From NCBI GenBank assembly GCA_016169945.1, contig JADLSH010000363.1, positions 248,001-312,000 on the forward strand: DNA of 64,000 bases, read 5' to 3'. Every line of letters starts with the position of its first letter. The stretch's first letter is position 1. This DNA comes from Trachythela sp. YZ-2020. Taxonomy: Eukaryota; Cnidaria; Anthozoa; Malacalcyonacea; Clavulariidae. The notes under the pieces were generated by a model. It worked only from the letters and a program-made list of their open reading frames with translations. It did not search any database and was not told where the DNA came from. The translations under genes and the position numbers were made by a program. Shown here one piece after another: positions 1 to 64,000 of the stretch.

Positions 1-1
1 G

Positions 2-836
2 AACAGACTCCCTCGTGGATTATCTAGTATAATTATAGCAACAATATACCATCCACCTGGTTCAGATAACCACCTAATGATCGAATATCTCATTAACACA
101 CTAACTATTATCGAAGCAACACATCCAAACAGCGGAATTGTCCTAATGGGTGATCTAAATAGACTAAATACCCCGTATCAATCGTCAATTTAAGCTGAAA
201 CAACTGGTAAAATTCGCCACCAGAGGTCAAAGAACACTTGATGTTATTTTGACCAACATTAGCCAGTTTTATGACAGTCCATTAAGATTTGCACCCTTTG
301 GTCTCTCAGATCACTTCACAATAAAAATGCTTCCGAAGGCTAGAATCGTGAACACCAACAACTTTAAAGTCATAACGACACGAGATGTGAGACAAAGCAA
401 CAAAGCCGCTTTAGGTAGAGTCCTCTCCACCTTAAATTGGTCTTGTATAAACAATCTCAACACATGCGAGGAAATGGTAACAGTTTTCAATGACGTTTTG
501 ATAAATATACTAGATACCATAATGCCAATAAAGAAAAAAAAGATCCATGTAAACGAGGCTCCTTGGATGACGAACAAACTTAAATCTTTAATCAAAAACC
601 GGCAAAAACCACTGAACAATGGAAATGAAACAACCTTTAAATTCTATCGTAATCAAGTAAATTTGGAACGGAAGACATGTAGACAAGGCTACTTCCATGG
701 TAAAATCAAACATCTCAAACATACCAAACCAAAAGATTGGTGGAGCGCGGTACGCAAGATTAGCGGAATGGATCCTCTCTCGAAATCCGACTTATTCTCT
801 GATTTACAAGTAGACGAATTTCAGCAATTGAACTGA
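2..836 (+). pseudogene. LINE endonuclease C-terminal part and linker, broken
   Basis: From base 2 the frame reads through an apurinic-endonuclease-like stretch with IYHPPGSDN and LMGDLN, the latter matching the GDFN motif of APE-type endonucleases, then stops near 196. Another frame (249-836) carries the GLSDHF motif that ends such endonucleases, followed by a basic linker with a KDWWSAVRKISG segment typical of the region before the reverse transcriptase. The TGA at 834-836 is out of phase with the downstream reverse transcriptase frame, so a single frameshift near 830 splits what was one polyprotein. Confidence 0.8.
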
Positions 837-849
837 TAAAACCGAGATA

Positions 850-2403
850 GCGAATAAAATTAACGACAAATTCCTAGAACCGTTACAAACTTTTCAACCA
901 CTAGATGCCTCCAATTTTATATGCACCTCGGATGACACAAACAACTCCAGGTTAGATGTTCTGACGGTGTCAGAGGAAGATGTCTACAAGTGCCTAAAAT
1001 CACTTAATCCTTCGAAGTCATCAGGCCCAGACAATATTCCATCTTGGTTCCTTAAAGAGTTTGCAGAATCACTCTCGTTCCCAGTTAGTAAGATTATGAA
1101 TTGCTCCTACGAAGAACAACGTTTACCTTCGATATGGAAAATGTCCAACACGGTACCAATCCCAAAGACTACACCCGTACAAATTATCAATAAACATCTT
1201 CGCCCAATCTCCCTAACTCCTATTCTAGCAAAAGTAGCTGAAGAATTTGTGGTCAATGAACACCTAAAACCTGCGGTTCTGGAGGTTTTAGATCCCAACC
1301 AATTTGGTGTCATTCCTGGCTCATCAACAAGTCAAGCACTGATAAAAATGATGCACAAATGGACTGAAGCCACAGATGGAAATGGGGCGTCTGTTCGAGT
1401 TGTCTTGTTTGATTATCAAAAAGCATTTGACTTTGTTGACCATTGTATTCTGCTATCAAAACTTAAACTCTTGCGTCTCCCAACTACCACCCTAAACTGG
1501 ATGATAGATTTTCTCAGTAATAGGAAACAACGGGTTAAATTGGGCAACGATTGTTTCTCTGAGTGGGGAAACGTACCTGCTGGAGTACCTCAGGGTACAA
1601 AGCTTGGACCATGGCTGTTTATCGTAATGATTAATGACCTAACTCTGACAGGAAGTGACCAGGCAAAATTTGTTGACGATCCTACGATATCGGAGACAAT
1701 ACCTAAATTTAGTCAAAGCTCGATTCAAGAAACTGTAACGAATATTGAAAGTTGGTCTGATACCAATTCATTTCGGCTTCATGACGAGAAATGCAAGGAG
1801 CTTAGAATTGATTTTAAGAAGACGAAGAGTATCTTCGCTCCCATCCTCGTAAATGGGAAACCATTAGAAGTCGCACAAGAAGCAAAATTACTTGGTCTTA
1901 CTTTTACATCCGATCTTAAATGGAACAATCACGTGGATAACATTGTCTCTAAATGCTCGAAACGATTATATCTCTTGGTGCAGTTAAAACGAGCTAAAGT
2001 TCCAAAAAGTGACATAATACAATTTTACCAAACATGTATAAGACCAGTTCTGGAATATGCCTCCATTGTATATCACTATTCTCTACCAAAATATCTCAGC
2101 GACGACATTGAACGTATTCAAAAACGTGCTCATTCTATTGTGTATCCCGGATACAAATACGAAGACTCTCTCGTTGAAAGTGGACTTTCAACTCTCCACG
2201 AGAGGAGGGATCAGGCATCTGAGAAGTTTTTTAATCAAATTTTAGAAAATGATAATCATAAATTAGCGAACCTTATTTCGAAAGTGGATTCCATGTCTTG
2301 TCACATTCTGAGAAAAGTCAAGGAAGTGGAAATACCGAAGTTTAAAACAGAACGGTTTAAAAAATCATTTTTAATCGCCAGTAGTATTAATACGAACAAG
2401 TAG
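850..2403 (+). CDS. LINE reverse transcriptase (ORF2 C-terminal part)
   Basis: A long open frame with the non-LTR reverse transcriptase blocks in order: a palm start SGPDNIPSWFLK, RPISLTPILAKVAEEFV, the Asp block VVLFDYQKAFDFVDH, GVPQGTKLGPWLF, and the catalytic box as FVDD instead of the usual FADD. It ends with the thumb and C-terminal region (LLGLTFTSDLKWN, RPVLEYAS). The frame is open from about 850 without an ATG because it is the continuation of the broken polyprotein upstream. It is related to the relic at 41529-42024, which shares KFVDD. Confidence 0.85.
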   Translation, partial: ANKINDKFLEPLQTFQPLDASNFICTSDDTNNSRLDVLTVSEEDVYKCLKSLNPSKSSGPDNIPSWFLKEFAESLSFPVSKIMNCSYEEQRLPSIWKMSNTVPIPKTTPVQIINKHLRPISLTPILAKVAEEFVVNEHLKPAVLEVLDPNQFGVIPGSSTSQALIKMMHKWTEATDGNGASVRVVLFDYQKAFDFVDHCILLSKLKLLRLPTTTLNWMIDFLSNRKQRVKLGNDCFSEWGNVPAGVPQGTKLGPWLFIVMINDLTLTGSDQAKFVDDPTISETIPKFSQSSIQETVTNIESWSDTNSFRLHDEKCKELRIDFKKTKSIFAPILVNGKPLEVAQEAKLLGLTFTSDLKWNNHVDNIVSKCSKRLYLLVQLKRAKVPKSDIIQFYQTCIRPVLEYASIVYHYSLPKYLSDDIERIQKRAHSIVYPGYKYEDSLVESGLSTLHERRDQASEKFFNQILENDNHKLANLISKVDSMSCHILRKVKEVEIPKFKTERFKKSFLIASSINTNK

Positions 2404-2540
2404 TCTTAAACATTTTAATAACAACAAGTAGTGAGTAGTTTTTTTATAATCAACCTGAATCGTAATTATATTTATATGTATATAAACATTGTAATCACCA
2501 TGTAATTCAGTAATTTTACTGCAAAATGTGTGAAATTAAA

Positions 2541-2565
2541 CTATCTATCTATCTATCTATCTATC
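2541..2565 (+). repeat. (CTAT)n microsatellite tail of the LINE
   Basis: Six CTAT units plus C directly follow the LINE 3' UTR. Short terminal microsatellites are usual at CR1/L2 3' ends. Confidence 0.85.
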
Positions 2566-3840
2566 ACGTAGCCAACCATTTTCGATATAAATAAGTTTAA
2601 GTGTAATAGAATTTGACGAGTTTTTCAATTTATTTATTTCAACTTATTTTATTTTGAACTTTAAACCTATAACTTTAAACTTTGAAGAGATTTTACACCT
2701 ATAGTAAAACACCTGGCTACGGCCTATGGTAGCCAGGTGGTAGCCAGGTGTTTTACTATACTTTTATATTGGTAGCCAGGTAGCCAGCTGTTTTACATTT
2801 TAATAAGTTTTCAAAATTGCGCAATTTTGAAAACTTATTAAAATGTAAAACAACTGGCTACCTGGCTACCATAATAAATCTATAGTAAAACACCTGGCTA
2901 CCACCTGGCTACCATAGGCCATATAGCCAGGAGGTAGCCAGGTGGTAGCCAGGCGTTTCACCATAGATTTATATTGGTAGCCACGTAGCCAACCATTTTC
3001 GATATAAATAAGTTTAAGTGTAATAGAATTTGATAATTTTTCAATTTATTACTTTCAACTTATTTGATTTTAAACTTTAAACCTATAACTTTAAACGAAT
3101 TGAAAGTTTGAAGAGATTTTACACCTAGATTTAAAAACCTGGCTACCACCTGGCTACCATAGGCCATATAGCCAGGAGGTAGCCAGGTGGTAGCCAGGTG
3201 TTTTACTAACTTTTATATTGGTACCCAGGTAGCCAGCTGTTTTGCATTTTAATAAGTTTAAGTTGAATTGCGCAATATTGAAACTTATTAAAATGCAAAA
3301 CAACTGGTTACCTGGCTACCATAATAATCTATAGTAAAACATCTGGCTACCACCTGGCTACCATAGGCCATATAGCCAGGAGGTAGCCAGGTGTTTTACT
3401 ATACTTTTATATTGGTAGCCAGGAAGCCAGCTGTTTTGCATTTTTATAAGTTTAAGTGTAATAATATTTGACAAGTTTTCAATTTATTACTTTCAACTTA
3501 TTTGATTTTAAATTTTAAACCTATAACTTTAAACTAATTTAAACTTTGAAGAGATTTTACATCTATATTTAGACACCTGGCTACCACCTGGCTACCTCCT
3601 GGCTATGGCCTATGGTAGCCAGGTGGTAGCCAGGTGTTTTACTATACTTTTATATTGGTAGCCAGGTAGCCAGCTGCTTTGTATTTTAATAAGTTTAAGT
3701 TGAATTGCGCAATTTTGAAACTTATTAAAATGCAAAACAACTGGCTACCATAATAAATCTATAGTAAAACACCTGGCTACCATCTGCCTATGGTCTATGG
3801 TAGCCAGGTTTTTAACTATAGATTTATATTGGTAGCCAGA
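2566..3840. repeat. GTAGCC iterated palindromic array, left
   Basis: Dozens of copies of GGTAGCCAGG and its complement CCTGGCTACC, in direct and inverted order, separated by AT-rich blocks such as TATAAATCTATAGTAAAACA and ACTTTAAACCTATAAC. Modules of roughly 100-400 bases recur with variation. Some blocks form extended dyads, for example TGGTAGCCAGGTGG facing CCACCTGGCTACCA. Similar arrays lie at 31986-32480 and 34034-34620, next to the helicase and recombinase genes. No coding sequence is visible. It could be the terminal or replication region of a mobile element, a foldback element or a satellite. Confidence 0.85.
2771..2870. repeat. 100-base near-perfect palindrome in the GTAGCC array
   Basis: The segment reads GGTAGCCAGG at its left end and CCTGGCTACC at its right end, with the dyad centre at TTGC/GCAA (2820/2821). 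The inner 50 bases (about 2796-2845) are a perfect inverted repeat of an AT-rich block beginning CATTTTAATAAG. Only the few bases AGCTG/CAACT break the outer symmetry. Partly decayed versions occur near 3227-3320, 3655-3750, 32090-32180, 34034-34135 and 34437-34535. Confidence 0.9.
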
Positions 3841-4425
3841 TATATTGGATAAGACTTTAAAGATTGTTATATTCCACCTAAACCTATTTCTATGCAGGAT
3901 AGCTGCTTATTTGCCTACGACAATTTCGGTTTAATGAAATAGTGCGGCCAAACTCTTCGCTCTGTTTATTTGGCATATCTGCTGGAAATTTTAGCCTATT
4001 AAGACAATCTTGCGACATGTTTTTAACATTTGAATCATTCATTATTTATGAATTCTGCACACATTCATTTCAGATACAATATCACACTTATATAATATAA
4101 TTAATGTTTGATGTCCAACACTACAATGTTGCTAATGGGCGATTCCATTAAAACGGTCTGACCGGTGAGATCGATAAAATCATTGAATGGACAACAAAAT
4201 CCTTGGTGTTCGCAACGATAGGACCGCAAATTTTGTGTCTAATGAAGAGGTCCATTTTTAACTGATTTTTGGTAAACCTGGACCAGATGTTTCAATTAAA
4301 ACAGAGATACAAAAAATCTGGTCTGACCGATCTGACTATTAAATGGAAAGCACCTAATGATACAGTTATGAAAGTACAGTCACGCCAATGTTCAACGGTG
4401 TAATTTACGAGTGAATTACACAATT
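3841..4425. other. Non-coding flank between GTAGCC array and helicase gene, left arm
   Basis: I see no gene here. The stretch is the mirror of 31381-31985 and is clearly more diverged from it than the inner parts of the arms: both share blocks such as GTTATATTCCACCTAAACC but differ by many substitutions. Confidence 0.6.
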
Positions 4426-5583
4426 TTAGTATTTAGTAGTTACAAAGTACTTTTGTGAGCTTAACAGAACATTAGCCACATCTTCATCTTCATCAGGATT
4501 GTTTATCTTTTGAATTGCTCTTAACATGGGGCAGCGATCATTCATTACTTTTACTTGAACCGTGCGTCGTACACGTTGTAAAATTTTATAATCCTTCGCG
4601 TGCTTCGCAACGAAACCATTAACATCAAACACATCACGTGTCCTTCCTGTCAGCAACATCCAGGCGTCGATATCTGGGTCGGCCTGACTCCAGAAATCTC
4701 GTTCTCTCTTCTCCAGTCTCCTCTCCGCCGTGTCCCTTCGCGAACAAAACGACAATGCGTGGAACTTTGATAGTTTTTTATTGTGAAAGTTCCAATCCCA
4801 AAGTTCGACAATCTTCTGATAATATTTCGTGTCATTTAATACCCATGTAGATTGCACCAGGAAAAGCGGGGATGAGCAATCTTTCTGACATTCATCAAGT
4901 TTAGGGGTGTCGTGGAGTTGTTGTTCGACGGTTGTCGACGTCCCTTCGATATTTACAACTTCTACACTATTATGGTCAAGTGGTGGCGCATTTGAAGTAG
5001 GTTCTGCTGGTTCTGTAAGTGGAGGTGTGGTGCATGTCTCCTCTCGTTCGGATTCATTGGAGCGATCAAGTTCGTGAAGCAGAGCGTCGGAGGTTAAGTC
5101 GAAATGTGGCCGACTGATGTTTCGTCTGACCGGTTTGCTCTTTCTTTTACAGCAAATTTTCGGCCGTTTACGCGAGTCGTTCTTGGCAACAGAAGAGTGG
5201 AGGGGGCCGTGATCAGTTGCTATTGTGTTGGTTTCGATATCAGGAATGTGGAGGGAAGTAGACGGTTCATTACACGACTGTTGATGAAGAGGTGGTACAA
5301 TTTCGCGTTCGTCTTTCTCTGATTGGGAGGGAGTAGGTGACAAGACTTTGCCTCGTTTCAGGCAAGCACGTTTACGAACTGTGGAGTGGAATAGCTCGTC
5401 GTCACTTTCCGAATTCGTATTCTCGCGACGCTCGCGTTGTTGGAAAATATCTACAGAGGAACTTTCATCGCTTGTGAACGTACATCGCCGCTCACGACGA
5501 CGTACTGCTGGATTTTGATCTGATTGGGAGGAATTACGCGAAAGAGAACAGCCAACTGTTCTACCGCGTCTTTTACGCGCCAA
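4426..5583 (-). pseudogene. C-terminal half of SF3 helicase-linked protein, left-arm copy
   Basis: An open minus-strand frame continuing the product of 5755-7617. It is hydrophilic, Ser/Arg/Glu-rich and probably disordered for about 230 residues (ARKRRGRTVGCS at the start, RKRPKICCKRKSKPVRR basic cluster). A more ordered tail follows, with WVLNDTKYYQKIVELWDWN and FWSQADPDIDAWMLLTGR, ending in YFVTTKY before the stop at 4426. In the right arm the equivalent basic region is fused in frame to the helicase. Here it is separated by a damaged patch around 5700-5990 that includes a run of A residues absent from the other copy. The tail's function is unknown to me. Confidence 0.7.
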
Positions 5584-5754
5584 TCTTTGTCGGTTAACCT
5601 CGGCTTCAAACGATGCGTGTATCAGTTGATTGATGTTGGGCTGCGCGTATCAGAGGTCGGTGTGGACAAGATCTTTTGTTTTTTGTGCCATCTCTGCGGC
5701 GCGTCAAAAAAAAAAAAAACGTGTTTTTTTTCAATGATCTGTTCTTCCGTTGTA

Positions 5755-7617
5755 CTATCCCTCATTACAATCGTCCCTGGTCGATGTGCTCACGATATGT
5801 TGTAATTTCATTGCCCAAACAAAAACAACACAGTCCATCGCATGGTCGAACATCCAGCGATCTGCGCCAGATGGGTTTGCGGCAAAGATGTCGTTTTGAA
5901 TCGTACGCGTCGTCGTCGCGTTTTCATCATCGTCACGAAATTCAATTAATTGATTCATTTTAATTGTCGTTGTAACGTAATTGGCAGTATATCGCAAACC
6001 ATGTTTGACCGCCGTAACCATCCAACCGCCTTGCAGGATAGTTTTGGCAAGATCTGATTGAAGAGTGTATGCTGACCATTCATCCAGCAGCACCAACTGG
6101 GTATCTGCCGTGATCATCGCGGCCGAAAATTGTCGCTCGCCGGTGATTGAGGCAATTTTCCCTGCTGGAATTATTCGATGGAATATTGATGCCCACGATG
6201 TTTTCCCCGAGTCTTTTGGACCTTCGAGCACCAACTTTCGGGTTTTGTGTGGCATTTTTGATGCCATTAAGCACTGGTAAAACTTGTTTGAAAAGTTGGC
6301 TCTGGTAACGACGTCTGGGAAAGAATTTAGCACGCCTTCTTCAAAATACCCAGGTTGAGGGGCCTTTTGGCAGTCGTAGGGGACAAATGCTCTTGGCGAG
6401 AGGATTCCACATTTCTCCAGCGCGATAGCATGACGAACAAAGTCCCGAGCTGATATTTTGAAGAAATACCCATTGGAAACTTCAATCAAGTCCAAGTCAA
6501 ACTCAATTTGTGGAATAATTTCACAGGCAGGGTGCGAGAGGATTCTCAGCAGCGACGAGAAATGTTTCAATACCCTGGATCTTATGGGTTCGTTGACCAA
6601 GATCTTATGAAGATAACTTTCAACATTCATCATGTTAACGTACGACATTGTTGCTCCCTCTGGTTTGGCGTAGATCTCACCTCGGTGTAGTGCGTGGTTG
6701 CAATTTTTCATTAACGTTGCTATTTTTTTTACAGTTGTTGGTAACTCGTCGGTGGTAGATGAAAGACACGGGCCGTCCATTTGAGCAGTCAACAATGTTT
6801 GAATGTCGACGGTCATGCCATCCGATTTCAATTGTGATATTGATTCATGAAGTACATGATCAAATTCTGCGCTGTTGACTACGACCACACGGCATGGAAC
6901 GGTCGGAAATCGTGCATGAGGATTGTTTGCATCAACGCTATGATCACTTTCTTCGCCGGACGTGGTGCGAGAAGAGTTTGACAAACAATACTCATTAGAC
7001 TTGTTCACCATATCAGTTATCAGTTGGTTGTTGTGATCTTTAACCACTTGAAATAGGCGACGTGAAGCAGTATCCATTAGATTGTTACTCGACACATTAT
7101 TAGCTCTCGATGTTATAGTGTGCACTACTGGATCGATGTCTTCATTGTGCAGTAATTTGTACATTTGTTGTTCATCGCAAGAATCGGTTTCTCTGTACAC
7201 GATGAAATAAGCCACTGCAGGATAAACATCTTCGGCCTCGTTTGTTTCCGCTTCGCTGCACTCTTTGCGTTTTTTGGCATTTGTAGATACGGCCGTGACG
7301 CTTGAGAAAAAGAATTGCACGCCGTTTACTCTGCTCAAAACGTCGTCTAACTGTAACCTTTTGCTGGAAATTAGGTTCTTGGCCATTTCCAGGTCTTCTT
7401 GCATCACACGCCACGTAGCCCTGCAGGCGATTGCTTTCAAATCGCCATTGATCTGTAAAGTTCGCAAAAAGTTTACGATACAAGTCGCATCGGGAAAAGA
7501 TTTTAAACGTGCATATAATGAAAACTGCCGTACACTTACCAGTGGCAATATATTTGCTTTTAACGAATTACGAACTCTCTTGGACGTTAGCTCTTTCCGC
7601 GGCCTCCGTGGCGGCAT
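5755..7617 (-). CDS. Superfamily-3 helicase-like protein, left-arm copy, 3' end damaged
   Basis: A 620-residue frame starting at ATG 7617 (MPPRRPRKELTSKRV, a basic N-terminus). Near residues 462-470 it has the Walker A box GPKDSGKTSW, and near 505-512 a Walker B box LVLLDEWS. The order and spacing fit SF3 replicative helicases of the papillomavirus E1/parvovirus NS1 type, inferred from motifs only. The third SF3 motif, seen in the other copy as PFYITTN, is lost here in a patch that is strongly altered (about 5755-5990). The N-terminal 280 residues carry no motif I recognise. The start agrees with the right copy. It is probably part of a mobile or virus-derived element and not a host gene. Confidence 0.75.
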   Translation of the reverse strand: MPPRRPRKELTSKRVRNSLKANILPLVSVRQFSLYARLKSFPDATCIVNFLRTLQINGDLKAIACRATWRVMQEDLEMAKNLISSKRLQLDDVLSRVNGVQFFFSSVTAVSTNAKKRKECSEAETNEAEDVYPAVAYFIVYRETDSCDEQQMYKLLHNEDIDPVVHTITSRANNVSSNNLMDTASRRLFQVVKDHNNQLITDMVNKSNEYCLSNSSRTTSGEESDHSVDANNPHARFPTVPCRVVVVNSAEFDHVLHESISQLKSDGMTVDIQTLLTAQMDGPCLSSTTDELPTTVKKIATLMKNCNHALHRGEIYAKPEGATMSYVNMMNVESYLHKILVNEPIRSRVLKHFSSLLRILSHPACEIIPQIEFDLDLIEVSNGYFFKISARDFVRHAIALEKCGILSPRAFVPYDCQKAPQPGYFEEGVLNSFPDVVTRANFSNKFYQCLMASKMPHKTRKLVLEGPKDSGKTSWASIFHRIIPAGKIASITGERQFSAAMITADTQLVLLDEWSAYTLQSDLAKTILQGGWMVTAVKHGLRYTANYVTTTIKMNQLIEFRDDDENATTTRTIQNDIFAANPSGADRWMFDHAMDCVVFVWAMKLQHIVSTSTRDDCNEG

Positions 7618-7758
7618 ATCTTGATCGTATTAAAGTATATTATAGATAAATTTGTGTTTAAAACCTTCGGACACGTACGTTTTCAAAGCGCTTAGCAGAA
7701 ACGAAAACAGAGAATTAACAATCGCCTTAAAACATTCAACTTGAAATTTGCATGTGGG

Positions 7759-8253
7759 AACAATATTTTGTACTTTGGTCATGACCACAATCATTATCAC
7801 CTTCATCACCACCACTGTCATCACCACCACCCAGGGCCGGACCTACGGGGAGGTTTGGGGGGGTGTCACCCCCCCCCCCAGAAATTCTATTTGGAGTTTC
7901 AGTCGGCAGAAGTGCTATTTTAGTCGGCAGACAAAAATATTTATGATGACTAACAGCAATGTAGTCCGTACAAGTTCGTTAGTCAGTCGGTTGAAAGGAC
8001 CTTACACCCCCCCTGATAAATTTTCTGAGGACGGCCTGCCACCACCATTTCCACCGTTATCACCATGACCACCTTCGTCATCACCACCATCATCATCATA
8101 ATAACCATGACCACATCTATCGTATACACTATCATTACCGCCACCATACACTGTCATACCATGATTACATTAACCATCAAACCAAATCATAATCATTGCC
8201 ACCTTAGTCATCATCGTCATCGTCATCATTATCATAACCACATCCATCGTATA

Positions 8254-8300
<47 letters not shown>

Positions 8301-8400
8301 CCACCACCACGTCCACTGTCATCACCATAATTACATTAACCATCATTAGCCATCATCATCATCATCACCTTGGCCATCATCATCATCACCACCCACCCCA
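7759..8400. repeat. CAT/CAC microsatellite tract, left arm
   Basis: Imperfect ATC/ACC trinucleotide repeats, purest at about 8247-8305 (CAT units). Translated, they give meaningless poly-His frames. The tract lies between the last recognisable collagen exon and the helicase gene and is mirrored at 27226-27800. A small inverted-repeat element (7832-8038) sits in it. Confidence 0.9.
7832..8038. mobile_element. hAT-like MITE in microsatellite, left arm
   Basis: The element begins CAGGGCCGGACC and ends with the imperfect inverse GGACGGCCTG, flanked on both sides by CCACCACC (8 bases). The match is weakened because the flank is itself a CCA-rich repeat. CAGGG ends and 8-base duplications are typical of hAT elements. 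It has no coding capacity. The mirror copy is 27586-27781. Confidence 0.55.
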
Positions 8401-9158
8401 CTTGACTTTCATATAACAACTCTACTTTTTTACAACACAAACCAAATTATAGATATACCAAGTTCTACAAATACCGTGTCTCTCCTTGTAGATCTTTCTC
8501 TGATGTCCAGGTGATATGATACCACGTTTCTTCTTTTACTACGCCAAATGTAATATCGTTGTTGTAATACCCATGAATCACAGTCTAATAGTAAAAGATT
8601 CAATGTCAATCAAAACTCAAAGTAACACGCATAAAATGACATAAAATTATTATTAACTTATTTTTGGTTTGAATGGCAAATGATGTAATTGGTTGCAACA
8701 CGGAGGAGAATCGGATCGTGTAAACAGGTCTTATATTTACTCGCTCCTTTAAGTGTCAACACAGTTGAAGCTACCATGTAAAACGTTTACTGAAACCCAC
8801 CGGTACTCGTCTTCCCGATTGATCGTTGATAACAATGCCCAAGTGCAAACCATGGTTGCCTGATGTTGAGCCATGACCCAATACCCTGACAAATTTCTCG
8901 CCAATATATCTATATTTTAGTAAAGCCATGACTGACCAGTTGCTGTTTCTCCAGAAATCATCGGTGATACCAGAAATATTTAAACGCATTCCTTTCCCAG
9001 AAAATAACGCAGCTTGTCGCATCACGGCGTCTTGGTAAGATAGTGTTGAATTCTCCGGTGAAACGTCTGATGGATATTTCAATATAAAGTATAAAATACA
9101 TATCATACGACAAATCAAATACAAGAAAACATGTTACATGTAGTGTGAGAAAAGCATA

Positions 9159-9822
9159 TTACCACACACAAAGGTGCATCCTTCGAAAAGCCAGATATCT
9201 CATATATTTTATATAATCATGCTAATTAGTAGACTACTGGGTTTGGTGGATAATCCAAGTGAGTAGATATATACAAAATTTTAAGACCTAACCAGGAACG
9301 GTTGCGAAAAATGCAACACTAGGTCCTCTGGCAGGAATTGAACCCACGGCCCTGCGATTCCGGTGCAGCGCTCTAACCAACTGAGCTACAGAGGCCAGTT
9401 GCTGAGCTGTAACCGTGAGTTCTGTATATATAGGTTATCGGGTGTGCGGGTTGTGATAAGGTAAACTTCAATTTTTTTATATTTTTTTGCACTTCACTTG
9501 GTTGAACTAGAATACTGGGTTTGGTGGATAATCCAAGTGAGTAGATATATACACAATTTTAAGACCTAACTGTGTGTCACTGTCACACGAGTTTATGTTG
9601 TACTAGTTGTGTCACTGTCACACGAGTTTATTATCATTAGCACTGGTTGATTTCCCTATAGCTCGCACCTGCTAGTCAGTACTAAAACAGCAGTTGTTTC
9701 TGTGCAAACAAGGCCATGCACCCTAGTCAGTAGCGGGACAGCCTGCAAAGCGATAATTTATGGCGTAGTAATTTTTAGTCACGGTACTTGTTGTTGCAGC
9801 AGTGCACCTTTGAGTGTGGTAA
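9159..9822. mobile_element. Inverted-repeat-bounded insertion in collagen intron, left arm
   Basis: Bounded by TTACCACACACAAAGGTGCA and its inverse TGCACCTTTGAGTGTGGTAA (one mismatch in this arm). It contains a tRNA-headed SINE. It starts about 11 bases beyond the splice donor at 9832. The mirror is 25807-26470. Confidence 0.6.
9324..9396 (-). repeat. tRNA-derived SINE head, left arm
   Basis: Box A (TAGCTCAGTTGGTTAGAGC) and box B (GGGTTCAATTCC) of a tRNA-like sequence, in minus orientation. The anticodon stem has a mismatch and the base before the anticodon is C and not T, so a SINE head is likelier than a working tRNA. It is followed by the tail TTGCATTTTTCGCAAC that recurs elsewhere. Mirror of 26233-26305. 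Confidence 0.75.
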
Positions 9823-10734
9823 TGTTGTCTACCGTATCTAACACCAAAACGGCCTGAATGCATGACATTGCAAAGGGCACTTGCCGGCCTTAGGTTTAAA
9901 TAGGACATGATACAATGACGTAACGACGCAACTGGACAATCTGCATAGATAATGATATACACAAGTGAATCGCTGGATAGCAAAGTCAGAACATATGGTC
10001 AGAAGCACCTTAAAAATATTTTAAACATTTAATCACATAAACATATATTTTGTGAGGATAACAGTATTTGCTGGGCTGCCTATGGTACGTCTCTCCTCAG
10101 AGTTTACATATAGAATTCACCCTGGTATATTTCATGAATATATTTTGTCATGAATTGCTTTTCGTGAGAAGGCGTGGTCGTATTTTCAGTCAATATAAAG
10201 GGTGTCGTCACTAAAATTTTCCTGGGAGGTAATACCAGTCTCCAGGCTGGCAGACCCCCTATTGCTTATGAAATGCGCAGTGATAACAAATTCGTAAAAT
10301 TACGTATGTCTCAATCACGAAAACGAGGCAATATAGCCAAGATTTAATACGTACATTTGTGAAGCGCAAATTAATAAGATGATACTAAATCTAGTTTTAT
10401 TTTATCAGATAGCGCTTACCTGCCGTAATATTGAGGTTCGCTCGAGAGATCACGCTTGGAACAAACTTTCTGTTAAACTCAAACATTATGCCAACGTCTG
10501 CATTAAGAAAGGATTGGTAGTTTGTCTCAGGAACATTAGGCACATCAGCGTAACTACTGCAGCCAGAAGGAAGCTCGAAGGAAAGATATCGCCAACCATG
10601 AGGAGTGCATAGTTGAAGTTTTGCTGAGGAATATCGCAGAACACCAAAATTTGAGCTGTTACATCTAAGTTCGTAAATAAATGGAAATGTTTAGTTTTTC
10701 TTTAAGAGAGACATCATTGGTTGCGTTAAATGCA

Positions 10735-10885
10735 ATCACTATCATCACCACCATCACCATCACCACCACCATCACAACCACCATCACAACCACCATCATC
10801 ACCATCACGAACATTACACCATCGACACCGTCCTTGCATCACCATTATTAGCACCACCACATCACCATCACCATCCGGTATACAT
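10735..10885. repeat. ATC/ACC microsatellite in collagen intron, left arm
   Basis: Imperfect CAC/CAT trinucleotide repeats. The mirror is at about 24770-24915. Confidence 0.85.
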
Positions 10886-11354
10886 ATACTCTAGCCAACA
10901 TTACTATTACAAACAATTGACTTGTGTTTATATGAGAATATTTCATCCCACTTTTCAGCAAGATTTGTTTGCAAAACGAGTGGCATACTCACTGTATAGA
11001 CTCATTTCTTATACGATATATCACCGAAATATCACCCTTATCCCCTTTCACTCCCTTCACTCCAGGAATTCCACGTGTTCCATCAGCACCCTTTTCTCCA
11101 TCTGTTCCATTTAGTCCTGGCAATCCTATGGATCCACTGGGTCCAGGTGAACCCGGAGTTCCCTTTTCGCCGAGGTAGCCCACTGGTCCAGGATCACCAC
11201 TGTCCCCTTTCTGACCAGGAGTAGCATCAGAACCATTTTGTCCATCACGTCCAACAGGCCCTTGAGGGCCAGGTGGTCCTTGATCTCCTTTTATCCCATA
11301 TGCTCCTGTAGTACCATTACTTCCAGAAGAACCCCGTTCTCCCCTCTCCCCTTT

Positions 11355-13780
11355 CTAAAGACAAAAATATATTTCAATACAACTTTGTGTGTAGTAACGA
11401 CGTAATCTCTTTGTGTGTAGTACCGACGTCATTCAACGTCGTCACCTAAATTTTCCCACAACAATGATTGATGAACGAACAGATAATCACATCATGGCTG
11501 GGTGTACCTTAACCTTGTCTTGTAAGCGAAAAGCAAGTACTTTTTTCAATATTTGCATACGTATTTTCCAAACCCATTTTATGAACTACAAAGTGATACG
11601 AACACGTTTGCATTTGCAGTTTCATTTTAATAGAACGAAATGTGGTTAAATTTATGGTCCAATTGTTCTATTGCTTGTTTGCAGAATCATGACAAATATA
11701 CATCGGACTGTTTAAGGCTAGTTCGTTAAATTGGAGATTCCGCACAAAATTAAACATTTTAATAGCATGGCTACAAAATTTCAAATTCATTATATCGTCA
11801 CCGTATCAATGTTTGGTGACTGTTGATTCCATCAATAGAAGTCTGAACCGACGTTCGCCTCGACTTTACCTTTCAATAAGTCGTTTGCAACCAATACCAA
11901 AGAAATTTTCGCCATTTGGATGAAATCTGAAATGGACCTTATGCATAATGACGTTCTCTTGTGGTGCGTGACTACCACTACCAGAATATTTTGCTATATT
12001 TACTATCTTCTTCTATTAAGATATTGCGCAAAGCATTCTGGGAGTAGTAGTGACGCACCGCCAGGAAAGGTCATCTATTGCAAACAAGCAGAATACTTCG
12101 TCAAGTTCATCAAATACGTCGGCGGTGACGTCACGTGAAAAAAACATAAAACAAAATTCCAAACTTTGCGCATCTCGCTCCATAGATCTAGAACTGAACG
12201 TTGGAGGGTTTTTGTAGAAATTTCGAGAGAAAATTCTATACAAGTTTTAGACCTAACCAAGAGTAGTTGCGAAAAATGCAACTATAGGCCCTCCCGGTCG
12301 GAAGTGTGTTTCATCAAGATATTCAAGCTGACAACACGGTTCCGTTCGCCTCTATGGACAGGTTCTGTCATTGGTATTATAACAATGAATCCCAATAGAA
12401 CTAGAGAATAGATTTCTTAAACAGTCACAAACACTGCCCACATTTGCTCACGGAAGCAAATCACAACGCAAGTTCATTTTAATTATATATTTACCGAAAT
12501 TCGTACGATTATAGCTATGCTCGAATTTGTCTGGTTTCATGCGCCACGTGTGAACTCGAAAGGCGAGATCGTGCACATTTGAGTACGCTTTCGAATGCAT
12601 CCAGTCCTGTTTGAACGTATATAAATTATAGCATAAAACATTTAATTCGTCAAATACGTGTTCATCATAGAGTATAAAATAGGGTTTTCAGAGAAATACG
12701 ATCGCACACATGAAAGTAGGCATTCACACTATAATAGTTTTATATTCTTGAAAGACAAAGAATTACAGCCAGAAGATAAACTAAATTAATATATATTATT
12801 TATAATTATATATTATACATAATGTACAAAACATATTGACGTAAAATAATTGGAAATGCCATACGGAATAGCATAGCTAAACTTGAAAATTATGAACTGT
12901 CCGTTTACGGTCTGCTGTATGTTCCATGGTTTGCATTTATTTTGATACATTTTTTTGTTCAGCTCATCTAGGCGAGCATCTAGGAAGCTTACTTCACATA
13001 TTACATTAATTAATAACTAATCGCATTTACAACTACAACCACTGATCTCAAAGTTAGAACTGGATAGTGCATCTGCTATGCACACCACAAGGCTCTAGGT
13101 GCGTAAGCTTTAATGTCAATCTATTTGAAGACGAAATCCTACGAGTACCACGCAGTCGTGGACAATTAAGGTATAACCGTTACGATTACTACCTTTACCT
13201 CTAAATATAAGCCTCCAGTATCACTCACCAAACTGTCATCAACTCACGAGACAGTTCACTTTGGTTGATCCAAAATCTGTTAACCCTATTATATATAAGT
13301 TCACGAGGTTAGACCTATATGGACGAAACTAGCATCGCATTTTCGCAGGTTTTATTACTGTTTTGGAATATACATTAATGTGAAAAAGAAAACAAACCAA
13401 GTTCGTAGCTACTATAGGCAGAGCCTCAATCAGTGAATCTGAATTATCGTCAGTATTTGTATTTATCGCAATGCAAACGTATAAACAACTGTTAGAATAC
13501 CAAGTGAACATGAACGTATCTGCAGTCACCTTCACGGGATCTTCTCGAGATTGAACGAAAGTCGCAGGCATGTAAGCGAAGACCAGACTTTTACATGAAT
13601 GTTCCTGTCTTCGTCCAAGCTGGAGCTTGCTTTGTTGACGGAAATGTCCATGGAAAATGGGAAAATTTAAGATGTAGAGCCATTGTGCAAGGTCGAGCAG
13701 GAGAATCATCAAGATACAATAGAACATGACCCTGGTCTGGACAGTACCATTGACTAAGACAAACTAAGGGGCTGTTTATA
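11355..13780. other. Intronic/intergenic left-arm sequence, no gene recognised
   Basis: Only short frames occur and none resembles a known protein. The one structured item is a SINE tail at about 12240-12300, which shares GCGAAAAATGCAAC and GACCTAACCA with the SINE at 9324. The remainder is AT-rich and matches 21930-24344 in reverse. Confidence 0.6.
12240..12300 (-). repeat. Detached SINE tail fragment, left arm
   Basis: Contains the complement of TTGCATTTTTCGCAAC followed by TTGGTTAGGTCTAAAAC, the same tail as the tRNA-headed SINE, but without a tRNA head. Mirror at about 23411-23471. Confidence 0.6.
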
Positions 13781-13783
13781 TAG

Positions 13784-13819
13784 AAGCCGGGCTGGCTCGC
13801 TGACCGGGCCAGCCCGCTT
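13784..13819. repeat. GC-rich hairpin, left arm
   Basis: AAGCCGGGCTGGC faces GCCAGCCCGCTT around a ten-base loop, a strong stem in otherwise AT-rich DNA. TATATA lies next to it. Probably a repeat-family terminus. Mirror 21894-21929. Confidence 0.7.
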
Positions 13820-14144
13820 AGCGAGAGCTCGGCGACTGACCGTCCGAACACATCACTATACTCTACAGATTACAATGTAATTCAATTATTTATCAATCAA
13901 GCCCAATGCTGAGGATCTCAATCCTTGAGGTGTATTTATGTGTTAGTGTTACATGAATGTTTCACCACATGTCAATCCCTGGGGCTAGGTGCTATGACCA
14001 ATATCTGCTTATATTTTCCCACCAGAAGATTAAAAAAATGACCTGGTTTCAGGTCAAACTTTCCCCAGAAAGGTTTCAGGTCAGACTCCAGATTTAAAAA
14101 TTTCTCCTAGAATATATCTAACACCCTCCCTAGAATTTGGCTAG

Positions 14145-15862
14145 CGATGATCAACTTTATTTAAACACACTAATCTTTTCAACTATATACAGCTGGTTTC
14201 CAAAAGAGGTGTGCTAACATTACAAAATACATAACAAAAGATACTAAGTATATTACAAATTTAAAAAACTATAAAACTATAACTATATTTACACTCTATT
14301 TAGTTCAACAATATATGTTACAATGTCTAGGTCGAGGAAGAAAGCTTTTGACAAAATGAATCGTAAGATACAGAATTTCTTATCTCTTCCGGTATCTGAT
14401 TCCATAGTTGAGCCCCGCAATAGCTAAAACTCCTTTTTAAGAATTCAGTCCTAGGCGGTGGAATACAAAGGCTAGTCGAAGAACCCCTTAGATTGTAATC
14501 ACTTACTGTGTTAGTTTTTGAAAAATATCACACAGTCTGTGAGGGGCTAATTTATTGACCGTTTTGTACATGAGCCTGGCTTTCATTTGTGCCCTACGTT
14601 CTTCTAACGATATCCAGTCAAGAGAATTACGTGCCAAAATAGACTGTCCATGCTCATTTTTAAAATTCATGATCAGTCTAGCCGCTCTATTCTGAAATAT
14701 TTGAAGACGTTCAGCCTGGACTTTGCCAATCGTATCCCAAACTTCGCAACAATAATCAAAATGTGGTTGGATTAAAGCATTATATACCAATACTAAGGTG
14801 TTTCGATCCACAAATTCCTTAAGTTTCCTAATGGCTCCATTACCCGACGATATTTTACTGGCAATGAATTCAATATGTTTTTTCCAATTTAAATTCTCGT
14901 CAATCTGAACACCAAGTACTTTGGCATGTTTCACTCGTTTGACCGGTTTGCTATTGATTTTAACTTCAGGCTGGACAGCCGTATTATTTATTTTATAGTG
15001 AGATCCAATCAAAACGTACTCGGTTTTCGCAATATTTAAACTAAGTCTATTTGCAGACAGCCACCTGTGGACATTCACCAGGTCTTCATTTGCCCTCCTC
15101 TCAACTTCATCTAAAGTTTCACCTACAGCTGTTAGGCTGGTGTCATCTGCAAACATTCTAGATGTTGTATGCTTGAGACAATTAGGTAAATCATTTATAT
15201 AGATGATGAACAAAAGAGGGCCGAGTATACTTCCCTGGGGAATACCACAAGTTATTTTTCTCTGATTTGAAAATATGCCTTTTAACTGACATTTTTGTGT
15301 TCGGTGCGTCAAATAACAACGCAATAGGGTAAGCGCGTTTTTCCCAAATCCATACATTTGAAACTTACGTAACAGTATTTCGTGGTTGACAGTGTCAAAT
15401 GCTTTCTTTAAATCGAGAAAAACTACTAAATTATAAAGGCCGCGGTCCATGTTGACATACCATTCATTTGTACAATCTAAGAGTGTAGTTGTTGTAGAAT
15501 GCGAAGGTCTAAAGCCATATTGATGTTCTGATAGAATATTTTCGTTCATCAAATAGTCAAGCATTTGATCATGCAAAATCCTTTCCATCAGTTTACTCAC
15601 TACTGGTAGGATTGAAATTGGTCTATAGTTGTCTAGCATAGTCCGCTGGCCTTTTTTAAATATTGGAATTACCCTTGCAGCTTTCCATTCCGAAGGAAAC
15701 TGCTCTGAAATAATTGACACATTAAATATCTTTGTCAAAGATCGTGCAATAGCAGGAGCTGCAGTCAAGAGAACTTTAGCTGAAATTTTATCAATACCCG
15801 TCGCTTTCGAGGAAGACAATTTGGTTATATGCTTAAAGACTGTTGCCACATTTACTGGCTGA
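14145..15862 (-). mobile_element. 5'-truncated L2/CR1-like LINE, left-arm copy
   Basis: Minus-strand LINE whose 3' end carries an AATAAAGTTGATCATCG sequence and whose 5' end stops inside the reverse transcriptase domain at about 15862. In the right arm the same insertion lies at 19849-21568, so it predates the inverted duplication. It sits in an intron of the collagen gene. Confidence 0.85.
14503..15849 (-). CDS. LINE reverse transcriptase, left-arm copy
   Basis: A 448-residue frame with the blocks SKATGIDKISAKVL, NYRPISILPVVSKLMERI, the first Asp block VVFLDLKKAFDTVNHE, CGIPQGSILGPLLF, the FADD box and the C-terminal HFDYCCEVWD and LQIFQNRAARLI. No genuine ATG opens it because the element is 5'-truncated. 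Relative to the right copy one A is missing in a homopolymer near 14513-14521, so about the last 50 residues are out of frame here. The active-site residues are intact, but the element cannot be autonomous without its endonuclease. Confidence 0.85.
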   Translation of the reverse strand: MATVFKHITKLSSSKATGIDKISAKVLLTAAPAIARSLTKIFNVSIISEQFPSEWKAARVIPIFKKGQRTMLDNYRPISILPVVSKLMERILHDQMLDYLMNENILSEHQYGFRPSHSTTTTLLDCTNEWYVNMDRGLYNLVVFLDLKKAFDTVNHEILLRKFQMYGFGKNALTLLRCYLTHRTQKCQLKGIFSNQRKITCGIPQGSILGPLLFIIYINDLPNCLKHTTSRMFADDTSLTAVGETLDEVERRANEDLVNVHRWLSANRLSLNIAKTEYVLIGSHYKINNTAVQPEVKINSKPVKRVKHAKVLGVQIDENLNWKKHIEFIASKISSGNGAIRKLKEFVDRNTLVLVYNALIQPHFDYCCEVWDTIGKVQAERLQIFQNRAARLIMNFKNEHGQSILARNSLDWISLEERRAQMKARLMYKTVNKLAPHRLCDIFQKLTQ

Positions 15863-16386
15863 AATGTGGCAACATTTCATGTGGCAACATTAGCCTTTCC
15901 AATCAAACCCATCTTTTGCCACTACTGGTTCAGAGTGTTGTGCATTGGACTGTTCAAAATGAAGAAAATTGGGAGATAAAACTGAATAATTAATAAACCA
16001 ACATTTTCAAGAACATATCATTAGCAAGTAGTTTTAATATCCAAAAAATAAGCCTCAATTGTAGCAATTAAGTCTTGCAGCAATTTGATCAGTATTAATA
16101 TTCACAAGACAGTTTATTTCTCAAATTTGAAAGTAACAAATCAGAAGAGTCCAGAAGAAACTCCCCTGCCATGAGTGCTGCAATGTTCTTGACCCTGATT
16201 CTATCTTCCCAATTCCTGCAATAAAAGAAAAGGACAATTTATATAGAGCTTCACAGAGCATCCTTAGTGTTTATGAAAAAAAGTGAAAAATGCTTTCAAA
16301 GCTTCCTCATTGTAAAGACATTGTTGATAAAATTGTTACATTTGTTCTGGGTACTCTTAATGTTTCATCATTATAATATTCACAGA
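15863..16386. other. Inner end of left palindrome arm, no gene recognised
   Basis: Exact or near-exact reverse complement of 19325-19848. The last shared base is 16386; beyond it the two sides differ at once. Confidence 0.7.
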
Positions 16387-16399
16387 TTGAAAATTGTTG

Positions 16400-16516
16400 A
16401 AAGCTACCGAGTAAACTGCTGTTGCTGAGATCCTTTTGTGGTAACTGAATCATGACTGTCGTCGCTTTCTTATAGACTCCGTGCCATGAAATCTCTCCAA
16501 GTCGATAACCGTAATC
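16400..16516 (-). other. Possible exon next to the palindrome edge
   Basis: After an acceptor-like TTTATTTTAAATAG at about 16517-16530, the minus strand reads DYGYRLGEISWHGVYKK and stays open across the palindrome edge to a TGA near 16305. A donor-like GTAGCT lies near 16411. The reading is protein-like but I recognise no family, and it may be chance. Confidence 0.3.
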
Positions 16517-16908
16517 TATTTAAAATAAATGGGTCAATTAAAATATATATCACTGAATAGGCTAGATGTCTCGGTAAGACTTACGGAAACCACAAAAACG
16601 AAGACTCTTTGATATTGGAATGGTTTAAGAAATAAAATTTTGCTATTATTTAAGTATACAACATTTTTTTCATTATATATTTCTGATCATGTTTCTTGTT
16701 CAGTCAGTTATTCGCTGCGAATCACCGGTGAATTCCGAATTTCTTGCTAGGCCGGCTTTCCACGTGCACGCAGTGTGTACCTATTTTTACCAATTTATAT
16801 GTACTTGCCAATTCTTTCCAAAAGAAGAGAGGCCTGGGACGAGATTGTGAAGTTATTTTGGGAAACATCTATTGATTAATCTATTTTTGTCCGCTATTCT
16901 CATCACAG

Positions 16909-17031
16909 AATGTGAAAAATTCTACTGGACCTAAAGGCGAGAAAGGCGAGAGAGGATCTCCTGGAATAAATGAAACTTTGGGGATAAAAGGACAGACTGG
17001 GAATAACGGAGATCCTGGGAAAAAGGGTGAC
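16909..17031 (+). CDS. Collagen Gly-X-Y exon (upstream exon of the right-arm gene)
   Basis: Acceptor CATCACAG and donor GTGAGT bound a 123-base, 41-codon exon in phase 0. It reads NVKNSTGPKGEKGERGSPG, then a short interruption and further Gly-X-Y triplets to DPGKKGD. It lies in the spacer, in the same strand and phase as the Gly-X-Y exon at 24345, so both probably belong to one collagen chain. A LINE-containing intron of 7.3 kb separates them. Extracellular structural protein by family knowledge. Confidence 0.8.
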
Positions 17032-17118
17032 GTGAGTAAAAGCGTAAAGCTTGTTGATTCGGTGCCGTAAATCTGGGTGACTTTCCAAATATTATACTAT
17101 CCCGAAATTTGGTCACAA

Positions 17119-17186
17119 GGATTAGGGTTAGGATTAAGGATTAGGATTAGGGTCGAGGTTAGGATTAGTGTTAGGATTGGGATTAA
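17119..17186. repeat. Telomere-like GGATTA/GGGTTA repeat
   Basis: Degenerate units GGATTAGGGTTAGGATTAAG and similar, resembling but not equal to the metazoan TTAGGG telomere repeat. Located inside the spacer of the palindrome. Confidence 0.7.
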
Positions 17187-17575
17187 GTCTATATTCAGGT
17201 TGGTAATATGGACATTGAGTCGTAAATCCTCAGTATTTAACCCCTTCTCAAATCAGCCCCCACTGTAATAAGCCTCCTTCTTAAAGGAACACATTTATTA
17301 AGTCCCCTTCTCCCTGCACATCAAAGGAACACATGTCTACTGCATGATTTACCGAGTTTCTTTTATACTTGCCGCATACATTGCAGTAAAATTGAAAAAG
17401 CTCCCTCTATATTCGCCCCTCGCCCCTTCCAATAAGCCTCCCGCTCAAGGTTGCCCAATATAACTAAGCCATCCGGGGGCCTTAATAGAGGATCGGATAT
17501 GCGGTGGATGTTATTTTACTTGCATGCCATCATAAAAAGAATATGTCGATATACTATCTCTATATCCGCATTATG

Positions 17576-17990
17576 CGGACACCCTGTATTAAGGGGACAC
17601 TTTGTAAAGTCCCGAATTGAATCTCATATAATTTCTATTAATGAAACCTCTATTAAGCGGACACCTCCATTAAGCGGACGCGGACACCTAAATTGGCACA
17701 TAAAGACATAAAAACCTGTGTTAAACGGACAAAATTTTCTTAACTTTTCATAATCTTTACAATTTTTGCGCTTTGGTAATTATATTAACGATATTCGGCA
17801 ATCGGTACAAAGTCTATTTGTTTATTCGACCAGTATATTATTACGCGTGCGTTAAGACAAGTTTTTTACCGTAGTTCAAACATCGAAATGGGGGGAGAGG
17901 GCTGGTGACGAGAACCTCTGTTAAGCGGACACCTCTATTAAGCGGACACTAACCTATTCCCAGAGGGTCCGCTTAATACATGTTTGACTG
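17576..17990. repeat. TTAAGCGGACA-type dispersed repeat
   Basis: Five or more copies of TTAAGCGGACACC or close variants (TTAAGGGGACAC, TTAAACGGACA), ending with the inverse GGGTCCGCTTAATACATG. Such repeats are usual at termini of short non-autonomous DNA transposons. I could not fix its ends. Confidence 0.55.
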
Positions 17991-18429
17991 TGTATATAGT
18001 TGATAAACGAACAGAGATTTATCATATCGTTGATAAATTTTTATTTTCAGTATCTCATTTGACACACATTACAAATAATCGAAGAAGCTGTTTGTAGATG
18101 GGATACTCGAACGAAAATTTATATACATTTTTTTATACATTTTCATTACAAATAATCATAGTGGCAGTAAGCCAGAGATATGGTCAATATTCAATATGTA
18201 TTCCGAAAACGGGCCAATAATCCAAGAGCGAAGCAAAATATTACCTGAAACTAAGTATAATGATAACTTGAAATATGATAATCGAAAATGTCGAGACTTT
18301 TAGAAAACTTTTGACTTCGTCCGGTTCTGTGTGAACGGGGCATAAACGAAATGTGCATTTTCTTTTAGCCTGGTTTTCACTGGCAATGCAACAAACCTAA
18401 TTTTATGATTTTTTTATCACTGCACGTTT

Positions 18430-18600
18430 CATAAGAAATAAGGGGTGGTACCACCCCCCTCCCCCAGTGACGACGCCCTTTAAAGTGACTGAAATTTTCA
18501 TAAGACCAATGCTTCCCATTAAAAGCAACCCATGACAAGATTTTTTTAATGAAATAAACCAGGGCGAATTCTATATAAACTCAGAGGAGAGACTTTAAAC
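18430..18600. repeat. Diverged copy of the repeat at 25420-25560
   Basis: Shares GTGACGACGCCCTTTA, the AATGAAATAAACCAGGG-like block and CTATATAAACTCAGAGGAG with the right-arm segment (and its mirror at about 10120-10250), but with many substitutions. It is therefore an older family member in the spacer and not part of the palindrome. Confidence 0.6.
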
Positions 18601-19324
18601 TCTTTACGCCGCCAATTTTTAGAGCAACTGAGAATTTGAAACTGAAAGTAACTTGGTCGGTCAATTTTAAAACGCTTGTTTCTCTTCTTGGACCTTAACA
18701 AACCTTGTCTCAGGAAAAGAATATGCATCATGGATGTCTCGAAAAGTAAATTTGTAGTTTTTTAACCCTGAATCGCAGAGAAAACGTTGCCATGAGTGAA
18801 GATTTGAATCAGACTCGTCAATGGAGGCGAACAAGAGAAGGATTATATGATATTTAAACGTTGGACCATTTAGTTAACAATACAGACTCAGAGTACAAAC
18901 GTCCAGCGACAATCTGAATATTTACTTCGCAAACTTGAATAACTTAAATGGTTACAACGGCGATCATGCCGACAAGTTGCTGTGGTAAGTTTTGAATATT
19001 TATGTTATGTTTGTCAAAATATAATTCTACTATTCTGTTAGTACTGTAAGTGTTGGAATGAGTTTATATTTGAATCATATAACAAATCCATTAATCTGTG
19101 GCTGTGCAGTTTATACATTGACGCCAGGAATTATATCTTTTTATCGATTTGTTAGCGGTTTCATGCTTTTGCTCCATTTGGTGGTTGTATCTAAATTCAT
19201 AAGCTCAGCTAGGGAACTGTCTGAAAAGAACCAAATTGCGTTTCGGGATAAAGTTGGGATAAAGTTGTTGTGGTTTCCTTGCCATTGCAATAGCACTAGA
19301 CAATTTATTTATTTAAACAGTTAT
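18601..19324. other. Spacer remainder, no convincing gene
   Basis: A 98-residue frame at 19058-19354 has hydrophobic character but no recognisable motif and runs into the palindrome arm. I do not call it a gene. Confidence 0.5.
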
Positions 19325-19848
19325 TCTGTGAATATTATAATGATGAAACATTAAGAGTACCCAGAACAAATGTAACAATTTTATCAACAATGTCTTTACA
19401 ATGAGGAAGCTTTGAAAGCATTTTTCACTTTTTTTCATAAACACTAAGGATGCTCTGTGAAGCTCTATATAAATTGTCCTTTTCTTTTATTGCAGGAATT
19501 GGGAAGATAGAATCAGGGTCAAGAACATTGCAGCACTCATGGCAGGGGAGTTTCTTCTGGACTCTTCTGATTTGTTACTTTCAAATTTGAGAAATAAACT
19601 GTCTTGTGAATATTAATACTGATCAAATTGCTGCAAGACTTAATTGCTACAATTGAGGCTTATTTTTTGGATATTAAAACTACTTGCTAATGATATGTTC
19701 TTGAAAATGTTGGTTTATTAATTATTCAGTTTTATCTCCCAATTTTCTTCATTTTGAACAGTCCAATGCACAACACTCTGAACCAGTAGTGGCAAAAGAT
19801 GGGTTTGATTGGAAAGGCTAATGTTGCCACATGAAATGTTGCCACATT

Positions 19849-21568
19849 TCAGCCAGTAAATGTGGCAACAGTCTTTAAGCATATAACCAAATTGTCTTCC
19901 TCGAAAGCGACGGGTATTGATAAAATTTCAGCTAAAGTTCTCTTGACTGCAGCTCCTGCTATTGCACGATCTTTGACAAAGATATTTAATGTGTCAATTA
20001 TTTCAGAGCAGTTTCCTTCGGAATGGAAAGCTGCAAGGGTAATTCCAATATTTAAAAAAGGCCAGCGGACTATGCTAGACAACTATAGATCAATTTCAAT
20101 CCTACCAGTAGTGAGTAAACTGATGGAAAGGATTTTGCATGATCAAATGCTTGACTATTTGATGAACGAAAATATTCTATCAGAACATCAATATGGCTTT
20201 AGACCTTCGCATTCTACAACAACTACACTCTTAGATTGTACAAATGAATGGTATGTCAACATGGACCGCGGCCTTTATAATTTAGTAGTTTTTCTCGATT
20301 TAAAGAAAGCATTTGACACTGTCAACCACGAAATACTGTTACGTAAGTTTCAAATGTATGGATTTGGGAAAAACGCGCTTACCCTATTGCGTTGTTATTT
20401 GACGCACCGAACACAAAAATGTCAGTTAAAAGGCATATTTTCAAATCAGAGAAAAATAACTGTGGTATTCCCCAGGAAGTATACTCGGCCCTCTTTTGTT
20501 CATCATCTATATAAATGATTTACCTAATTGTCTCAAGCATACAACATCTAGAATGTTTGCAGATGACACCAGCCTAACAGCTGTAGGTGAAACTTTAGAT
20601 GAAGTTGAGAGGAGGGCAAATGAAGACCTGGTGAATGTCCACAGGTGGCTGTCTGCAAATAGACTTAGTTTAAATATTGCGAAAACCAGTACGTTTTGAT
20701 TGGATCTCACTATAAAATAAATAATACGGCTGTCCAGCCTGAAGTTAAAATCAATAGCAAACCGGTCAAACGAGTGAAACATGCCAAAGTACTTGGTGTT
20801 CAGATTGACGAGAATTTAAATTGGAAAAAACATATTGAATTCATTGCCAGTAAAATATCGTCGGGTAATGGAGCCATTAGGAAACTTAAGGAATTTGTGG
20901 ATCGAAACACCTTAGTATTGGTATATAATGCTTTAATCCAACCACATTTTGATTATTGTTGCGAAGTTTGGGATACGATTGGCAAAGTCCAGGCTGAACG
21001 TCTTCAAATATTTCAGAATAGAGCGGCTAGACTGATCATGAATTTTAAAAATGAGCATGGACAGTCTATTTTGGCACGTAATTCTCTTGACTGGATATCG
21101 TTAGAAGAACGTAGGGCACAAATGAAAGCCAGGCTCATGTACAAAACGGTCAATAAATTAGCCCCTCACAGACTGTGTGATATTTTTCAAAAAACTAACA
21201 CAGTAAGTGATTACAATCTAAGGGGTTCTTCGACTAGCCTTTGTATTCCACCGCCTAGGACTGAATTCTTAAAAAGGAGTTTTAGCTATTGCGGGGCTCA
21301 ACTATGGAATCAGATACCGGAAGAGATAAGAAATTCTGTATCTTAATTACGATTCATTTTGTCAAAAGCTTTCTTCCTCGACCTAGACATTGTAACATAT
21401 ATTGTTGAACTAAATAGAGTGTAAATATAGTTATAGTTTTATAGTTTTTTAAATTTGTAATATACTTAGTATCTTTTGTTATGTATTTTGTAATGTTAGC
21501 ACACCTCTTTTGGAAACCAGCTGTATATAGTTGAAAAGATTAGTGTGTTTAAATAAAGTTGATCATCG
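19849..21568 (+). mobile_element. 5'-truncated L2/CR1-like LINE, right-arm copy
   Basis: Plus-strand mirror of 14145-15862, lying in the collagen intron. It ends with AATAAAGTTGATCATCG. Its reverse transcriptase frame is broken twice (see the pseudogene entry). Confidence 0.85.
19862..21346 (+). pseudogene. LINE reverse transcriptase, right-arm copy, frameshifted
   Basis: Same domains as the left copy, but the reading frame breaks near 20460, just before the CGIPQG block, and again near 20690, after LSLNIAKT. After that it runs open to the stop at 21346, covering the C-terminal 216 residues including the last 50 that are out of frame in the left copy. Each break is a one- or few-base indel. 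Confidence 0.85.
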
Positions 21569-21893
21569 CTAGCCAAATTCTAGGGAGGGTGTTAGATATA
21601 TTCTAGGAGAAATTTTTAAATCTGGAGTCTGACCTGAAACCTTTCTGGGGAAAGTTTGACCTGAAACCAGGTCATTTTTTTAATCTTCTGGTGGGAAAAT
21701 ATAAGCAGATATTGGTCATAGCACCTAGCCCCAGGGATTGACATGTGGTGAAACATTCATGTAACACTAACACATAAATACACCTCAAGGATTGAGATCC
21801 TCAGCATTGGGCTTGATTGATAAATAATTGAATTACATTGTAATCTGTAGAGTATAGTGATGTGTTCGGACGGTCAGTCGCCGAGCTCTCGCT

Positions 21894-21929
21894 AAGCGGG
21901 CTGGCCCGGTCAGCGAGCCAGCCCGGCTT
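21894..21929. repeat. GC-rich hairpin, right arm
   Basis: AAGCGGGCTGGC faces GCCAGCCCGGCTT, with TATATAAA just downstream. Mirror of 13784-13819. Confidence 0.7.
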
Positions 21930-23410
21930 CTATATAAACAGCCCCTTAGTTTGTCTTAGTCAATGGTACTGTCCAGACCAGGGTCATGTTCTATTGTATC
22001 TTGATGATTCTCCTGCTCGACCTTGCACAATGGCTCTACATCTTAAATTTTCCCATTTTCCATGGACATTTCCGTCAACAAAGCAAGCTCCAGCTTGGAC
22101 GAAGACAGGAACATTCATGTAAAAGTCTGGTCTTCGCTTACATGCCTGCGACTTTCGTTCAATCTCGAGAAGATCCGTGAAGGTGACTGCAGATACGTTC
22201 ATGTTCACTTGGTATTCTAACAGTTGTTTATACGTTTGCATTGCGATAAATACAAATACTGACGATAATTCAGATTCACTGATTGAGGCTCTGCCTATAG
22301 TAGCTACGAACTTGGTTTGTTTTCTTTTTCACATTAATGTATATTCCAAAACAGTAATAAAACCTGCGAAAATGCGATGCTAGTTTCGTCCATATAGGTC
22401 TAACCTCGTGAACTTATATATAATAGGGTTAACAGATTTTGGATCAACCAAAGTGAACTGTCTCGTGAGTTGATGACAGTTTGGTGAGTGATACTGGAGG
22501 CTTATATTTAGAGGTAAAGGTAGTAATCGTAACGGTTATACCTTAATTGTCGACTGTGTGGTACTCGTAGGATTTCGTCTTCAAATAGATTGACATTAAA
22601 GCTTACGCACCTAGAGCCTTGTGGTGTGCATAGCAGATGCACTATCAGTTCTAACTTTGAGATCAGTGGTTGTAGTTGTAAATGCGATTAGTTATTAATT
22701 AATGTAATATGTGAAGTAAGCTTCCTAGATGCTCGCCTAGATGAGCTGAACAAAAAAATGTATCAAAATAAATGCAAACCATGGAACATACAGCAGACCG
22801 TAAACGGACAGTTCATAATTTTCAAGTTTAGCTATGCTATTCCGTATGGCATTTCCAATTATTTTACGTCAATATGTTTTGTACATTATGTATAATATAT
22901 AATTATAAATAATATATATTAATTTAGTTTATCTTCTGGCTGTAATTCTTTGTCTTTCAAGAATATAAAACTATTATAGTGTGAATGCCTACTTTCATGT
23001 GTGCGATCGTATTTCTCTGAAAACCCTATTTTATACTCTATGATGAACACGTATTTGACGAATTAAATGTTTTATGCTATAATTTATATACGTTCAAACA
23101 GGACTGGATGCATTCAGCGTACTCAAATGTGCACGATCTCGCCTTTCGAGTTCACGTGGCGCATGAAACCAGACAAATTCGAGCATAGCTATAATCGTAC
23201 GAATTTCGGTAAATATATAATTAAATGAACTTGCGTTGTGATTTGCTTCCGTGAGCAAATGTGGGCAGTGTTTGTGACTGTTTAAGAAATCTATTCTCTA
23301 GTTCTATTGGGATTCATTGTTATAATACCAATGACAGAACCTGTCCATAGAGGCGAACGGAACCGTGTTGTCAGCTTGAATATCTTGATGAAACACACTT
23401 CCGACCGGGA

Positions 23411-23471
23411 GGGCCTATAGTTGCATTTTTCGCAACTACTCTTGGTTAGGTCTAAAACTTGTATAGAATTT
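23411..23471 (+). repeat. Detached SINE tail fragment, right arm
   Basis: TTGCATTTTTCGCAAC followed by CTTGGTTAGGTCTAAAAC, the tail seen behind the tRNA-like head at 26233, here without the head. Confidence 0.6.
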
Positions 23472-24344
23472 TCTCTCGAAATTTCTACAAAAACCCTCCA
23501 ACGTTCAGTTCTAGATCTATGGAGCGAGATGCGCAAAGTTTGGAATTTTGTTTTATGTTTTTTTCACGTGACGTCACCGCCGACGTATTTGATGAACTTG
23601 ACGAAGTATTCTGCTTGTTTGCAATAGATGACCTTTCCTGGCGGTGCGTCACTACTCCCAGAATGCTTTGCGCAATATCTTAATAGAAGAAGATAGTAAA
23701 TATAGCAAAATATTCTGGTAGTGGTAGTCACGCACCACAAGAGAACGTCATTATGCATAAGGTCCATTTCAGATTTCATCCAAATGGCGAAAATTTCTTT
23801 GGTATTGGTTGCAAACGACTTATTGAAAGGTAAAGTCGAGGCGAACGTCGGTTCAGACTTCTGTTGATGGAATCAACAGTCACCAAACATTGATACGGTG
23901 ACGATATAATGAATTTGAAATTTTGTAGCCATGCTATTAAAATGTTTAATTTTTGTGCGGAATCTCAATTTAACGAACTAGCCTTAAACAGTCCGATGTA
24001 TATTTGTCATGATTCTGCAAACAAGCAATAGAACAATTGGACCATAAATTTAACCACATTTCGTTCTATTAAAATGAAACTGCAAATGCAAACGTGTTCG
24101 TACCACTTTGTAGTTCATAAAATGGGTTTGGAAAATACGTATGCAAATATTGAAAAAAGTACTTGCTTTTCGCTTACAAGACAAGGTTAAGGTACACCCA
24201 GCCATGATGTGATTATCTGTTCGTTCATCAATCATTGTTGTGGGAAAATTTAGGTGACGACGTTGAATGACGTCGGTACTACACACAAAGAGATTACGTC
24301 GTTACTACACACAAAGTTGTATTGAAATATATTTTTGTCTTTAG

Positions 24345-24706
24345 AAAGGGGAGAGGGGAGAACGGGGTTCTTCTGGAAGTAATGGTACTACAGGAGCATA
24401 TGGGATAAAAGGAGATCAAGGACCACCTGGCCCTCAAGGGCCTGTTGGACGTGATGGACAAAATGGTTCTGATGCTACTCCTGGTCAGAAAGGGGACAGT
24501 GGTGATCCTGGACCAGTGGGCTACCTCGGCGAAAAGGGAACTCCGGGTTCACCTGGACCCAGTGGATCCATAGGATTGCCAGGACTAAATGGAACAGATG
24601 GAGAAAAGGGTGCTGATGGAACACGTGGAATTCCTGGAGTGAAGGGAGTGAAAGGGGATAAGGGTGATATTTCGGTGATATATCGTATAAGAAATGAGTC
24701 TATACA
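24345..24706 (+). CDS. Collagen Gly-X-Y exon, right arm
   Basis: Acceptor TTTTTGTCTTTAG and donor GTGAGT bound a 362-base exon. It starts in phase 0 with KGERGERGSSGSNG, runs as nearly uninterrupted Gly-X-Y triplets rich in GEKG, GPPG and GVKGVKGDKG, and ends the triple helix at DKGDISVIYRIRNESIQ. Basic and acidic X/Y residues fit a fibril-associated or short-chain collagen. It continues in phase 2 into the exon at 24984. Confidence 0.9.
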
Positions 24707-24769
24707 GTGAGTATGCCACTCGTTTTGCAAATTGTTTGTAATAGTAATGTTGGCTAGAGTATATGTATA

Positions 24770-24915
24770 CCGGATGGTGATGGTGATGTGGTGGTGCTAA
24801 TAATGGTGATGCAAGGACGGTGTCGATGGTGTAATGTTCGTGATGGTGATGATGGTGGTTGTGATGGTGGTTGTGATGGTGGTGGTGATGGTGATGGTGG
24901 TGATGATAGTGATTG
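24770..24915. repeat. GAT/GGT microsatellite in collagen intron, right arm
   Basis: Imperfect GGTGAT trinucleotide repeats. Mirror of 10735-10885. Confidence 0.85.
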
Positions 24916-24983
24916 CATTTAACGCAACCAATGATGTCTCTCTTAAAGAAAAACTAAACATTTCCATTTATTTACGAACTTAG

Positions 24984-25228
24984 ATGTAACAGCTCAAATT
25001 TTGGTGTTCTGCGATATTCCTCAGCAAAACTTCAACTATGCACTCCTCATGGTTGGCGATATCTTTCCTTCGAGCTTCCTTCTGGCTGCAGTAGTTACGC
25101 TGATGTGCCTAATGTTCCTGAGACAAACTACCAATCCTTTCTTAATGCAGACGTTGGCATAATGTTTGAGTTTAACAGAAAGTTTGTTCCAAGCGTGATC
25201 TCTCGAGCGAACCTCAATATTACGGCAG
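24984..25228 (+). CDS. Cysteine-containing exon after the collagen helix, right arm
   Basis: Phases agree on both sides (2 in, 1 out; donor GTAAGC). The product includes CNSSNFGVLRYSSAKLQLC, HGWRYLSFELPSGCSSY and MFEFNRKFVPSVISRANL. The paired cysteines suggest a small disulfide-bonded non-collagenous domain. I do not recognise the family. Confidence 0.75.
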
Positions 25229-25419
25229 GTAAGCGCTATCTGATAAAATAAAACTAGATTTAGTATCATCTTATTAATTTGCGCTTCACAAATGTACGTA
25301 TTAAATCTTGGCTATATTGCCTCGTTTTCGTGATTGAGACATACGTAATTTTACGAATTTGTTATCACTGCGCATTTCATAAGCAATAGGGGGTCTGCCA
25401 GCCTGGAGACTGGTATTAC

Positions 25420-25560
25420 CTCCCAGGAAAATTTTAGTGACGACACCCTTTATATTGACTGAAAATACGACCACGCCTTCTCACGAAAAGCAATTCATGA
25501 CAAAATATATTCATGAAATATACCAGGGTGAATTCTATATGTAAACTCTGAGGAGAGACG
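25420..25560. repeat. Dispersed non-coding repeat, right arm
   Basis: Carries GTGACGACACCCTTTATA and CTATATGTAAACTCTGAGG. A diverged relative is at 18430-18600 and the mirror is at about 10120-10250. Confidence 0.55.
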
Positions 25561-25688
25561 TACCATAGGCAGCCCAGCAAATACTGTTATCCTCACAAAA
25601 TATATGTTTATGTGATTAAATGTTTAAAATATTTTTAAGGTGCTTCTGCTATCCAGCGATTCACTTGTGTATATCATTATCTATGCAG

Positions 25689-25796
25689 ATTGTCCAGTTG
25701 CGTCGTTACGTCATTGTATCATGTCCTATTTAAACCTAAGGCCGGCAAGTGCCCTTTGCAATGTCATGCATTCAGGCCGTTTTGGTGTTAGATACG
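25689..25796 (+). CDS. Collagen-gene exon linking to the LamG-like domain, right arm
   Basis: Acceptor CTATGCAG and donor GTAGAC. The 108-base exon reads DCPVASLRHCIMSYLNLRP and ends GVRYG-, phase 1 on both sides. The frame would run on to a stop at 25906, but the phase and the LamG-like exon at 26563 favour splicing at 25796. An inverted-repeat insertion begins only 11 bases after the donor. Confidence 0.65.
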
Positions 25797-25806
25797 GTAG
25801 ACAACA

Positions 25807-26470
25807 TTACCACACACAAAGGTGCACTGCTGCAACAACAAGTACCGTGACTAAAAATTACTACGCCATAAATTATCGCTTTGCAGGCTGTCCCGCTACT
25901 GACTAGGGTGCATGGCCTTGTTTGCACAGAAACAACTGCTGTTTTAGTACTGACTAGCAGGTGCGAGCTATAGGGAAATCAACCAGTGCTAATGATAATA
26001 AACTCGTGTGACAGTGACACAACTAGTACAACATAAACTCGTGTGACAGTGACACACAGTTAGGTCTTAAAATTGTGTATATATCTACTCACTTGGATTA
26101 TCCACCAAACCCAGTATTCTAGTTCAACCAAGTGAAGTGCAAAAAAATATAAAAAAATTGAAGTTTACCTTATCACAACCCGCACACCCGATAACCTATA
26201 TATACAGAACTCACGGTTACAGCTCAGCAACTGGCCTCTGTAGCTCAGTTGGTTAGAGCGCTGCACCGGAATCGCAGGGCCGTGGGTTCAATTCCTGCCA
26301 GAGGACCTAGTGTTGCATTTTTCGCAACCGTTCCTGGTTAGGTCTTAAAATTTTGTATATATCTACTCACTTGGATTATCCACCAAACCCAGTAGTCTAC
26401 TAATTAGCATGATTATATAAAATATATGAGATATCTGGCTTTTCGAAGGATGCACCTTTGTGTGTGGTAA
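25807..26470. mobile_element. Inverted-repeat-bounded insertion in collagen intron, right arm
   Basis: Perfect 20-base inverted ends, TTACCACACACAAAGGTGCA and its complement, 664 bases apart. If the ends start at CCACACAC, the flanking bases are TA on each side, as in TA-targeting elements. Inside are two tandem copies of CTCGTGTGACAGTGACAC and a tRNA-headed SINE. No transposase is present. Confidence 0.65.
26233..26305 (+). repeat. tRNA-derived SINE head, right arm
   Basis: Box A TAGCTCAGTTGGTTAGAGC and box B GGGTTCAATTCC, with 5'/3' acceptor strands CCTCTG/CAGAGG. The anticodon arm is imperfect and the U before the anticodon is replaced by C, which argues against a functional tRNA. The SINE body continues to about 26397 with TTGCATTTTTCGCAACC. 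The last 50 or so bases of the body also occur upstream of the head at about 26061-26118. Confidence 0.8.
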
Positions 26471-26562
26471 TATGCTTTTCTCACACTACATGTAACATGT
26501 TTTCTTGTATTTGATTTGTCGTATGATATGTATTTTATACTTTATATTGAAATATCCATCAG

Positions 26563-26837
26563 ACGTTTCACCGGAGAATTCAACACTATCTTACCAAGAC
26601 GCCGTGATGCGACAAGCTGCGTTATTTTCTGGGAAAGGAATGCGTTTAAATATTTCTGGTATCACCGATGATTTCTGGAGAAACAGCAACTGGTCAGTCA
26701 TGGCTTTACTAAAATATAGATATATTGGCGAGAAATTTGTCAGGGTATTGGGTCATGGCTCAACATCAGGCAACCATGGTTTGCACTTGGGCATTGTTAT
26801 CAACGATCAATCGGAAGACGAGTACCGGTGGGTTTCA
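26563..26837 (+). CDS. LamG-like (concanavalin A fold) exon, right arm
   Basis: The exon reads VSPENSTLSYQDAVMRQ, then AALFSGKGMRLNISG, WSVMALLKYRYIGEKF and GHGSTSGNHGLHLGI, the usual order of a LamG-like jelly-roll domain (an A-FxGxx start, a W-SV strand, and a GLHLGI strand). A GTAAAC donor at 26838 keeps the phase (0) with the next exon. Such domains often sit beside collagen helices in secreted animal proteins. The family call is from motif memory. Confidence 0.7.
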
Positions 26838-27043
26838 GTAAACGTTTTACATGGTAGCTTCAACTGTGTTGACACTTAAAGGAGCGAGTAAATATAAGAC
26901 CTGTTTACACGATCCGATTCTCCTCCGTGTTGCAACCAATTACATCATTTGCCATTCAAACCAAAAATAAGTTAATAATAATTTTATGTCATTTTATGCG
27001 TGTTACTTTGAGTTTTGATTGACATTGAATCTTTTACTATTAG

Positions 27044-27163
27044 ACTGTGATTCATGGGTATTACAACAACGATATTACATTTGGCGTAGTAAAAGAAGAA
27101 ACGTGGTATCATATCACCTGGACATCAGAGAAAGATCTACAAGGAGAGACACGGTATTTGTAG
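27044..27163 (+). CDS. LamG-like domain continuation exon, right arm
   Basis: Acceptor TTTTACTATTAG, then TVIHGYYNNDITFGV and EETWYHITWTSEK, matching the Trp-Tyr-His core of LamG-like folds. The frame meets TAG at 27161, giving a product shorter than a normal domain. A possible donor GTATTT at 27153 could lead to further exons, but only microsatellite and the helicase element follow, so the gene's end may have been cut off. Confidence 0.6.
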   Translation, partial: TVIHGYYNNDITFGVVKEETWYHITWTSEKDLQGETRYL

Positions 27164-27225
27164 AACTTGGTATATCTATAATTTGGTTTGTGTTGTAAAA
27201 AAGTAGAGTTGTTATATGAAAGTCA

Positions 27226-27326
27226 AGTGGGGTGGTGGTGATGATGATGATGGCCAAGGTGATGATGATGATGATGGCTAATGATGGTTAATGTAATTAT
27301 GGTGATGACAGTGGACGTGGTGGTGG

Positions 27327-27370
<44 letters not shown>

Positions 27371-27800
27371 TATACGATGGATGTGGTTATGATAATGATG
27401 ACGATGACGATGATGACTAAGGTGGCAATGATTATGATTTGGTTTGATGGTTAATGTAATCATGGTATGACAGTGTATGGTGGCGGTAATGATAGTGTAT
27501 ACGATAGATGTGGTCATGGTTATTATGATGATGATGGTGGTGATGACGAAGGTGGTCATGGTGATAACGGTGGAAATGGTGGTGGCAGGCCATCCTCAGA
27601 AAATTTATCAGGGGGGGTGTAAGGTCCTTTCAACCGACTGACTAACGAACTTGTACGGACTACATTGCTGTTAGTCATCATAAATATTTTGTCTGCCGAC
27701 TAAAATAGCACTTCTGCCGACTGAAACTCCAAATAGAATTTCTGGGGGGTGACACTTCAAACCTCCGTAGGTCCGGCCCTGGGTGGTGGTGATGACAGTG
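27226..27800. repeat. GAT/GGT microsatellite tract, right arm
   Basis: Imperfect ATG/GGT trinucleotide repeats, purest at about 27328-27368. Mirror of 7759-8400. Confidence 0.9.
27586..27781. mobile_element. hAT-like MITE in microsatellite, right arm
   Basis: Ends CAGGCCATCC and GGTCCGGCCCTG, flanked by GGTGGTGG on both sides. It is eleven bases shorter than its mirror at 7832-8038, mainly in a C/G homopolymer and a short GGGG-rich patch. Confidence 0.55.
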
Positions 27801-27994
27801 GTGGTGATGAAGGTGATAATGATTGTGGTCATGACCAAAGTACAAAATATTGTTCCCACATGCAAATTTCAAGTTGAATGTTTTAAGGCGATTGTTAATT
27901 CTCTGTTTTCGTTTCTGTAAGCGCTTTGAAAACGTACGTGTCCGAAGGTTTTAAACACAAATTTCTCTATAATATACTTTAATACGATCAAGAT

Positions 27995-28429
27995 ATGCCG
28001 CCACGGAGGCCGCGGAAAGAGCTAACGTCCAAGAGAGTTCGTAATTCGTTAAAAGCAAATATATTGCCACTGGTAAGTGTACGGCAGTTTCATTATATGC
28101 GTTTAAAATCTTTTCCCGATGCGACTTGTATCGTAAACTTTTGCGAACTTACAGATCAATGGCGATTTGAAAGCAATCGCCTGCAGGGCTACGTGGCGTG
28201 TGATGCAAGAAGACCTGGAAATGGCCAAGAACCTAATTTCCAGCAAAGGTTACAGTTAGACGACGTTTTGAGCAGAGTAAACGGCGTGCAATTCTTTTCT
28301 CGCGTCACGGCCGTATCTACAAATGCCAAAAACGCAAAGAGTGCAGCGAAGCGAAACAAACGAGGCCGAAGATGTTTATCCTGCAGTGGCTTATTTCATC
28401 GTGTACAGAGAAACCGATTCTTGCGATGA
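27995..28429 (+). pseudogene. N-terminal part of SF3 helicase-like protein, right arm, frameshifted
   Basis: Opens with the same ATG and MPPRRPRKELTSKRV N-terminus as the left copy. It then departs from that copy's frame through several small deletions between about 28088 and 28330 and ends in a shifted frame. The main frame resumes in 28323-30620. The left arm is intact over this stretch. Confidence 0.75.
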
Positions 28430-30620
28430 ACAACAAATGTACAAATTACTGCACAATGAAGACATCGATCCAGTAGTGCACACTATAACATCGAGAGCTA
28501 ATAATGTGTCGAGTAACAATCTAATGGATACTGCTTCACGTCGCCTATTTCAAGTGGTTAAAGATCACAACAACCAACTGATAACTGATATGGTGAACAA
28601 GTCTAATGAGTATTGTTTGTCAAACTCTTCTCGCACCACGTCCGGCGAAGAAAGTGATCATAGCGTTGATGCAAACAATCCTCATGCACGATTTCCGACC
28701 GTTCCATGCCGTGTGGTCGTAGTCAACAGCGCAGAATTTGATCATGTACTTCATGAATCAATATCACAATTGAAATCGGATGGCATGACCGTCGACATTC
28801 AAACATTGTTGACTGCTCAAATGGACGGCCCGTGTCTTTCATCTACCACCGACGAGTTACCAACAACTGTAAAAAAAATAGCAACGTTAATGAAAAATTG
28901 CAACCACGCACTACACCGAGGTGAGATCTACGCCAAACCAGAGGGAGCAACAATGTCGTACGTTAACATGATGAATGTTGAAAGTTATCTTCATAAGATC
29001 TTGGTCAACGAACCCATAAGATCCAGGGTATTGAAACATTTCTCGTCGCTGCTGAGAATCCTCTCGCACCCTGCCTGTGAAATTATTCCACAAATTGAGT
29101 TTGACTTGGACTTGATTGAAGTTTCCAATGGGTATTTCTTCAAAATATCAGCTCGGGACTTTGTTCGTCATGCTATCGCGCTGGAGAAATGTGGAATCCT
29201 CTCGCCAAGAGCATTTGTCCCCTACGACTGCCAAAAGGCCCCTCAACCTGGGTATTTTGAAGAAGGCGTGCTAAATTCTTTCCCAGACGTCGTTACCAGA
29301 GCCAACTTTTCAAACAAGTTTTACCAGTGCTTAATGGCATCAAAAATGCCACACAAAACCCGAAAGTTGGTGCTCGAAGGTCCAAAAGACTCGGGGAAAA
29401 CATCGTGGGCATCAATATTCCATCGAATAATTCCAGCAGGGAAAATTGCCTCAATCACCGGCGAGCGACAATTTTCGGCCGCGATGATCACGGCAGATAC
29501 CCAGTTGGTGCTGCTGGATGAATGGTCAGCATACACTCTTCAATCAGATCTTGCCAAAACTATCCTGCAAGGCGGTTGGATGGTTACGGCGGTCAAACAT
29601 GGTTTGCCTCGGACGGTTATGAACAACAGCCCCTTTTACATTACAACGAATCAAGTACCCGAATTTCGTGACGATGATGAAAACGTGCATCGACGCATTA
29701 CGATATTCCAAACGACATCTTTGCCGCAAACCATTCCTGGCGCAGATCGCTGGATGTTCGACCATGCGATGGACTGTGTTGCTTGGTTGGGCAATGAAAT
29801 TACAACATATCGTGAGCACATCGACCAGGAGGAGCTGTGGTACGAGGAAGCCAGTACAACGGAAGAACAGATCATTGAAAACAACGACGGTTTCAAACTT
29901 TTTGACGCCGCAGAGATGGCACGAATAACAAACCAAGATCTTGTCCACACCGACCTCTCTGATACGCAGCCACCAACATCAACTGTGATACACGCATCGT
30001 TTGAAGCCGAGTTTAACCGACAAAGATTGGCGCGTAAAAGACGCGGTAGAACAGTTGGCTGTTCTCTTTCGCGTAATTCCTCCCAATCAGATCAAAATCC
30101 AGCAGTACGTCGTCGTGAGCGGCGATGTACGTTCACAAGCGATGAAAGTTCCTCTGTAGATATTTTCCAACAACGCGAGCGTCGCGAGAATACGAATTCG
30201 GAAAGTGACGACGAGCTATTCCACTCCACAGTTCGTAAACGTGCTTGCCTGAAACGAGGCAAAGTCTTGTCACCTACTCCCTCCCAATCAGAGAAAGACG
30301 AACGCGAAATTGTACCACCTCTTCATCAACAGTCGTGTAATGAACCGTCTACTTCCCTCCACATTCCTGATATCGAAACCAACACAATAGCAACTGATCA
30401 CGGCCCCCTCCACTCTTCTGTTGCCAAGAACGACTCGCGTAAACGGCCGAAAATTTGCTGTAAAAGAAAGAGCAAACCGGTCAGAAGAAACATCAGTCGG
30501 CCACATTTCCACTTAACCTCCGACGCTCTGCTTCACGAACTTGATCGCTACAATGAATCCGAACGAGATGAGACATGCACCACACCTCCACGTACAGAAA
30601 CAGCAGAACCTACTAAATAA
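28323..30620 (+). CDS. Superfamily-3 helicase-like protein, right-arm copy (N-terminus shifted)
   Basis: A 765-residue frame holding the whole helicase core. Walker A GPKDSGKTSW is at residues of about 352-361, Walker B LVLLDEWS about 395-402, and the SF3 motif C as SPFYITTN near 435-442. A conserved-looking VHRRITIF follows at about 455, in the place of the SF3 arginine finger. The order A, B, C and the TTN ending of motif C are the hallmark of E1/NS1-type replicative helicases. The C-terminal 270 residues are Ser/Arg-rich with basic clusters. The frame ends early in AEPTK at 30620 where the left copy continues. The product probably acts as a nuclear ATP-dependent replication helicase of a mobile or virus-derived element. 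No endonuclease (HUH) motif was seen. Confidence 0.75.
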   Translation: MPKTQRVQRSETNEAEDVYPAVAYFIVYRETDSCDEQQMYKLLHNEDIDPVVHTITSRANNVSSNNLMDTASRRLFQVVKDHNNQLITDMVNKSNEYCLSNSSRTTSGEESDHSVDANNPHARFPTVPCRVVVVNSAEFDHVLHESISQLKSDGMTVDIQTLLTAQMDGPCLSSTTDELPTTVKKIATLMKNCNHALHRGEIYAKPEGATMSYVNMMNVESYLHKILVNEPIRSRVLKHFSSLLRILSHPACEIIPQIEFDLDLIEVSNGYFFKISARDFVRHAIALEKCGILSPRAFVPYDCQKAPQPGYFEEGVLNSFPDVVTRANFSNKFYQCLMASKMPHKTRKLVLEGPKDSGKTSWASIFHRIIPAGKIASITGERQFSAAMITADTQLVLLDEWSAYTLQSDLAKTILQGGWMVTAVKHGLPRTVMNNSPFYITTNQVPEFRDDDENVHRRITIFQTTSLPQTIPGADRWMFDHAMDCVAWLGNEITTYREHIDQEELWYEEASTTEEQIIENNDGFKLFDAAEMARITNQDLVHTDLSDTQPPTSTVIHASFEAEFNRQRLARKRRGRTVGCSLSRNSSQSDQNPAVRRRERRCTFTSDESSSVDIFQQRERRENTNSESDDELFHSTVRKRACLKRGKVLSPTPSQSEKDEREIVPPLHQQSCNEPSTSLHIPDIETNTIATDHGPLHSSVAKNDSRKRPKICCKRKSKPVRRNISRPHFHLTSDALLHELDRYNESERDETCTTPPRTETAEPTK

Positions 30621-30708
30621 TGCACCACCACTGACCACAATAGTGCAGAAGTTGTAAATATCGAAGGGACGCGTCGACAATTGCCGAACAACAACGACAC
30701 CTCTAAAC

Positions 30709-31380
30709 TTGGATGAATGTCAGAAAGATTCCTCATTCCCACGTTTTCTGGCGCTATCAACATGGGTGTTAAATGACAGGAAATATTATCAGAGGATTGT
30801 GGAACTTTGGGACTGGAACTTTCACAATAAAAAACTATCAAAGTTCCACGCATTGTCGTTTTGTTCGCGAAGGGACAAGGCGGAGAGGAGGCTGGAGAAG
30901 AGAGAAAGAGATTTCTGGAGTCAGGCCGACCCCGATATCGACGCCTGGATGTTGGTGACAGGAAGAACACGTGATGTGTTTGATCTTAATGGTTTCGTTG
31001 CGAAGCACGCGAAGGATTATAAAATTTTACAACGCGTATGTTGGCCTTTGGGGCGCCAGTTTATGATGCGTGCAGTTTAACTGGAATTACGTCAAAATGC
31101 GGAAATGCGTTTGGAGTTCGAGTGATTAAAAATTTTAAAGGACCGCCCCAGACCACCCCCCCAAATTTCTCGCTTTGTAGCTAAGCACTCATTGCCATGG
31201 CAAGCCAGGTTCCCGCTACTTCGGCTACCTTCGCGATGACGCACAGTTCAAGTAAAAGTAATGAATGATCGTTGTCCCATGTTAAGAGCAATTCAAAACA
31301 TGAACAATCGTGATGAAGATGAAGATGTGCCTAATGTTGTGTTAAGCTCACAAAAGTACTTTGTAACTACTAAATACTAA
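30709..31380 (+). pseudogene. C-terminal tail of helicase-linked protein, right arm, broken
   Basis: The frame 30709-31080 carries WVLNDRKYYQRIVELWDWN and FWSQADPDIDAWMLVTGR, the ordered tail also seen at 4426-4860. After LQRVC the sequence is interrupted by about 200 bases absent from the left arm (31036-31237). The last residues up to YFVTTKY are found again at 31250-31380. Confidence 0.7.
31036..31237. other. About 200-base insertion in the right helicase tail
   Basis: The left arm reads straight through this point; the right arm has extra sequence starting TATGTTGGCCTTTGGGG. CGC lies before it and ACGC after it. I see no clear inverted repeats, so the mechanism is open. Confidence 0.55.
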
Positions 31381-31985
31381 AATTGTGTAATTCACTCGTA
31401 AATTACACCGTTGAACATTGGCGTGACTGTACTTTCATAAGTGTATCATTAGGCGCTTTCCATTTAATGGCCAGATCGGTCAGACCAGAATTTTTGTATC
31501 TCTGTGTTAATTGAAACATCTGGTCCAGGTTTACCAAAATCAGTTAAAAATGGACCTCTTCATTAGATCGAAATTTTGCGGTCGGATCGGTGCGAAGACC
31601 AATAATTTTGTTTTCCATTCAATGATTTTATCGATCTCACCTGTCAGACCGTTTTAATGGAAATCGCCCATTACTAACATTGTAGTGTTGGACATCAAAC
31701 ATATATAACAGTAATTATATTTTCATATCATAAGTGTGATATTGTATCTGAAATGAATGTGTGCAGAATTCATAGATATTGAATGATTAAATGTTAAAAA
31801 CATGTCGTAAGATTGTCTTATATAATAGGCTAAAATTTCCAGAAAATATGACAAATAAACAGAGCGAAGAGTTTGCCCGCACTGTTTCATTTAACCAAAA
31901 TTGTCGTAGGCAAGTAAGCAGCTATCCTGCATAGAAATAGGTTTAGGTGGAATATAACAATCTTTAAAGTCTTATCCAAGAGATC
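31381..31985. other. Non-coding flank of the helicase gene, right arm
   Basis: Mirror of 3841-4425. No gene. It shows clearly more differences from its mirror than the collagen or LINE parts do. Confidence 0.6.
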
Positions 31986-32480
31986 TGGCTACCTGGCTAC
32001 CAATATAAATCTATAGTAAAACACCTGGCTACGGTGTATGGTAGCCAGGTGGTAGCCAGGTGTTTTACTATATAGATTTATATTGGTAGCCAGGTAGCCA
32101 GTTGTTTTCATTTTAATAAATTTAATAATTGCCAATTTTGATACTTATTAAAATGCAAAACAGCTGGCCACCTGGCTACCAATATAAATCTATAGTAAAA
32201 CACCTGGCTACCACCTGGCTACCATAGACCATAGCCAGATGGTAGCCAGGTTTTTAAATATAGGTTTAAAATATCTTCAAACCTTCAATTAGTTTAAAGT
32301 TAAGTTTAAAGTTTAAAATAAAATAAGTTGAAAGTAGTAAATTTAAAAATTGTCAAATTTTATTACACTTAAACTTATTAAAATGCAAAACAGCTGGCTA
32401 CCTGGCTACCACCTGCCTATGGTCTATGGTAGCCAGGTGGTAGCTAGGTTTTTAAATATAGGTTTAAAATATCTTCAAAC
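31986..32480. repeat. GTAGCC iterated palindromic array, right I
   Basis: Same units as 2566-3840 (GGTAGCCAGGTGG, CCTGGCTACC, ATAAATCTATAGTAAAACA), lying between the 3' end of the helicase gene and the 3' end of the recombinase gene. Confidence 0.85.
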
Positions 32481-32509
32481 TTTCAATTAGTTTAAAGTTA
32501 AGTTTAAAA

Positions 32510-33906
32510 TAAAATAAGTAATAAAATATAATAAAATCGAGCTGTGCTTTTGGTCTTCTGATATCCACTTTTGTTCGTTTGGTAGAAGCACAGCGGAACT
32601 TTGGGTTTCAATTATGTGTCTGTACCTAGTTGGGTGGATGTACTTTCCGATAACTTCGAACACTAACACGCTAAAAGGTTCCGTAAGTTTTTGAAACTGT
32701 TTACCATTTCCAGTGGCGTAGCCAGCCCGCCGATTTGGTCCCGCTATGCAAATTTCAAATCATCATTATTCATTTCTTTAGAAATTGATTGTTTTCACCG
32801 TCAATGAACACGAACAAATTTGCATAGCGGGACTAAATCGGCGGGCTGGCTACGCTACTGACCATTTCGATTCACCAAAATGTTGTCACAAGTAGGAGAT
32901 AGAAGGGGTCTAACGTACGTGATATATTGTTCTAAAAATTTGATGCTAACTTCGTCGAAATATACACTATCAAATCCATATCGTTTGGCCGTTTTGAAAT
33001 TTTCTGATCTACCATTCCGTCATTTCTTTTGGCACTTTCAAACATACGCAAAGTTAGGTGCTGCCGTGCTGGTAGGTCATAGGGCGACAACCTTTGACTT
33101 TGAGAAACAAGTATGCTGCAATGAATCGGGTCGCAAACGTTACGTCGCCCGGCTTTATTGAACTAGGATTTGTCATGCAGATGTTTAAAACTGATTCATA
33201 ACGTTCCATGTGAAATGGAATAACGGATTGTACTTCGGAAAGGGTGGCCCAACATCTAAGCGATTCAATGTCTAAATCGGTTGTCCAATTTGATCTCATA
33301 TCTTTAGCCAGGCACTTTCGACCTCTTTTCACATAAACCTTTGGTAACGGCAAAGTTTTGAAGCACACATGCAGGCGGTGTATTAAACTTGCGAAAGTCC
33401 AATAAATCTGCTATGCTTGAAACGTAAGCAATCCTTCCCGATTGCCCAATACCCCATTTTTTGTCTAGGCTGTCAACGAAATTCGTCAAAAGCTGCGGAG
33501 ATCCCAAGATATAGTCGATCAAATTTGGAGAGGAAAGCATCTCTTCTTCCGCATCGCCACTCTCGTCGCAGCAAAACTTTACAAACTTCAAGGCTCTCGT
33601 TACTGAAATGTCAGATTGTTTAAGAGATTTCCCCCCGCCACAACTGCTTTGTAGCCATTGCGAAAAAGAACGTGCGAAGTCATTATCTGTCGAGCAGCTT
33701 GGTATTTTTGACTCGTTTCCGTTTGTGCCATTCGTCGTAGGAGAAGTGTGCAAAGTATCGACGGCTACGTTTGGCTTCTCGTCGAAATAGTGATACCAGG
33801 CATGTTTTGCTTTTACATGCTTACGAGAGCCTCTTCGGCTTGCGAATCCTGGATGCTCGCAGCTAGTTATTGGACAATGGTTCAGCCCATCGCTACCTTG
33901 CATCAA
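32510..33906 (-). pseudogene. C2H2 zinc-finger tyrosine recombinase, interrupted
   Basis: ATG at 33906 opens a frame with a C2H2-like finger (CPITSCEHPGFASRRG, then HVKAKH). An alpha-helical region follows (ISVTRALKFVKFCCDE; GIGQSGRIAYVSSIADLLDF), like the core-binding part of phage-type integrases. After a frameshift near 33350 comes FATRFIAAYLFLKVKG and CRPMTYQ, where Arg is a candidate first catalytic Arg. Further shifts occur near 33030. After a 150-base MITE (32711-32860), 32487-32669 gives GKYIHPTRYRHIIE, a candidate HxxR box, and EDQKHSS. The segment that should hold the nucleophilic Tyr runs into the GTAGCC array. I recall similar proteins in invertebrate genomes but have not checked. 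The gene converges with the helicase. Confidence 0.65.
32711..32860. mobile_element. 150-base hAT-like MITE inside the recombinase gene
   Basis: TIRs of about 44 bases beginning CAGTGGCGTAGCCAGCCCGC and ending with its complement, flanked by the perfect 8-base duplication ACCATTTC (32703-32710 and 32861-32868). Eight-base duplications and CAG-G ends fit hAT. Non-coding. Confidence 0.9.
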
Positions 33907-34033
33907 ATGCAGTCGCCTTGGCCAACCGACTTCCAGTCAACTGTAGGCTTTTTGCGTGCAGACATAAAAATCAAACAAATGTTCGGCGATCGAGAGCGGT
34001 TTGGTTTTTATATTAAAAGAGATATACATGTAT

Positions 34034-34620
34034 GGTAGCCAGGTAGCCAGCTGTTTTACATTTGAATAAGTTTCAAAATTGCGCAATTCAACTTAAACTT
34101 ACTAAAATGCAAAACAACTGGCTACCTGGCTACCAATATAAATCTATAGTAAAACACCTGGCTACCACCTGGCTACCACCTGGCTACCATAGGCCATAGC
34201 CAGGTGGTATAGCCAGGTAGCCAACTATTTTCGATATAAATAAGTTTAAGTGTAATAGAATTGGCAATTTTTCAATTTATTACTTTCAACTTATTTTATT
34301 TTAAACTTTAAACCTATAACTTTAAACTAATTGAAACTTTGAAGATATTTACACCTATATTTAAAAACGTGGCTACCACCTGGCTATCGTCTATGGTAGC
34401 CAGGTGGTAGCCAGGTGTTTTACTATAGATTTATATTGGTAGCCAGGTAGCCAGCTGTTTTTCATTTTAATAAGTTTAATAATTGCGCAATTTTGAAACT
34501 TATTAAAATGCAAAACAACTGGCTACCTGGCTACCATAATAAATCTATAGTAAAACACCAGGTGTTTGGCTACCATAGGCCATAGCAGGCCATAGCCAGG
34601 TGGTGGCCTTAGTAATAATA
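34034..34620. repeat. GTAGCC iterated palindromic array, right II
   Basis: Same repeat units as the other arrays, lying just beyond the 5' end of the recombinase gene. Together with 31986-32480 it encloses that gene. Confidence 0.85.
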
Positions 34621-34714
34621 GGTGTTTGTTTACTATTTAATATGGTGTTGTAGCAAGTGGTTGTAACCAACTTGTATTAGATTGTCCCCAATTGCAGAAT
34701 ATTCTGTTTTTGTA

Positions 34715-35047
34715 ATAGGAACGACATAAGGGAACGATATGTGCATGAAATATCGTTCCCTTTCGGTAAACTTATAAGGAACAAGTTTATAAGGGAACAA
34801 ATATTAGCAAACCAACAGAGTATTTCTGAAAACGTTCCACCTAGCGGAACATGTTAGTCCTATCAAGCGGAACAATGAAAAGGAACGAAGTTTGATGTTC
34901 CTAATTCAATCCGTTCTTAAACGGTTCCCATTTACGGAACATAAAGCAAAAGGAACAACGGTATTCAGGTCGGAACCATTGTTCCTTTTGATTCGCCGTT
35001 CCTTTTGAAAACAGGAACACCAAGCACACTTTACATACGTTCCTGTT
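34715..35047. repeat. GGAAC/GTTCC motif cluster
   Basis: About eighteen GGAAC or GTTCC pentamers in some 330 bases, in both orientations and at irregular 10-30 base spacing, often as CGGAAC or GTTCCTTTTG. The pattern continues in part after the insertion at 35052 (35908, 35970). No frame is shared among the repeats. It may be part of an element into which the hAT-like unit inserted. Confidence 0.6.
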
Positions 35048-35051
35048 AATT

Positions 35052-35777
35052 CAGGGGCGGCGCTAGAGGTGGGGGTGTGGGGGGTGGAACACCCCCCACT
35101 CGTCAGTGACTCGGCAAATTGTTTTCCCAGTCGGCAAAATGTGAATTGGATAGGAAGAAACGAGAAACCAAACATCTGTGCGCTTTTAGCATGTAGAAGA
35201 ATGTCAGAATGTGCAGTGAATCCCGATATTGAACAGATCATAGGCAAATGTTTTAATGAAGAATGAATAAGATAATGAAAATTTAGCGTAAAAGACATAT
35301 TTACATCCGCCATTTTGTTTGCATTTAAAAATGCCATCCGCCTCATTCTGAAATTAGGATTAAAAAGGCTACGAATACGATACGATTAGGAATTTGACGG
35401 ATGGAATTTAATAAAAACGATACCGTGGCAATAGTTCTTTTAATTTCAACGTCACGTGATCGTAATCAACCAATTAAATGGCGAGAATCTACTAAGTAGT
35501 TACATAATCAATACTAAATAGTACTGATTGATATTTGATGGAACGTTTCAACTACGAAAACTCATTAGCATTACAAGGATATAAATAATTCATTGAACTG
35601 CATACACAGTTGTTGTGTTTAATGGAACAATCACAAAGCGAGCCGAATAAGTCTCGCAAACGCAAGAGAGTTAAATTAGAATGCCTAATATGTCAGAGTC
35701 GGCAAAACTACAAAATGACTCGGCAAAATTTCATTTACACCCTCCCCCCCAATAAAACAGGGCTAGCGCCGCCCCTG
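35052..35777. mobile_element. hAT-like non-autonomous element (726 bases)
   Basis: Ends CAGGGGCGGCGCTAG and CTAGCGCCGCCCCTG are perfect complements. Flanks CCTGTTAA (two bases away) and CCTGTTAT are an imperfect 8-base duplication. Several ACTCGGCAAA units lie near both ends, as subterminal repeats. No transposase is present. Confidence 0.8.
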
Positions 35778-36103
35778 CCTGTTATGGGTTTTAAACATAT
35801 GCAAAAAACTTCACAAAATAAATTCCCTTTTTTAGCATACTGTATGTATTGTGCATACTTTTACCGCTTGAAATACCACCTTCACATTATCGTACTTCCA
35901 CCCAATTCCATTGTTCCTGCTCAATCCGGCCAATCATGCGGAAATACTTGCTATAGTGATATACTATAGGGAACACATTTTACGGATACGCTAGATGATG
36001 ATGATGGTGGTTGGAATTGATGGTAGATAACAAATATAATCATTCGTGTGATTGATGGCGATATTAATGATGATGACTCAACGTTGTTCTATATTCCTCC
36101 CAG
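35778..36103. other. Intron/upstream sequence of metalloproteinase copy 1, no further gene
   Basis: Mostly AT-rich, with GAT repeats near 36000 and the acceptor TTCCTCCCAG at 36094-36103. No exon matching the signal-peptide exon at 42334 was found upstream of copy 1. Confidence 0.6.
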
Positions 36104-36410
36104 GAAACTCTACCTGCTGCAAAAATGACGAGGGTTGAAGACGGCGTTTATAAATGCAATCATCACCGAAGTGACCATCACCACAACTACCACCATCACC
36201 ACCGAAAACGACGTTACATAGCAACACCATTTAAATTTCACACGATGATCGTTCTGTGGCATGTGACAAATTTCTCTGCTAAGTTACCTCAGGATGTCCA
36301 ACTTAAAGTGTTCACAGAAGCTTTTAAGAAATGGCACGTCGTCTCGAGATTGAATTTTTCTTACACGGCTAATGTGACTGCAGCACATATTAAAATCAGC
36401 TTTTTGACAA
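36104..36410 (+). CDS. Matrix metalloproteinase copy 1: pro-region and start of catalytic domain
   Basis: Acceptor CTCCCAG, phase 0 in, and a GTATGG donor leaving phase 1. The exon reads ETLPAAKMTRVEDGVYKC, then the His-rich run HHRSDHHHNYHHHH, the furin-type site RKRR and FHTMIVLWHVTNFSAKLP, KVFTEAFKKWHVVSRLNF and AAHIKISFLT, which follow the first strands and helix of an MMP catalytic domain. The usual PRCGxPD cysteine switch is not present; one Cys stands before the His run. Reading past the donor reaches a stop at 36434. Secreted or membrane-proximal protease by family. Confidence 0.85.
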
Positions 36411-36509
36411 GTATGGTATACTATGGTAGTAATTAGTGGCTTATGATATTTTGCGAGATGAAAGGCGAAATTGCGAAACGGGAGCCCTGACCTAGTATCG
36501 ATTACCAGC

Positions 36510-36907
36510 CAGGGGCGGACTGAGCAGTCGGGCAATCGGACGCGGACCGAGGCCCGGAGAATTTTGAGGGGGTGGGGGTGGAATTACTGGAAGGATTTCC
36601 TTTTGTTGAAAATTCACATGGATCTGAGCTTCTTGGAACACTATTGGCCCCTTCCGAGTGCAAGCTAGTTCGGCCGCCAATTTGTTACGGCGAAGAAAAT
36701 GGAAAATGAGTGAGCGCGAGTGAATTTTTCCCTCGACGTTAGTGCGTTTGTGTACTTTAGAAAAGTCTGTTGTATGCAACAAAGGAAGTATATAAAGCCA
36801 AATTCCTATTTTACACACTAACTTTATAATATTAAATACTAGATATTTATACATAGGCCCGGATTTTATTCCTGACCGACACCTAAAATGCTGTCAGTCC
36901 GCCCCTG
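36510..36907. mobile_element. hAT-like MITE in intron of metalloproteinase copy 1
   Basis: Ends CAGGGGCGGACTGA and TCAGTCCGCCCCTG, flanked by the perfect duplication TTACCAGC (36502-36509, 36908-36915). Copy 2 has the empty site with a single TTACCAGC at about 49920, so insertion came after the gene duplication. Non-coding. Confidence 0.92.
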
Positions 36908-37149
36908 TTACCAGCAATCTTTAGGGGAATGTGAGCTCCCCGAATTTGCCATTTCGCAAATTGCCGTTTCGTTTTCAAAATACCATAAGCTGTAAGTGAT
37001 GTAAGCGTTACATGGCAGCAGATGGTGGTCAACGTCAGTCTCAAAAGGGCTAAAACACTTCGAGAGATGTAATGCACACACGTAGAAACGCACACGGCAC
37101 ACGTTGTAACAAACCTGCAGCAGACTTGTACCAATCAGTGCTGTTTTAA

Positions 37150-37365
37150 CAATTTGTTACCAGGATGTGTTCGCACTGCTTGTTCCCAGCTTGTTGACAG
37201 CTTGCTACAAGGTTGTTGACTCAACAAACTTGTTACAAGTTGTCCCAACGACTTGTTATCGTCCTGCAATTCAACAACTTGTTAACAAGTTGTGAGTGAC
37301 AACCTTGTAGCAACTTGATGACAAGCTTGATACAAGTCTGTTGCGAACACATCTTGTTGAGAAGA
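37150..37365. repeat. ACAAGTTG/CAACTTGT quasi-palindromic repeat, copy 1 intron
   Basis: Overlapping units of ACTTGTTACAAGTTG type in both orientations, including CAACTTGTTAACAAGTTG. Also present in copy 2 (50165-50430), so older than the duplication. Confidence 0.7.
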
Positions 37366-37551
37366 TGTGACTCTTCTTTTATGCCGATTTTTGCTGTATT
37401 TGATTGTAGAACAACTATTTTAACATAAGTATAAGCACCGTCAAGTTACATAGCGAAATGAAAATTGTTTCGTTTTCTTGACTTCATCAGCATGGCGTCA
37501 TGTATATATGTTTACGCGGGTGTTTACTGTAAATCATTATTATTATCATAG

Positions 37552-37827
37552 ATCATTTCAATGATGGAGCTGGCGGAACCTTGGGACATGCCTATGATCC
37601 ACACCCTAGCAATGGCTTTCCTGGCGAAATTCACTTTGATGAGGATGAAAACTGGGTGACAACCACAACAGGAGGGACAAATCTACGAGCAGTTGCTTTG
37701 CACGAGATTGGTCATGCTATAGGCATTAAACACTCCAATGCAGCCCAATCAGTCATGAAGGATGTTATAGTGAACAACAACACTGAATTGTACGATGATG
37801 ATATAGCCGCGATACGTTGGATGTATG
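37552..37827 (+). CDS. Matrix metalloproteinase copy 1: zinc-binding catalytic exon
   Basis: 276 bases, phase 1 in and out. FNDGAGGTLGHAYDP and GEIHFDEDENWV form the structural zinc/calcium region. HEIGHAIGIKH at 37701-37733 is the HExxHxxGxxH catalytic motif (three zinc His and the general-base Glu). The following Met of SVMKD is the Met-turn. All catalytic residues are present, so this copy is predicted active. It joins the hemopexin-like exon at 38153 through WMYG-KC. Confidence 0.95.
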
Positions 37828-37849
37828 GTAAGTAAATCACAACCAGCAT

Positions 37850-37919
37850 CATCATCATTATCAGCATCACATCACCACCATAATCATCACCATCATCATC
37901 ATCATCGTCATCGTCATCG

Positions 37920-37955
<36 letters not shown>

Positions 37956-37965
37956 ACTAAGACAG
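37850..37965. repeat. CAT/CGT microsatellite, copy 1 intron
   Basis: ATC/CGT trinucleotide repeats. The same place in copy 2 (50935-51003 and 51657-51680) is split by a hAT-like element. Confidence 0.9.
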
Positions 37966-38152
37966 TGCAGCACTTAGGTGGTCAACTCTAAAAGACTGTG
38001 ACTAAATTGTCCACAGTATGTCTTGGCAAATACATATAATGGAAACAATTGAGCGTCATTTTCTCGCTCAAAATTGATGTCAATACATTTGAAGTTGACC
38101 ACCACGTGTAGCCGCAGTATTAAACACTTAACTGAAACCATTTCAACCCTAG

Positions 38153-38382
38153 GTAAATGCGAGGTGCGAGACATAACCGCGGTCTTACATGACAGATATT
38201 CAGACCTGAGTGACACTGTGCTTGTTATGAACAACAACAAGGTCTGGCGAATCTCGGTTCATAATGGTGAAATCTATAACGAGAAAAATGAAAAATGGCC
38301 AAAAGACATTCGAGACTACTACAGAGCAACAGACCCGATGTATGATGAGGTTTTCCCGTTAAGAGCTGCGACGTATATAAAG
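38153..38382 (+). CDS. Matrix metalloproteinase copy 1: hemopexin-like exon 1
   Basis: Acceptor CAACCCTAG and donor GTAAAC. KCEVRDITAVLHDRYSD and VLVMNNNKVWRISV give the start of a hemopexin-like propeller blade (the usual D-A-x-G-E-x-Y-F-F-K-D-x-x-Y-W pattern, diverged). The entry Cys fits the first Cys of the disulfide that closes the propeller. Ends in phase 0. Confidence 0.85.
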
Positions 38383-38398
38383 GTAAACACAATCTTAA

Positions 38399-38656
38399 GC
38401 TCTGGTGAAACGAGAGTGAAAGTTGATGAGTTAGCAAGCGAAAATTTGCATGCCACGGTCAAACGAGAACAAGAGTTGTTAGATGAGAGTTGACTGGACA
38501 TTACCACGCGTACCAGTCAAACGAGAAAAAACTCTCATGAACTCATCAAAATTTGAACCAACTCAACGAAAGTTGATAAGAGTTGACGGTCAAACGCGAG
38601 CGAGAGTTGCAACTCTCATTGACTCTCATCAACTCGCATCCTCGTTTGACCGGGGT
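38399..38656. repeat. MITE-like repeat with GAGAGTTGATGAG ends, copy 1 intron
   Basis: The left part TGGTGAAACGAGAGTGAAAG and the right part ATCCTCGTTTGACCGGGG are imperfect complements, with repeated GAGAGTTGA/CAACTCTC blocks. Also in copy 2 (about 53081-53239 and 54583-54676), where a Mutator-like element splits it. Ends are approximate. Confidence 0.6.
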
Positions 38657-38817
38657 CCAACACACTGCACAGCACACCTACTACTTGCACTGACGACGAC
38701 CGCGCTTACGGCTAGAAAGCTTTGGCAAATACATATATGTGGTGTACGAAACAAAATATGTAGTTATATTTATCTCCATCATGCAAATATACAAGGTTCA
38801 TTTTGCTTTCTACAAAG

Positions 38818-39114
38818 GGTGATCACGATGTCTATCTATTTGGAAAAAACCATTTCATTCGCAAGCAACCGTATCGAGACTGGCAGATGACAAACGGACG
38901 TTTTTATGAGTTCAGAGATCATAAGATATGGGAGGGAAATTGGTGGGGCTGGACCGAAGTTCCCGAAGGTCCGCTACCGTATGCCCCTATGAACCTTATG
39001 CACACGCCCGATTTGTACAAACATTTCCTAACAAACAACGCCAAGTTTGGAGCCTCGTTTGAGGTCGGCTGTTGTTACTGGCAACACTTCTTTATGAATG
39101 GAACGCACTACAAG
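38818..39114 (+). CDS. Matrix metalloproteinase copy 1: hemopexin-like exon 2
   Basis: 297 bases, phase 0 on both sides. GDHDVYLFGKNHFIRK, NGRFYEFRDHKIWEGNWW and YAPMNLMHTPDLYKHF, with a Cys-Cys pair (EVGCCYWQHFF). Hemopexin blades are recognisable from the YxFxxxxxxR rhythm. Nearly identical to 54805-55101. Confidence 0.85.
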
Positions 39115-39119
39115 GTATT

Positions 39120-39475
39120 GTGTTATGTGGTGTTATGTGGTGTTGTGTGGTGTTGTGTGTGTGGTGTGTGTGGTGTGTGGTGTTGTGTGTGGTGTGTGTG
39201 TGTGTGTGGTGTGTGTGGTGTGTGTGGTGTGTGTGGTGTGTGTGGTGTGTGTGGTGTGTGTGGTGTGTGTGGTGTGTGTGGTGTGTGTGGTGTGTGTGGT
39301 GTGTGTGGTGTGTGTGGTGTGTGTGGTGTGTGTGGTGGTGGTGTGTGGTTGTGGTGTGTGGTGGTGGCGTGTGTTGGTTGTGTGTGGTTGTGGTGTGTGG
39401 TGGTCGTGGTGTGTGGTGGTGGTGTGTGGTGATGGTGTGTGTTGGTGGTGTGTGGTGGTGGTGTTGTGTTGTCGG
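39120..39475. repeat. GTGTGTGTG-rich microsatellite, copy 1 intron
   Basis: Long run of GTGTGTGTG and GTGGTG units that starts right after the donor. All open frames in it are low-complexity artefacts. Copy 2 has a different TTGTGT/TTGTATTG version (55102-55330). Confidence 0.95.
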
Positions 39476-39644
39476 ATCGTATATGAACAGGGCTTAAGAT
39501 GTACAAACAGGAGTAAAAAAGTGGTTGTTATATAACACGGAACGCTTTAGCTTGTGATTCGTCTTGATTGTGATTTTCATAGCTAAGAAAAACGTCTATT
39601 AATAAAGTTTTCATTATTTTGATCATAATTATTACTATTTTAAG

Positions 39645-39857
39645 GTATCGACGCACGACTTCAATCTACTCTCGACTGAAGATATGAGCGTGAATTTCCC
39701 AGGAGCGCCGCGAAACCCCGATGCATCATGGTACGACATGGTGAATAAGGAGTGGTATTTCTTCAAAGAGGATAAATATTACAAATGGGATGGAAGTGCA
39801 GGAATGTTTACTGACAGAGGCCCCATCAGTCTCCTGTGGTTCCCTGTTTGCGACTAA
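39645..39857 (+). CDS. Matrix metalloproteinase copy 1: terminal hemopexin-like exon
   Basis: 213 bases, phase 0. VSTHDFNLLSTEDMSVNF, NKEWYFFKEDKYYKWDG and a final SLLWFPVCD before TAA. The last Cys three residues from the end is where MMP hemopexin domains close their disulfide. No transmembrane or GPI tail is visible, so the enzyme is probably secreted. Confidence 0.9.
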   Translation, partial: VSTHDFNLLSTEDMSVNFPGAPRNPDASWYDMVNKEWYFFKEDKYYKWDGSAGMFTDRGPISLLWFPVCD

Positions 39858-40620
39858 AACCAGTTCGTAGTTTCAACTGCACATCCAAACGACGTTTTAT
39901 GATTCAGTTTCGAATTCAGCCGCGGGAAACGGTGCCTTTTCTATGCATGTTTCTAAGCCATTTTTATACCCTAACTCAGATGCAACTCCGAACAGGTGAA
40001 TTTTTAACGACAACGCGTTAAAGCGTGGCATTTAGAGTATATCCGACAAAGCATTTTTTGCTGAAATTTTTACGTAGCAACATTCTAAAATAAAAAATGT
40101 ATGACCTATAGCATTAGGAAACGTTTTCTATGGATTTATAAATGACAACGCATTATTTGCTGAAATTTGTATTCCTTAAATATTTTTGACCATTTGAAGA
40201 ATTTCAACAGGGTTGAAATTTTGAGATTTTTTAACGACAAAGCATTCTTTGCTGAACCTCTTTGGTAGCCTTTACAAGTTAGAAAATAGAAAGTGTTTTA
40301 AAACGAACAGCCTTTCGCTGAAATTTTCATTCGTTCTTAGCTTTTACCTGTGTATTTTTGGACGATTTGAAGAAAAAAACTGAAAAGTATTTTAAAAATG
40401 TAATAAAAAGAAAGAGATAAATTTAATGATTTATGAATGATCGCATCGTAATTCTAAAATTTGAAAATTAGATTTATTCCAATATAATATTTTTTAACGT
40501 AGAAATTCGATCAATTTAAGACTCATTATTGAAATTAGAATTATATTTGGCATTTTGAACTGATTAGAATAGAACTAAAAGATATATAGTCAACATTTTA
40601 ATGCAAAGACAATAAAATTG
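39858..40620 (+). other. 3' UTR region of metalloproteinase copy 1
   Basis: AT-rich, with repeated ACGACAAAGCATT/TTTGCTGAAATTT blocks. AATAAA at 40611-40616 is the likely polyadenylation signal. Copy 2 has a shortened version. Confidence 0.6.
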
Positions 40621-41528
40621 TAATGATAAAATAAAATAGAGGATTGATAAACTCAAACTTGTGTGTCGTCTTTTGTTGTATTATCTTAACGAAACTGGAA
40701 TGCGTTGAGGCCTATAAGCCCTGCCTTTTACCCTAATCCCAATGCCGACCCTCTGTATTTTCGATGTTTATTATTTCTTTATTAACTCGGACATGAGCGT
40801 ATTGAGCATGCTCCTTACCGCTGAGTTAAACCCAAGAGGGCATTGTTACCACTGATCCGTGATTGTTACTGGACGTCTATCTATTCTGCTCTGACTTGAT
40901 GTGCTTGCGTTGTAGTTGGTCGAATTCTGTCCTATGAACCGAGGGTGTATATGCAGGTATGCTTGACCACGAAGATTCCGACAACATAACAAATTTCCAA
41001 TTTTCCGACGGGTCTCAACGATAGGGGGGCCATGCCCCCCTGCCCCTCCCCCCGGCCACGGCGCCACTGGTCACATTGTGTTTGTACGGGCATCACTATT
41101 TCTTGACCGAAGGAGGGATCCTCCCTTGAGGGGGTCAGTTTAACAGCATATGTTTGATGCAAATTTGAAGCAAATAAAATCCCCACTGAACATATTTGAC
41201 CATGCGTTTGCCCTCAAAACTTGCCATCGCACAGTTACATTGTCATTGAAAGTTGAAACAATCCAAAAACGTGGTGATGTTCGTATAATCCACAGTTACA
41301 ATAAACAAAACATGAATGCCGATTAATTTCGTGTGAAGACATTAAAATTTGTCGATATAAAGACATGAAACTTGACGAAAGCACATTACTTTTATTATTA
41401 TTATGGTAATAATAAAAGTTATTATGGTATAATACATATTTTCGCACACATATGTGAATTGCAATATGTTTACAAAACTAAGAATTACAAATACGCTAAA
41501 AATTTAAAAATAGTAAAAAAAATCTATC
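40621..41528. other. Duplicated downstream flank of metalloproteinase copy 1
   Basis: Up to about 41150 this matches 56050-56745 of copy 2 in blocks such as CTTACCGCTGAGTTAAACC and TTTCTTGACCGAAGGAGG, marking the 3' limit of the tandem duplication. A 13-base stem hairpin (ACTTTTATTATTA) lies at about 41385. No gene. Confidence 0.6.
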
Positions 41529-42024
41529 TTACATTGAGATAATATAAATACATGTCAGGTCATTGCTTGGCACACCAGCCTTTTTAAGCACTCTAATTAT
41601 ATGTAGACGTTTTGATGCTTTACTAATTATTTCGTCAATGTTCTTGTTCCACTTTAAGTTATCCATTATGGTCATGCCCAATACTTCATGAGATGCCACT
41701 TTCTCTAAAGGAACTCCGTTAAGCAGTAGAGGTACCACGTCAGGCGTACGCTTTAGTGGGCAAACCAGCATCTGTTTATATTTCTTAGGGTTGAGGTTCA
41801 TGTTGTTCTCTTTTGACCATGCGGAAATGGTATCTTTGGTCAGTTTGTAAGACGGAAGTTGATTCGATCTTAACTACCTCTGACAATGTCACATCATCAA
41901 CAAACTTCCAATGGTTTGCTGTAAGCGGAGATTTAACTGCGAGGTCATTAATCATTATAGCAAACAGACATGTTATAGCATAACATGCCATCTTATCGAC
42001 AGTTTTGTCCGGGTCAGGATCCAC
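41529..42024 (-). pseudogene. LINE reverse transcriptase relic
   Basis: Two minus frames give FAIMINDLAVKSPL with KFVDDVTLSEVV (catalytic box) and then MNLNPKKYKQMLVC and VLGMTIMDNLKWNKNID (thumb region). Related to the FVDD LINE at 850-2403. Truncated at both sides and frameshifted. Confidence 0.8.
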
Positions 42025-42333
42025 ACGTTTAATTCATCCCAAACCAAAAATTAATATCTGCATGTATACGTTTTCTTAATTGGGTATGCTACAATTTTCT
42101 ATAGTAAAATATATCATATTTGAGAAAAATCAACCTTTGGATTTCTATCAAAATACTTTAAATACGACAATAAATTTTAGGTAAGTTGCAAGTGAAATGC
42201 GAGACACGAGTTTGATTTCTTCCAATATTTGTACAATTGACCTTGATAGGCCAAGTTGATCTTGGCGGGCATGCAGGTCATATAATGGAGATAACCGGGA
42301 CATCAATCAGTTGAGACAAAGCTTGGAAACAAG

Positions 42334-42462
42334 ATGCACGTGCAAATTCTGACTACGAGGGTTTTCACCCCTCTACTACCATTCGTTATAGTTTTTGCCC
42401 AATTTGACGCAAACGCAAAACCAATGGCGTTGAAAGAAACTGATGAAAATTCATTGGACGAG
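42334..42462 (+). CDS. Signal-peptide exon of metalloproteinase copy 2 (probable exon 1)
   Basis: ATG at 42334 gives MHVQILTTRVFTPLLPFVIV, a hydrophobic signal-like segment, then AQFDANAKPMALKETDEN and a GTTAGT donor after Glu, phase 0. The exon at 49537 starts in phase 0 with ETLPAGKMTR, so direct splicing across a 7.1 kb intron gives an unbroken frame of 478 codons with the five downstream exons. The assignment is inferred from phase, orientation and the degenerate second copy at 48241 nearer that gene. It would give a short pro-region. Confidence 0.6.
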
Positions 42463-43200
42463 GTTAGTACAAAACTACCATCATGGTAAAATACTGCTTC
42501 TGTTTTGGGTAATGCTTTAGAATACGCCAGACTATTTGGTGCGCGAAATTAATGCGCGCGAAATGATAATAACGATTATTTAAAAAAATAATAGCGCAGT
42601 TAACGAGCAGCGTTAAGGTACGTTTACACGCTGCGATTTGTCGGGCCGATTTAAGGTTTTGCTGAATGATTTTGCTGAATGATTTTGCTAAGGTTTTACT
42701 CTCTCTGACTAACATTCAGTATCACAATCACTCATGCACTTACAACTCTCACAACTAACTCTAACATTCAACTCTCACTCATATTTATACTATCTTTGCT
42801 GCATGTTCTAACCATGGGAACGTTTCCCAGAGGAAGGTCAATACATGATGCACATTATGCACGAAAACTTCCTCACACACCTTATCTATCTGGCACATTT
42901 CCGTGCTTGGTTGACGACACTACAAACCTACACAATTTCTCTCACACTCCATCTTGTTTATTAGATAATACTAAAATTAAGTTCCTCATTAATTGCTTTT
43001 ATAGTTCGTATTTCCTGTTATTCACCAGTTTTGTAAATGTTCCAGATTACTTATATACTATATGCGATTATAACATTACTAACATGCATACATAATTATT
43101 GATAATACTCTATTCTATTCTATAATAATCTAAGCTACAAATTTACAATACATGTCCACTGTTATACTCTGTTCACATCGTTCAACATGACTTGGCCAGG
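42463..43200. other. Probable intron 1 of metalloproteinase copy 2, no gene recognised
   Basis: AT-rich with no coding signal I trust. TGCTGAATGATTTTGCTGAA-like short tandem duplications lie near 42665. Confidence 0.5.
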
Positions 43201-43236
43201 ACAGTTACGACCATGCCTGAAATTGGGGATTTCCAG

Positions 43237-43921
43237 CTAAAAAGATCTTGTAGGTACTGAGGTACCGGCTCTTATTAATAGTTTTGTACATAAGGATTGC
43301 TTTGTGTTTTTTGCGATTAATAGATAATTAACTTGTGCCAATTTAACTCCTCTAATAGAGAGCTCGAGGAGGTTTCGTATGTGCATTCTGCAATCATACG
43401 AGCGGCACGATTTTGTAGTTTTTGTAGTTTTCTGCTCAACTGGCTGCCGATACCGTCCCAAACTGGACAGCAGTAATTAAAGTAAGGTTTAATTAAGCCT
43501 CTGTAGACTTTCTCCGCAGTTTCCCTACATATAAATCGCCTCACTCGTTAATAATTAAGAGCTCCAATTCCTGATGATATGTTTTTACAAATAACATTAA
43601 CATGGTTCTCCAGGTTAAGTTTTCATCAATTTAAGCCTAAGGATTTCGTATGCTGAACTCTTTTGATTTGAATATTATCTACGGCTACGCATATGTTGAG
43701 ATTGCTCACATCATATAATTAGAAATTTTGCCTGCCATAATGCTGGTACCTTTGCGATTTAGATGTAGTCCTCGAGTGTTCAGACATGTTGAGTTAAAAG
43801 ACTTATGGTCAATAAATGCCCAATTATTCTCAATACAAAATGACTTTATCATTTTGTTGGCCTCGTTTACTTTAGACATCAGATTCGGTTTGTCGGTTCT
43901 TGGTAGAATGCCAGAAATCAT
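43237..43921 (-). pseudogene. LINE relic: esterase-like and reverse transcriptase C-terminal fragments
   Basis: Minus frame 43706-43921 (ISGILPRTDKPNLMSKV, ending LHLNRKGTSIMAGK) resembles the end of the SGNH-esterase-like or endonuclease-linked region of cnidarian L2-type LINEs. 43237-43544 (GLIKPYFNYCCPVWDGIG, KLQNRAARMIAE) is the reverse transcriptase C-terminus. The parts between are deleted. Confidence 0.7.
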
Positions 43922-44060
43922 TATGTCTGTTGTAGGCGAGCCTTGACCATTAACTTGTATGCCCAGCTATCATTGATTTACCTCAGGTTTATACTAACTG
44001 AGTATAACTCAGTTTTACACTATTCCAAATATCAACTCCTTTGTTGGAGAGTGAGTGTTT

Positions 44061-44640
44061 TTAAAATACAGTAGTTTGTTCTTTGATAAGACTTGTGCAG
44101 TTTGATGAGTTTCTCGTGTTATGTTGATGAATTTGACTATTTGTGATATAGTAGTTTGTAAACAATTCTGGTAAATTATTTAAATGATGGTATCTGAACA
44201 TGAATAAACTGGTAAGATAATCATTAAGCCTGTTCAGGTTCAATATACCTAGGTACTCAAATATTTTATCAGTATGATCTAAATAAGATTTAAATGTCAT
44301 TAAAAGTACAATTTTCTTTTGAATGTTTATTAAGTTTTTGAATTCGATTTTTGTATGTATTACCCCATAAAAGATTGCCATAAATTAGATATGGATAGAC
44401 TAAGGCGTAGTAGATTAATTTTAGAGTATTTAAGTTAGTATAATGACGTATTTTTGCTATTATTCCAGTTGACTTTATAATTTTCTTGGTTATTAAATTT
44501 ATATGATCCTTCCAAGTTAAATATTCGTCTATAACGACGCCTAAAAACGTAATGTTTTTTACTTGTGTAATATCTCGATTGTTAATGTAAAGTTTTACTT
44601 TCTGTTTCTGTTCGTTTGGAGATTTAAATAAAATCACTAA
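44061..44640 (-). pseudogene. LINE reverse transcriptase C-terminal relic
   Basis: Minus frames with FLGVVIDEYLTWKDHIN, YALVYPYLIYGNLLWGN and a later frame LNLNRLNDYLTSLFMFR, typical of CR1/L2 C-termini. A frameshift lies near 44310. The upstream part is cut by the DNA transposon at 44640. Confidence 0.75.
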
Positions 44641-44698
44641 GGGGGGAGCATCCATACTCAACTTGCCACGAGAAACGTCAAACGTTTGTGGGTGTGTG

Positions 44699-45066
44699 CA
44701 GGGGTCATCCTAAGGCCTTCCATTTTCCAAAATGGGCAGTTCTAATTGTAAAATGAGTAGTTCTAAAACCTAAAATGGGCAGTTCTAAAAATTAAGTTTT
44801 GGAGAGAACATGTTGAATTCACAAACCCGAGAAGTGTCTAAACATTCAATATTTAATATATTATTTGAATTGGTCATTATGATCATATATACTTTTTACA
44901 TTTTAACAAATTCCTAAAAAACTAAATTTCTATCTTTGGGATAACCCTGTGACATTGCTTGAAGCCAGGCTATCCAGCTTCCCCCTTACACGCGAGGGAT
45001 TCGCGGCCAATTGCCTGTTCCGCCGCGAAAATGGGCAGTTCTAAATTTTTCTTAGGATGACCCCTG
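44699..45066. mobile_element. hAT-like MITE nested in the TA element
   Basis: Ends CAGGGGTCATCCTAAG and CTTAGGATGACCCCTG with the 8-base duplication GGTGTGTG on both sides (44691-44698, 45067-45074). Internal tandem AAAATGGGCAGTTCTAA units occur near both ends. Confidence 0.9.
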
Positions 45067-45285
45067 GGTGTGTGGGTTACTTTCTTTGACGTTTTGCCCG
45101 TGGCAGTATGACACTTTTGAATATTATAAAAGTACAATATAAAATTATTTTGTATAATATAAAATTATATTTGTAATACGCACTTTAAAAACACAAACCT
45201 GCATGTACAATATTTTACCTAGTCAAGGAAAATATAGTACAAAATACAGTTAAGATAATACAGTTAGTCAAAGTCACATATTATA

Positions 45286-45796
45286 GAGGCGTTGTTAGGG
45301 TGTGTGTGAATAATCCATAATCCAAGTTAAAATTTGAAAATAATCCGTATCCCATTTTTCTAAACAAAAATATCCCTAAAATATATTCAACAAACATGAA
45401 CAGTACAAGTATCAAAAGAAAACATATTCAATGCGCCCGCATCAACAATTCAACATGTACATCGGTCGCATTGGATATGTTTACTTTTGATGCGTGCATT
45501 TTGATGGTGCGTTCCGGCTCGAAACAGATTTTAAACCAATTTTAATGTCTTTAATCTGTGTCTCCGGCATGTTGGTGATGTTATTTATGTTGACTGGCAT
45601 CTCAACCTTTAAATTTTACCTTTTGATTTCATTGTCAATATAGCAAAAATTGATTTATGATATTGACTTAACAATAATCCGTAATCCTAAATTCCTACCC
45701 AAAGAATCCATAATCTCGTTTTTCATGCCCCAATAATCCGTAATCCTACTCAAAAAAGCCAAATAATCCATAATCCTAAACCCCTAACAAGGCCTC
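45286..45796. mobile_element. Second MITE nested in the TA element
   Basis: Ends GAGGCGTTGTTAGGG and CCTAACAAGGCCTC, with flanks ATTATA (45280-45285, 45797-45802). Repeated AATAATCCGTAATCC/ATAATCCATAATCC units fill both ends. Confidence 0.7.
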
Positions 45797-46074
45797 ATTA
45801 TATTAAATGTATCATCGGTTAATACAAGTATTTTCGAGTATTCACACTTGTTTTTGCCACGGATTGACGTTTCTAGGGTGGGTGGGTGGGTTTGAAAAGA
45901 AACATCAAATTGACGTTTCTCTTGGCAAGTTGAGTATAGATGCTCCCCTTAACCCAGCATTCGCCAGTTGACTGTTGGTTTGAGAAGTTGTTTGTTAGCT
46001 CAAGCTTGAAGCTTCGTCTGAAATTGCCGAACAACGCCTATTCTTTGGTTTCGCTGCGCTAAATTTTAAATAAA

Positions 46075-46176
46075 ATGTTGCTTTCGTTTGTGCATATTAT
46101 GCTAGTAGCTTACGTCGCTCACAGCGAAGGTATTTCGTCCCACGGCGGAATATTTGGCAAGAAGCGAAATAAAGTG
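46075..46176 (+). CDS. Possible first exon with signal peptide, gene unknown
   Basis: ATG MLLSFVHIMLVAYVAHSEG, a good signal-peptide pattern, then SSHGGIFGKKRNKV and a strong GTAAGT donor, phase 0. It lies in the intron between 42462 and 49537 and could be an alternative first exon of metalloproteinase copy 2 (phase 0 fits) or the start of another gene. No downstream exon was identified. Confidence 0.4.
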
Positions 46177-48234
46177 GTAAGTGTGTACTGTGTATACCTT
46201 GTAATAGTTGTTCAGTGTTGTTCAAGATGAACTATAGACTTAATAGCACTACGTCTATAATTACTTGTAAATGTACGTTGTGCATGTTTGGAGTCAACGA
46301 AATAAAGTATAGAGAGATTTAGTTCAATTTGCTTCGACCATCAGCTGCCCCGTAACGCTTAGTACAAATCACCAGTATCATTGTTCAGCTATAGCTGGTC
46401 GACAATGACTAGACTGGGCGTCCGTCGGTCCGTATCGAAATTCAAATTCAATTTAATTAAATTCAGTTTAGAAATGTCAACACCCGCAGCTTATCGCAAT
46501 GAGCTATCGAACGTGATGATTTGATGGCGACATGGCGTATTAAAAGCCAAATATATACGTGGCGTTTATGAAGACGTTTATGAATTCTCCACAAAAATAT
46601 AATAAATTTTACCTATCGCCATTTATTAATATACAAACTTGTGGAAGTTGCAGTTCACTTCAATTTAAACCACTTCAAATTTATTACTATATTTGTTGTA
46701 TACTTCCTTGATGTTTGAATGGTTATAGCTTTTAATAGTTTTCGGGATTACACGAGATTAAAATGTCAGTTCATGCATGGGATGATAAGTTGAACATGCT
46801 AGGCTAGTTTTAACTCGGTCTTGCAACCGTGGTCAACGAATGCGCATCATGAGCGCATATTTAATACGACGATACCAGGAGTTACTACCGCAAGGAAGTG
46901 CTGCCGCAGTAGCCTTCAACCACGCAGGCTATGACCAATGTGCCTCTATATACTATAGTACTCTCGGTAAAGAGACAACTACAGGGCTCAAAGGATCTCG
47001 CTTATGTAAACGGCTTGTATTAATACACGCTATGACTAGTGTCTATCGTTGATATGATAGCGATTGTACCTCAGCCGTTCGACATCTTTGCTTGAGTTTA
47101 ATGATTGCGTATTAACTTCAAAGATCGACAATATATAGGTCCGCGCAAAAGACTGTGCCGAGTGAACTCTGGAGAAACCTTCGTACGTCAAGAATACTGT
47201 GCTGACTCGCTGACGCTCGGCAGCAATTAATTGCAAATGAAGACTGAAGTGTTTAGCAGTCACATAGTTAGGATATAAAGTGTATGTTATTATATGGCAA
47301 GTGCTTGTTTTGGTGAATCTCGCAATCTGACTGGTCGCTGACGAGGCAGGATTTCCCCGTATTGCCCACGGGCAATACCGCCAACACGCAATTTTTATTG
47401 CCCTGCGAAGAAAAGCCGAGTTTTAGATAAGAAAATGAGCTCAAATCTTTTTAAATACTCGAAAACGGAGAAAATAACTGTAGTCGCTGAGAACTGTTTG
47501 TGTTTTGAGCATACGAAGGGCTAAAAAAATCGCTTGCAATAAGCAAGACCTCGGTTTAATATTCTCCCGTACAGCCCTCACTCTCGGTTAGTAAGCAGTT
47601 AGTATTCAAGTTATAACTACATATTATGGCGTGCCGATCTGGACAAAAACACTTATTTGTGAGAAATATAAAACTTGTAGAAAATATACTGGAGTGAGAA
47701 AATGATGTTGAATCTTTTCACTATACATAGTTGTCATGTTTTGGTGGTAGTTCGTCTTAATTGATTGACTCCTGATACAAAGTTGACGGATAATCGGGCA
47801 TAATCCGTCCGTATTTGCATTAGACCAACTATCAAGCCAGACATGATTTGTTCTAATAATCATATTGCCCAATATACATAAATTGCGCTATTCTAGTTAT
47901 CTCGTCAGGATAGTTCATGCGTTATACAAGTTGAAACGTAATTTTGGATATAAAGCCATGTTATCTAAGAAGTGGTCACAAAGAAATTATGATTACTCTT
48001 TTGGCCTTTTTTATTTTTATTAATGCTTTTAATTTAAATCCACCAAGGTCAAAGATTGCCACCAATTACTGTACGTGTTAGCAATTACCTCACATGTTGT
48101 TGGTTTTGAAATCTAGCTATTAAATCACATTTATTCAATAAATAGGCAGCTGCACGGTTAAAACCATGGGGGTTATTAGTATCAGCCCTTAGCCTTTTTG
48201 TGAAAAACAGACAATAATATTGACGAATTGTTAA
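46177..48234. other. Intron or intergenic DNA, no gene recognised
   Basis: Only short frames without motifs. I see no repeat with clear ends. Confidence 0.5.
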
Positions 48235-48650
48235 AACAAGATGCACATGAAAATTCTGACTACGAGGGTTTTAGTCTCTTGTATTATTCATGGAGCCGGG
48301 AATTGTGCGAGAATGCGCGAGATCTGGGGTTTGGTGACTGGCAAAGTACAGACTAGTCCCTAGTCCTCTGTGCGCGCGTTATTTTTCCGTGACAGGCAAA
48401 AGCCCATCAAATGTTGGATATATACAAAGAAGCGCTTTGATTTTCTGTTGAAAGTATCTGTTTTTTATGTTAAAGTCCTTGCATTAGTTTTTCACCCTTG
48501 CCCGGGCTGCTGGGAATGTGCAGTGAGCTTTAAAAATTTTTACAAATCCCCGGGGTGTTGCCCGGGGGGGGATATAACAGCAAGAATTGATCCATGCATT
48601 AACGTTGAATGAACCTGGTGAAATTTCATTGGACAACGAGATTTGTCAGT
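48235..48650 (+). pseudogene. Degenerate second copy of the signal-peptide exon, split by an insertion
   Basis: 48235-48296 matches the start of 42334-42462 (ACAAGATGCACATGAAAATT; ACTACGAGGGTTTT). 48602-48645 matches its end (GTTGAATGAACCTGGTGAAA). About 300 bases with a GCCCGGG-rich patch lie between. The frame is lost and no donor is evident. Confidence 0.65.
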
Positions 48651-48761
48651 TTCTGTTAGATAAACATGAAGCGTGTTTTAGGATGTTGTTTATGTTGATA
48701 CGTCATTAAATTACTGGAATTCAGGAACTTCTGGGATATTATAGATTTAACCTATGTAGGG

Positions 48762-49135
48762 CAGTGAGCTCTATATATATATATCTGGAGTGAGAACTTA
48801 TGTCCAAAAAGTGAAGCCAAAGATGGCGGAAATTGACGTCCAGTGCCAATCCCTTTCTATTGTTTTCGACCGCGCGGTTTGCACAAGCCGGCGAGGAGTG
48901 TGCCGAAATTTCGTGTTTTTACTCCGATTTAAACAATAACATCATGATTTTATGAACTGATAACTTGATTAGCGATGCGATCTGTTAGAAACAACTGGAA
49001 TTAGCAGGAAAAAATGGTATGAAAACTGTTTATGACCTTCATGAGTTTGGACGTCAATTGCCGCCATCTTGGCTTGACTTGGCCTATTGGCCGAACATTA
49101 GAAGTTCTTACTCCAGATATATATGGAGCTCACTG
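48762..49135. mobile_element. hAT-like MITE with CAGTGAGCTC ends
   Basis: Ends CAGTGAGCTCTATATATATA and its imperfect complement ending GGAGCTCACTG, flanked by the perfect 8-base duplication ATGTAGGG (48754-48761, 49136-49143). Inside, CTGGAGTGAGAACTT and AAGTTCTTACTCCAG also pair. Non-coding. Confidence 0.9.
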
Positions 49136-49279
49136 ATGTAGGGTTGGTGTTTTGCCATTAAATATACATTGAATATTTTAATACGCGCGCCGTGAGGTTT
49201 TATAATTCACACAGACATATAAAGTGCCCTCTGCCGTTAACACAACCTTGTACAAATAACATGAAAAAACGTTGGATAT

Positions 49280-49460
49280 GATGATGGTGGTGGTGATCAC
49301 TGATGGTGGTTAAGATTATGGTGGTGATGATGATGATAGTGGTTAGGATAATAGTGTGATGATGATGATGGTGGTGGTGAGAATGGTGGTGATGGTGGTC
49401 ATGATAACGATGATATAGATGATGATGTCATTTAATGGCGTTGGTGATAATGATGATGGA
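49280..49460. repeat. GAT/GGT microsatellite upstream of copy 2
   Basis: Imperfect GATGGT trinucleotide repeats. Shorter relatives lie at the same place before copy 1 (about 35995-36015). Confidence 0.85.
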
Positions 49461-49536
49461 ATTGATGGTAGATAACAAATATAATCATTGGTGATATTAA
49501 TGATGATGACTCAATGTTGTTCTATATTCTTCCCAG

Positions 49537-49828
49537 GAAACTCTGCCTGCTGGAAAAATGACGAGGGTTGAAGACGGCGTTTATAAATGCAACAATCATC
49601 ACCGAAGTGACCATCACCACCGAAAACGACGTTACACAGCAACATCATTCAAATTTAACACGATGATCGTTCTGTGGCATGTGACAAAATTCTCTGCTAA
49701 GTTACCTCAGGATGTCCAACTTAAAGTGTTCACAGAAGCTTTTAACAAATGGCATGTCGTCTCGAGATTGAATTTTTCTTACACGGCTAATGTGACTGCA
49801 GCACATATTAAAATCAGCTTTTTGACAA
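49537..49828 (+). CDS. Matrix metalloproteinase copy 2: pro-region and start of catalytic domain
   Basis: 292 bases, phase 0 in and 1 out. Same layout as copy 1: GKMTRVEDGVYKCNN, a shorter His run (HHRSDHHRKRRY), the RKRR site, and MIVLWHVTKFSAKLP. The 15-base length difference from copy 1 (307 bases) is a multiple of three and lies in the His run, so the frame is kept. Confidence 0.85.
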
Positions 49829-50164
49829 GTATGGTTTACCATGGTAGTAATTAGTGGCTTATGATATTTTGCGAGATGAAAGGCGAAATTGCGAAACGGG
49901 AGCCCTGACCTAGTATCGATTACCAGCATCATTAGGGGAATGTGAGCTCCCCGAATTACTTTGTCCTAATGTGAGCTCCCTTGCCATTTTGCAAATTGCC
50001 GTTTCGTTTTCAGAATACCATAAGCCGTAATTGATGTAAGCGTTACATGACAGCAGATGGTGGTCAACGTCAACTTCGTCAATCTCAAAAGGGCTAAAAA
50101 CACTTCGAGAGATGTAATGCACACACGTTGTAACAAACCATCAAACCTGCAGAACTTGAACCAA

Positions 50165-50430
50165 TCCTGTTTCAACAATTTGTTACTGCTTGTTCCCAGC
50201 TTGTTGACAAGTTGTCAACGGCTTGTTGACAACCTGTTACAAGGTTGTTGTCTCAACAGACTTGCTATAAGCCGTTCTAACAACTTGTTATCGTACTGAA
50301 ATTCAACAACTTGTTAACAAGTTGTGAGTGACAACCTTGTAGCAACTTGATAAAATGACAACATTGTTACAACTTGATGACAAACTTGCTACAAGTCTGT
50401 TGCGAACACATCTTGTTGACAAGATGTGAG
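50165..50430. repeat. ACAAGTTG/CAACTTGT quasi-palindromic repeat, copy 2 intron
   Basis: As 37150-37365, with an extra internal duplication of an AACTTGATGACAA-type unit. Confidence 0.7.
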
Positions 50431-50629
50431 ATTTTTATGTTTTGAGTATCCTCTTCTTTTATGCCGATTTTTGCTGTATTTGTTTGTAGAACAACTATTT
50501 TAACATAAGTATAAGCACCGTCAAGTTACATAGCGAAATGAAAAATTTCGTTTTCTTGACTTCATCAGAATGGCGTCATGTATATATGTTTCCGCGGGTG
50601 TTTACTGTAAATCATTATCATTATCATAG

Positions 50630-50905
50630 ATCATTTCAACGATGGAGTTGGCGGAACCTTGGCACATGCCTATGATCCAGACCCTAGCAATGGCTTTCCT
50701 GGCGAAATTCACTTTGATGAGGATGAAAACTGGGTGACAACCACAACAGGAGGGACAAATCTACGAGCAGTAGCCTTGCACGTAATTGGCGTTGCTATGG
50801 GCATCAAACACTCCAATGCAGCCCAATCAGTCATGAAGGATGTTATAGTGAACAACAACACTGAATTGTACGATGATGATATAGCCGCGATACGTTGGAT
50901 GTATG
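50630..50905 (+). CDS. Matrix metalloproteinase copy 2: catalytic exon with destroyed zinc motif
   Basis: Same length and phases as copy 1. The motif at 50779-50811 reads HVIGVAMGIKH where copy 1 has HEIGHAIGIKH. The general-base Glu is Val and the second zinc His is Val, each by two base changes. The rest of the exon, including GEIHFDEDENWV and SVMKD, is almost unchanged and the frame is open. It cannot be a normal zinc protease; a pseudoenzyme or early pseudogene are the options. Confidence 0.92.
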
Positions 50906-51003
50906 GTAAGTAAATCACAACCATTGTAAAATCATCATTATCAGCATCACATCACCACCATAATCATCATCATCTCCATCATCATTATCGTCATCGTCAT
51001 CGC

Positions 51004-51656
51004 CAGGGGCGGACTGGCTACCTCATAGGGGCCCGTGCAATCTGGGCTAGAAGGGGGCCCAGCCCCCCCGAACTTAGTTCGGTAAGTTATAGATAAGTGG
51101 CCGTAGCAAATAATTTGATATGGTTTTTCCCAATTTCTGTAATTAAGTATGCAGATTTTTTACAGCTCAGTGATGATTTCGTGAGCCATATTGACGCAGT
51201 TTAAAGGGGTTTTTTGTTGTTGAAATGATAAAATATAGGCGTTAAATTTGTTCAAATTCAAATTGTTTGGGTCGTGTTCAGAAGTTATTAAAATCTACGT
51301 CCTTGTAGACTTTTGCAGAATTACTGGAGCGTAGCACTATTATACATGCATATCCTTGTCTTCATTCTTTGATTTCTTTTGAATTTTAGTCAGTCTTACG
51401 TGTCTGTTTTCCAAAGAATTCTGCAAATTAAAATCTCTATTTAACGAAGATTTACATATTTAAAAGATCACAAAAATCTTACCACATTTGCGTCCCCCTG
51501 GATCCGCACCAAATTTAATCGCTCCACCTCAGCGTTTCTTTGGTCTATACTAAAAATAACGTAAACTAAAGGCCCATTTCAGTCAAGGGGCCTTACAAGC
51601 AGGGGGGAGGCAACCGGGCTTTTGCCCGGCGAGCCCGACTGGCCAGTCCGCCCCTG
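51004..51656. mobile_element. hAT-like element in intron of metalloproteinase copy 2
   Basis: Ends CAGGGGCGGACTGGC and GCCAGTCCGCCCCTG with GTCATCGC on both sides (8 bases, in a CGTCAT repeat). Absent from copy 1. It has GGGGCCC-rich subterminal parts and no transposase. A related end begins at 63834. Confidence 0.85.
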
Positions 51657-51895
51657 GTCATCGCCATCGCCATCGACATCAACTAAGACAACTCAGCACT
51701 TAATAGATGGCCAACACTGAAAGACTGTGACTAAATTGTCCTCAGTATGTATTGACTTTGTGTTTGGTGGCAAATACATATAGTGGAAACAATTGAGCGT
51801 CATTTTCTCGCTCCCAATGATGTCAATACATTTGAAGTTGACCACCACGTGTAGCCGCAGTATTAAACACTTAACTGAAACCATTTCAACCCTAG

Positions 51896-52125
51896 GTAAA
51901 TGCGAGGTGCGAGACATAACCGCGGTCTTACATGACAGATATTCAGACCAGAGTGAAACTGTGCTTGTTATGAACAACAACAAGGTCTGGCGGATCTCGG
52001 TTCATAATGGTGAAATCTATAACGAGATAAATGAAAAATGGCCAAAAGACATTAGAGACTACTACAGAGCAACAGACCCGATGTATGATGACGTTTTCCC
52101 GTTAAGAGCTGCGATGTATATAAAG
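51896..52125 (+). CDS. Matrix metalloproteinase copy 2: hemopexin-like exon 1
   Basis: 230 bases with the same boundaries as 38153-38382 and only a few substitutions (for example SDQSETVLVM for SDLSDTVLVM). Phase 1 in, 0 out. The donor here is GTAATT. Confidence 0.85.
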
Positions 52126-53080
52126 GTAATTATTGCATGATTGAGCCGTCGGTTTCATTGTTATTCATAAAACTGTATTTAGCATAATTACCTGTTCATT
52201 AGGTTTAGGTTCTAAAAGCACGGGGAGGGATTTGATATCAAGCAGGGAAGAGCGGGGGTGATGAATTGAATTGATCTTCAGGGTTGTATTTACATACATC
52301 CCTCCTAGGAAGGATATATCTAGATACAACCCTACTAACAAGCATGTATGTAGATACAACCAACACATAACAAAGTAATTTTCTCTGCATATTGAAAAAC
52401 AATTCATTACAACAAACATTTAACATCACACTATGATCACACAATATCTCACACAAATTACACCACACACTTCACCACAACATATCTGATAGAGTATTGT
52501 ACGTGGATAAAATTCTGCTTTTTCACCTTTCTTGCGAATCTCGACCACAAACTTAGCTAACCAATACTTAAGTTCCTCATCAGGCAGCTAGTCATAGCTT
52601 GTCGACGATGCCTAATTCTAGTTACTCTCGCGTTTCTTGCTTGCTTTGGCCTTCAAAAAGGTACCCTGCGTCAAACCAGCTAAACTTTCGTCGTCCTCGC
52701 TATCCGCCATTCTGTATACATAACAGTACGCGAATTCCACTAGCACTTTCCACGTAATTTCACTTCTAATCATACATGCAATAAAATGCAAAATCTACAT
52801 ACCATTATACAAAATTTTAGGCATTTAAACAATACAAAATACGTGCAAACTCAAAGAAAAATTATTTCCTTTTTTCCCTACAAATAAGAGCATTGGTTTT
52901 CTCTATAGGTACAACAATACCCATTGTCTTTATGAACGTACATTGGATGCTTTTTATTAGTCTTTTGTGAAAACCTTCTCAAACATGTAATAAGTCAGTT
53001 AATTACCGAGAACCGAGGATTTAGACTAAATGCCTCGGTTCTCGGCAATTAACTATTACATACAATCTATAAGCCCTGGT
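52126..53080. other. Intron sequence found only in copy 2, with a hairpin
   Basis: About 900 bases inserted relative to copy 1, between GTAA of the donor and the MITE-like repeat. A hairpin at 53002-53053 pairs TTACCGAGAACCGAGG with CCTCGGTTCTCGGCAA (one mismatch) around ATTTAGACTAAATG. No gene. Confidence 0.6.
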
Positions 53081-53239
53081 GAAACGAGAGCCATGAGAGT
53101 TGATGAGTTAGCAAGCGAAATTTTGCATGCCACGGTGAAACGAGAACAAGAGTTGTTACATGAGAGTTGACTGGACATTACCACGCGTACCAGTCAAACG
53201 AACAAAACTCTCATGAACTCATCAAAATTTGAACCAACT

Positions 53240-54573
53240 GAGGTCGGTAATCTTCGAGTTAAGCCCCTCGAGTTAAGCCCTTTTCGAGTTAAGCCCCGAC
53301 CACGCCCTAACCACGCCCTTTTCGCCGGGGGCTTAACTCGAAGTACGAAACACGATTTGAGTTATTCGAGTTAAGCCCCGGGGCTTAACTCGAAGTTTGA
53401 CAAAGAAGTTGTTGTTCGAGTTAAGCCCCAACTTTTGAAGTATGTCAACGAGTGAAGTACAGTATATAAAGTCCGAAAATAGCCTGAAAATAACCAGAAC
53501 ATTAGTCACGAAGTGCTAAAACACAGAAACTTTTTCCGAAAATAACTAATCGTTAATATAACAAGATTGTCCAACAATATTTTAGGTTTTTTAATATTAT
53601 ATTCAAATAACAGTAAACAGGTAATTATTTATACTTTTAGTGGTTCTTTCACCCACAACAGTCAACACAACGGAAACAATATATTAATTATAAAGTAGAT
53701 ATATAACGTTCATATTTGACAAATTGTTTCAATGTTGATCGGTAACAGAACGCAACCAAAGTAAAGACTAAAGGGGTGGGAAGGGTGGAAATTTTGAAAA
53801 AAGGAGTCCTATATATAGGAGGGCCATATATTCCACGCAATCAACGATTTGCCGTCAGTCGTCAGTTTTACTTCTGCGTAGACCCTCGTTGCCTTGGAAT
53901 TAAACCATTTGCCAGCAATATTAAAACTCCACCCAATGAAGTTAACGTCAAGAGAGATTCACAACTGTCATCGGACGATATATCCCTCCTACAGCACAGA
54001 GGAATCCCAGTAAAATACGACAATTAGAGCCATTTATGTGTCCGAATACATTGAAACAATTTGTCAAATATGAACGTTATAGGATTATATCTACTTTATA
54101 ATTAATATATTGTTTCCGTTGTGTTGACTGTTGTGGGTGAAAGAACCACTAAAAGTATAAATAATTACCTGTTTACTGTTATTTGAATATAATATAAAAA
54201 AACCTAAAATATTGTTGGACAATCTTGTTATATTAACGATTAGTTATTTTCGGAAAAAGTTTCTGTGTTTTAGCACTTCGTAACTAATGTTCTGGTTATT
54301 TTCAGGCTATTTTCGGACTTTATATACTTCACTCGTTGACATACTTCAAAAGTGGGGGCTTAACTCGAACAACAACTTCCTTGTCAAACTTCGAGTTAAG
54401 CCCCGGGGCTTAACTCGAATAACCCAAATCGTGTTTCGTACTTCGAGTTAAGCCCCCGGCGAAAAGGGGTGTGGTTAGGGCGTGGTCGGGGCTTAACTCG
54501 AAAAGGGCTTAACTCGAGGGGCTTAACTCGAGGGGCTTAACTCGAGGGGCTTAACTCGAAGATTACCGACCTC
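53240..54573. mobile_element. Mutator-like element with long TIRs of iterated GAGTTAAGCCCC units
   Basis: TIRs of about 495 (53240-53734) and 525 bases (54049-54573) start GAGGTCGGTAATCTTCGAG. Near their ends they carry repeated CTCGAGTTAAGCCC units, one on the left and three on the right. The 9-base duplication GAACCAACT flanks it (53231-53239, 54574-54582), and copy 1 has the empty site at about 38550. Long TIRs and a 9-base duplication fit Mutator-like elements. No transposase is present; the 314-base core holds one short ORF. Confidence 0.9.
53776..54027 (+). CDS. 83-residue ORF filling the core of the Mutator-like element
   Basis: ATG MGRVEILKKGVLYIGG, then PYIPRNQRFAVSRQFYF and QLSSDDISLLQHRGIP, ending at the TAG at 54025. 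It spans nearly all of the unique core between the TIRs. No family recognised. It could be a captured host fragment or chance. Confidence 0.4.
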   Translation: MGRVEILKKGVLYIGGPYIPRNQRFAVSRQFYFCVDPRCLGIKPFASNIKTPPNEVNVKRDSQLSSDDISLLQHRGIPVKYDN

Positions 54574-54804
54574 GAACCAACTCAACGAAAGTTTATAAGA
54601 GTTGACGGTCAAACGCGAGCGAGAGTTGCAACTCTCATTGACTCTCATCAACTCTCATCCTCGTTTGAGTCGGGGTCCAACACACTGCACAGCACAAATA
54701 TTATTACTACTTGCACTGACGACGACCGCGCTTACAGCTATAGAAAGCTTTGGCAAATACATATAATTATGTGGTACACAAGGTTCATTTTGCTTTCTAC
54801 AAAG

Positions 54805-55101
54805 GGTGATCACGATGTCTACCTATTTGGAGAAAAACATTTCATTCGCAAGCAACCGTATCGAGACTGGCAGATGACGAACGGACGTTTTTATGAGTTC
54901 AGAGATCATAAGATATGGCAGGGAAATTGGTGGGGCTGGACCGAAGTTCCCGAAGGTCCGCTACCGTATGCCCCTATGAACCTTATGCACACGCCCGATT
55001 TGTACAAACATTTCCTAACAAACAACGCCAAGTTTGGAGCCTCGTTTGAGGTCGGCTGTTGTTACTGGCAACACTTCTTTATGAGTGGAACGCACTACAA
55101 G
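54805..55101 (+). CDS. Matrix metalloproteinase copy 2: hemopexin-like exon 2
   Basis: 297 bases in phase 0, differing from 38818-39114 by a handful of substitutions (IWQGNWW for IWEGNWW, FFMSGTHYK for FFMNGTHYK). The frame is open. Confidence 0.87.
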
Positions 55102-55465
55102 GTATTGTATTGTGTTTTGTTGTGTGTTATGTTGTGTTGTGTGTTGTGTTATGTTGTGGGTTGTATTGTCGGCCTTCACGGTCGTGAATTCCTTGTGTTT
55201 TTATGAATTATTAATGAGAATGGATATTGTATTGTGTATTGTATTGTATTGTGTATTCTATTGTGTATTGTATGGTCAAATTGTATTGTATATTGTATTG
55301 TATTGTGTATTGTGCATTATATTGTATTTTTATCATGGGATTTAAGCAGCCAGTGGCATGTAAGTTTTACTCAAGAAGCGAGATGATTTACAATTGTACA
55401 TAGGCAAGAAAAATGTCTATTAATAAAGTTTTCATTATTTTGATCATAATTATTACTATTTTAAG

Positions 55466-55678
55466 GTATCGACGCACGACTTCAATCTACTCTCGACTGA
55501 AGATATGAGCGTGAATTTCCCAGGAGCCCCGCGAAACCCCGACGCATCATGGTACGACATGGTGAACAAGGAGTGGTATTTCTTCAAAGAGGATAAATAT
55601 TACAAATGGGATGGAAGTGCAGGAATGTTTACTGACAGAGGCCCTATCAGCCTCCTCTGGTTCCCTGTTTGCGACTAA
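55466..55678 (+). CDS. Matrix metalloproteinase copy 2: terminal hemopexin-like exon
   Basis: 213 bases, phase 0. The product appears identical to copy 1 (SLLWFPVCD, then TAA) with only silent changes seen. Such conservation beside a dead catalytic site suggests either recent duplication or retained selection on the hemopexin part. Confidence 0.9.
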   Translation, partial: VSTHDFNLLSTEDMSVNFPGAPRNPDASWYDMVNKEWYFFKEDKYYKWDGSAGMFTDRGPISLLWFPVCD

Positions 55679-56842
55679 AACCCGGATCTATATATCCGCG
55701 ACAACGCGTTAAACCGCGGCATTTACAGTACCATCCTAGACCAATATATATTTTAAACGACAAAGCATTTTTTGCTGTAATTTTTAAGTAACAAAATTCT
55801 AAAATAAAATTGTATGACATAGCATTAGGAAACGTTTTCTATGGATTTATAAATGACAACGCTTTTGCTGAAATTTGCATTCCTTAATTTAAATATTTTT
55901 GACCATTTGAAGAATTTCGACAGGTTTAAAACGAACAGCCTTTTGCTGAAATTTTCATTCGTTCTTTAGTTTTTGGACGATTTGAAGAAAAAAACTGAAT
56001 AGAACTACAAGATATAGTCAACATTTTAATGTAAAGACAATAAAATTGTAACGATAAAATAAAATAGATGATTGATAAAATCAAACTTGTGTGTCGTCTT
56101 TTGTTGTATTATCTTAACGAAACTGGAATGCGTCGAGGCCTATAAGCCCTGCCTTTTACCCTAACCCCATGCCGACCCCTTATTATTTCTTTACTAACTC
56201 GAACATGAGCGTATTGCGCATGCTCCTTACCGCTGAGTTAAACCTGCTAGGGCATTGTTACCACTGATCCGTGATTGTTACTGGACGTCTATCTATTCTG
56301 CTCTGACTTGACGTGCTTGAGTTGTAGTTGGTCGAATTCTGTCCTATGATTTGAGGGTGTTTTCTCCGGGTACTCCGGTTTTCCTCCCTCACCCAAAACT
56401 AACCCTTCTACCTTAGCTGTGCTCCTTGATCAGACATGGGTCATTTGGTGGCCGCCAGAGGCGCCCTAGTAAGCCTAAAAACTCGTTCACTTTTGAACTG
56501 CGTCCTTCGCAATTCAGCTCTCAGCTGCAAAGGAATGATGACCAGCACCTTCTACCCTAACTCTTTATTTGAAAATCTTTCACGCAACTCTTTATGTATC
56601 AAAATTGGCATTATATGTTTAACCAACGTCGCATTCATTATATTTAACTACACTATACAAATTGTCGTCAGTCACATTGTGTTTGTTCTGGCATCACTGT
56701 TTCTTGACCGAAGGAGGTACCCTCTCTTGAGGGGGGCAGTTTAACTGGCATTAAGGAAATTAAAAAAGTTTACTGGTGTCAACGAATCTCACGGAATGTT
56801 AAAATCGGTTCCGATCAATATTCATAAGGCAACAACAACGGC
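55679..56842. other. 3' UTR and duplicated flank of metalloproteinase copy 2
   Basis: AATAAA at 56039-56044 is the likely polyadenylation signal. Homology with the copy 1 flank runs to about 56745 (TTGAGGGGGGCAGTTTAAC). No other gene. Confidence 0.6.
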
Positions 56843-57394
56843 TTATTGTGGCACCTTACTCATAACTGATTCAATAATTTTGGCTAACGAGTCAACCCAG
56901 TCTGAGTGAATTTTTCTAATCAGTTGTCCGCTCAATTTCGCCTTAGACCCGGCAGTTTTCCGTGTTTGGTTTTCTTTGCTGGATTCCCCTGTAGATGTCT
57001 CTTCAAGATCCTTGTTTCCACTCTCCTCGCCGTGAGCAGGGCACGTACTCGACTCTCCAGTTTCGGAAGATGTCGCGACATCTTCGCCACGCCTTCGTTT
57101 AGTCGGCGGTGCTCCTGTACTTCCGTCACCGCCCGATTGTTTTTCCTGTTCATCATTACTCCCTTCTTTATCGCTTTTATTCTCCCTTACTTTCGTTTCT
57201 TCACTTTTGTTTTCATTCGCTTTCGTTCCTTCCGTTTTTTCGCCATCCTTCTGTTCATTCAGTTTGTCTTGTTTCGTTTCCTGGTGTTTTCGACACACGC
57301 CGAGAAGACGTCTCAAACTCGGCACCAACATCTCGCTGACGTCAGCTTTTTGGGGCGCCGACGCAGTGAAGAGTAGTAATAATACCCGAAGGTC
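56843..57394 (-). CDS. USP9X/FAF-like deubiquitinase: terminal exon
   Basis: Acceptor GTTATGTCTTTAG, phase 0, then DLRVLLLLFTASAPQK, MLVPSLRRLLGVCRKH, a long Glu/Lys/Ser-rich acidic linker, GAPPTKRRRGED and a final helix IHSDWVDSLAKIIESVMSKV before TAA. Vertebrate USP9X ends the same way: DLRAL, a Leu-rich helix, an acidic linker with ATPIKRRR, and a variable tail. The family is a large cytoplasmic deubiquitinase; the catalytic domain lies outside this window. Eleven exons are traced on this strand. Confidence 0.88.
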   Translation of the reverse strand, partial: DLRVLLLLFTASAPQKADVSEMLVPSLRRLLGVCRKHQETKQDKLNEQKDGEKTEGTKANENKSEETKVRENKSDKEGSNDEQEKQSGGDGSTGAPPTKRRRGEDVATSSETGESSTCPAHGEESGNKDLEETSTGESSKENQTRKTAGSKAKLSGQLIRKIHSDWVDSLAKIIESVMSKVPQ

Positions 57395-57696
57395 CTAAAG
57401 ACATAACATAGTTAGCTGGGGGGTTTATTGTGGGGTATTTTATATTTGGATGCCAACTGTCGGCTAAAATTCACGCTATTGTCGACTCTCCTCCTGAAGT
57501 ACGTGATTTCACACTACATTTTTCACCAGGTACGAGCCAATAGCCTTACTCTTGTCAGCGAATCCAGTAGATCACATACGTCAAGAGGAGAATTGGAACG
57601 AATAAATCGGATCGTCTGAACCAGCCTTAACCTTAAGGTCGTATTTTAACCAACTATAACTGCTTTGTTAATACGCTTTAAGATTTGTGATCTTAC

Positions 57697-57831
57697 CGCA
57701 GTTAAACGTCGGGCCAGTTCATTGAGCGCTGAGTCTTTTAAAGCATCTGCTTGGCTTTGATCAGCAATAACTGACGTCACCAGAGTATTGACGAGAGAAT
57801 TCCACTGGTCGTGCGCAACCCGTGATGAGAT
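57697..57831 (-). CDS. USP9X-like exon: SSRVAHDQW segment
   Basis: 135 bases, phase 0 on both sides. SSRVAHDQWNSLVNTLVTSV and DALKDSALNELARRLTA correspond to the NLISTLITNLINQ and following helix of USP9X. The donor GTAAGA leads to the terminal exon. Confidence 0.8.
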
Positions 57832-57920
57832 CTAGCAGAAAAGTTATACTTCTTTGCCATGAATGAATTTACTGGGTTTACTGGGGGAGGGGGATCACGA
57901 GCATTGGTCAGGGGGGGGGG

Positions 57921-58307
57921 GTGCAGGAGGGGTACCAATCTCCGTATCAAATTAAATTTTGGGTTTGGCATGGCAATTATCAAACAAAAATACAATACTG
58001 GGTCTTTGGGGACCTCTTCGACCTTCTAGGCAACAATATTCTTCATGACTTTTCTGACAAGCTCAGTCCCCTGACCCTGCCTGGGGTCCTCAGTGATAAT
58101 GCACCCCTGCCTCATGACCAGCGCCGGCTAAGCACGCTCTACCAGATCAAGCTGGATCCATCCCTGAGCTATGTCACGGTGACCGATGCAATAGAGAGCG
58201 TTAATACATCTCTTCACCAGCTAACACTGATATGCAAAGAGCACACAAAAGACAAGATAGATCGAGCCTATTTCACGTCCTCGACCAGTAACAACATGCA
58301 ACAATGA
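57921..58307 (+). other. Plus-strand 128-codon ORF in USP9X-like intron
   Basis: Reads GDLFDLLGNNILHDFSD and KLSPLTLPGVLSDNAPLP, with fewer AT-rich codons than its surroundings, and is followed by AATAAA near 58316. No family recognised. A fragment of a retrocopied or transposon-carried coding sequence is possible. Confidence 0.3.
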
Positions 58308-58339
58308 TCTATACGAATAAAGAATAGATCTATATTTAC

Positions 58340-58423
58340 CCTGGGAAATATACTGCAGACGAAGGAGTACGTTGGATTCACATTAATGATTGTTCTTTCT
58401 TCAAACAAAATGTGATCTACATA
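58340..58423 (-). CDS. USP9X-like exon: ILFEERTIINVN segment
   Basis: 84 bases, phase 0. YVDHILFEERTIINVNPTYS matches the ILMDERTFLNNNIVYTF block of USP9X. Donor GTAAAT. Confidence 0.8.
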
Positions 58424-58800
58424 CTGAACAAAAGACATAAATATATTAGTATGAAGTGCAGGCAAAGACGGCCATAAATATAACCCACAGGTAAATGAAC
58501 TTCTCAAACTCATTAATAATTCATGAGCAAAACAGAAAGGAAATCACCACCGTATCGTTGTCTTGATACCACGGTAATAAACATCCATAAATTAACTCAA
58601 CTTTCGCGTTGAGTGATTAATACTGGTTTGTTTGAGAAGCTATATCATACACTCGAAGTCGTTTATTACAGTGACTTAAAAACACCTCAAAGTATGTTAA
58701 AAAAACTCGGCTAGCGCCTTGTTTTTCAACACACTTTTCGGTGTTTCAAATCACTATAATAAACTCCTTCTCGTGTATGGTATATTACTTCTTGACTCAC

Positions 58801-58857
58801 CTCAATGAACTCATTTTGCTGACATAATTCTTTCAAACATGCTTTGTATTTCGGAAC
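58801..58857 (-). CDS. USP9X-like exon: VPKYKACLKELCQQ segment
   Basis: 57 bases, phase 0. KACLKELCQQNEFIE matches the NCIKLLCEDPVFAEY block. Donor GTGAGT. Confidence 0.78.
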
Positions 58858-59011
58858 CTAGATAATGAGAAAAAATACAAATACTACAGTTACTGACCGA
58901 CCACTACTTTAATTAAGCAAATGGTTGACGAAACACTCTGACTGATATAGCAATGACTGATACGTATGAGCAAAACAAACAAATTATTTTCTACGATTTA
59001 ATGGACGATAC

Positions 59012-59097
59012 CTCATGAGATTTGTTGTAAATATCTGACCATATTTTACTAAACAAAGTGAAGTGAAGAGGCAGACCTTCCATTGCCATGAGACAAC
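59012..59097 (-). CDS. USP9X-like exon: EGLPLHFTLFSKIW segment
   Basis: 86 bases, phase 1 in, 0 out. SCLMAMEGLPLHFTLFSKIW matches EGLPLHLALFPKLW in USP9X, a highly specific block. Confidence 0.88.
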
Positions 59098-59408
59098 CTA
59101 AAGAATGACGAAAAGAAAAACAATTATTTTCTGTCCAATGGTTATATTGCAAGTTTAGATAATTGAATAATAAATTGTACTAATTTGTCGATTAAACAGG
59201 GCGAGGTTGCCCAATTCACCTGAGCCAGAGGCGCATGATTCATAAGCTCGACAAATAAGTCATAAGGGTGAGTTTTGGTGAAGGAGATATAAGGGGGAAC
59301 CCGGAGAAAAACCCTTGAAGAACACGAGCTAACCAGCTATGAATTACCATGCTTTGAATTACTATGTACACAAAAATGCTCAGTATTGATCTAATAGACC
59401 ATACTTAC

Positions 59409-59532
59409 TTAATTTGATTACAGTTTCATTCACTTTATCGTGCGTCAACCCACAACGTACGAGTTTATCCACAAACTGATGATATGGAAAGAAATAATCC
59501 GCCAGCTCTTTATCGTAATTTACGTCAACTCC
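59409..59532 (-). CDS. USP9X-like exon: DYFFPYHQFVDKL segment
   Basis: 124 bases, phase 0 in, 1 out. KELADYFFPYHQFVDKLVRC and HDKVNETVIKL match the DYFFSYHQFIHLLCR and FTETLVKLS blocks of USP9X. Confidence 0.88.
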
Positions 59533-59766
59533 CTAAACATATGCAAGTTTTTGAATTAGTAAGTTTTGCTGTACGGCTACAAGTCACTATGTAAACCTCA
59601 GTCTCAGGGCAAACGAGAAGATATTGCTGTGGAAACATCGTTTTCTAGCCATGTTTCAGGAAGGTATAGACAAACCAGGAAACATTGTTTCTTAGCCATA
59701 ATTCTGAAGCATTCGCACCCCCTCCCCTCCCCCCCACCCCATTTGTAGACCTGTCCATATACTTAC

Positions 59767-59963
59767 CTTCTGACAATCAATATAACTTCTATGTAGTGCC
59801 ATGTTCAGTTCAGGAACTGCCATCTGTCGCGACGATTTACTGTTCATTGAACCCTTTCCATGACGGCGAGGGAAGAATGGACCTAGGGGCACTGGGTCTG
59901 GATTCTCTTTACGACTTCTGTGAGACTGGTAGATAATCGGAATCAGAGAACTGACGCAGTCTT
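59767..59963 (-). CDS. USP9X-like exon: LGPFFPRR-PELNMAL segment
   Basis: 197 bases, phase 1 in, 0 out. VPLGPFFPRRHGKGSMN and MAVPELNMALHRSYID match SLGPYFPCRENIK and PRPELNMCLLPT of USP9X. Donor GTAAGT. Confidence 0.9.
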
Positions 59964-60081
59964 CTTCGTAGATTAAAATGATTGTATGTAAAACCTCTAC
60001 ATAAACAAGAAAGGAACAAATGTTCAAGCATGTATATATTGGTACACAAAAATAAAATATATATAAAACAAAGCACAATAC

Positions 60082-60189
60082 CTAAACAGCATTTCCGAAT
60101 CTCTTTCGGTGTATAAAAATTTAAAAGTGAAAGCAGTTTTTGAGCCATGTCAATTCTTTCTGTCCACCCATATATACTGCTCTTTACGT
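60082..60189 (-). CDS. USP9X-like exon: WTERIDMAQKLLSLLN segment
   Basis: 108 bases, phase 1 in and out. VKSSIYGWTERIDMAQKLLS and FYTPKEIRKCCL match the QWQERIEFAHKLLTLLNSYSP block of USP9X. Confidence 0.9.
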
Positions 60190-60329
60190 CTGGAAAGAAT
60201 ATGATCAAACGTTGTTTTTATTAGTGGACCAGATCGTCGAGTTCAAATGTTCAAATATTATAACAAAGCGATCGGCACTCCACATTCTTGAAAGTAAACT
60301 TGACTAAACTTAACTAATCTAACTCTATT

Positions 60330-60660
60330 TATACTGGACAGCTCTCCCTACAGCTCCAGTAAGAGCTATTCGTTATAGCTCGTAAACTTAATTGGCTGTA
60401 TTTATACTGAAAAGCTCTGCCAGTTCTAAATTATTCTCCCTAGAAATCTATTAAGGGTTATCCCTTACGGCTCCAGTGTTACTACAGTGGGAAATCACAG
60501 TATCCAGGGAAAACCTGTGATGTTTAGTAAAATCAAACTGGAAGCACTCTTCACATGTGATTGAGGCGACCTTATAATCAGACAATTGCATATTACAGGA
60601 AGCAAACCCCTGTCACAGAGCACTAACCACTGTGTCACCAACGCCCCGTGGACATTTTAA
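60330..60660. repeat. Dispersed repeat in USP9X-like intron
   Basis: Blocks such as AAGCTCTGCCAGTTCTAAA, CCAGTGTTACTACAGTGGG and CAAACTGGAAGCACTCTTCA recur in altered form near 61996-62090 and 63751-63830, so this is an interspersed family. Ends not defined. Confidence 0.55.
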
Positions 60661-60695
60661 GTATTTGCAAATAACAACGTGAAATTTCTTTTTAC

Positions 60696-60822
60696 CTTGT
60701 CTGTTCATGTGAGCACGACAGCAGTTTAAAATATTTAACATCACAGACAATACTTCTGTCAAGTCCCCTGTCACGTGACAGGCTGTTGCCTCATGGTACA
60801 TCAAGTGCAACGTCGTAAACGC
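60696..60822 (-). CDS. USP9X-like exon: YHEATACHVTGDL segment
   Basis: 127 bases, phase 0 in, 1 out. LHLMYHEATACHVTGDLTEV is nearly identical to the corresponding USP9X block, the strongest single identity in this gene. Confidence 0.93.
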
Positions 60823-61566
60823 CTTGAAAATACAATAAATGTTACATCTCGTAAGTGCCTTATCATTGTTCAGCCGCTTTGTTCATACTGTATATCTACT
60901 CTGTTTATGTGTCTCCCTAGACGTCAATAACGGCCATCCCGTATTAGTATAGGCTATTACAAATCCAGCGTTCTGCTGATTGGCTACTCTATACTAGAGG
61001 GCCACCAGGCATTAGCCTACTAGTAGCGAAGAGCGGAAGAAAAACCTGTGAATCATTTGCTTTTTTAAGAAAAAAACCCTTCACAAAATGTCCTACTTTT
61101 TATTCCGGAATAAAAACTAACAAACATTCTTGGAAATTGCGTGCAAAAAAGGTATAATTTTGACGTTTTACTCGTATTTTTACAGTTTTGAACATGGACG
61201 ATTTTTGTTTATATTTCGAGCAAAATCATTGAAAACACAATCGCTAGAAGTTATTTAACTATATTTTCTTGACCTTTAAAGCATTTTTTTATGAATGTTT
61301 TCATCCATTTAGCTATAAAATTTCAAGATTTTTTCCGTATTAATGTTATACTCTATGTACTTCGAGATTTCTCGCCATATTGCTTACAGATTAAAAATGC
61401 TCATGAATGCTCTTAAATTTCCTATTTTATTCCTTCAGCTTGAAATATACTAGTAGGTTTATACTAAAACAATTAGAGAACTCGGCCTCGTTGTATCTTA
61501 GCGAATAGTCAACTCGGCCTCGTTGTCTAACTGTTAATTGGTCCAGTGTCAGAAATCTGTACAGGA
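60823..61566. other. USP9X-like intron, no gene recognised
   Basis: AT-rich, with two close copies of ACTCGGCCTCGTTGT near 61480-61530. Confidence 0.5.
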
Positions 61567-61995
61567 CAGGGCGCGAAATAACGGCTGGAGGGTTGCCGGT
61601 CAAATTATTCAGTTAAACTAAAGCCTGACAAAGTCCCCTTAAATGTAAAATACTTAATGTAACTAGAAAAATGTCTGTAGAAGTAAGAATCACTTCTGAG
61701 TTTTATTGTAAAGTCCGTACAGTAAATATTATTCAAAGTAAACGCAACATCAGACGAAGTTTTGACAGTTGCAGCCACTGCGTGCCGGCTATTTTCACTT
61801 GTCAGCAACTTCGAAACTTAATCCATGAGAAAATTGCATGAAAATAGTTTGCTCGTTCGCTTTATTTAGCAACTGAATTACATGTAAACTTTAAAAAGTA
61901 GCCGGTCAAAATGACCGGTCATGCGAGAGTTTGACCGGACAACTACTCATTTTGGCCGGACATTGTCCGTTGACCGGCCGTTATTTCGCGCCCTG
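61567..61995. mobile_element. Inverted-repeat element with CAGGGCGCGAAATAACGGC ends
   Basis: The ends CAGGGCGCGAAATAACGGC and GCCGTTATTTCGCGCCCTG are perfect complements. The only flanking match is CAGGA (5 bases), so superfamily is unsure. Several GACCGG/CCGGTC repeats sit near the right end. It lies in the dispersed intron repeat. Confidence 0.75.
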
Positions 61996-62142
61996 CAGGA
62001 GGAAACCGGAGTATCCTGAGCAAACCTACGACAGAATCAAACTGAAAGCACTCTTCATTCACATTTGACTGAGGTGAACTTATATATGACGACTGTGTAT
62101 TAGACGAATCGAACTGCAGTCGCGTATGTAATTCCGTGAAAG

Positions 62143-62296
62143 AACAGGTTTACAACAGGTTTACAACAGGTTTACAACAGGTTTACAACAGGTTTACAAC
62201 AGGTTTACAACAGGTTTACAACAGGTTTACAACAGGTTTACAACAGGTTTACAACAGGTTTACAACAGGTTTACAACAGGTTTACAACAGGTTTAC
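62143..62296. repeat. 11-base minisatellite, 14 copies
   Basis: Fourteen perfect tandem units of AACAGGTTTAC. On the minus (gene) strand each unit reads GTAAACCTGTT. It lies 8-13 bases inside the intron after the USP9X-like donor at 62309. Confidence 0.97.
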
Positions 62297-62309
62297 AACA
62301 AGAACTTAC

Positions 62310-62388
62310 ATCAGCCAAAGACATCAATCCATTGTTGAGAGCAACCGTCAATTTATCTTCTTCCGTTTGAAGTAATATTTTCAGCGCA
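62310..62388 (-). CDS. USP9X-like exon: ALKILLQTEEDKL segment
   Basis: 79 bases, entering with one base of a split codon. ALKILLQTEEDKLTVALNNG and LMSLAD match the FRILLESDEDRLLVVFNRGLILMTE block of USP9X. Donor GTAAGT. Confidence 0.85.
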
Positions 62389-63018
62389 CTAAAATGAAAC
62401 ATGAAATTTATTGGATTTCTAATATCTATAGCCATGTTTAACTGGCTTCATGCACCATCCAGTCTACTTGTGAGATCAGTGGACACTTGTACTTACTAAA
62501 TGAGTGTGGTCCAGTGAGATCCACAATCCAATGACGTCATATACATTTTGATCGTACGTTCACGGAAACTTGCGGCCGCTGAGACTTCGGAACTCTTCGT
62601 CAAATTTTGACCATTTCCAGAAAACAAATTCATGAGATTGAACAATTCTTCAACAGCCTATAGCAACAAGAACGGAATAGTTGACTATTTTTCTGGTCAC
62701 AGATGTGAAAGGCAGATGGACTAAGCTGAGCATTGTGTCATTTATTTCCACAAATCCTCTTTGGATTAATTGCGATCTACTTTCTATGGTTTCTAACTAA
62801 ACAGGCATGCAGAAGCACACAAATAGAGCTATAAGTGTTATCAAAGTTTATTAGCTCATGGCAAACGGATATAATATCAGACATGTTTCATGACCCTGTT
62901 TTAAGAACATTAATTTAGTGCTTGAACAAATTACATTCACGACCTAACTTTTCAGCACTGCTGTCTAGTGTCTTTAACATGGATGACCTATAGTTGCAAC
63001 TTGCAACATGACGTCTTA
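62389..63018. other. USP9X-like intron, expected exon not found
   Basis: About 50 residues of USP9X should lie between 63509 and 62388. The phases (0 out of the upstream exon, two bases needed by the next) also demand one more exon, but I could not find it by eye. Confidence 0.5.
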
Positions 63019-63442
63019 GACCCGTTTCAGACGCCGCTCCACTCATGCGCCGAACTTAATTGTATTAGGTGCGACGCTGGAGCGACACAAGAGCGACAGT
63101 GATTCAAACGGCGTATAAAATATAATGTTGTTGACGAGAAAGGAGGATAATTCGCGCGGGAATTCCAAACACAATTCAAAAAATAAGTAAACATTACAAA
63201 GTGGCCAATCTAATTCTAATAAATTACAGTAAATTTTGATTTAGGTTCGGCACATGAGTGGAGGGGCGTACGAATCAATGTCGCTCTAACATCGCATAAT
63301 GCGACAGGCTCTGTCGAACTTCTGCCGAACTTATGTCGCTCCAAATTCTGCCGTACCTAATTGATTCAAACGTCGCTCTTCTGTCGCACCTAATTCGTCA
63401 TTTAAGTTCGGCGCATGAGTGGAGCGGCGTTTGAAACGAGCC
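63019..63442. mobile_element. PIF/Harbinger-like MITE
   Basis: Ends GACCCGTTTCAGACGCCGCT and the inverse of GGCTCGTTTCAAACGCCGCT, flanked by TTA on both sides (63016-63018, 63443-63445), the three-base target of PIF/Harbinger elements. TCGGCGCATGAGTGGAG and its inverse extend the TIRs; the core repeats GTCGCTC/GAGCGAC. Non-coding. Confidence 0.8.
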
Positions 63443-63508
63443 TTATGTACTCAAGGGATGACGTCATCGGCCAAGGTGAAGTTTTGAGAAATCCACACTT
63501 TCCATTAC

Positions 63509-63683
63509 CTTAGGATACTGGTTGATTCTGAAGGCCAGATATTCAAAAGCCCACGTCATGTTGGCATGCTTGGCAAGTTCTCGCGTGAACTGAGCTGAAT
63601 GTTCACAAGCAAGTCTTAATAGACCATAGTAAACTGGGAGAACACTTCTGTTGAAAGCAATAACTTCTGGGTCATCATTCGAT
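63509..63683 (-). CDS. USP9X-like exon: FNRSVLPVYYGLLRL segment
   Basis: 175 bases, acceptor TTTGTTTAG, donor GTAATG. EVIAFNRSVLPVYYGLLRL, EHSAQFTRELAKHANM and WAFEYLAFRINQYPK match USP9X blocks with the same spacing. First base completes a split codon; ends in phase 0. The rest of the gene, including the catalytic domain, lies beyond the window. Confidence 0.88.
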
Positions 63684-63833
63684 CTAAACAAACAACAAAA
63701 TTACTCAAAATGAATAGTGGCAACAGAATAGTATGAAATAAACAGTCTATCAAAAAGCTCTATCAGTTCTAAACTGTTTTTTTTAAACGTTTGGTAAGGG
63801 TCATCCCTCATTGGTACAGTGTTACTGCCATCA

Positions 63834-64000
63834 GGGACGCCGAGAGAATTAGCGGGGCCCGGGCAAAAGTTTCTCTGGGGACCCCTATGACGTCATATTT
63901 TCAAACAGCAGAAAGACTAAAACTGTGCTAAGTCATATAAGGGGCCCCAACTAGAATGCAAGTAGAACTAAGTTAAAAAGGGGCCCCCCAATTTCAAAAT
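63834..64000. mobile_element. Start of a hAT-like element, cut by window end
   Basis: Begins CAGGGACGCCGAGAG, followed by GGGGCCC-rich sequence like the element at 51004-51656. No right end in the window. Confidence 0.5.

Follow-up and report, generated by a model that had tools for sequence, protein, structure and literature searches.

Organization of the element

The window analysed here is a 64,000-nucleotide stretch of Trachythela sp. YZ-2020 DNA (bases 248001-312000 of contig C332), and the genome searched for related copies comprises 578 Mb in 396 contigs. By comparison with copies elsewhere, one element of 8,164 bp, copy A, occupies positions 27835-35998. Each end has an ATGA core, and TGA/GGT simple repeats surround the element, which exceeds the extent given in the original prediction. 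Its right end agrees with the alignment of a paralogous right flank at 49442, which starts at 35996. The features of copy A are listed here, with types A1, A2 and B as described further below.

27831-27834, no strand: left ATGA core copy; ATGACCAAAGT likewise opens copies in C62, C108 and C240
27835-27845, plus strand: left terminus CCAAAGTACAA; CCAAAGT is common to A1 and B
27995-28072, plus strand: predicted helicase exon 1, 26 codons, read by eye; C240 has a similar first exon
28073-28154, plus strand: predicted helicase intron
28155-30620, plus strand: helicase exon 2, with a frame break close to its start and a premature end relative to the C62 copy (open frame of 1070 aa)
28323-30620, plus strand: helicase ORF with the SF3 domain
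31986-32449, no strand: GTAGCC array 1
32538-33965, minus strand: broken C2H2 / putative tyrosine recombinase gene, matched in pieces by P0107 residues 1-429
32711-32860, no strand: hairpin-like insertion of about 150 bp in the recombinase gene, with a visible inverted repeat; copies C322 and C108u2 lack it
34031-34608, no strand: GTAGCC array 2
35050-35777, no strand: extra stretch of about 728 bp, not present in copies C322 and C108u2
35976-35994, plus strand: right terminus of the AATTTTACGGATACGCTAG type, shared with C108, C240, C322 and C79
35995-35998, no strand: right ATGA core copy

The helicase and recombinase genes

The original prediction described a helicase gene converging on a second gene with a C2H2 finger and tyrosine-recombinase-like boxes, and this arrangement is borne out. 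The motifs GPKDSGKTSW, LVLLDEWS and PFYITTN are present in the ORF at 28323-30620 on the plus strand, and broken minus-strand frames contain CRPMTYQ and HPTRYR. Judged from its Walker A, Walker B and motif C sequences and a match to the E1 profile, the helicase is an SF3 helicase of the E1 type. Against Pfam, the helicase P0002 matched PF19263 (E = 2.3e-4) and PF00519 (E = 7.8e-4), both under the curated cut-offs (19.1 bits against 26.5 for PF00519). Among 39 aligned helicase proteins, PF00519 was matched by 27 at E<=0.01, with a best value of 5.4e-9, and PF19263 by 21; P0109, the first of the 39, matched neither at 0.01. A PDB sequence search with the helicase returned weak E1 matches alone, with E values of 0.17 and 0.34. 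The PHROGs search gave nothing useful, and the few named relatives of both proteins belong to the octocorals Paramuricea and Dendronephthya.

The recombinase proteins P0107 (560 aa) and P0108 (579 aa) carry a C2H2 pattern at the N-terminus. Over 70 aligned recombinase proteins, residues R302, K330 and R400 are invariant, and H397, H427 and Y436 are conserved in at least 90%; K330 is the putative catalytic lysine by our own assignment. The C-terminus is Myb/TRF-like, with PF00249 matched by 61 of the 70 proteins and PDB profile matches to Myb and TRF1; the other PDB sequence matches fell on the Myb part or were false. For the recombinase, no Pfam phage-integrase catalytic or Crypton-type model was among the matches of the 70 members at E<=0.1; weak matches to a SAM-like integrase model were seen in 8 of the 70 (best 0.0055). 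The recombinase profile matched 80 XerD sequences weakly and in register, with a core score of 26.0, where none of 10 column shuffles exceeded 17.7; the hhalign probabilities were low, at 2.7 and 5.0% (48 and 41 columns), and the core score of 26.0 goes with the 5.0% value. From the conserved residues and this weak profile match, the CRPMTYQ/HPTRYR protein is likely, though not proven, to be a tyrosine recombinase.

Two recombinase comparisons gave dN/dS values of 0.17 (C322 with C108u2) and 0.20 (C108u2 with C273a). The closest gene pairs carry no clear purifying signal, with values of 0.48-2.21 in six helicase pairs and 0.34 and 1.92 in two recombinase pairs; the youngest pairs hold too few changes to judge dN/dS. 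In pairs between families A and B, synonymous sites are saturated and dN is about 0.37.

Element families and module exchange

Complete copies with defined ends, as had been anticipated, were found, and their ends are exact. In family A, copy comparison places ATGA next to CCAAAGTACAAAATATTG at the left end and ACGGATACGCTAG next to ATGA at the right end. In type B, AAG adjoins CCAAAGTCGAAAAT on the left and follows ATAAGGAA(A or T)TGCAGG on the right. Copy A of the window is of type A2; C240, C322, the first unit of C108 and C273 are of type A1; and C22, C128, C38, C2, C390 and C284 are of type B. Whole units align at 96-97%. Proteins of the second family, B, are 44-55% identical to those of A; this family uses AAG-rich repeats as insertion sites and keeps the GTAGCC arrays. 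The recombinase gene has the same orientation as the helicase in type B and the opposite one in type A. Between A1 and A2, the recombinase half and the right end show about 94-97% DNA identity, in contrast to helicases that are about 50-53% identical. A near-identical recombinase half joined to a divergent helicase indicates that the two halves have been exchanged.

Three similar helicase loci, at C351:8499874, C351:8407959 and C2:418779, have a recombinase 10.7-13.6 kb downstream and are perhaps a longer form of the element.

GTAGCC arrays

The window contains 87 GTAGCC sites against a shuffle mean of 13.04, and none of 100 shuffles reached 87. The predicted arrays are therefore real, but they sit inside the element and do not flank it from outside. 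In all eight units counted, which represent A1, A2 and B, GTAGCC occurs 25-54 times per element, against Markov means of 1.7-2.2. In B and A1, most of these sites are grouped into two blocks that oppose each other, located between the helicase and the recombinase. The bases next to GTAGCC vary by type, the repeat being GTAGCCcGt in A1, tGGTAGCCAGgT in A2 and tgGTAGCCACaCtT in B. Since A1 and A2 have the recombinase in common and not the helicase, this array difference follows the helicase, which suggests that the helicase may be the protein that binds the arrays.

A third type was read at C392 (C392:497701-499900, 2.2 kb; L049 1-2200), where GTAGCC is absent from the region read and 21-bp CTAATTTCTATAGAAGAC repeats form inverted arms of up to 433 nt. 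Inverted repeat arrays are present in all four types read (A1, A2, B and C392); we make no claim that GTAGCC is universal across types, because the C392 region has another motif. The possibility that the arrays are an unrelated satellite was rejected, as GTAGCC is kept across types whose array sequence otherwise differs.

Insertion sites and mobility

An empty and an occupied site are provided by C62:6861742 and C108:62420-71072, the latter holding an 8,653-bp A1 element. Both contigs have a common left flank, which in C62 leads directly into an A2 element and in C108 into A1 and then A2, so that the A1 element lies exactly at the end of another element. Identity between the contigs is 98.8% over the left 3 kb and 99.6% over the right 2 kb, with the 11 bp ATGACCAAAGT covered by both alignments. 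C62 holds two copies of this flank, and C62 and C108 may represent two haplotypes or two duplicated loci; the insertion is clean either way.

Head-to-tail units occur in C240, C108 and C128. The junctions in C108 and C128 are direct and contain one core, and simple repeats lie between the units in C240. These head-to-tail junctions fit circular intermediates.

Among the type B sites, C38 and C284 have repeats on both sides and C2 has them only on the left; in C128 and C390, the left flank consists of long repeats, and the same units recur in a short run on the right. The site in C22 is purine-rich. Scored by autocorrelation, the left flanks of all six B sites and of all four separate scored A sites rank among the 2.1% most repetitive 60-mers of the window; this scoring counts the three C108/C62 left rows as one site and omits the C273a left flank (a stretch of N), the C108 element-element junction (a left row and a right row) and two left ends that the exact pattern missed, those of unit 1 in C240 and of C322. 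Right flanks are repeat-like at fewer sites, namely four of seven in A (top 2.3%) and two of six in B. The element type is real and recently mobile, and its mechanism of integration is well supported. The integrating element of the original prediction is upheld by the exact ends, the empty and occupied pair and the pairing of the two genes.

Pairing of the two genes

Across the genome, scores were obtained for 59 of 289 candidate helicases and 150 of 163 candidate recombinases, giving 53 helicase loci (from 68 rows) and 102 recombinase loci (from 150 rows of 158 matches), counts that are lower bounds. Among the matches listed, a recombinase lies within 10 kb of the helicase at 33 of the 53 loci and within 20 kb at 40, where uniform placement would give about 0.35%; the same 33 and 40 were obtained in an earlier count with fewer recombinase rows (99 loci). 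At 31 of the 33 paired loci, again among the matches listed, the recombinase is downstream of the helicase. The co-occurrence within 10 kb that had been foreseen is thus found, together with GTAGCC arrays in every unit counted.

Helicases that routinely lack a recombinase would have spoken against such an association; among the matches listed, 20 of the 53 loci have none within 10 kb (13 within 20 kb), against the 33 that do. In the other direction, a helicase was found within 10 kb at 34 of 102 recombinase loci and not at the other 68, again among the matches listed; the recombinase family is therefore wider than the element. Recombinase copies are not, however, always inside a different known element.

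Five contig sizes in the protein database (34153, 313987, 488635, 519560 and 632645) are common to helicase and recombinase matches, in a comparison of contigs >20 kb that drew on 103 of 104 helicase matches and the 120 recombinase matches listed of 923. Shifted controls of this comparison gave zero coincidences in 99 of 100 cases. Taking equal size to mean the same contig, these results suggest that helicase and recombinase are also paired in other sequence sets.

Interpretation and relation to known systems

With its precise ends, empty and occupied sites, direct junctions, left simple-repeat flanks and paired genes, the element is best read as an integrating, episome-like transposon of about 8 kb that encodes an E1-like SF3 helicase and a C2H2 / tyrosine-recombinase / Myb protein; we place the probability of this reading at roughly 0.7. 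The recombinase would join the element ends at the short core, ATGA in family A and AAG in family B, to yield a circle. This same core would serve for insertion of the circle, either into simple repeats or at the end of a resident copy, giving head-to-tail arrays. The helicase would bind the inverted GTAGCC arrays, or their equivalent, and replicate the circle as an episome, for which papillomavirus or polyomavirus origins offer a comparison; helicase-driven replication from the arrays is, we infer, probable. Recombination between inverted arrays could flip the recombinase gene and swap modules. We speculate further, at somewhat less than even odds, that the element is a capsid-less integrating plasmid of animals that supplies its own initiator helicase, has origin arrays of the iteron type and alternates between an episome and recombinase-made insertions in simple repeats, its helicase, origin and recombinase modules being exchanged between lineages.

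In kind, the element is a recombinase transposon, and there is a fair chance that it deserves a class of its own. No animal transposon combining a helicase with a recombinase was found described in the titles and abstract openings of the open-access papers listed, and a name may exist in Repbase only. Cryptons are the closest named class: by description, they share the tyrosine recombinase residues R-K-H-R-H-Y. To our knowledge, no helicase has been described for Cryptons; unlike them, the present element carries a helicase gene and iteron-like arrays between the same ends. The word helicase is absent from the main text of a Crypton paper (PMC3212892), which describes a tyrosine recombinase, terminal direct repeats of 4 to 6 bp, no long terminal repeats and a proposed circle. 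The 4-bp ATGA of family A falls within this range and the 3-bp AAG of family B is shorter, inverted ends being judged by eye.

An alternative is that the element is a Crypton-like transposon whose helicase has some other role, for example in repair or regulation, and that it is amplified by host replication only. Its ends and insertion do resemble those of Cryptons as the main text of PMC3212892 describes them, and no helicase was found within 10 kb at those 68 of the 102 recombinase loci, among the matches listed; yet the helicase is retained across types whose helicases are merely 44-53% identical, and inverted arrays accompany all four types read. We consider this alternative unlikely.

Somewhat less probable again is an endogenised small DNA virus, papillomavirus-like or of the RepE1 cressvirus type, that acquired a recombinase. 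Papillomavirus E1 and the RepE1 cressviruses have SF3 helicases of the same E1 type, and sea anemones are reported to contain RepE1 cressvirus sequences that are apparently integrated (PMC11071296). Against such an origin, the element has exact recombinase-type ends and integrates in the genome between them, three scans of IMG/VR gave no relative of either protein, and the ORFs of the C22 unit include no capsid candidate: apart from a 139-aa frame antisense to the recombinase, the only frames of at least 110 aa are those of the helicase and the recombinase. In some Polinton-like viruses and virophages, an SF3 helicase occurs together with a tyrosine recombinase, but these viruses have capsid genes, a larger size and another helicase type; judged by ORF content, the present element has no major capsid protein. 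Crustacean endogenous nimaviruses (majaniviruses) resemble it by description, with a C2H2-bearing tyrosine recombinase and microsatellite insertion (PMC10871703); they measure 278-401 kb, against two-gene units of about 8 kb here that have no virion gene candidate and no core genes of large dsDNA viruses.

Finally, the coincidence of two unrelated repeats, which the original prediction had allowed for, is rejected as highly improbable on the pairing counts: helicase and recombinase do also occur apart, but their pairing (33 of 53 loci among the matches listed, against 0.35% expected) is far above chance, their order is constant, their ends are common and the units can be aligned at 96-97%.

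Most DNA transposons of animals are considered to rely on the host for replication. If the integrating, episome-like transposon is the correct reading, an element that has a replication initiator of the tumour-virus type alongside an integrase, but no capsid, would form a link between transposons, plasmids and small DNA viruses. It is also a further case of a probable recombinase with simple repeats as its target.

State of the copies and a second copy in the window

Both copies in the window are broken. In copy A, the recombinase gene has frame breaks and the hairpin-like insertion, and about 131 residues are missing from its end, among them the catalytic tyrosine. ORFs were listed for six units (C322, C240u1, C108u1, C22, C128u2 and the copy in the window), and in none of them are both genes uninterrupted; helicase exon 2 is a single open frame in C240u1 and C108u1, as is the recombinase in C322 and C22. 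C16, among the helicase loci that have no recombinase nearby, has an intact helicase exon and represents a truncated element. An apparent 2,039-aa fusion ORF at C273:1640370 was rejected as an artefact, since it crosses a 5-kb stretch of N. Stretches of N adjoin the recombinase and element ends at C273:1634978-1640001 and to the left of C273:1722501.

The second window copy is as follows.

7782-2565, minus strand: copy B, truncated, with helicase frames at 7629-4426 and arrays at 3839-2565, without a recombinase

Copy B lies inside and adjoining an 11.8-kb inverted duplication (4570-16386 against 31038-19325, 97.8% identical, with a spacer of about 2.9 kb), which may be a true palindrome or an assembly effect. 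Each arm of the duplication holds a tRNA-Ser(GGA) gene and a partial copy of the element. A segmental duplication (35996-40948 against 49442-56360, in pieces 82-97% identical) starts at the right end of copy A. At 168-2562, frames that by eye resemble a non-LTR reverse transcriptase are present, and their (TCTA)n tail adjoins the copy B array at 2565.
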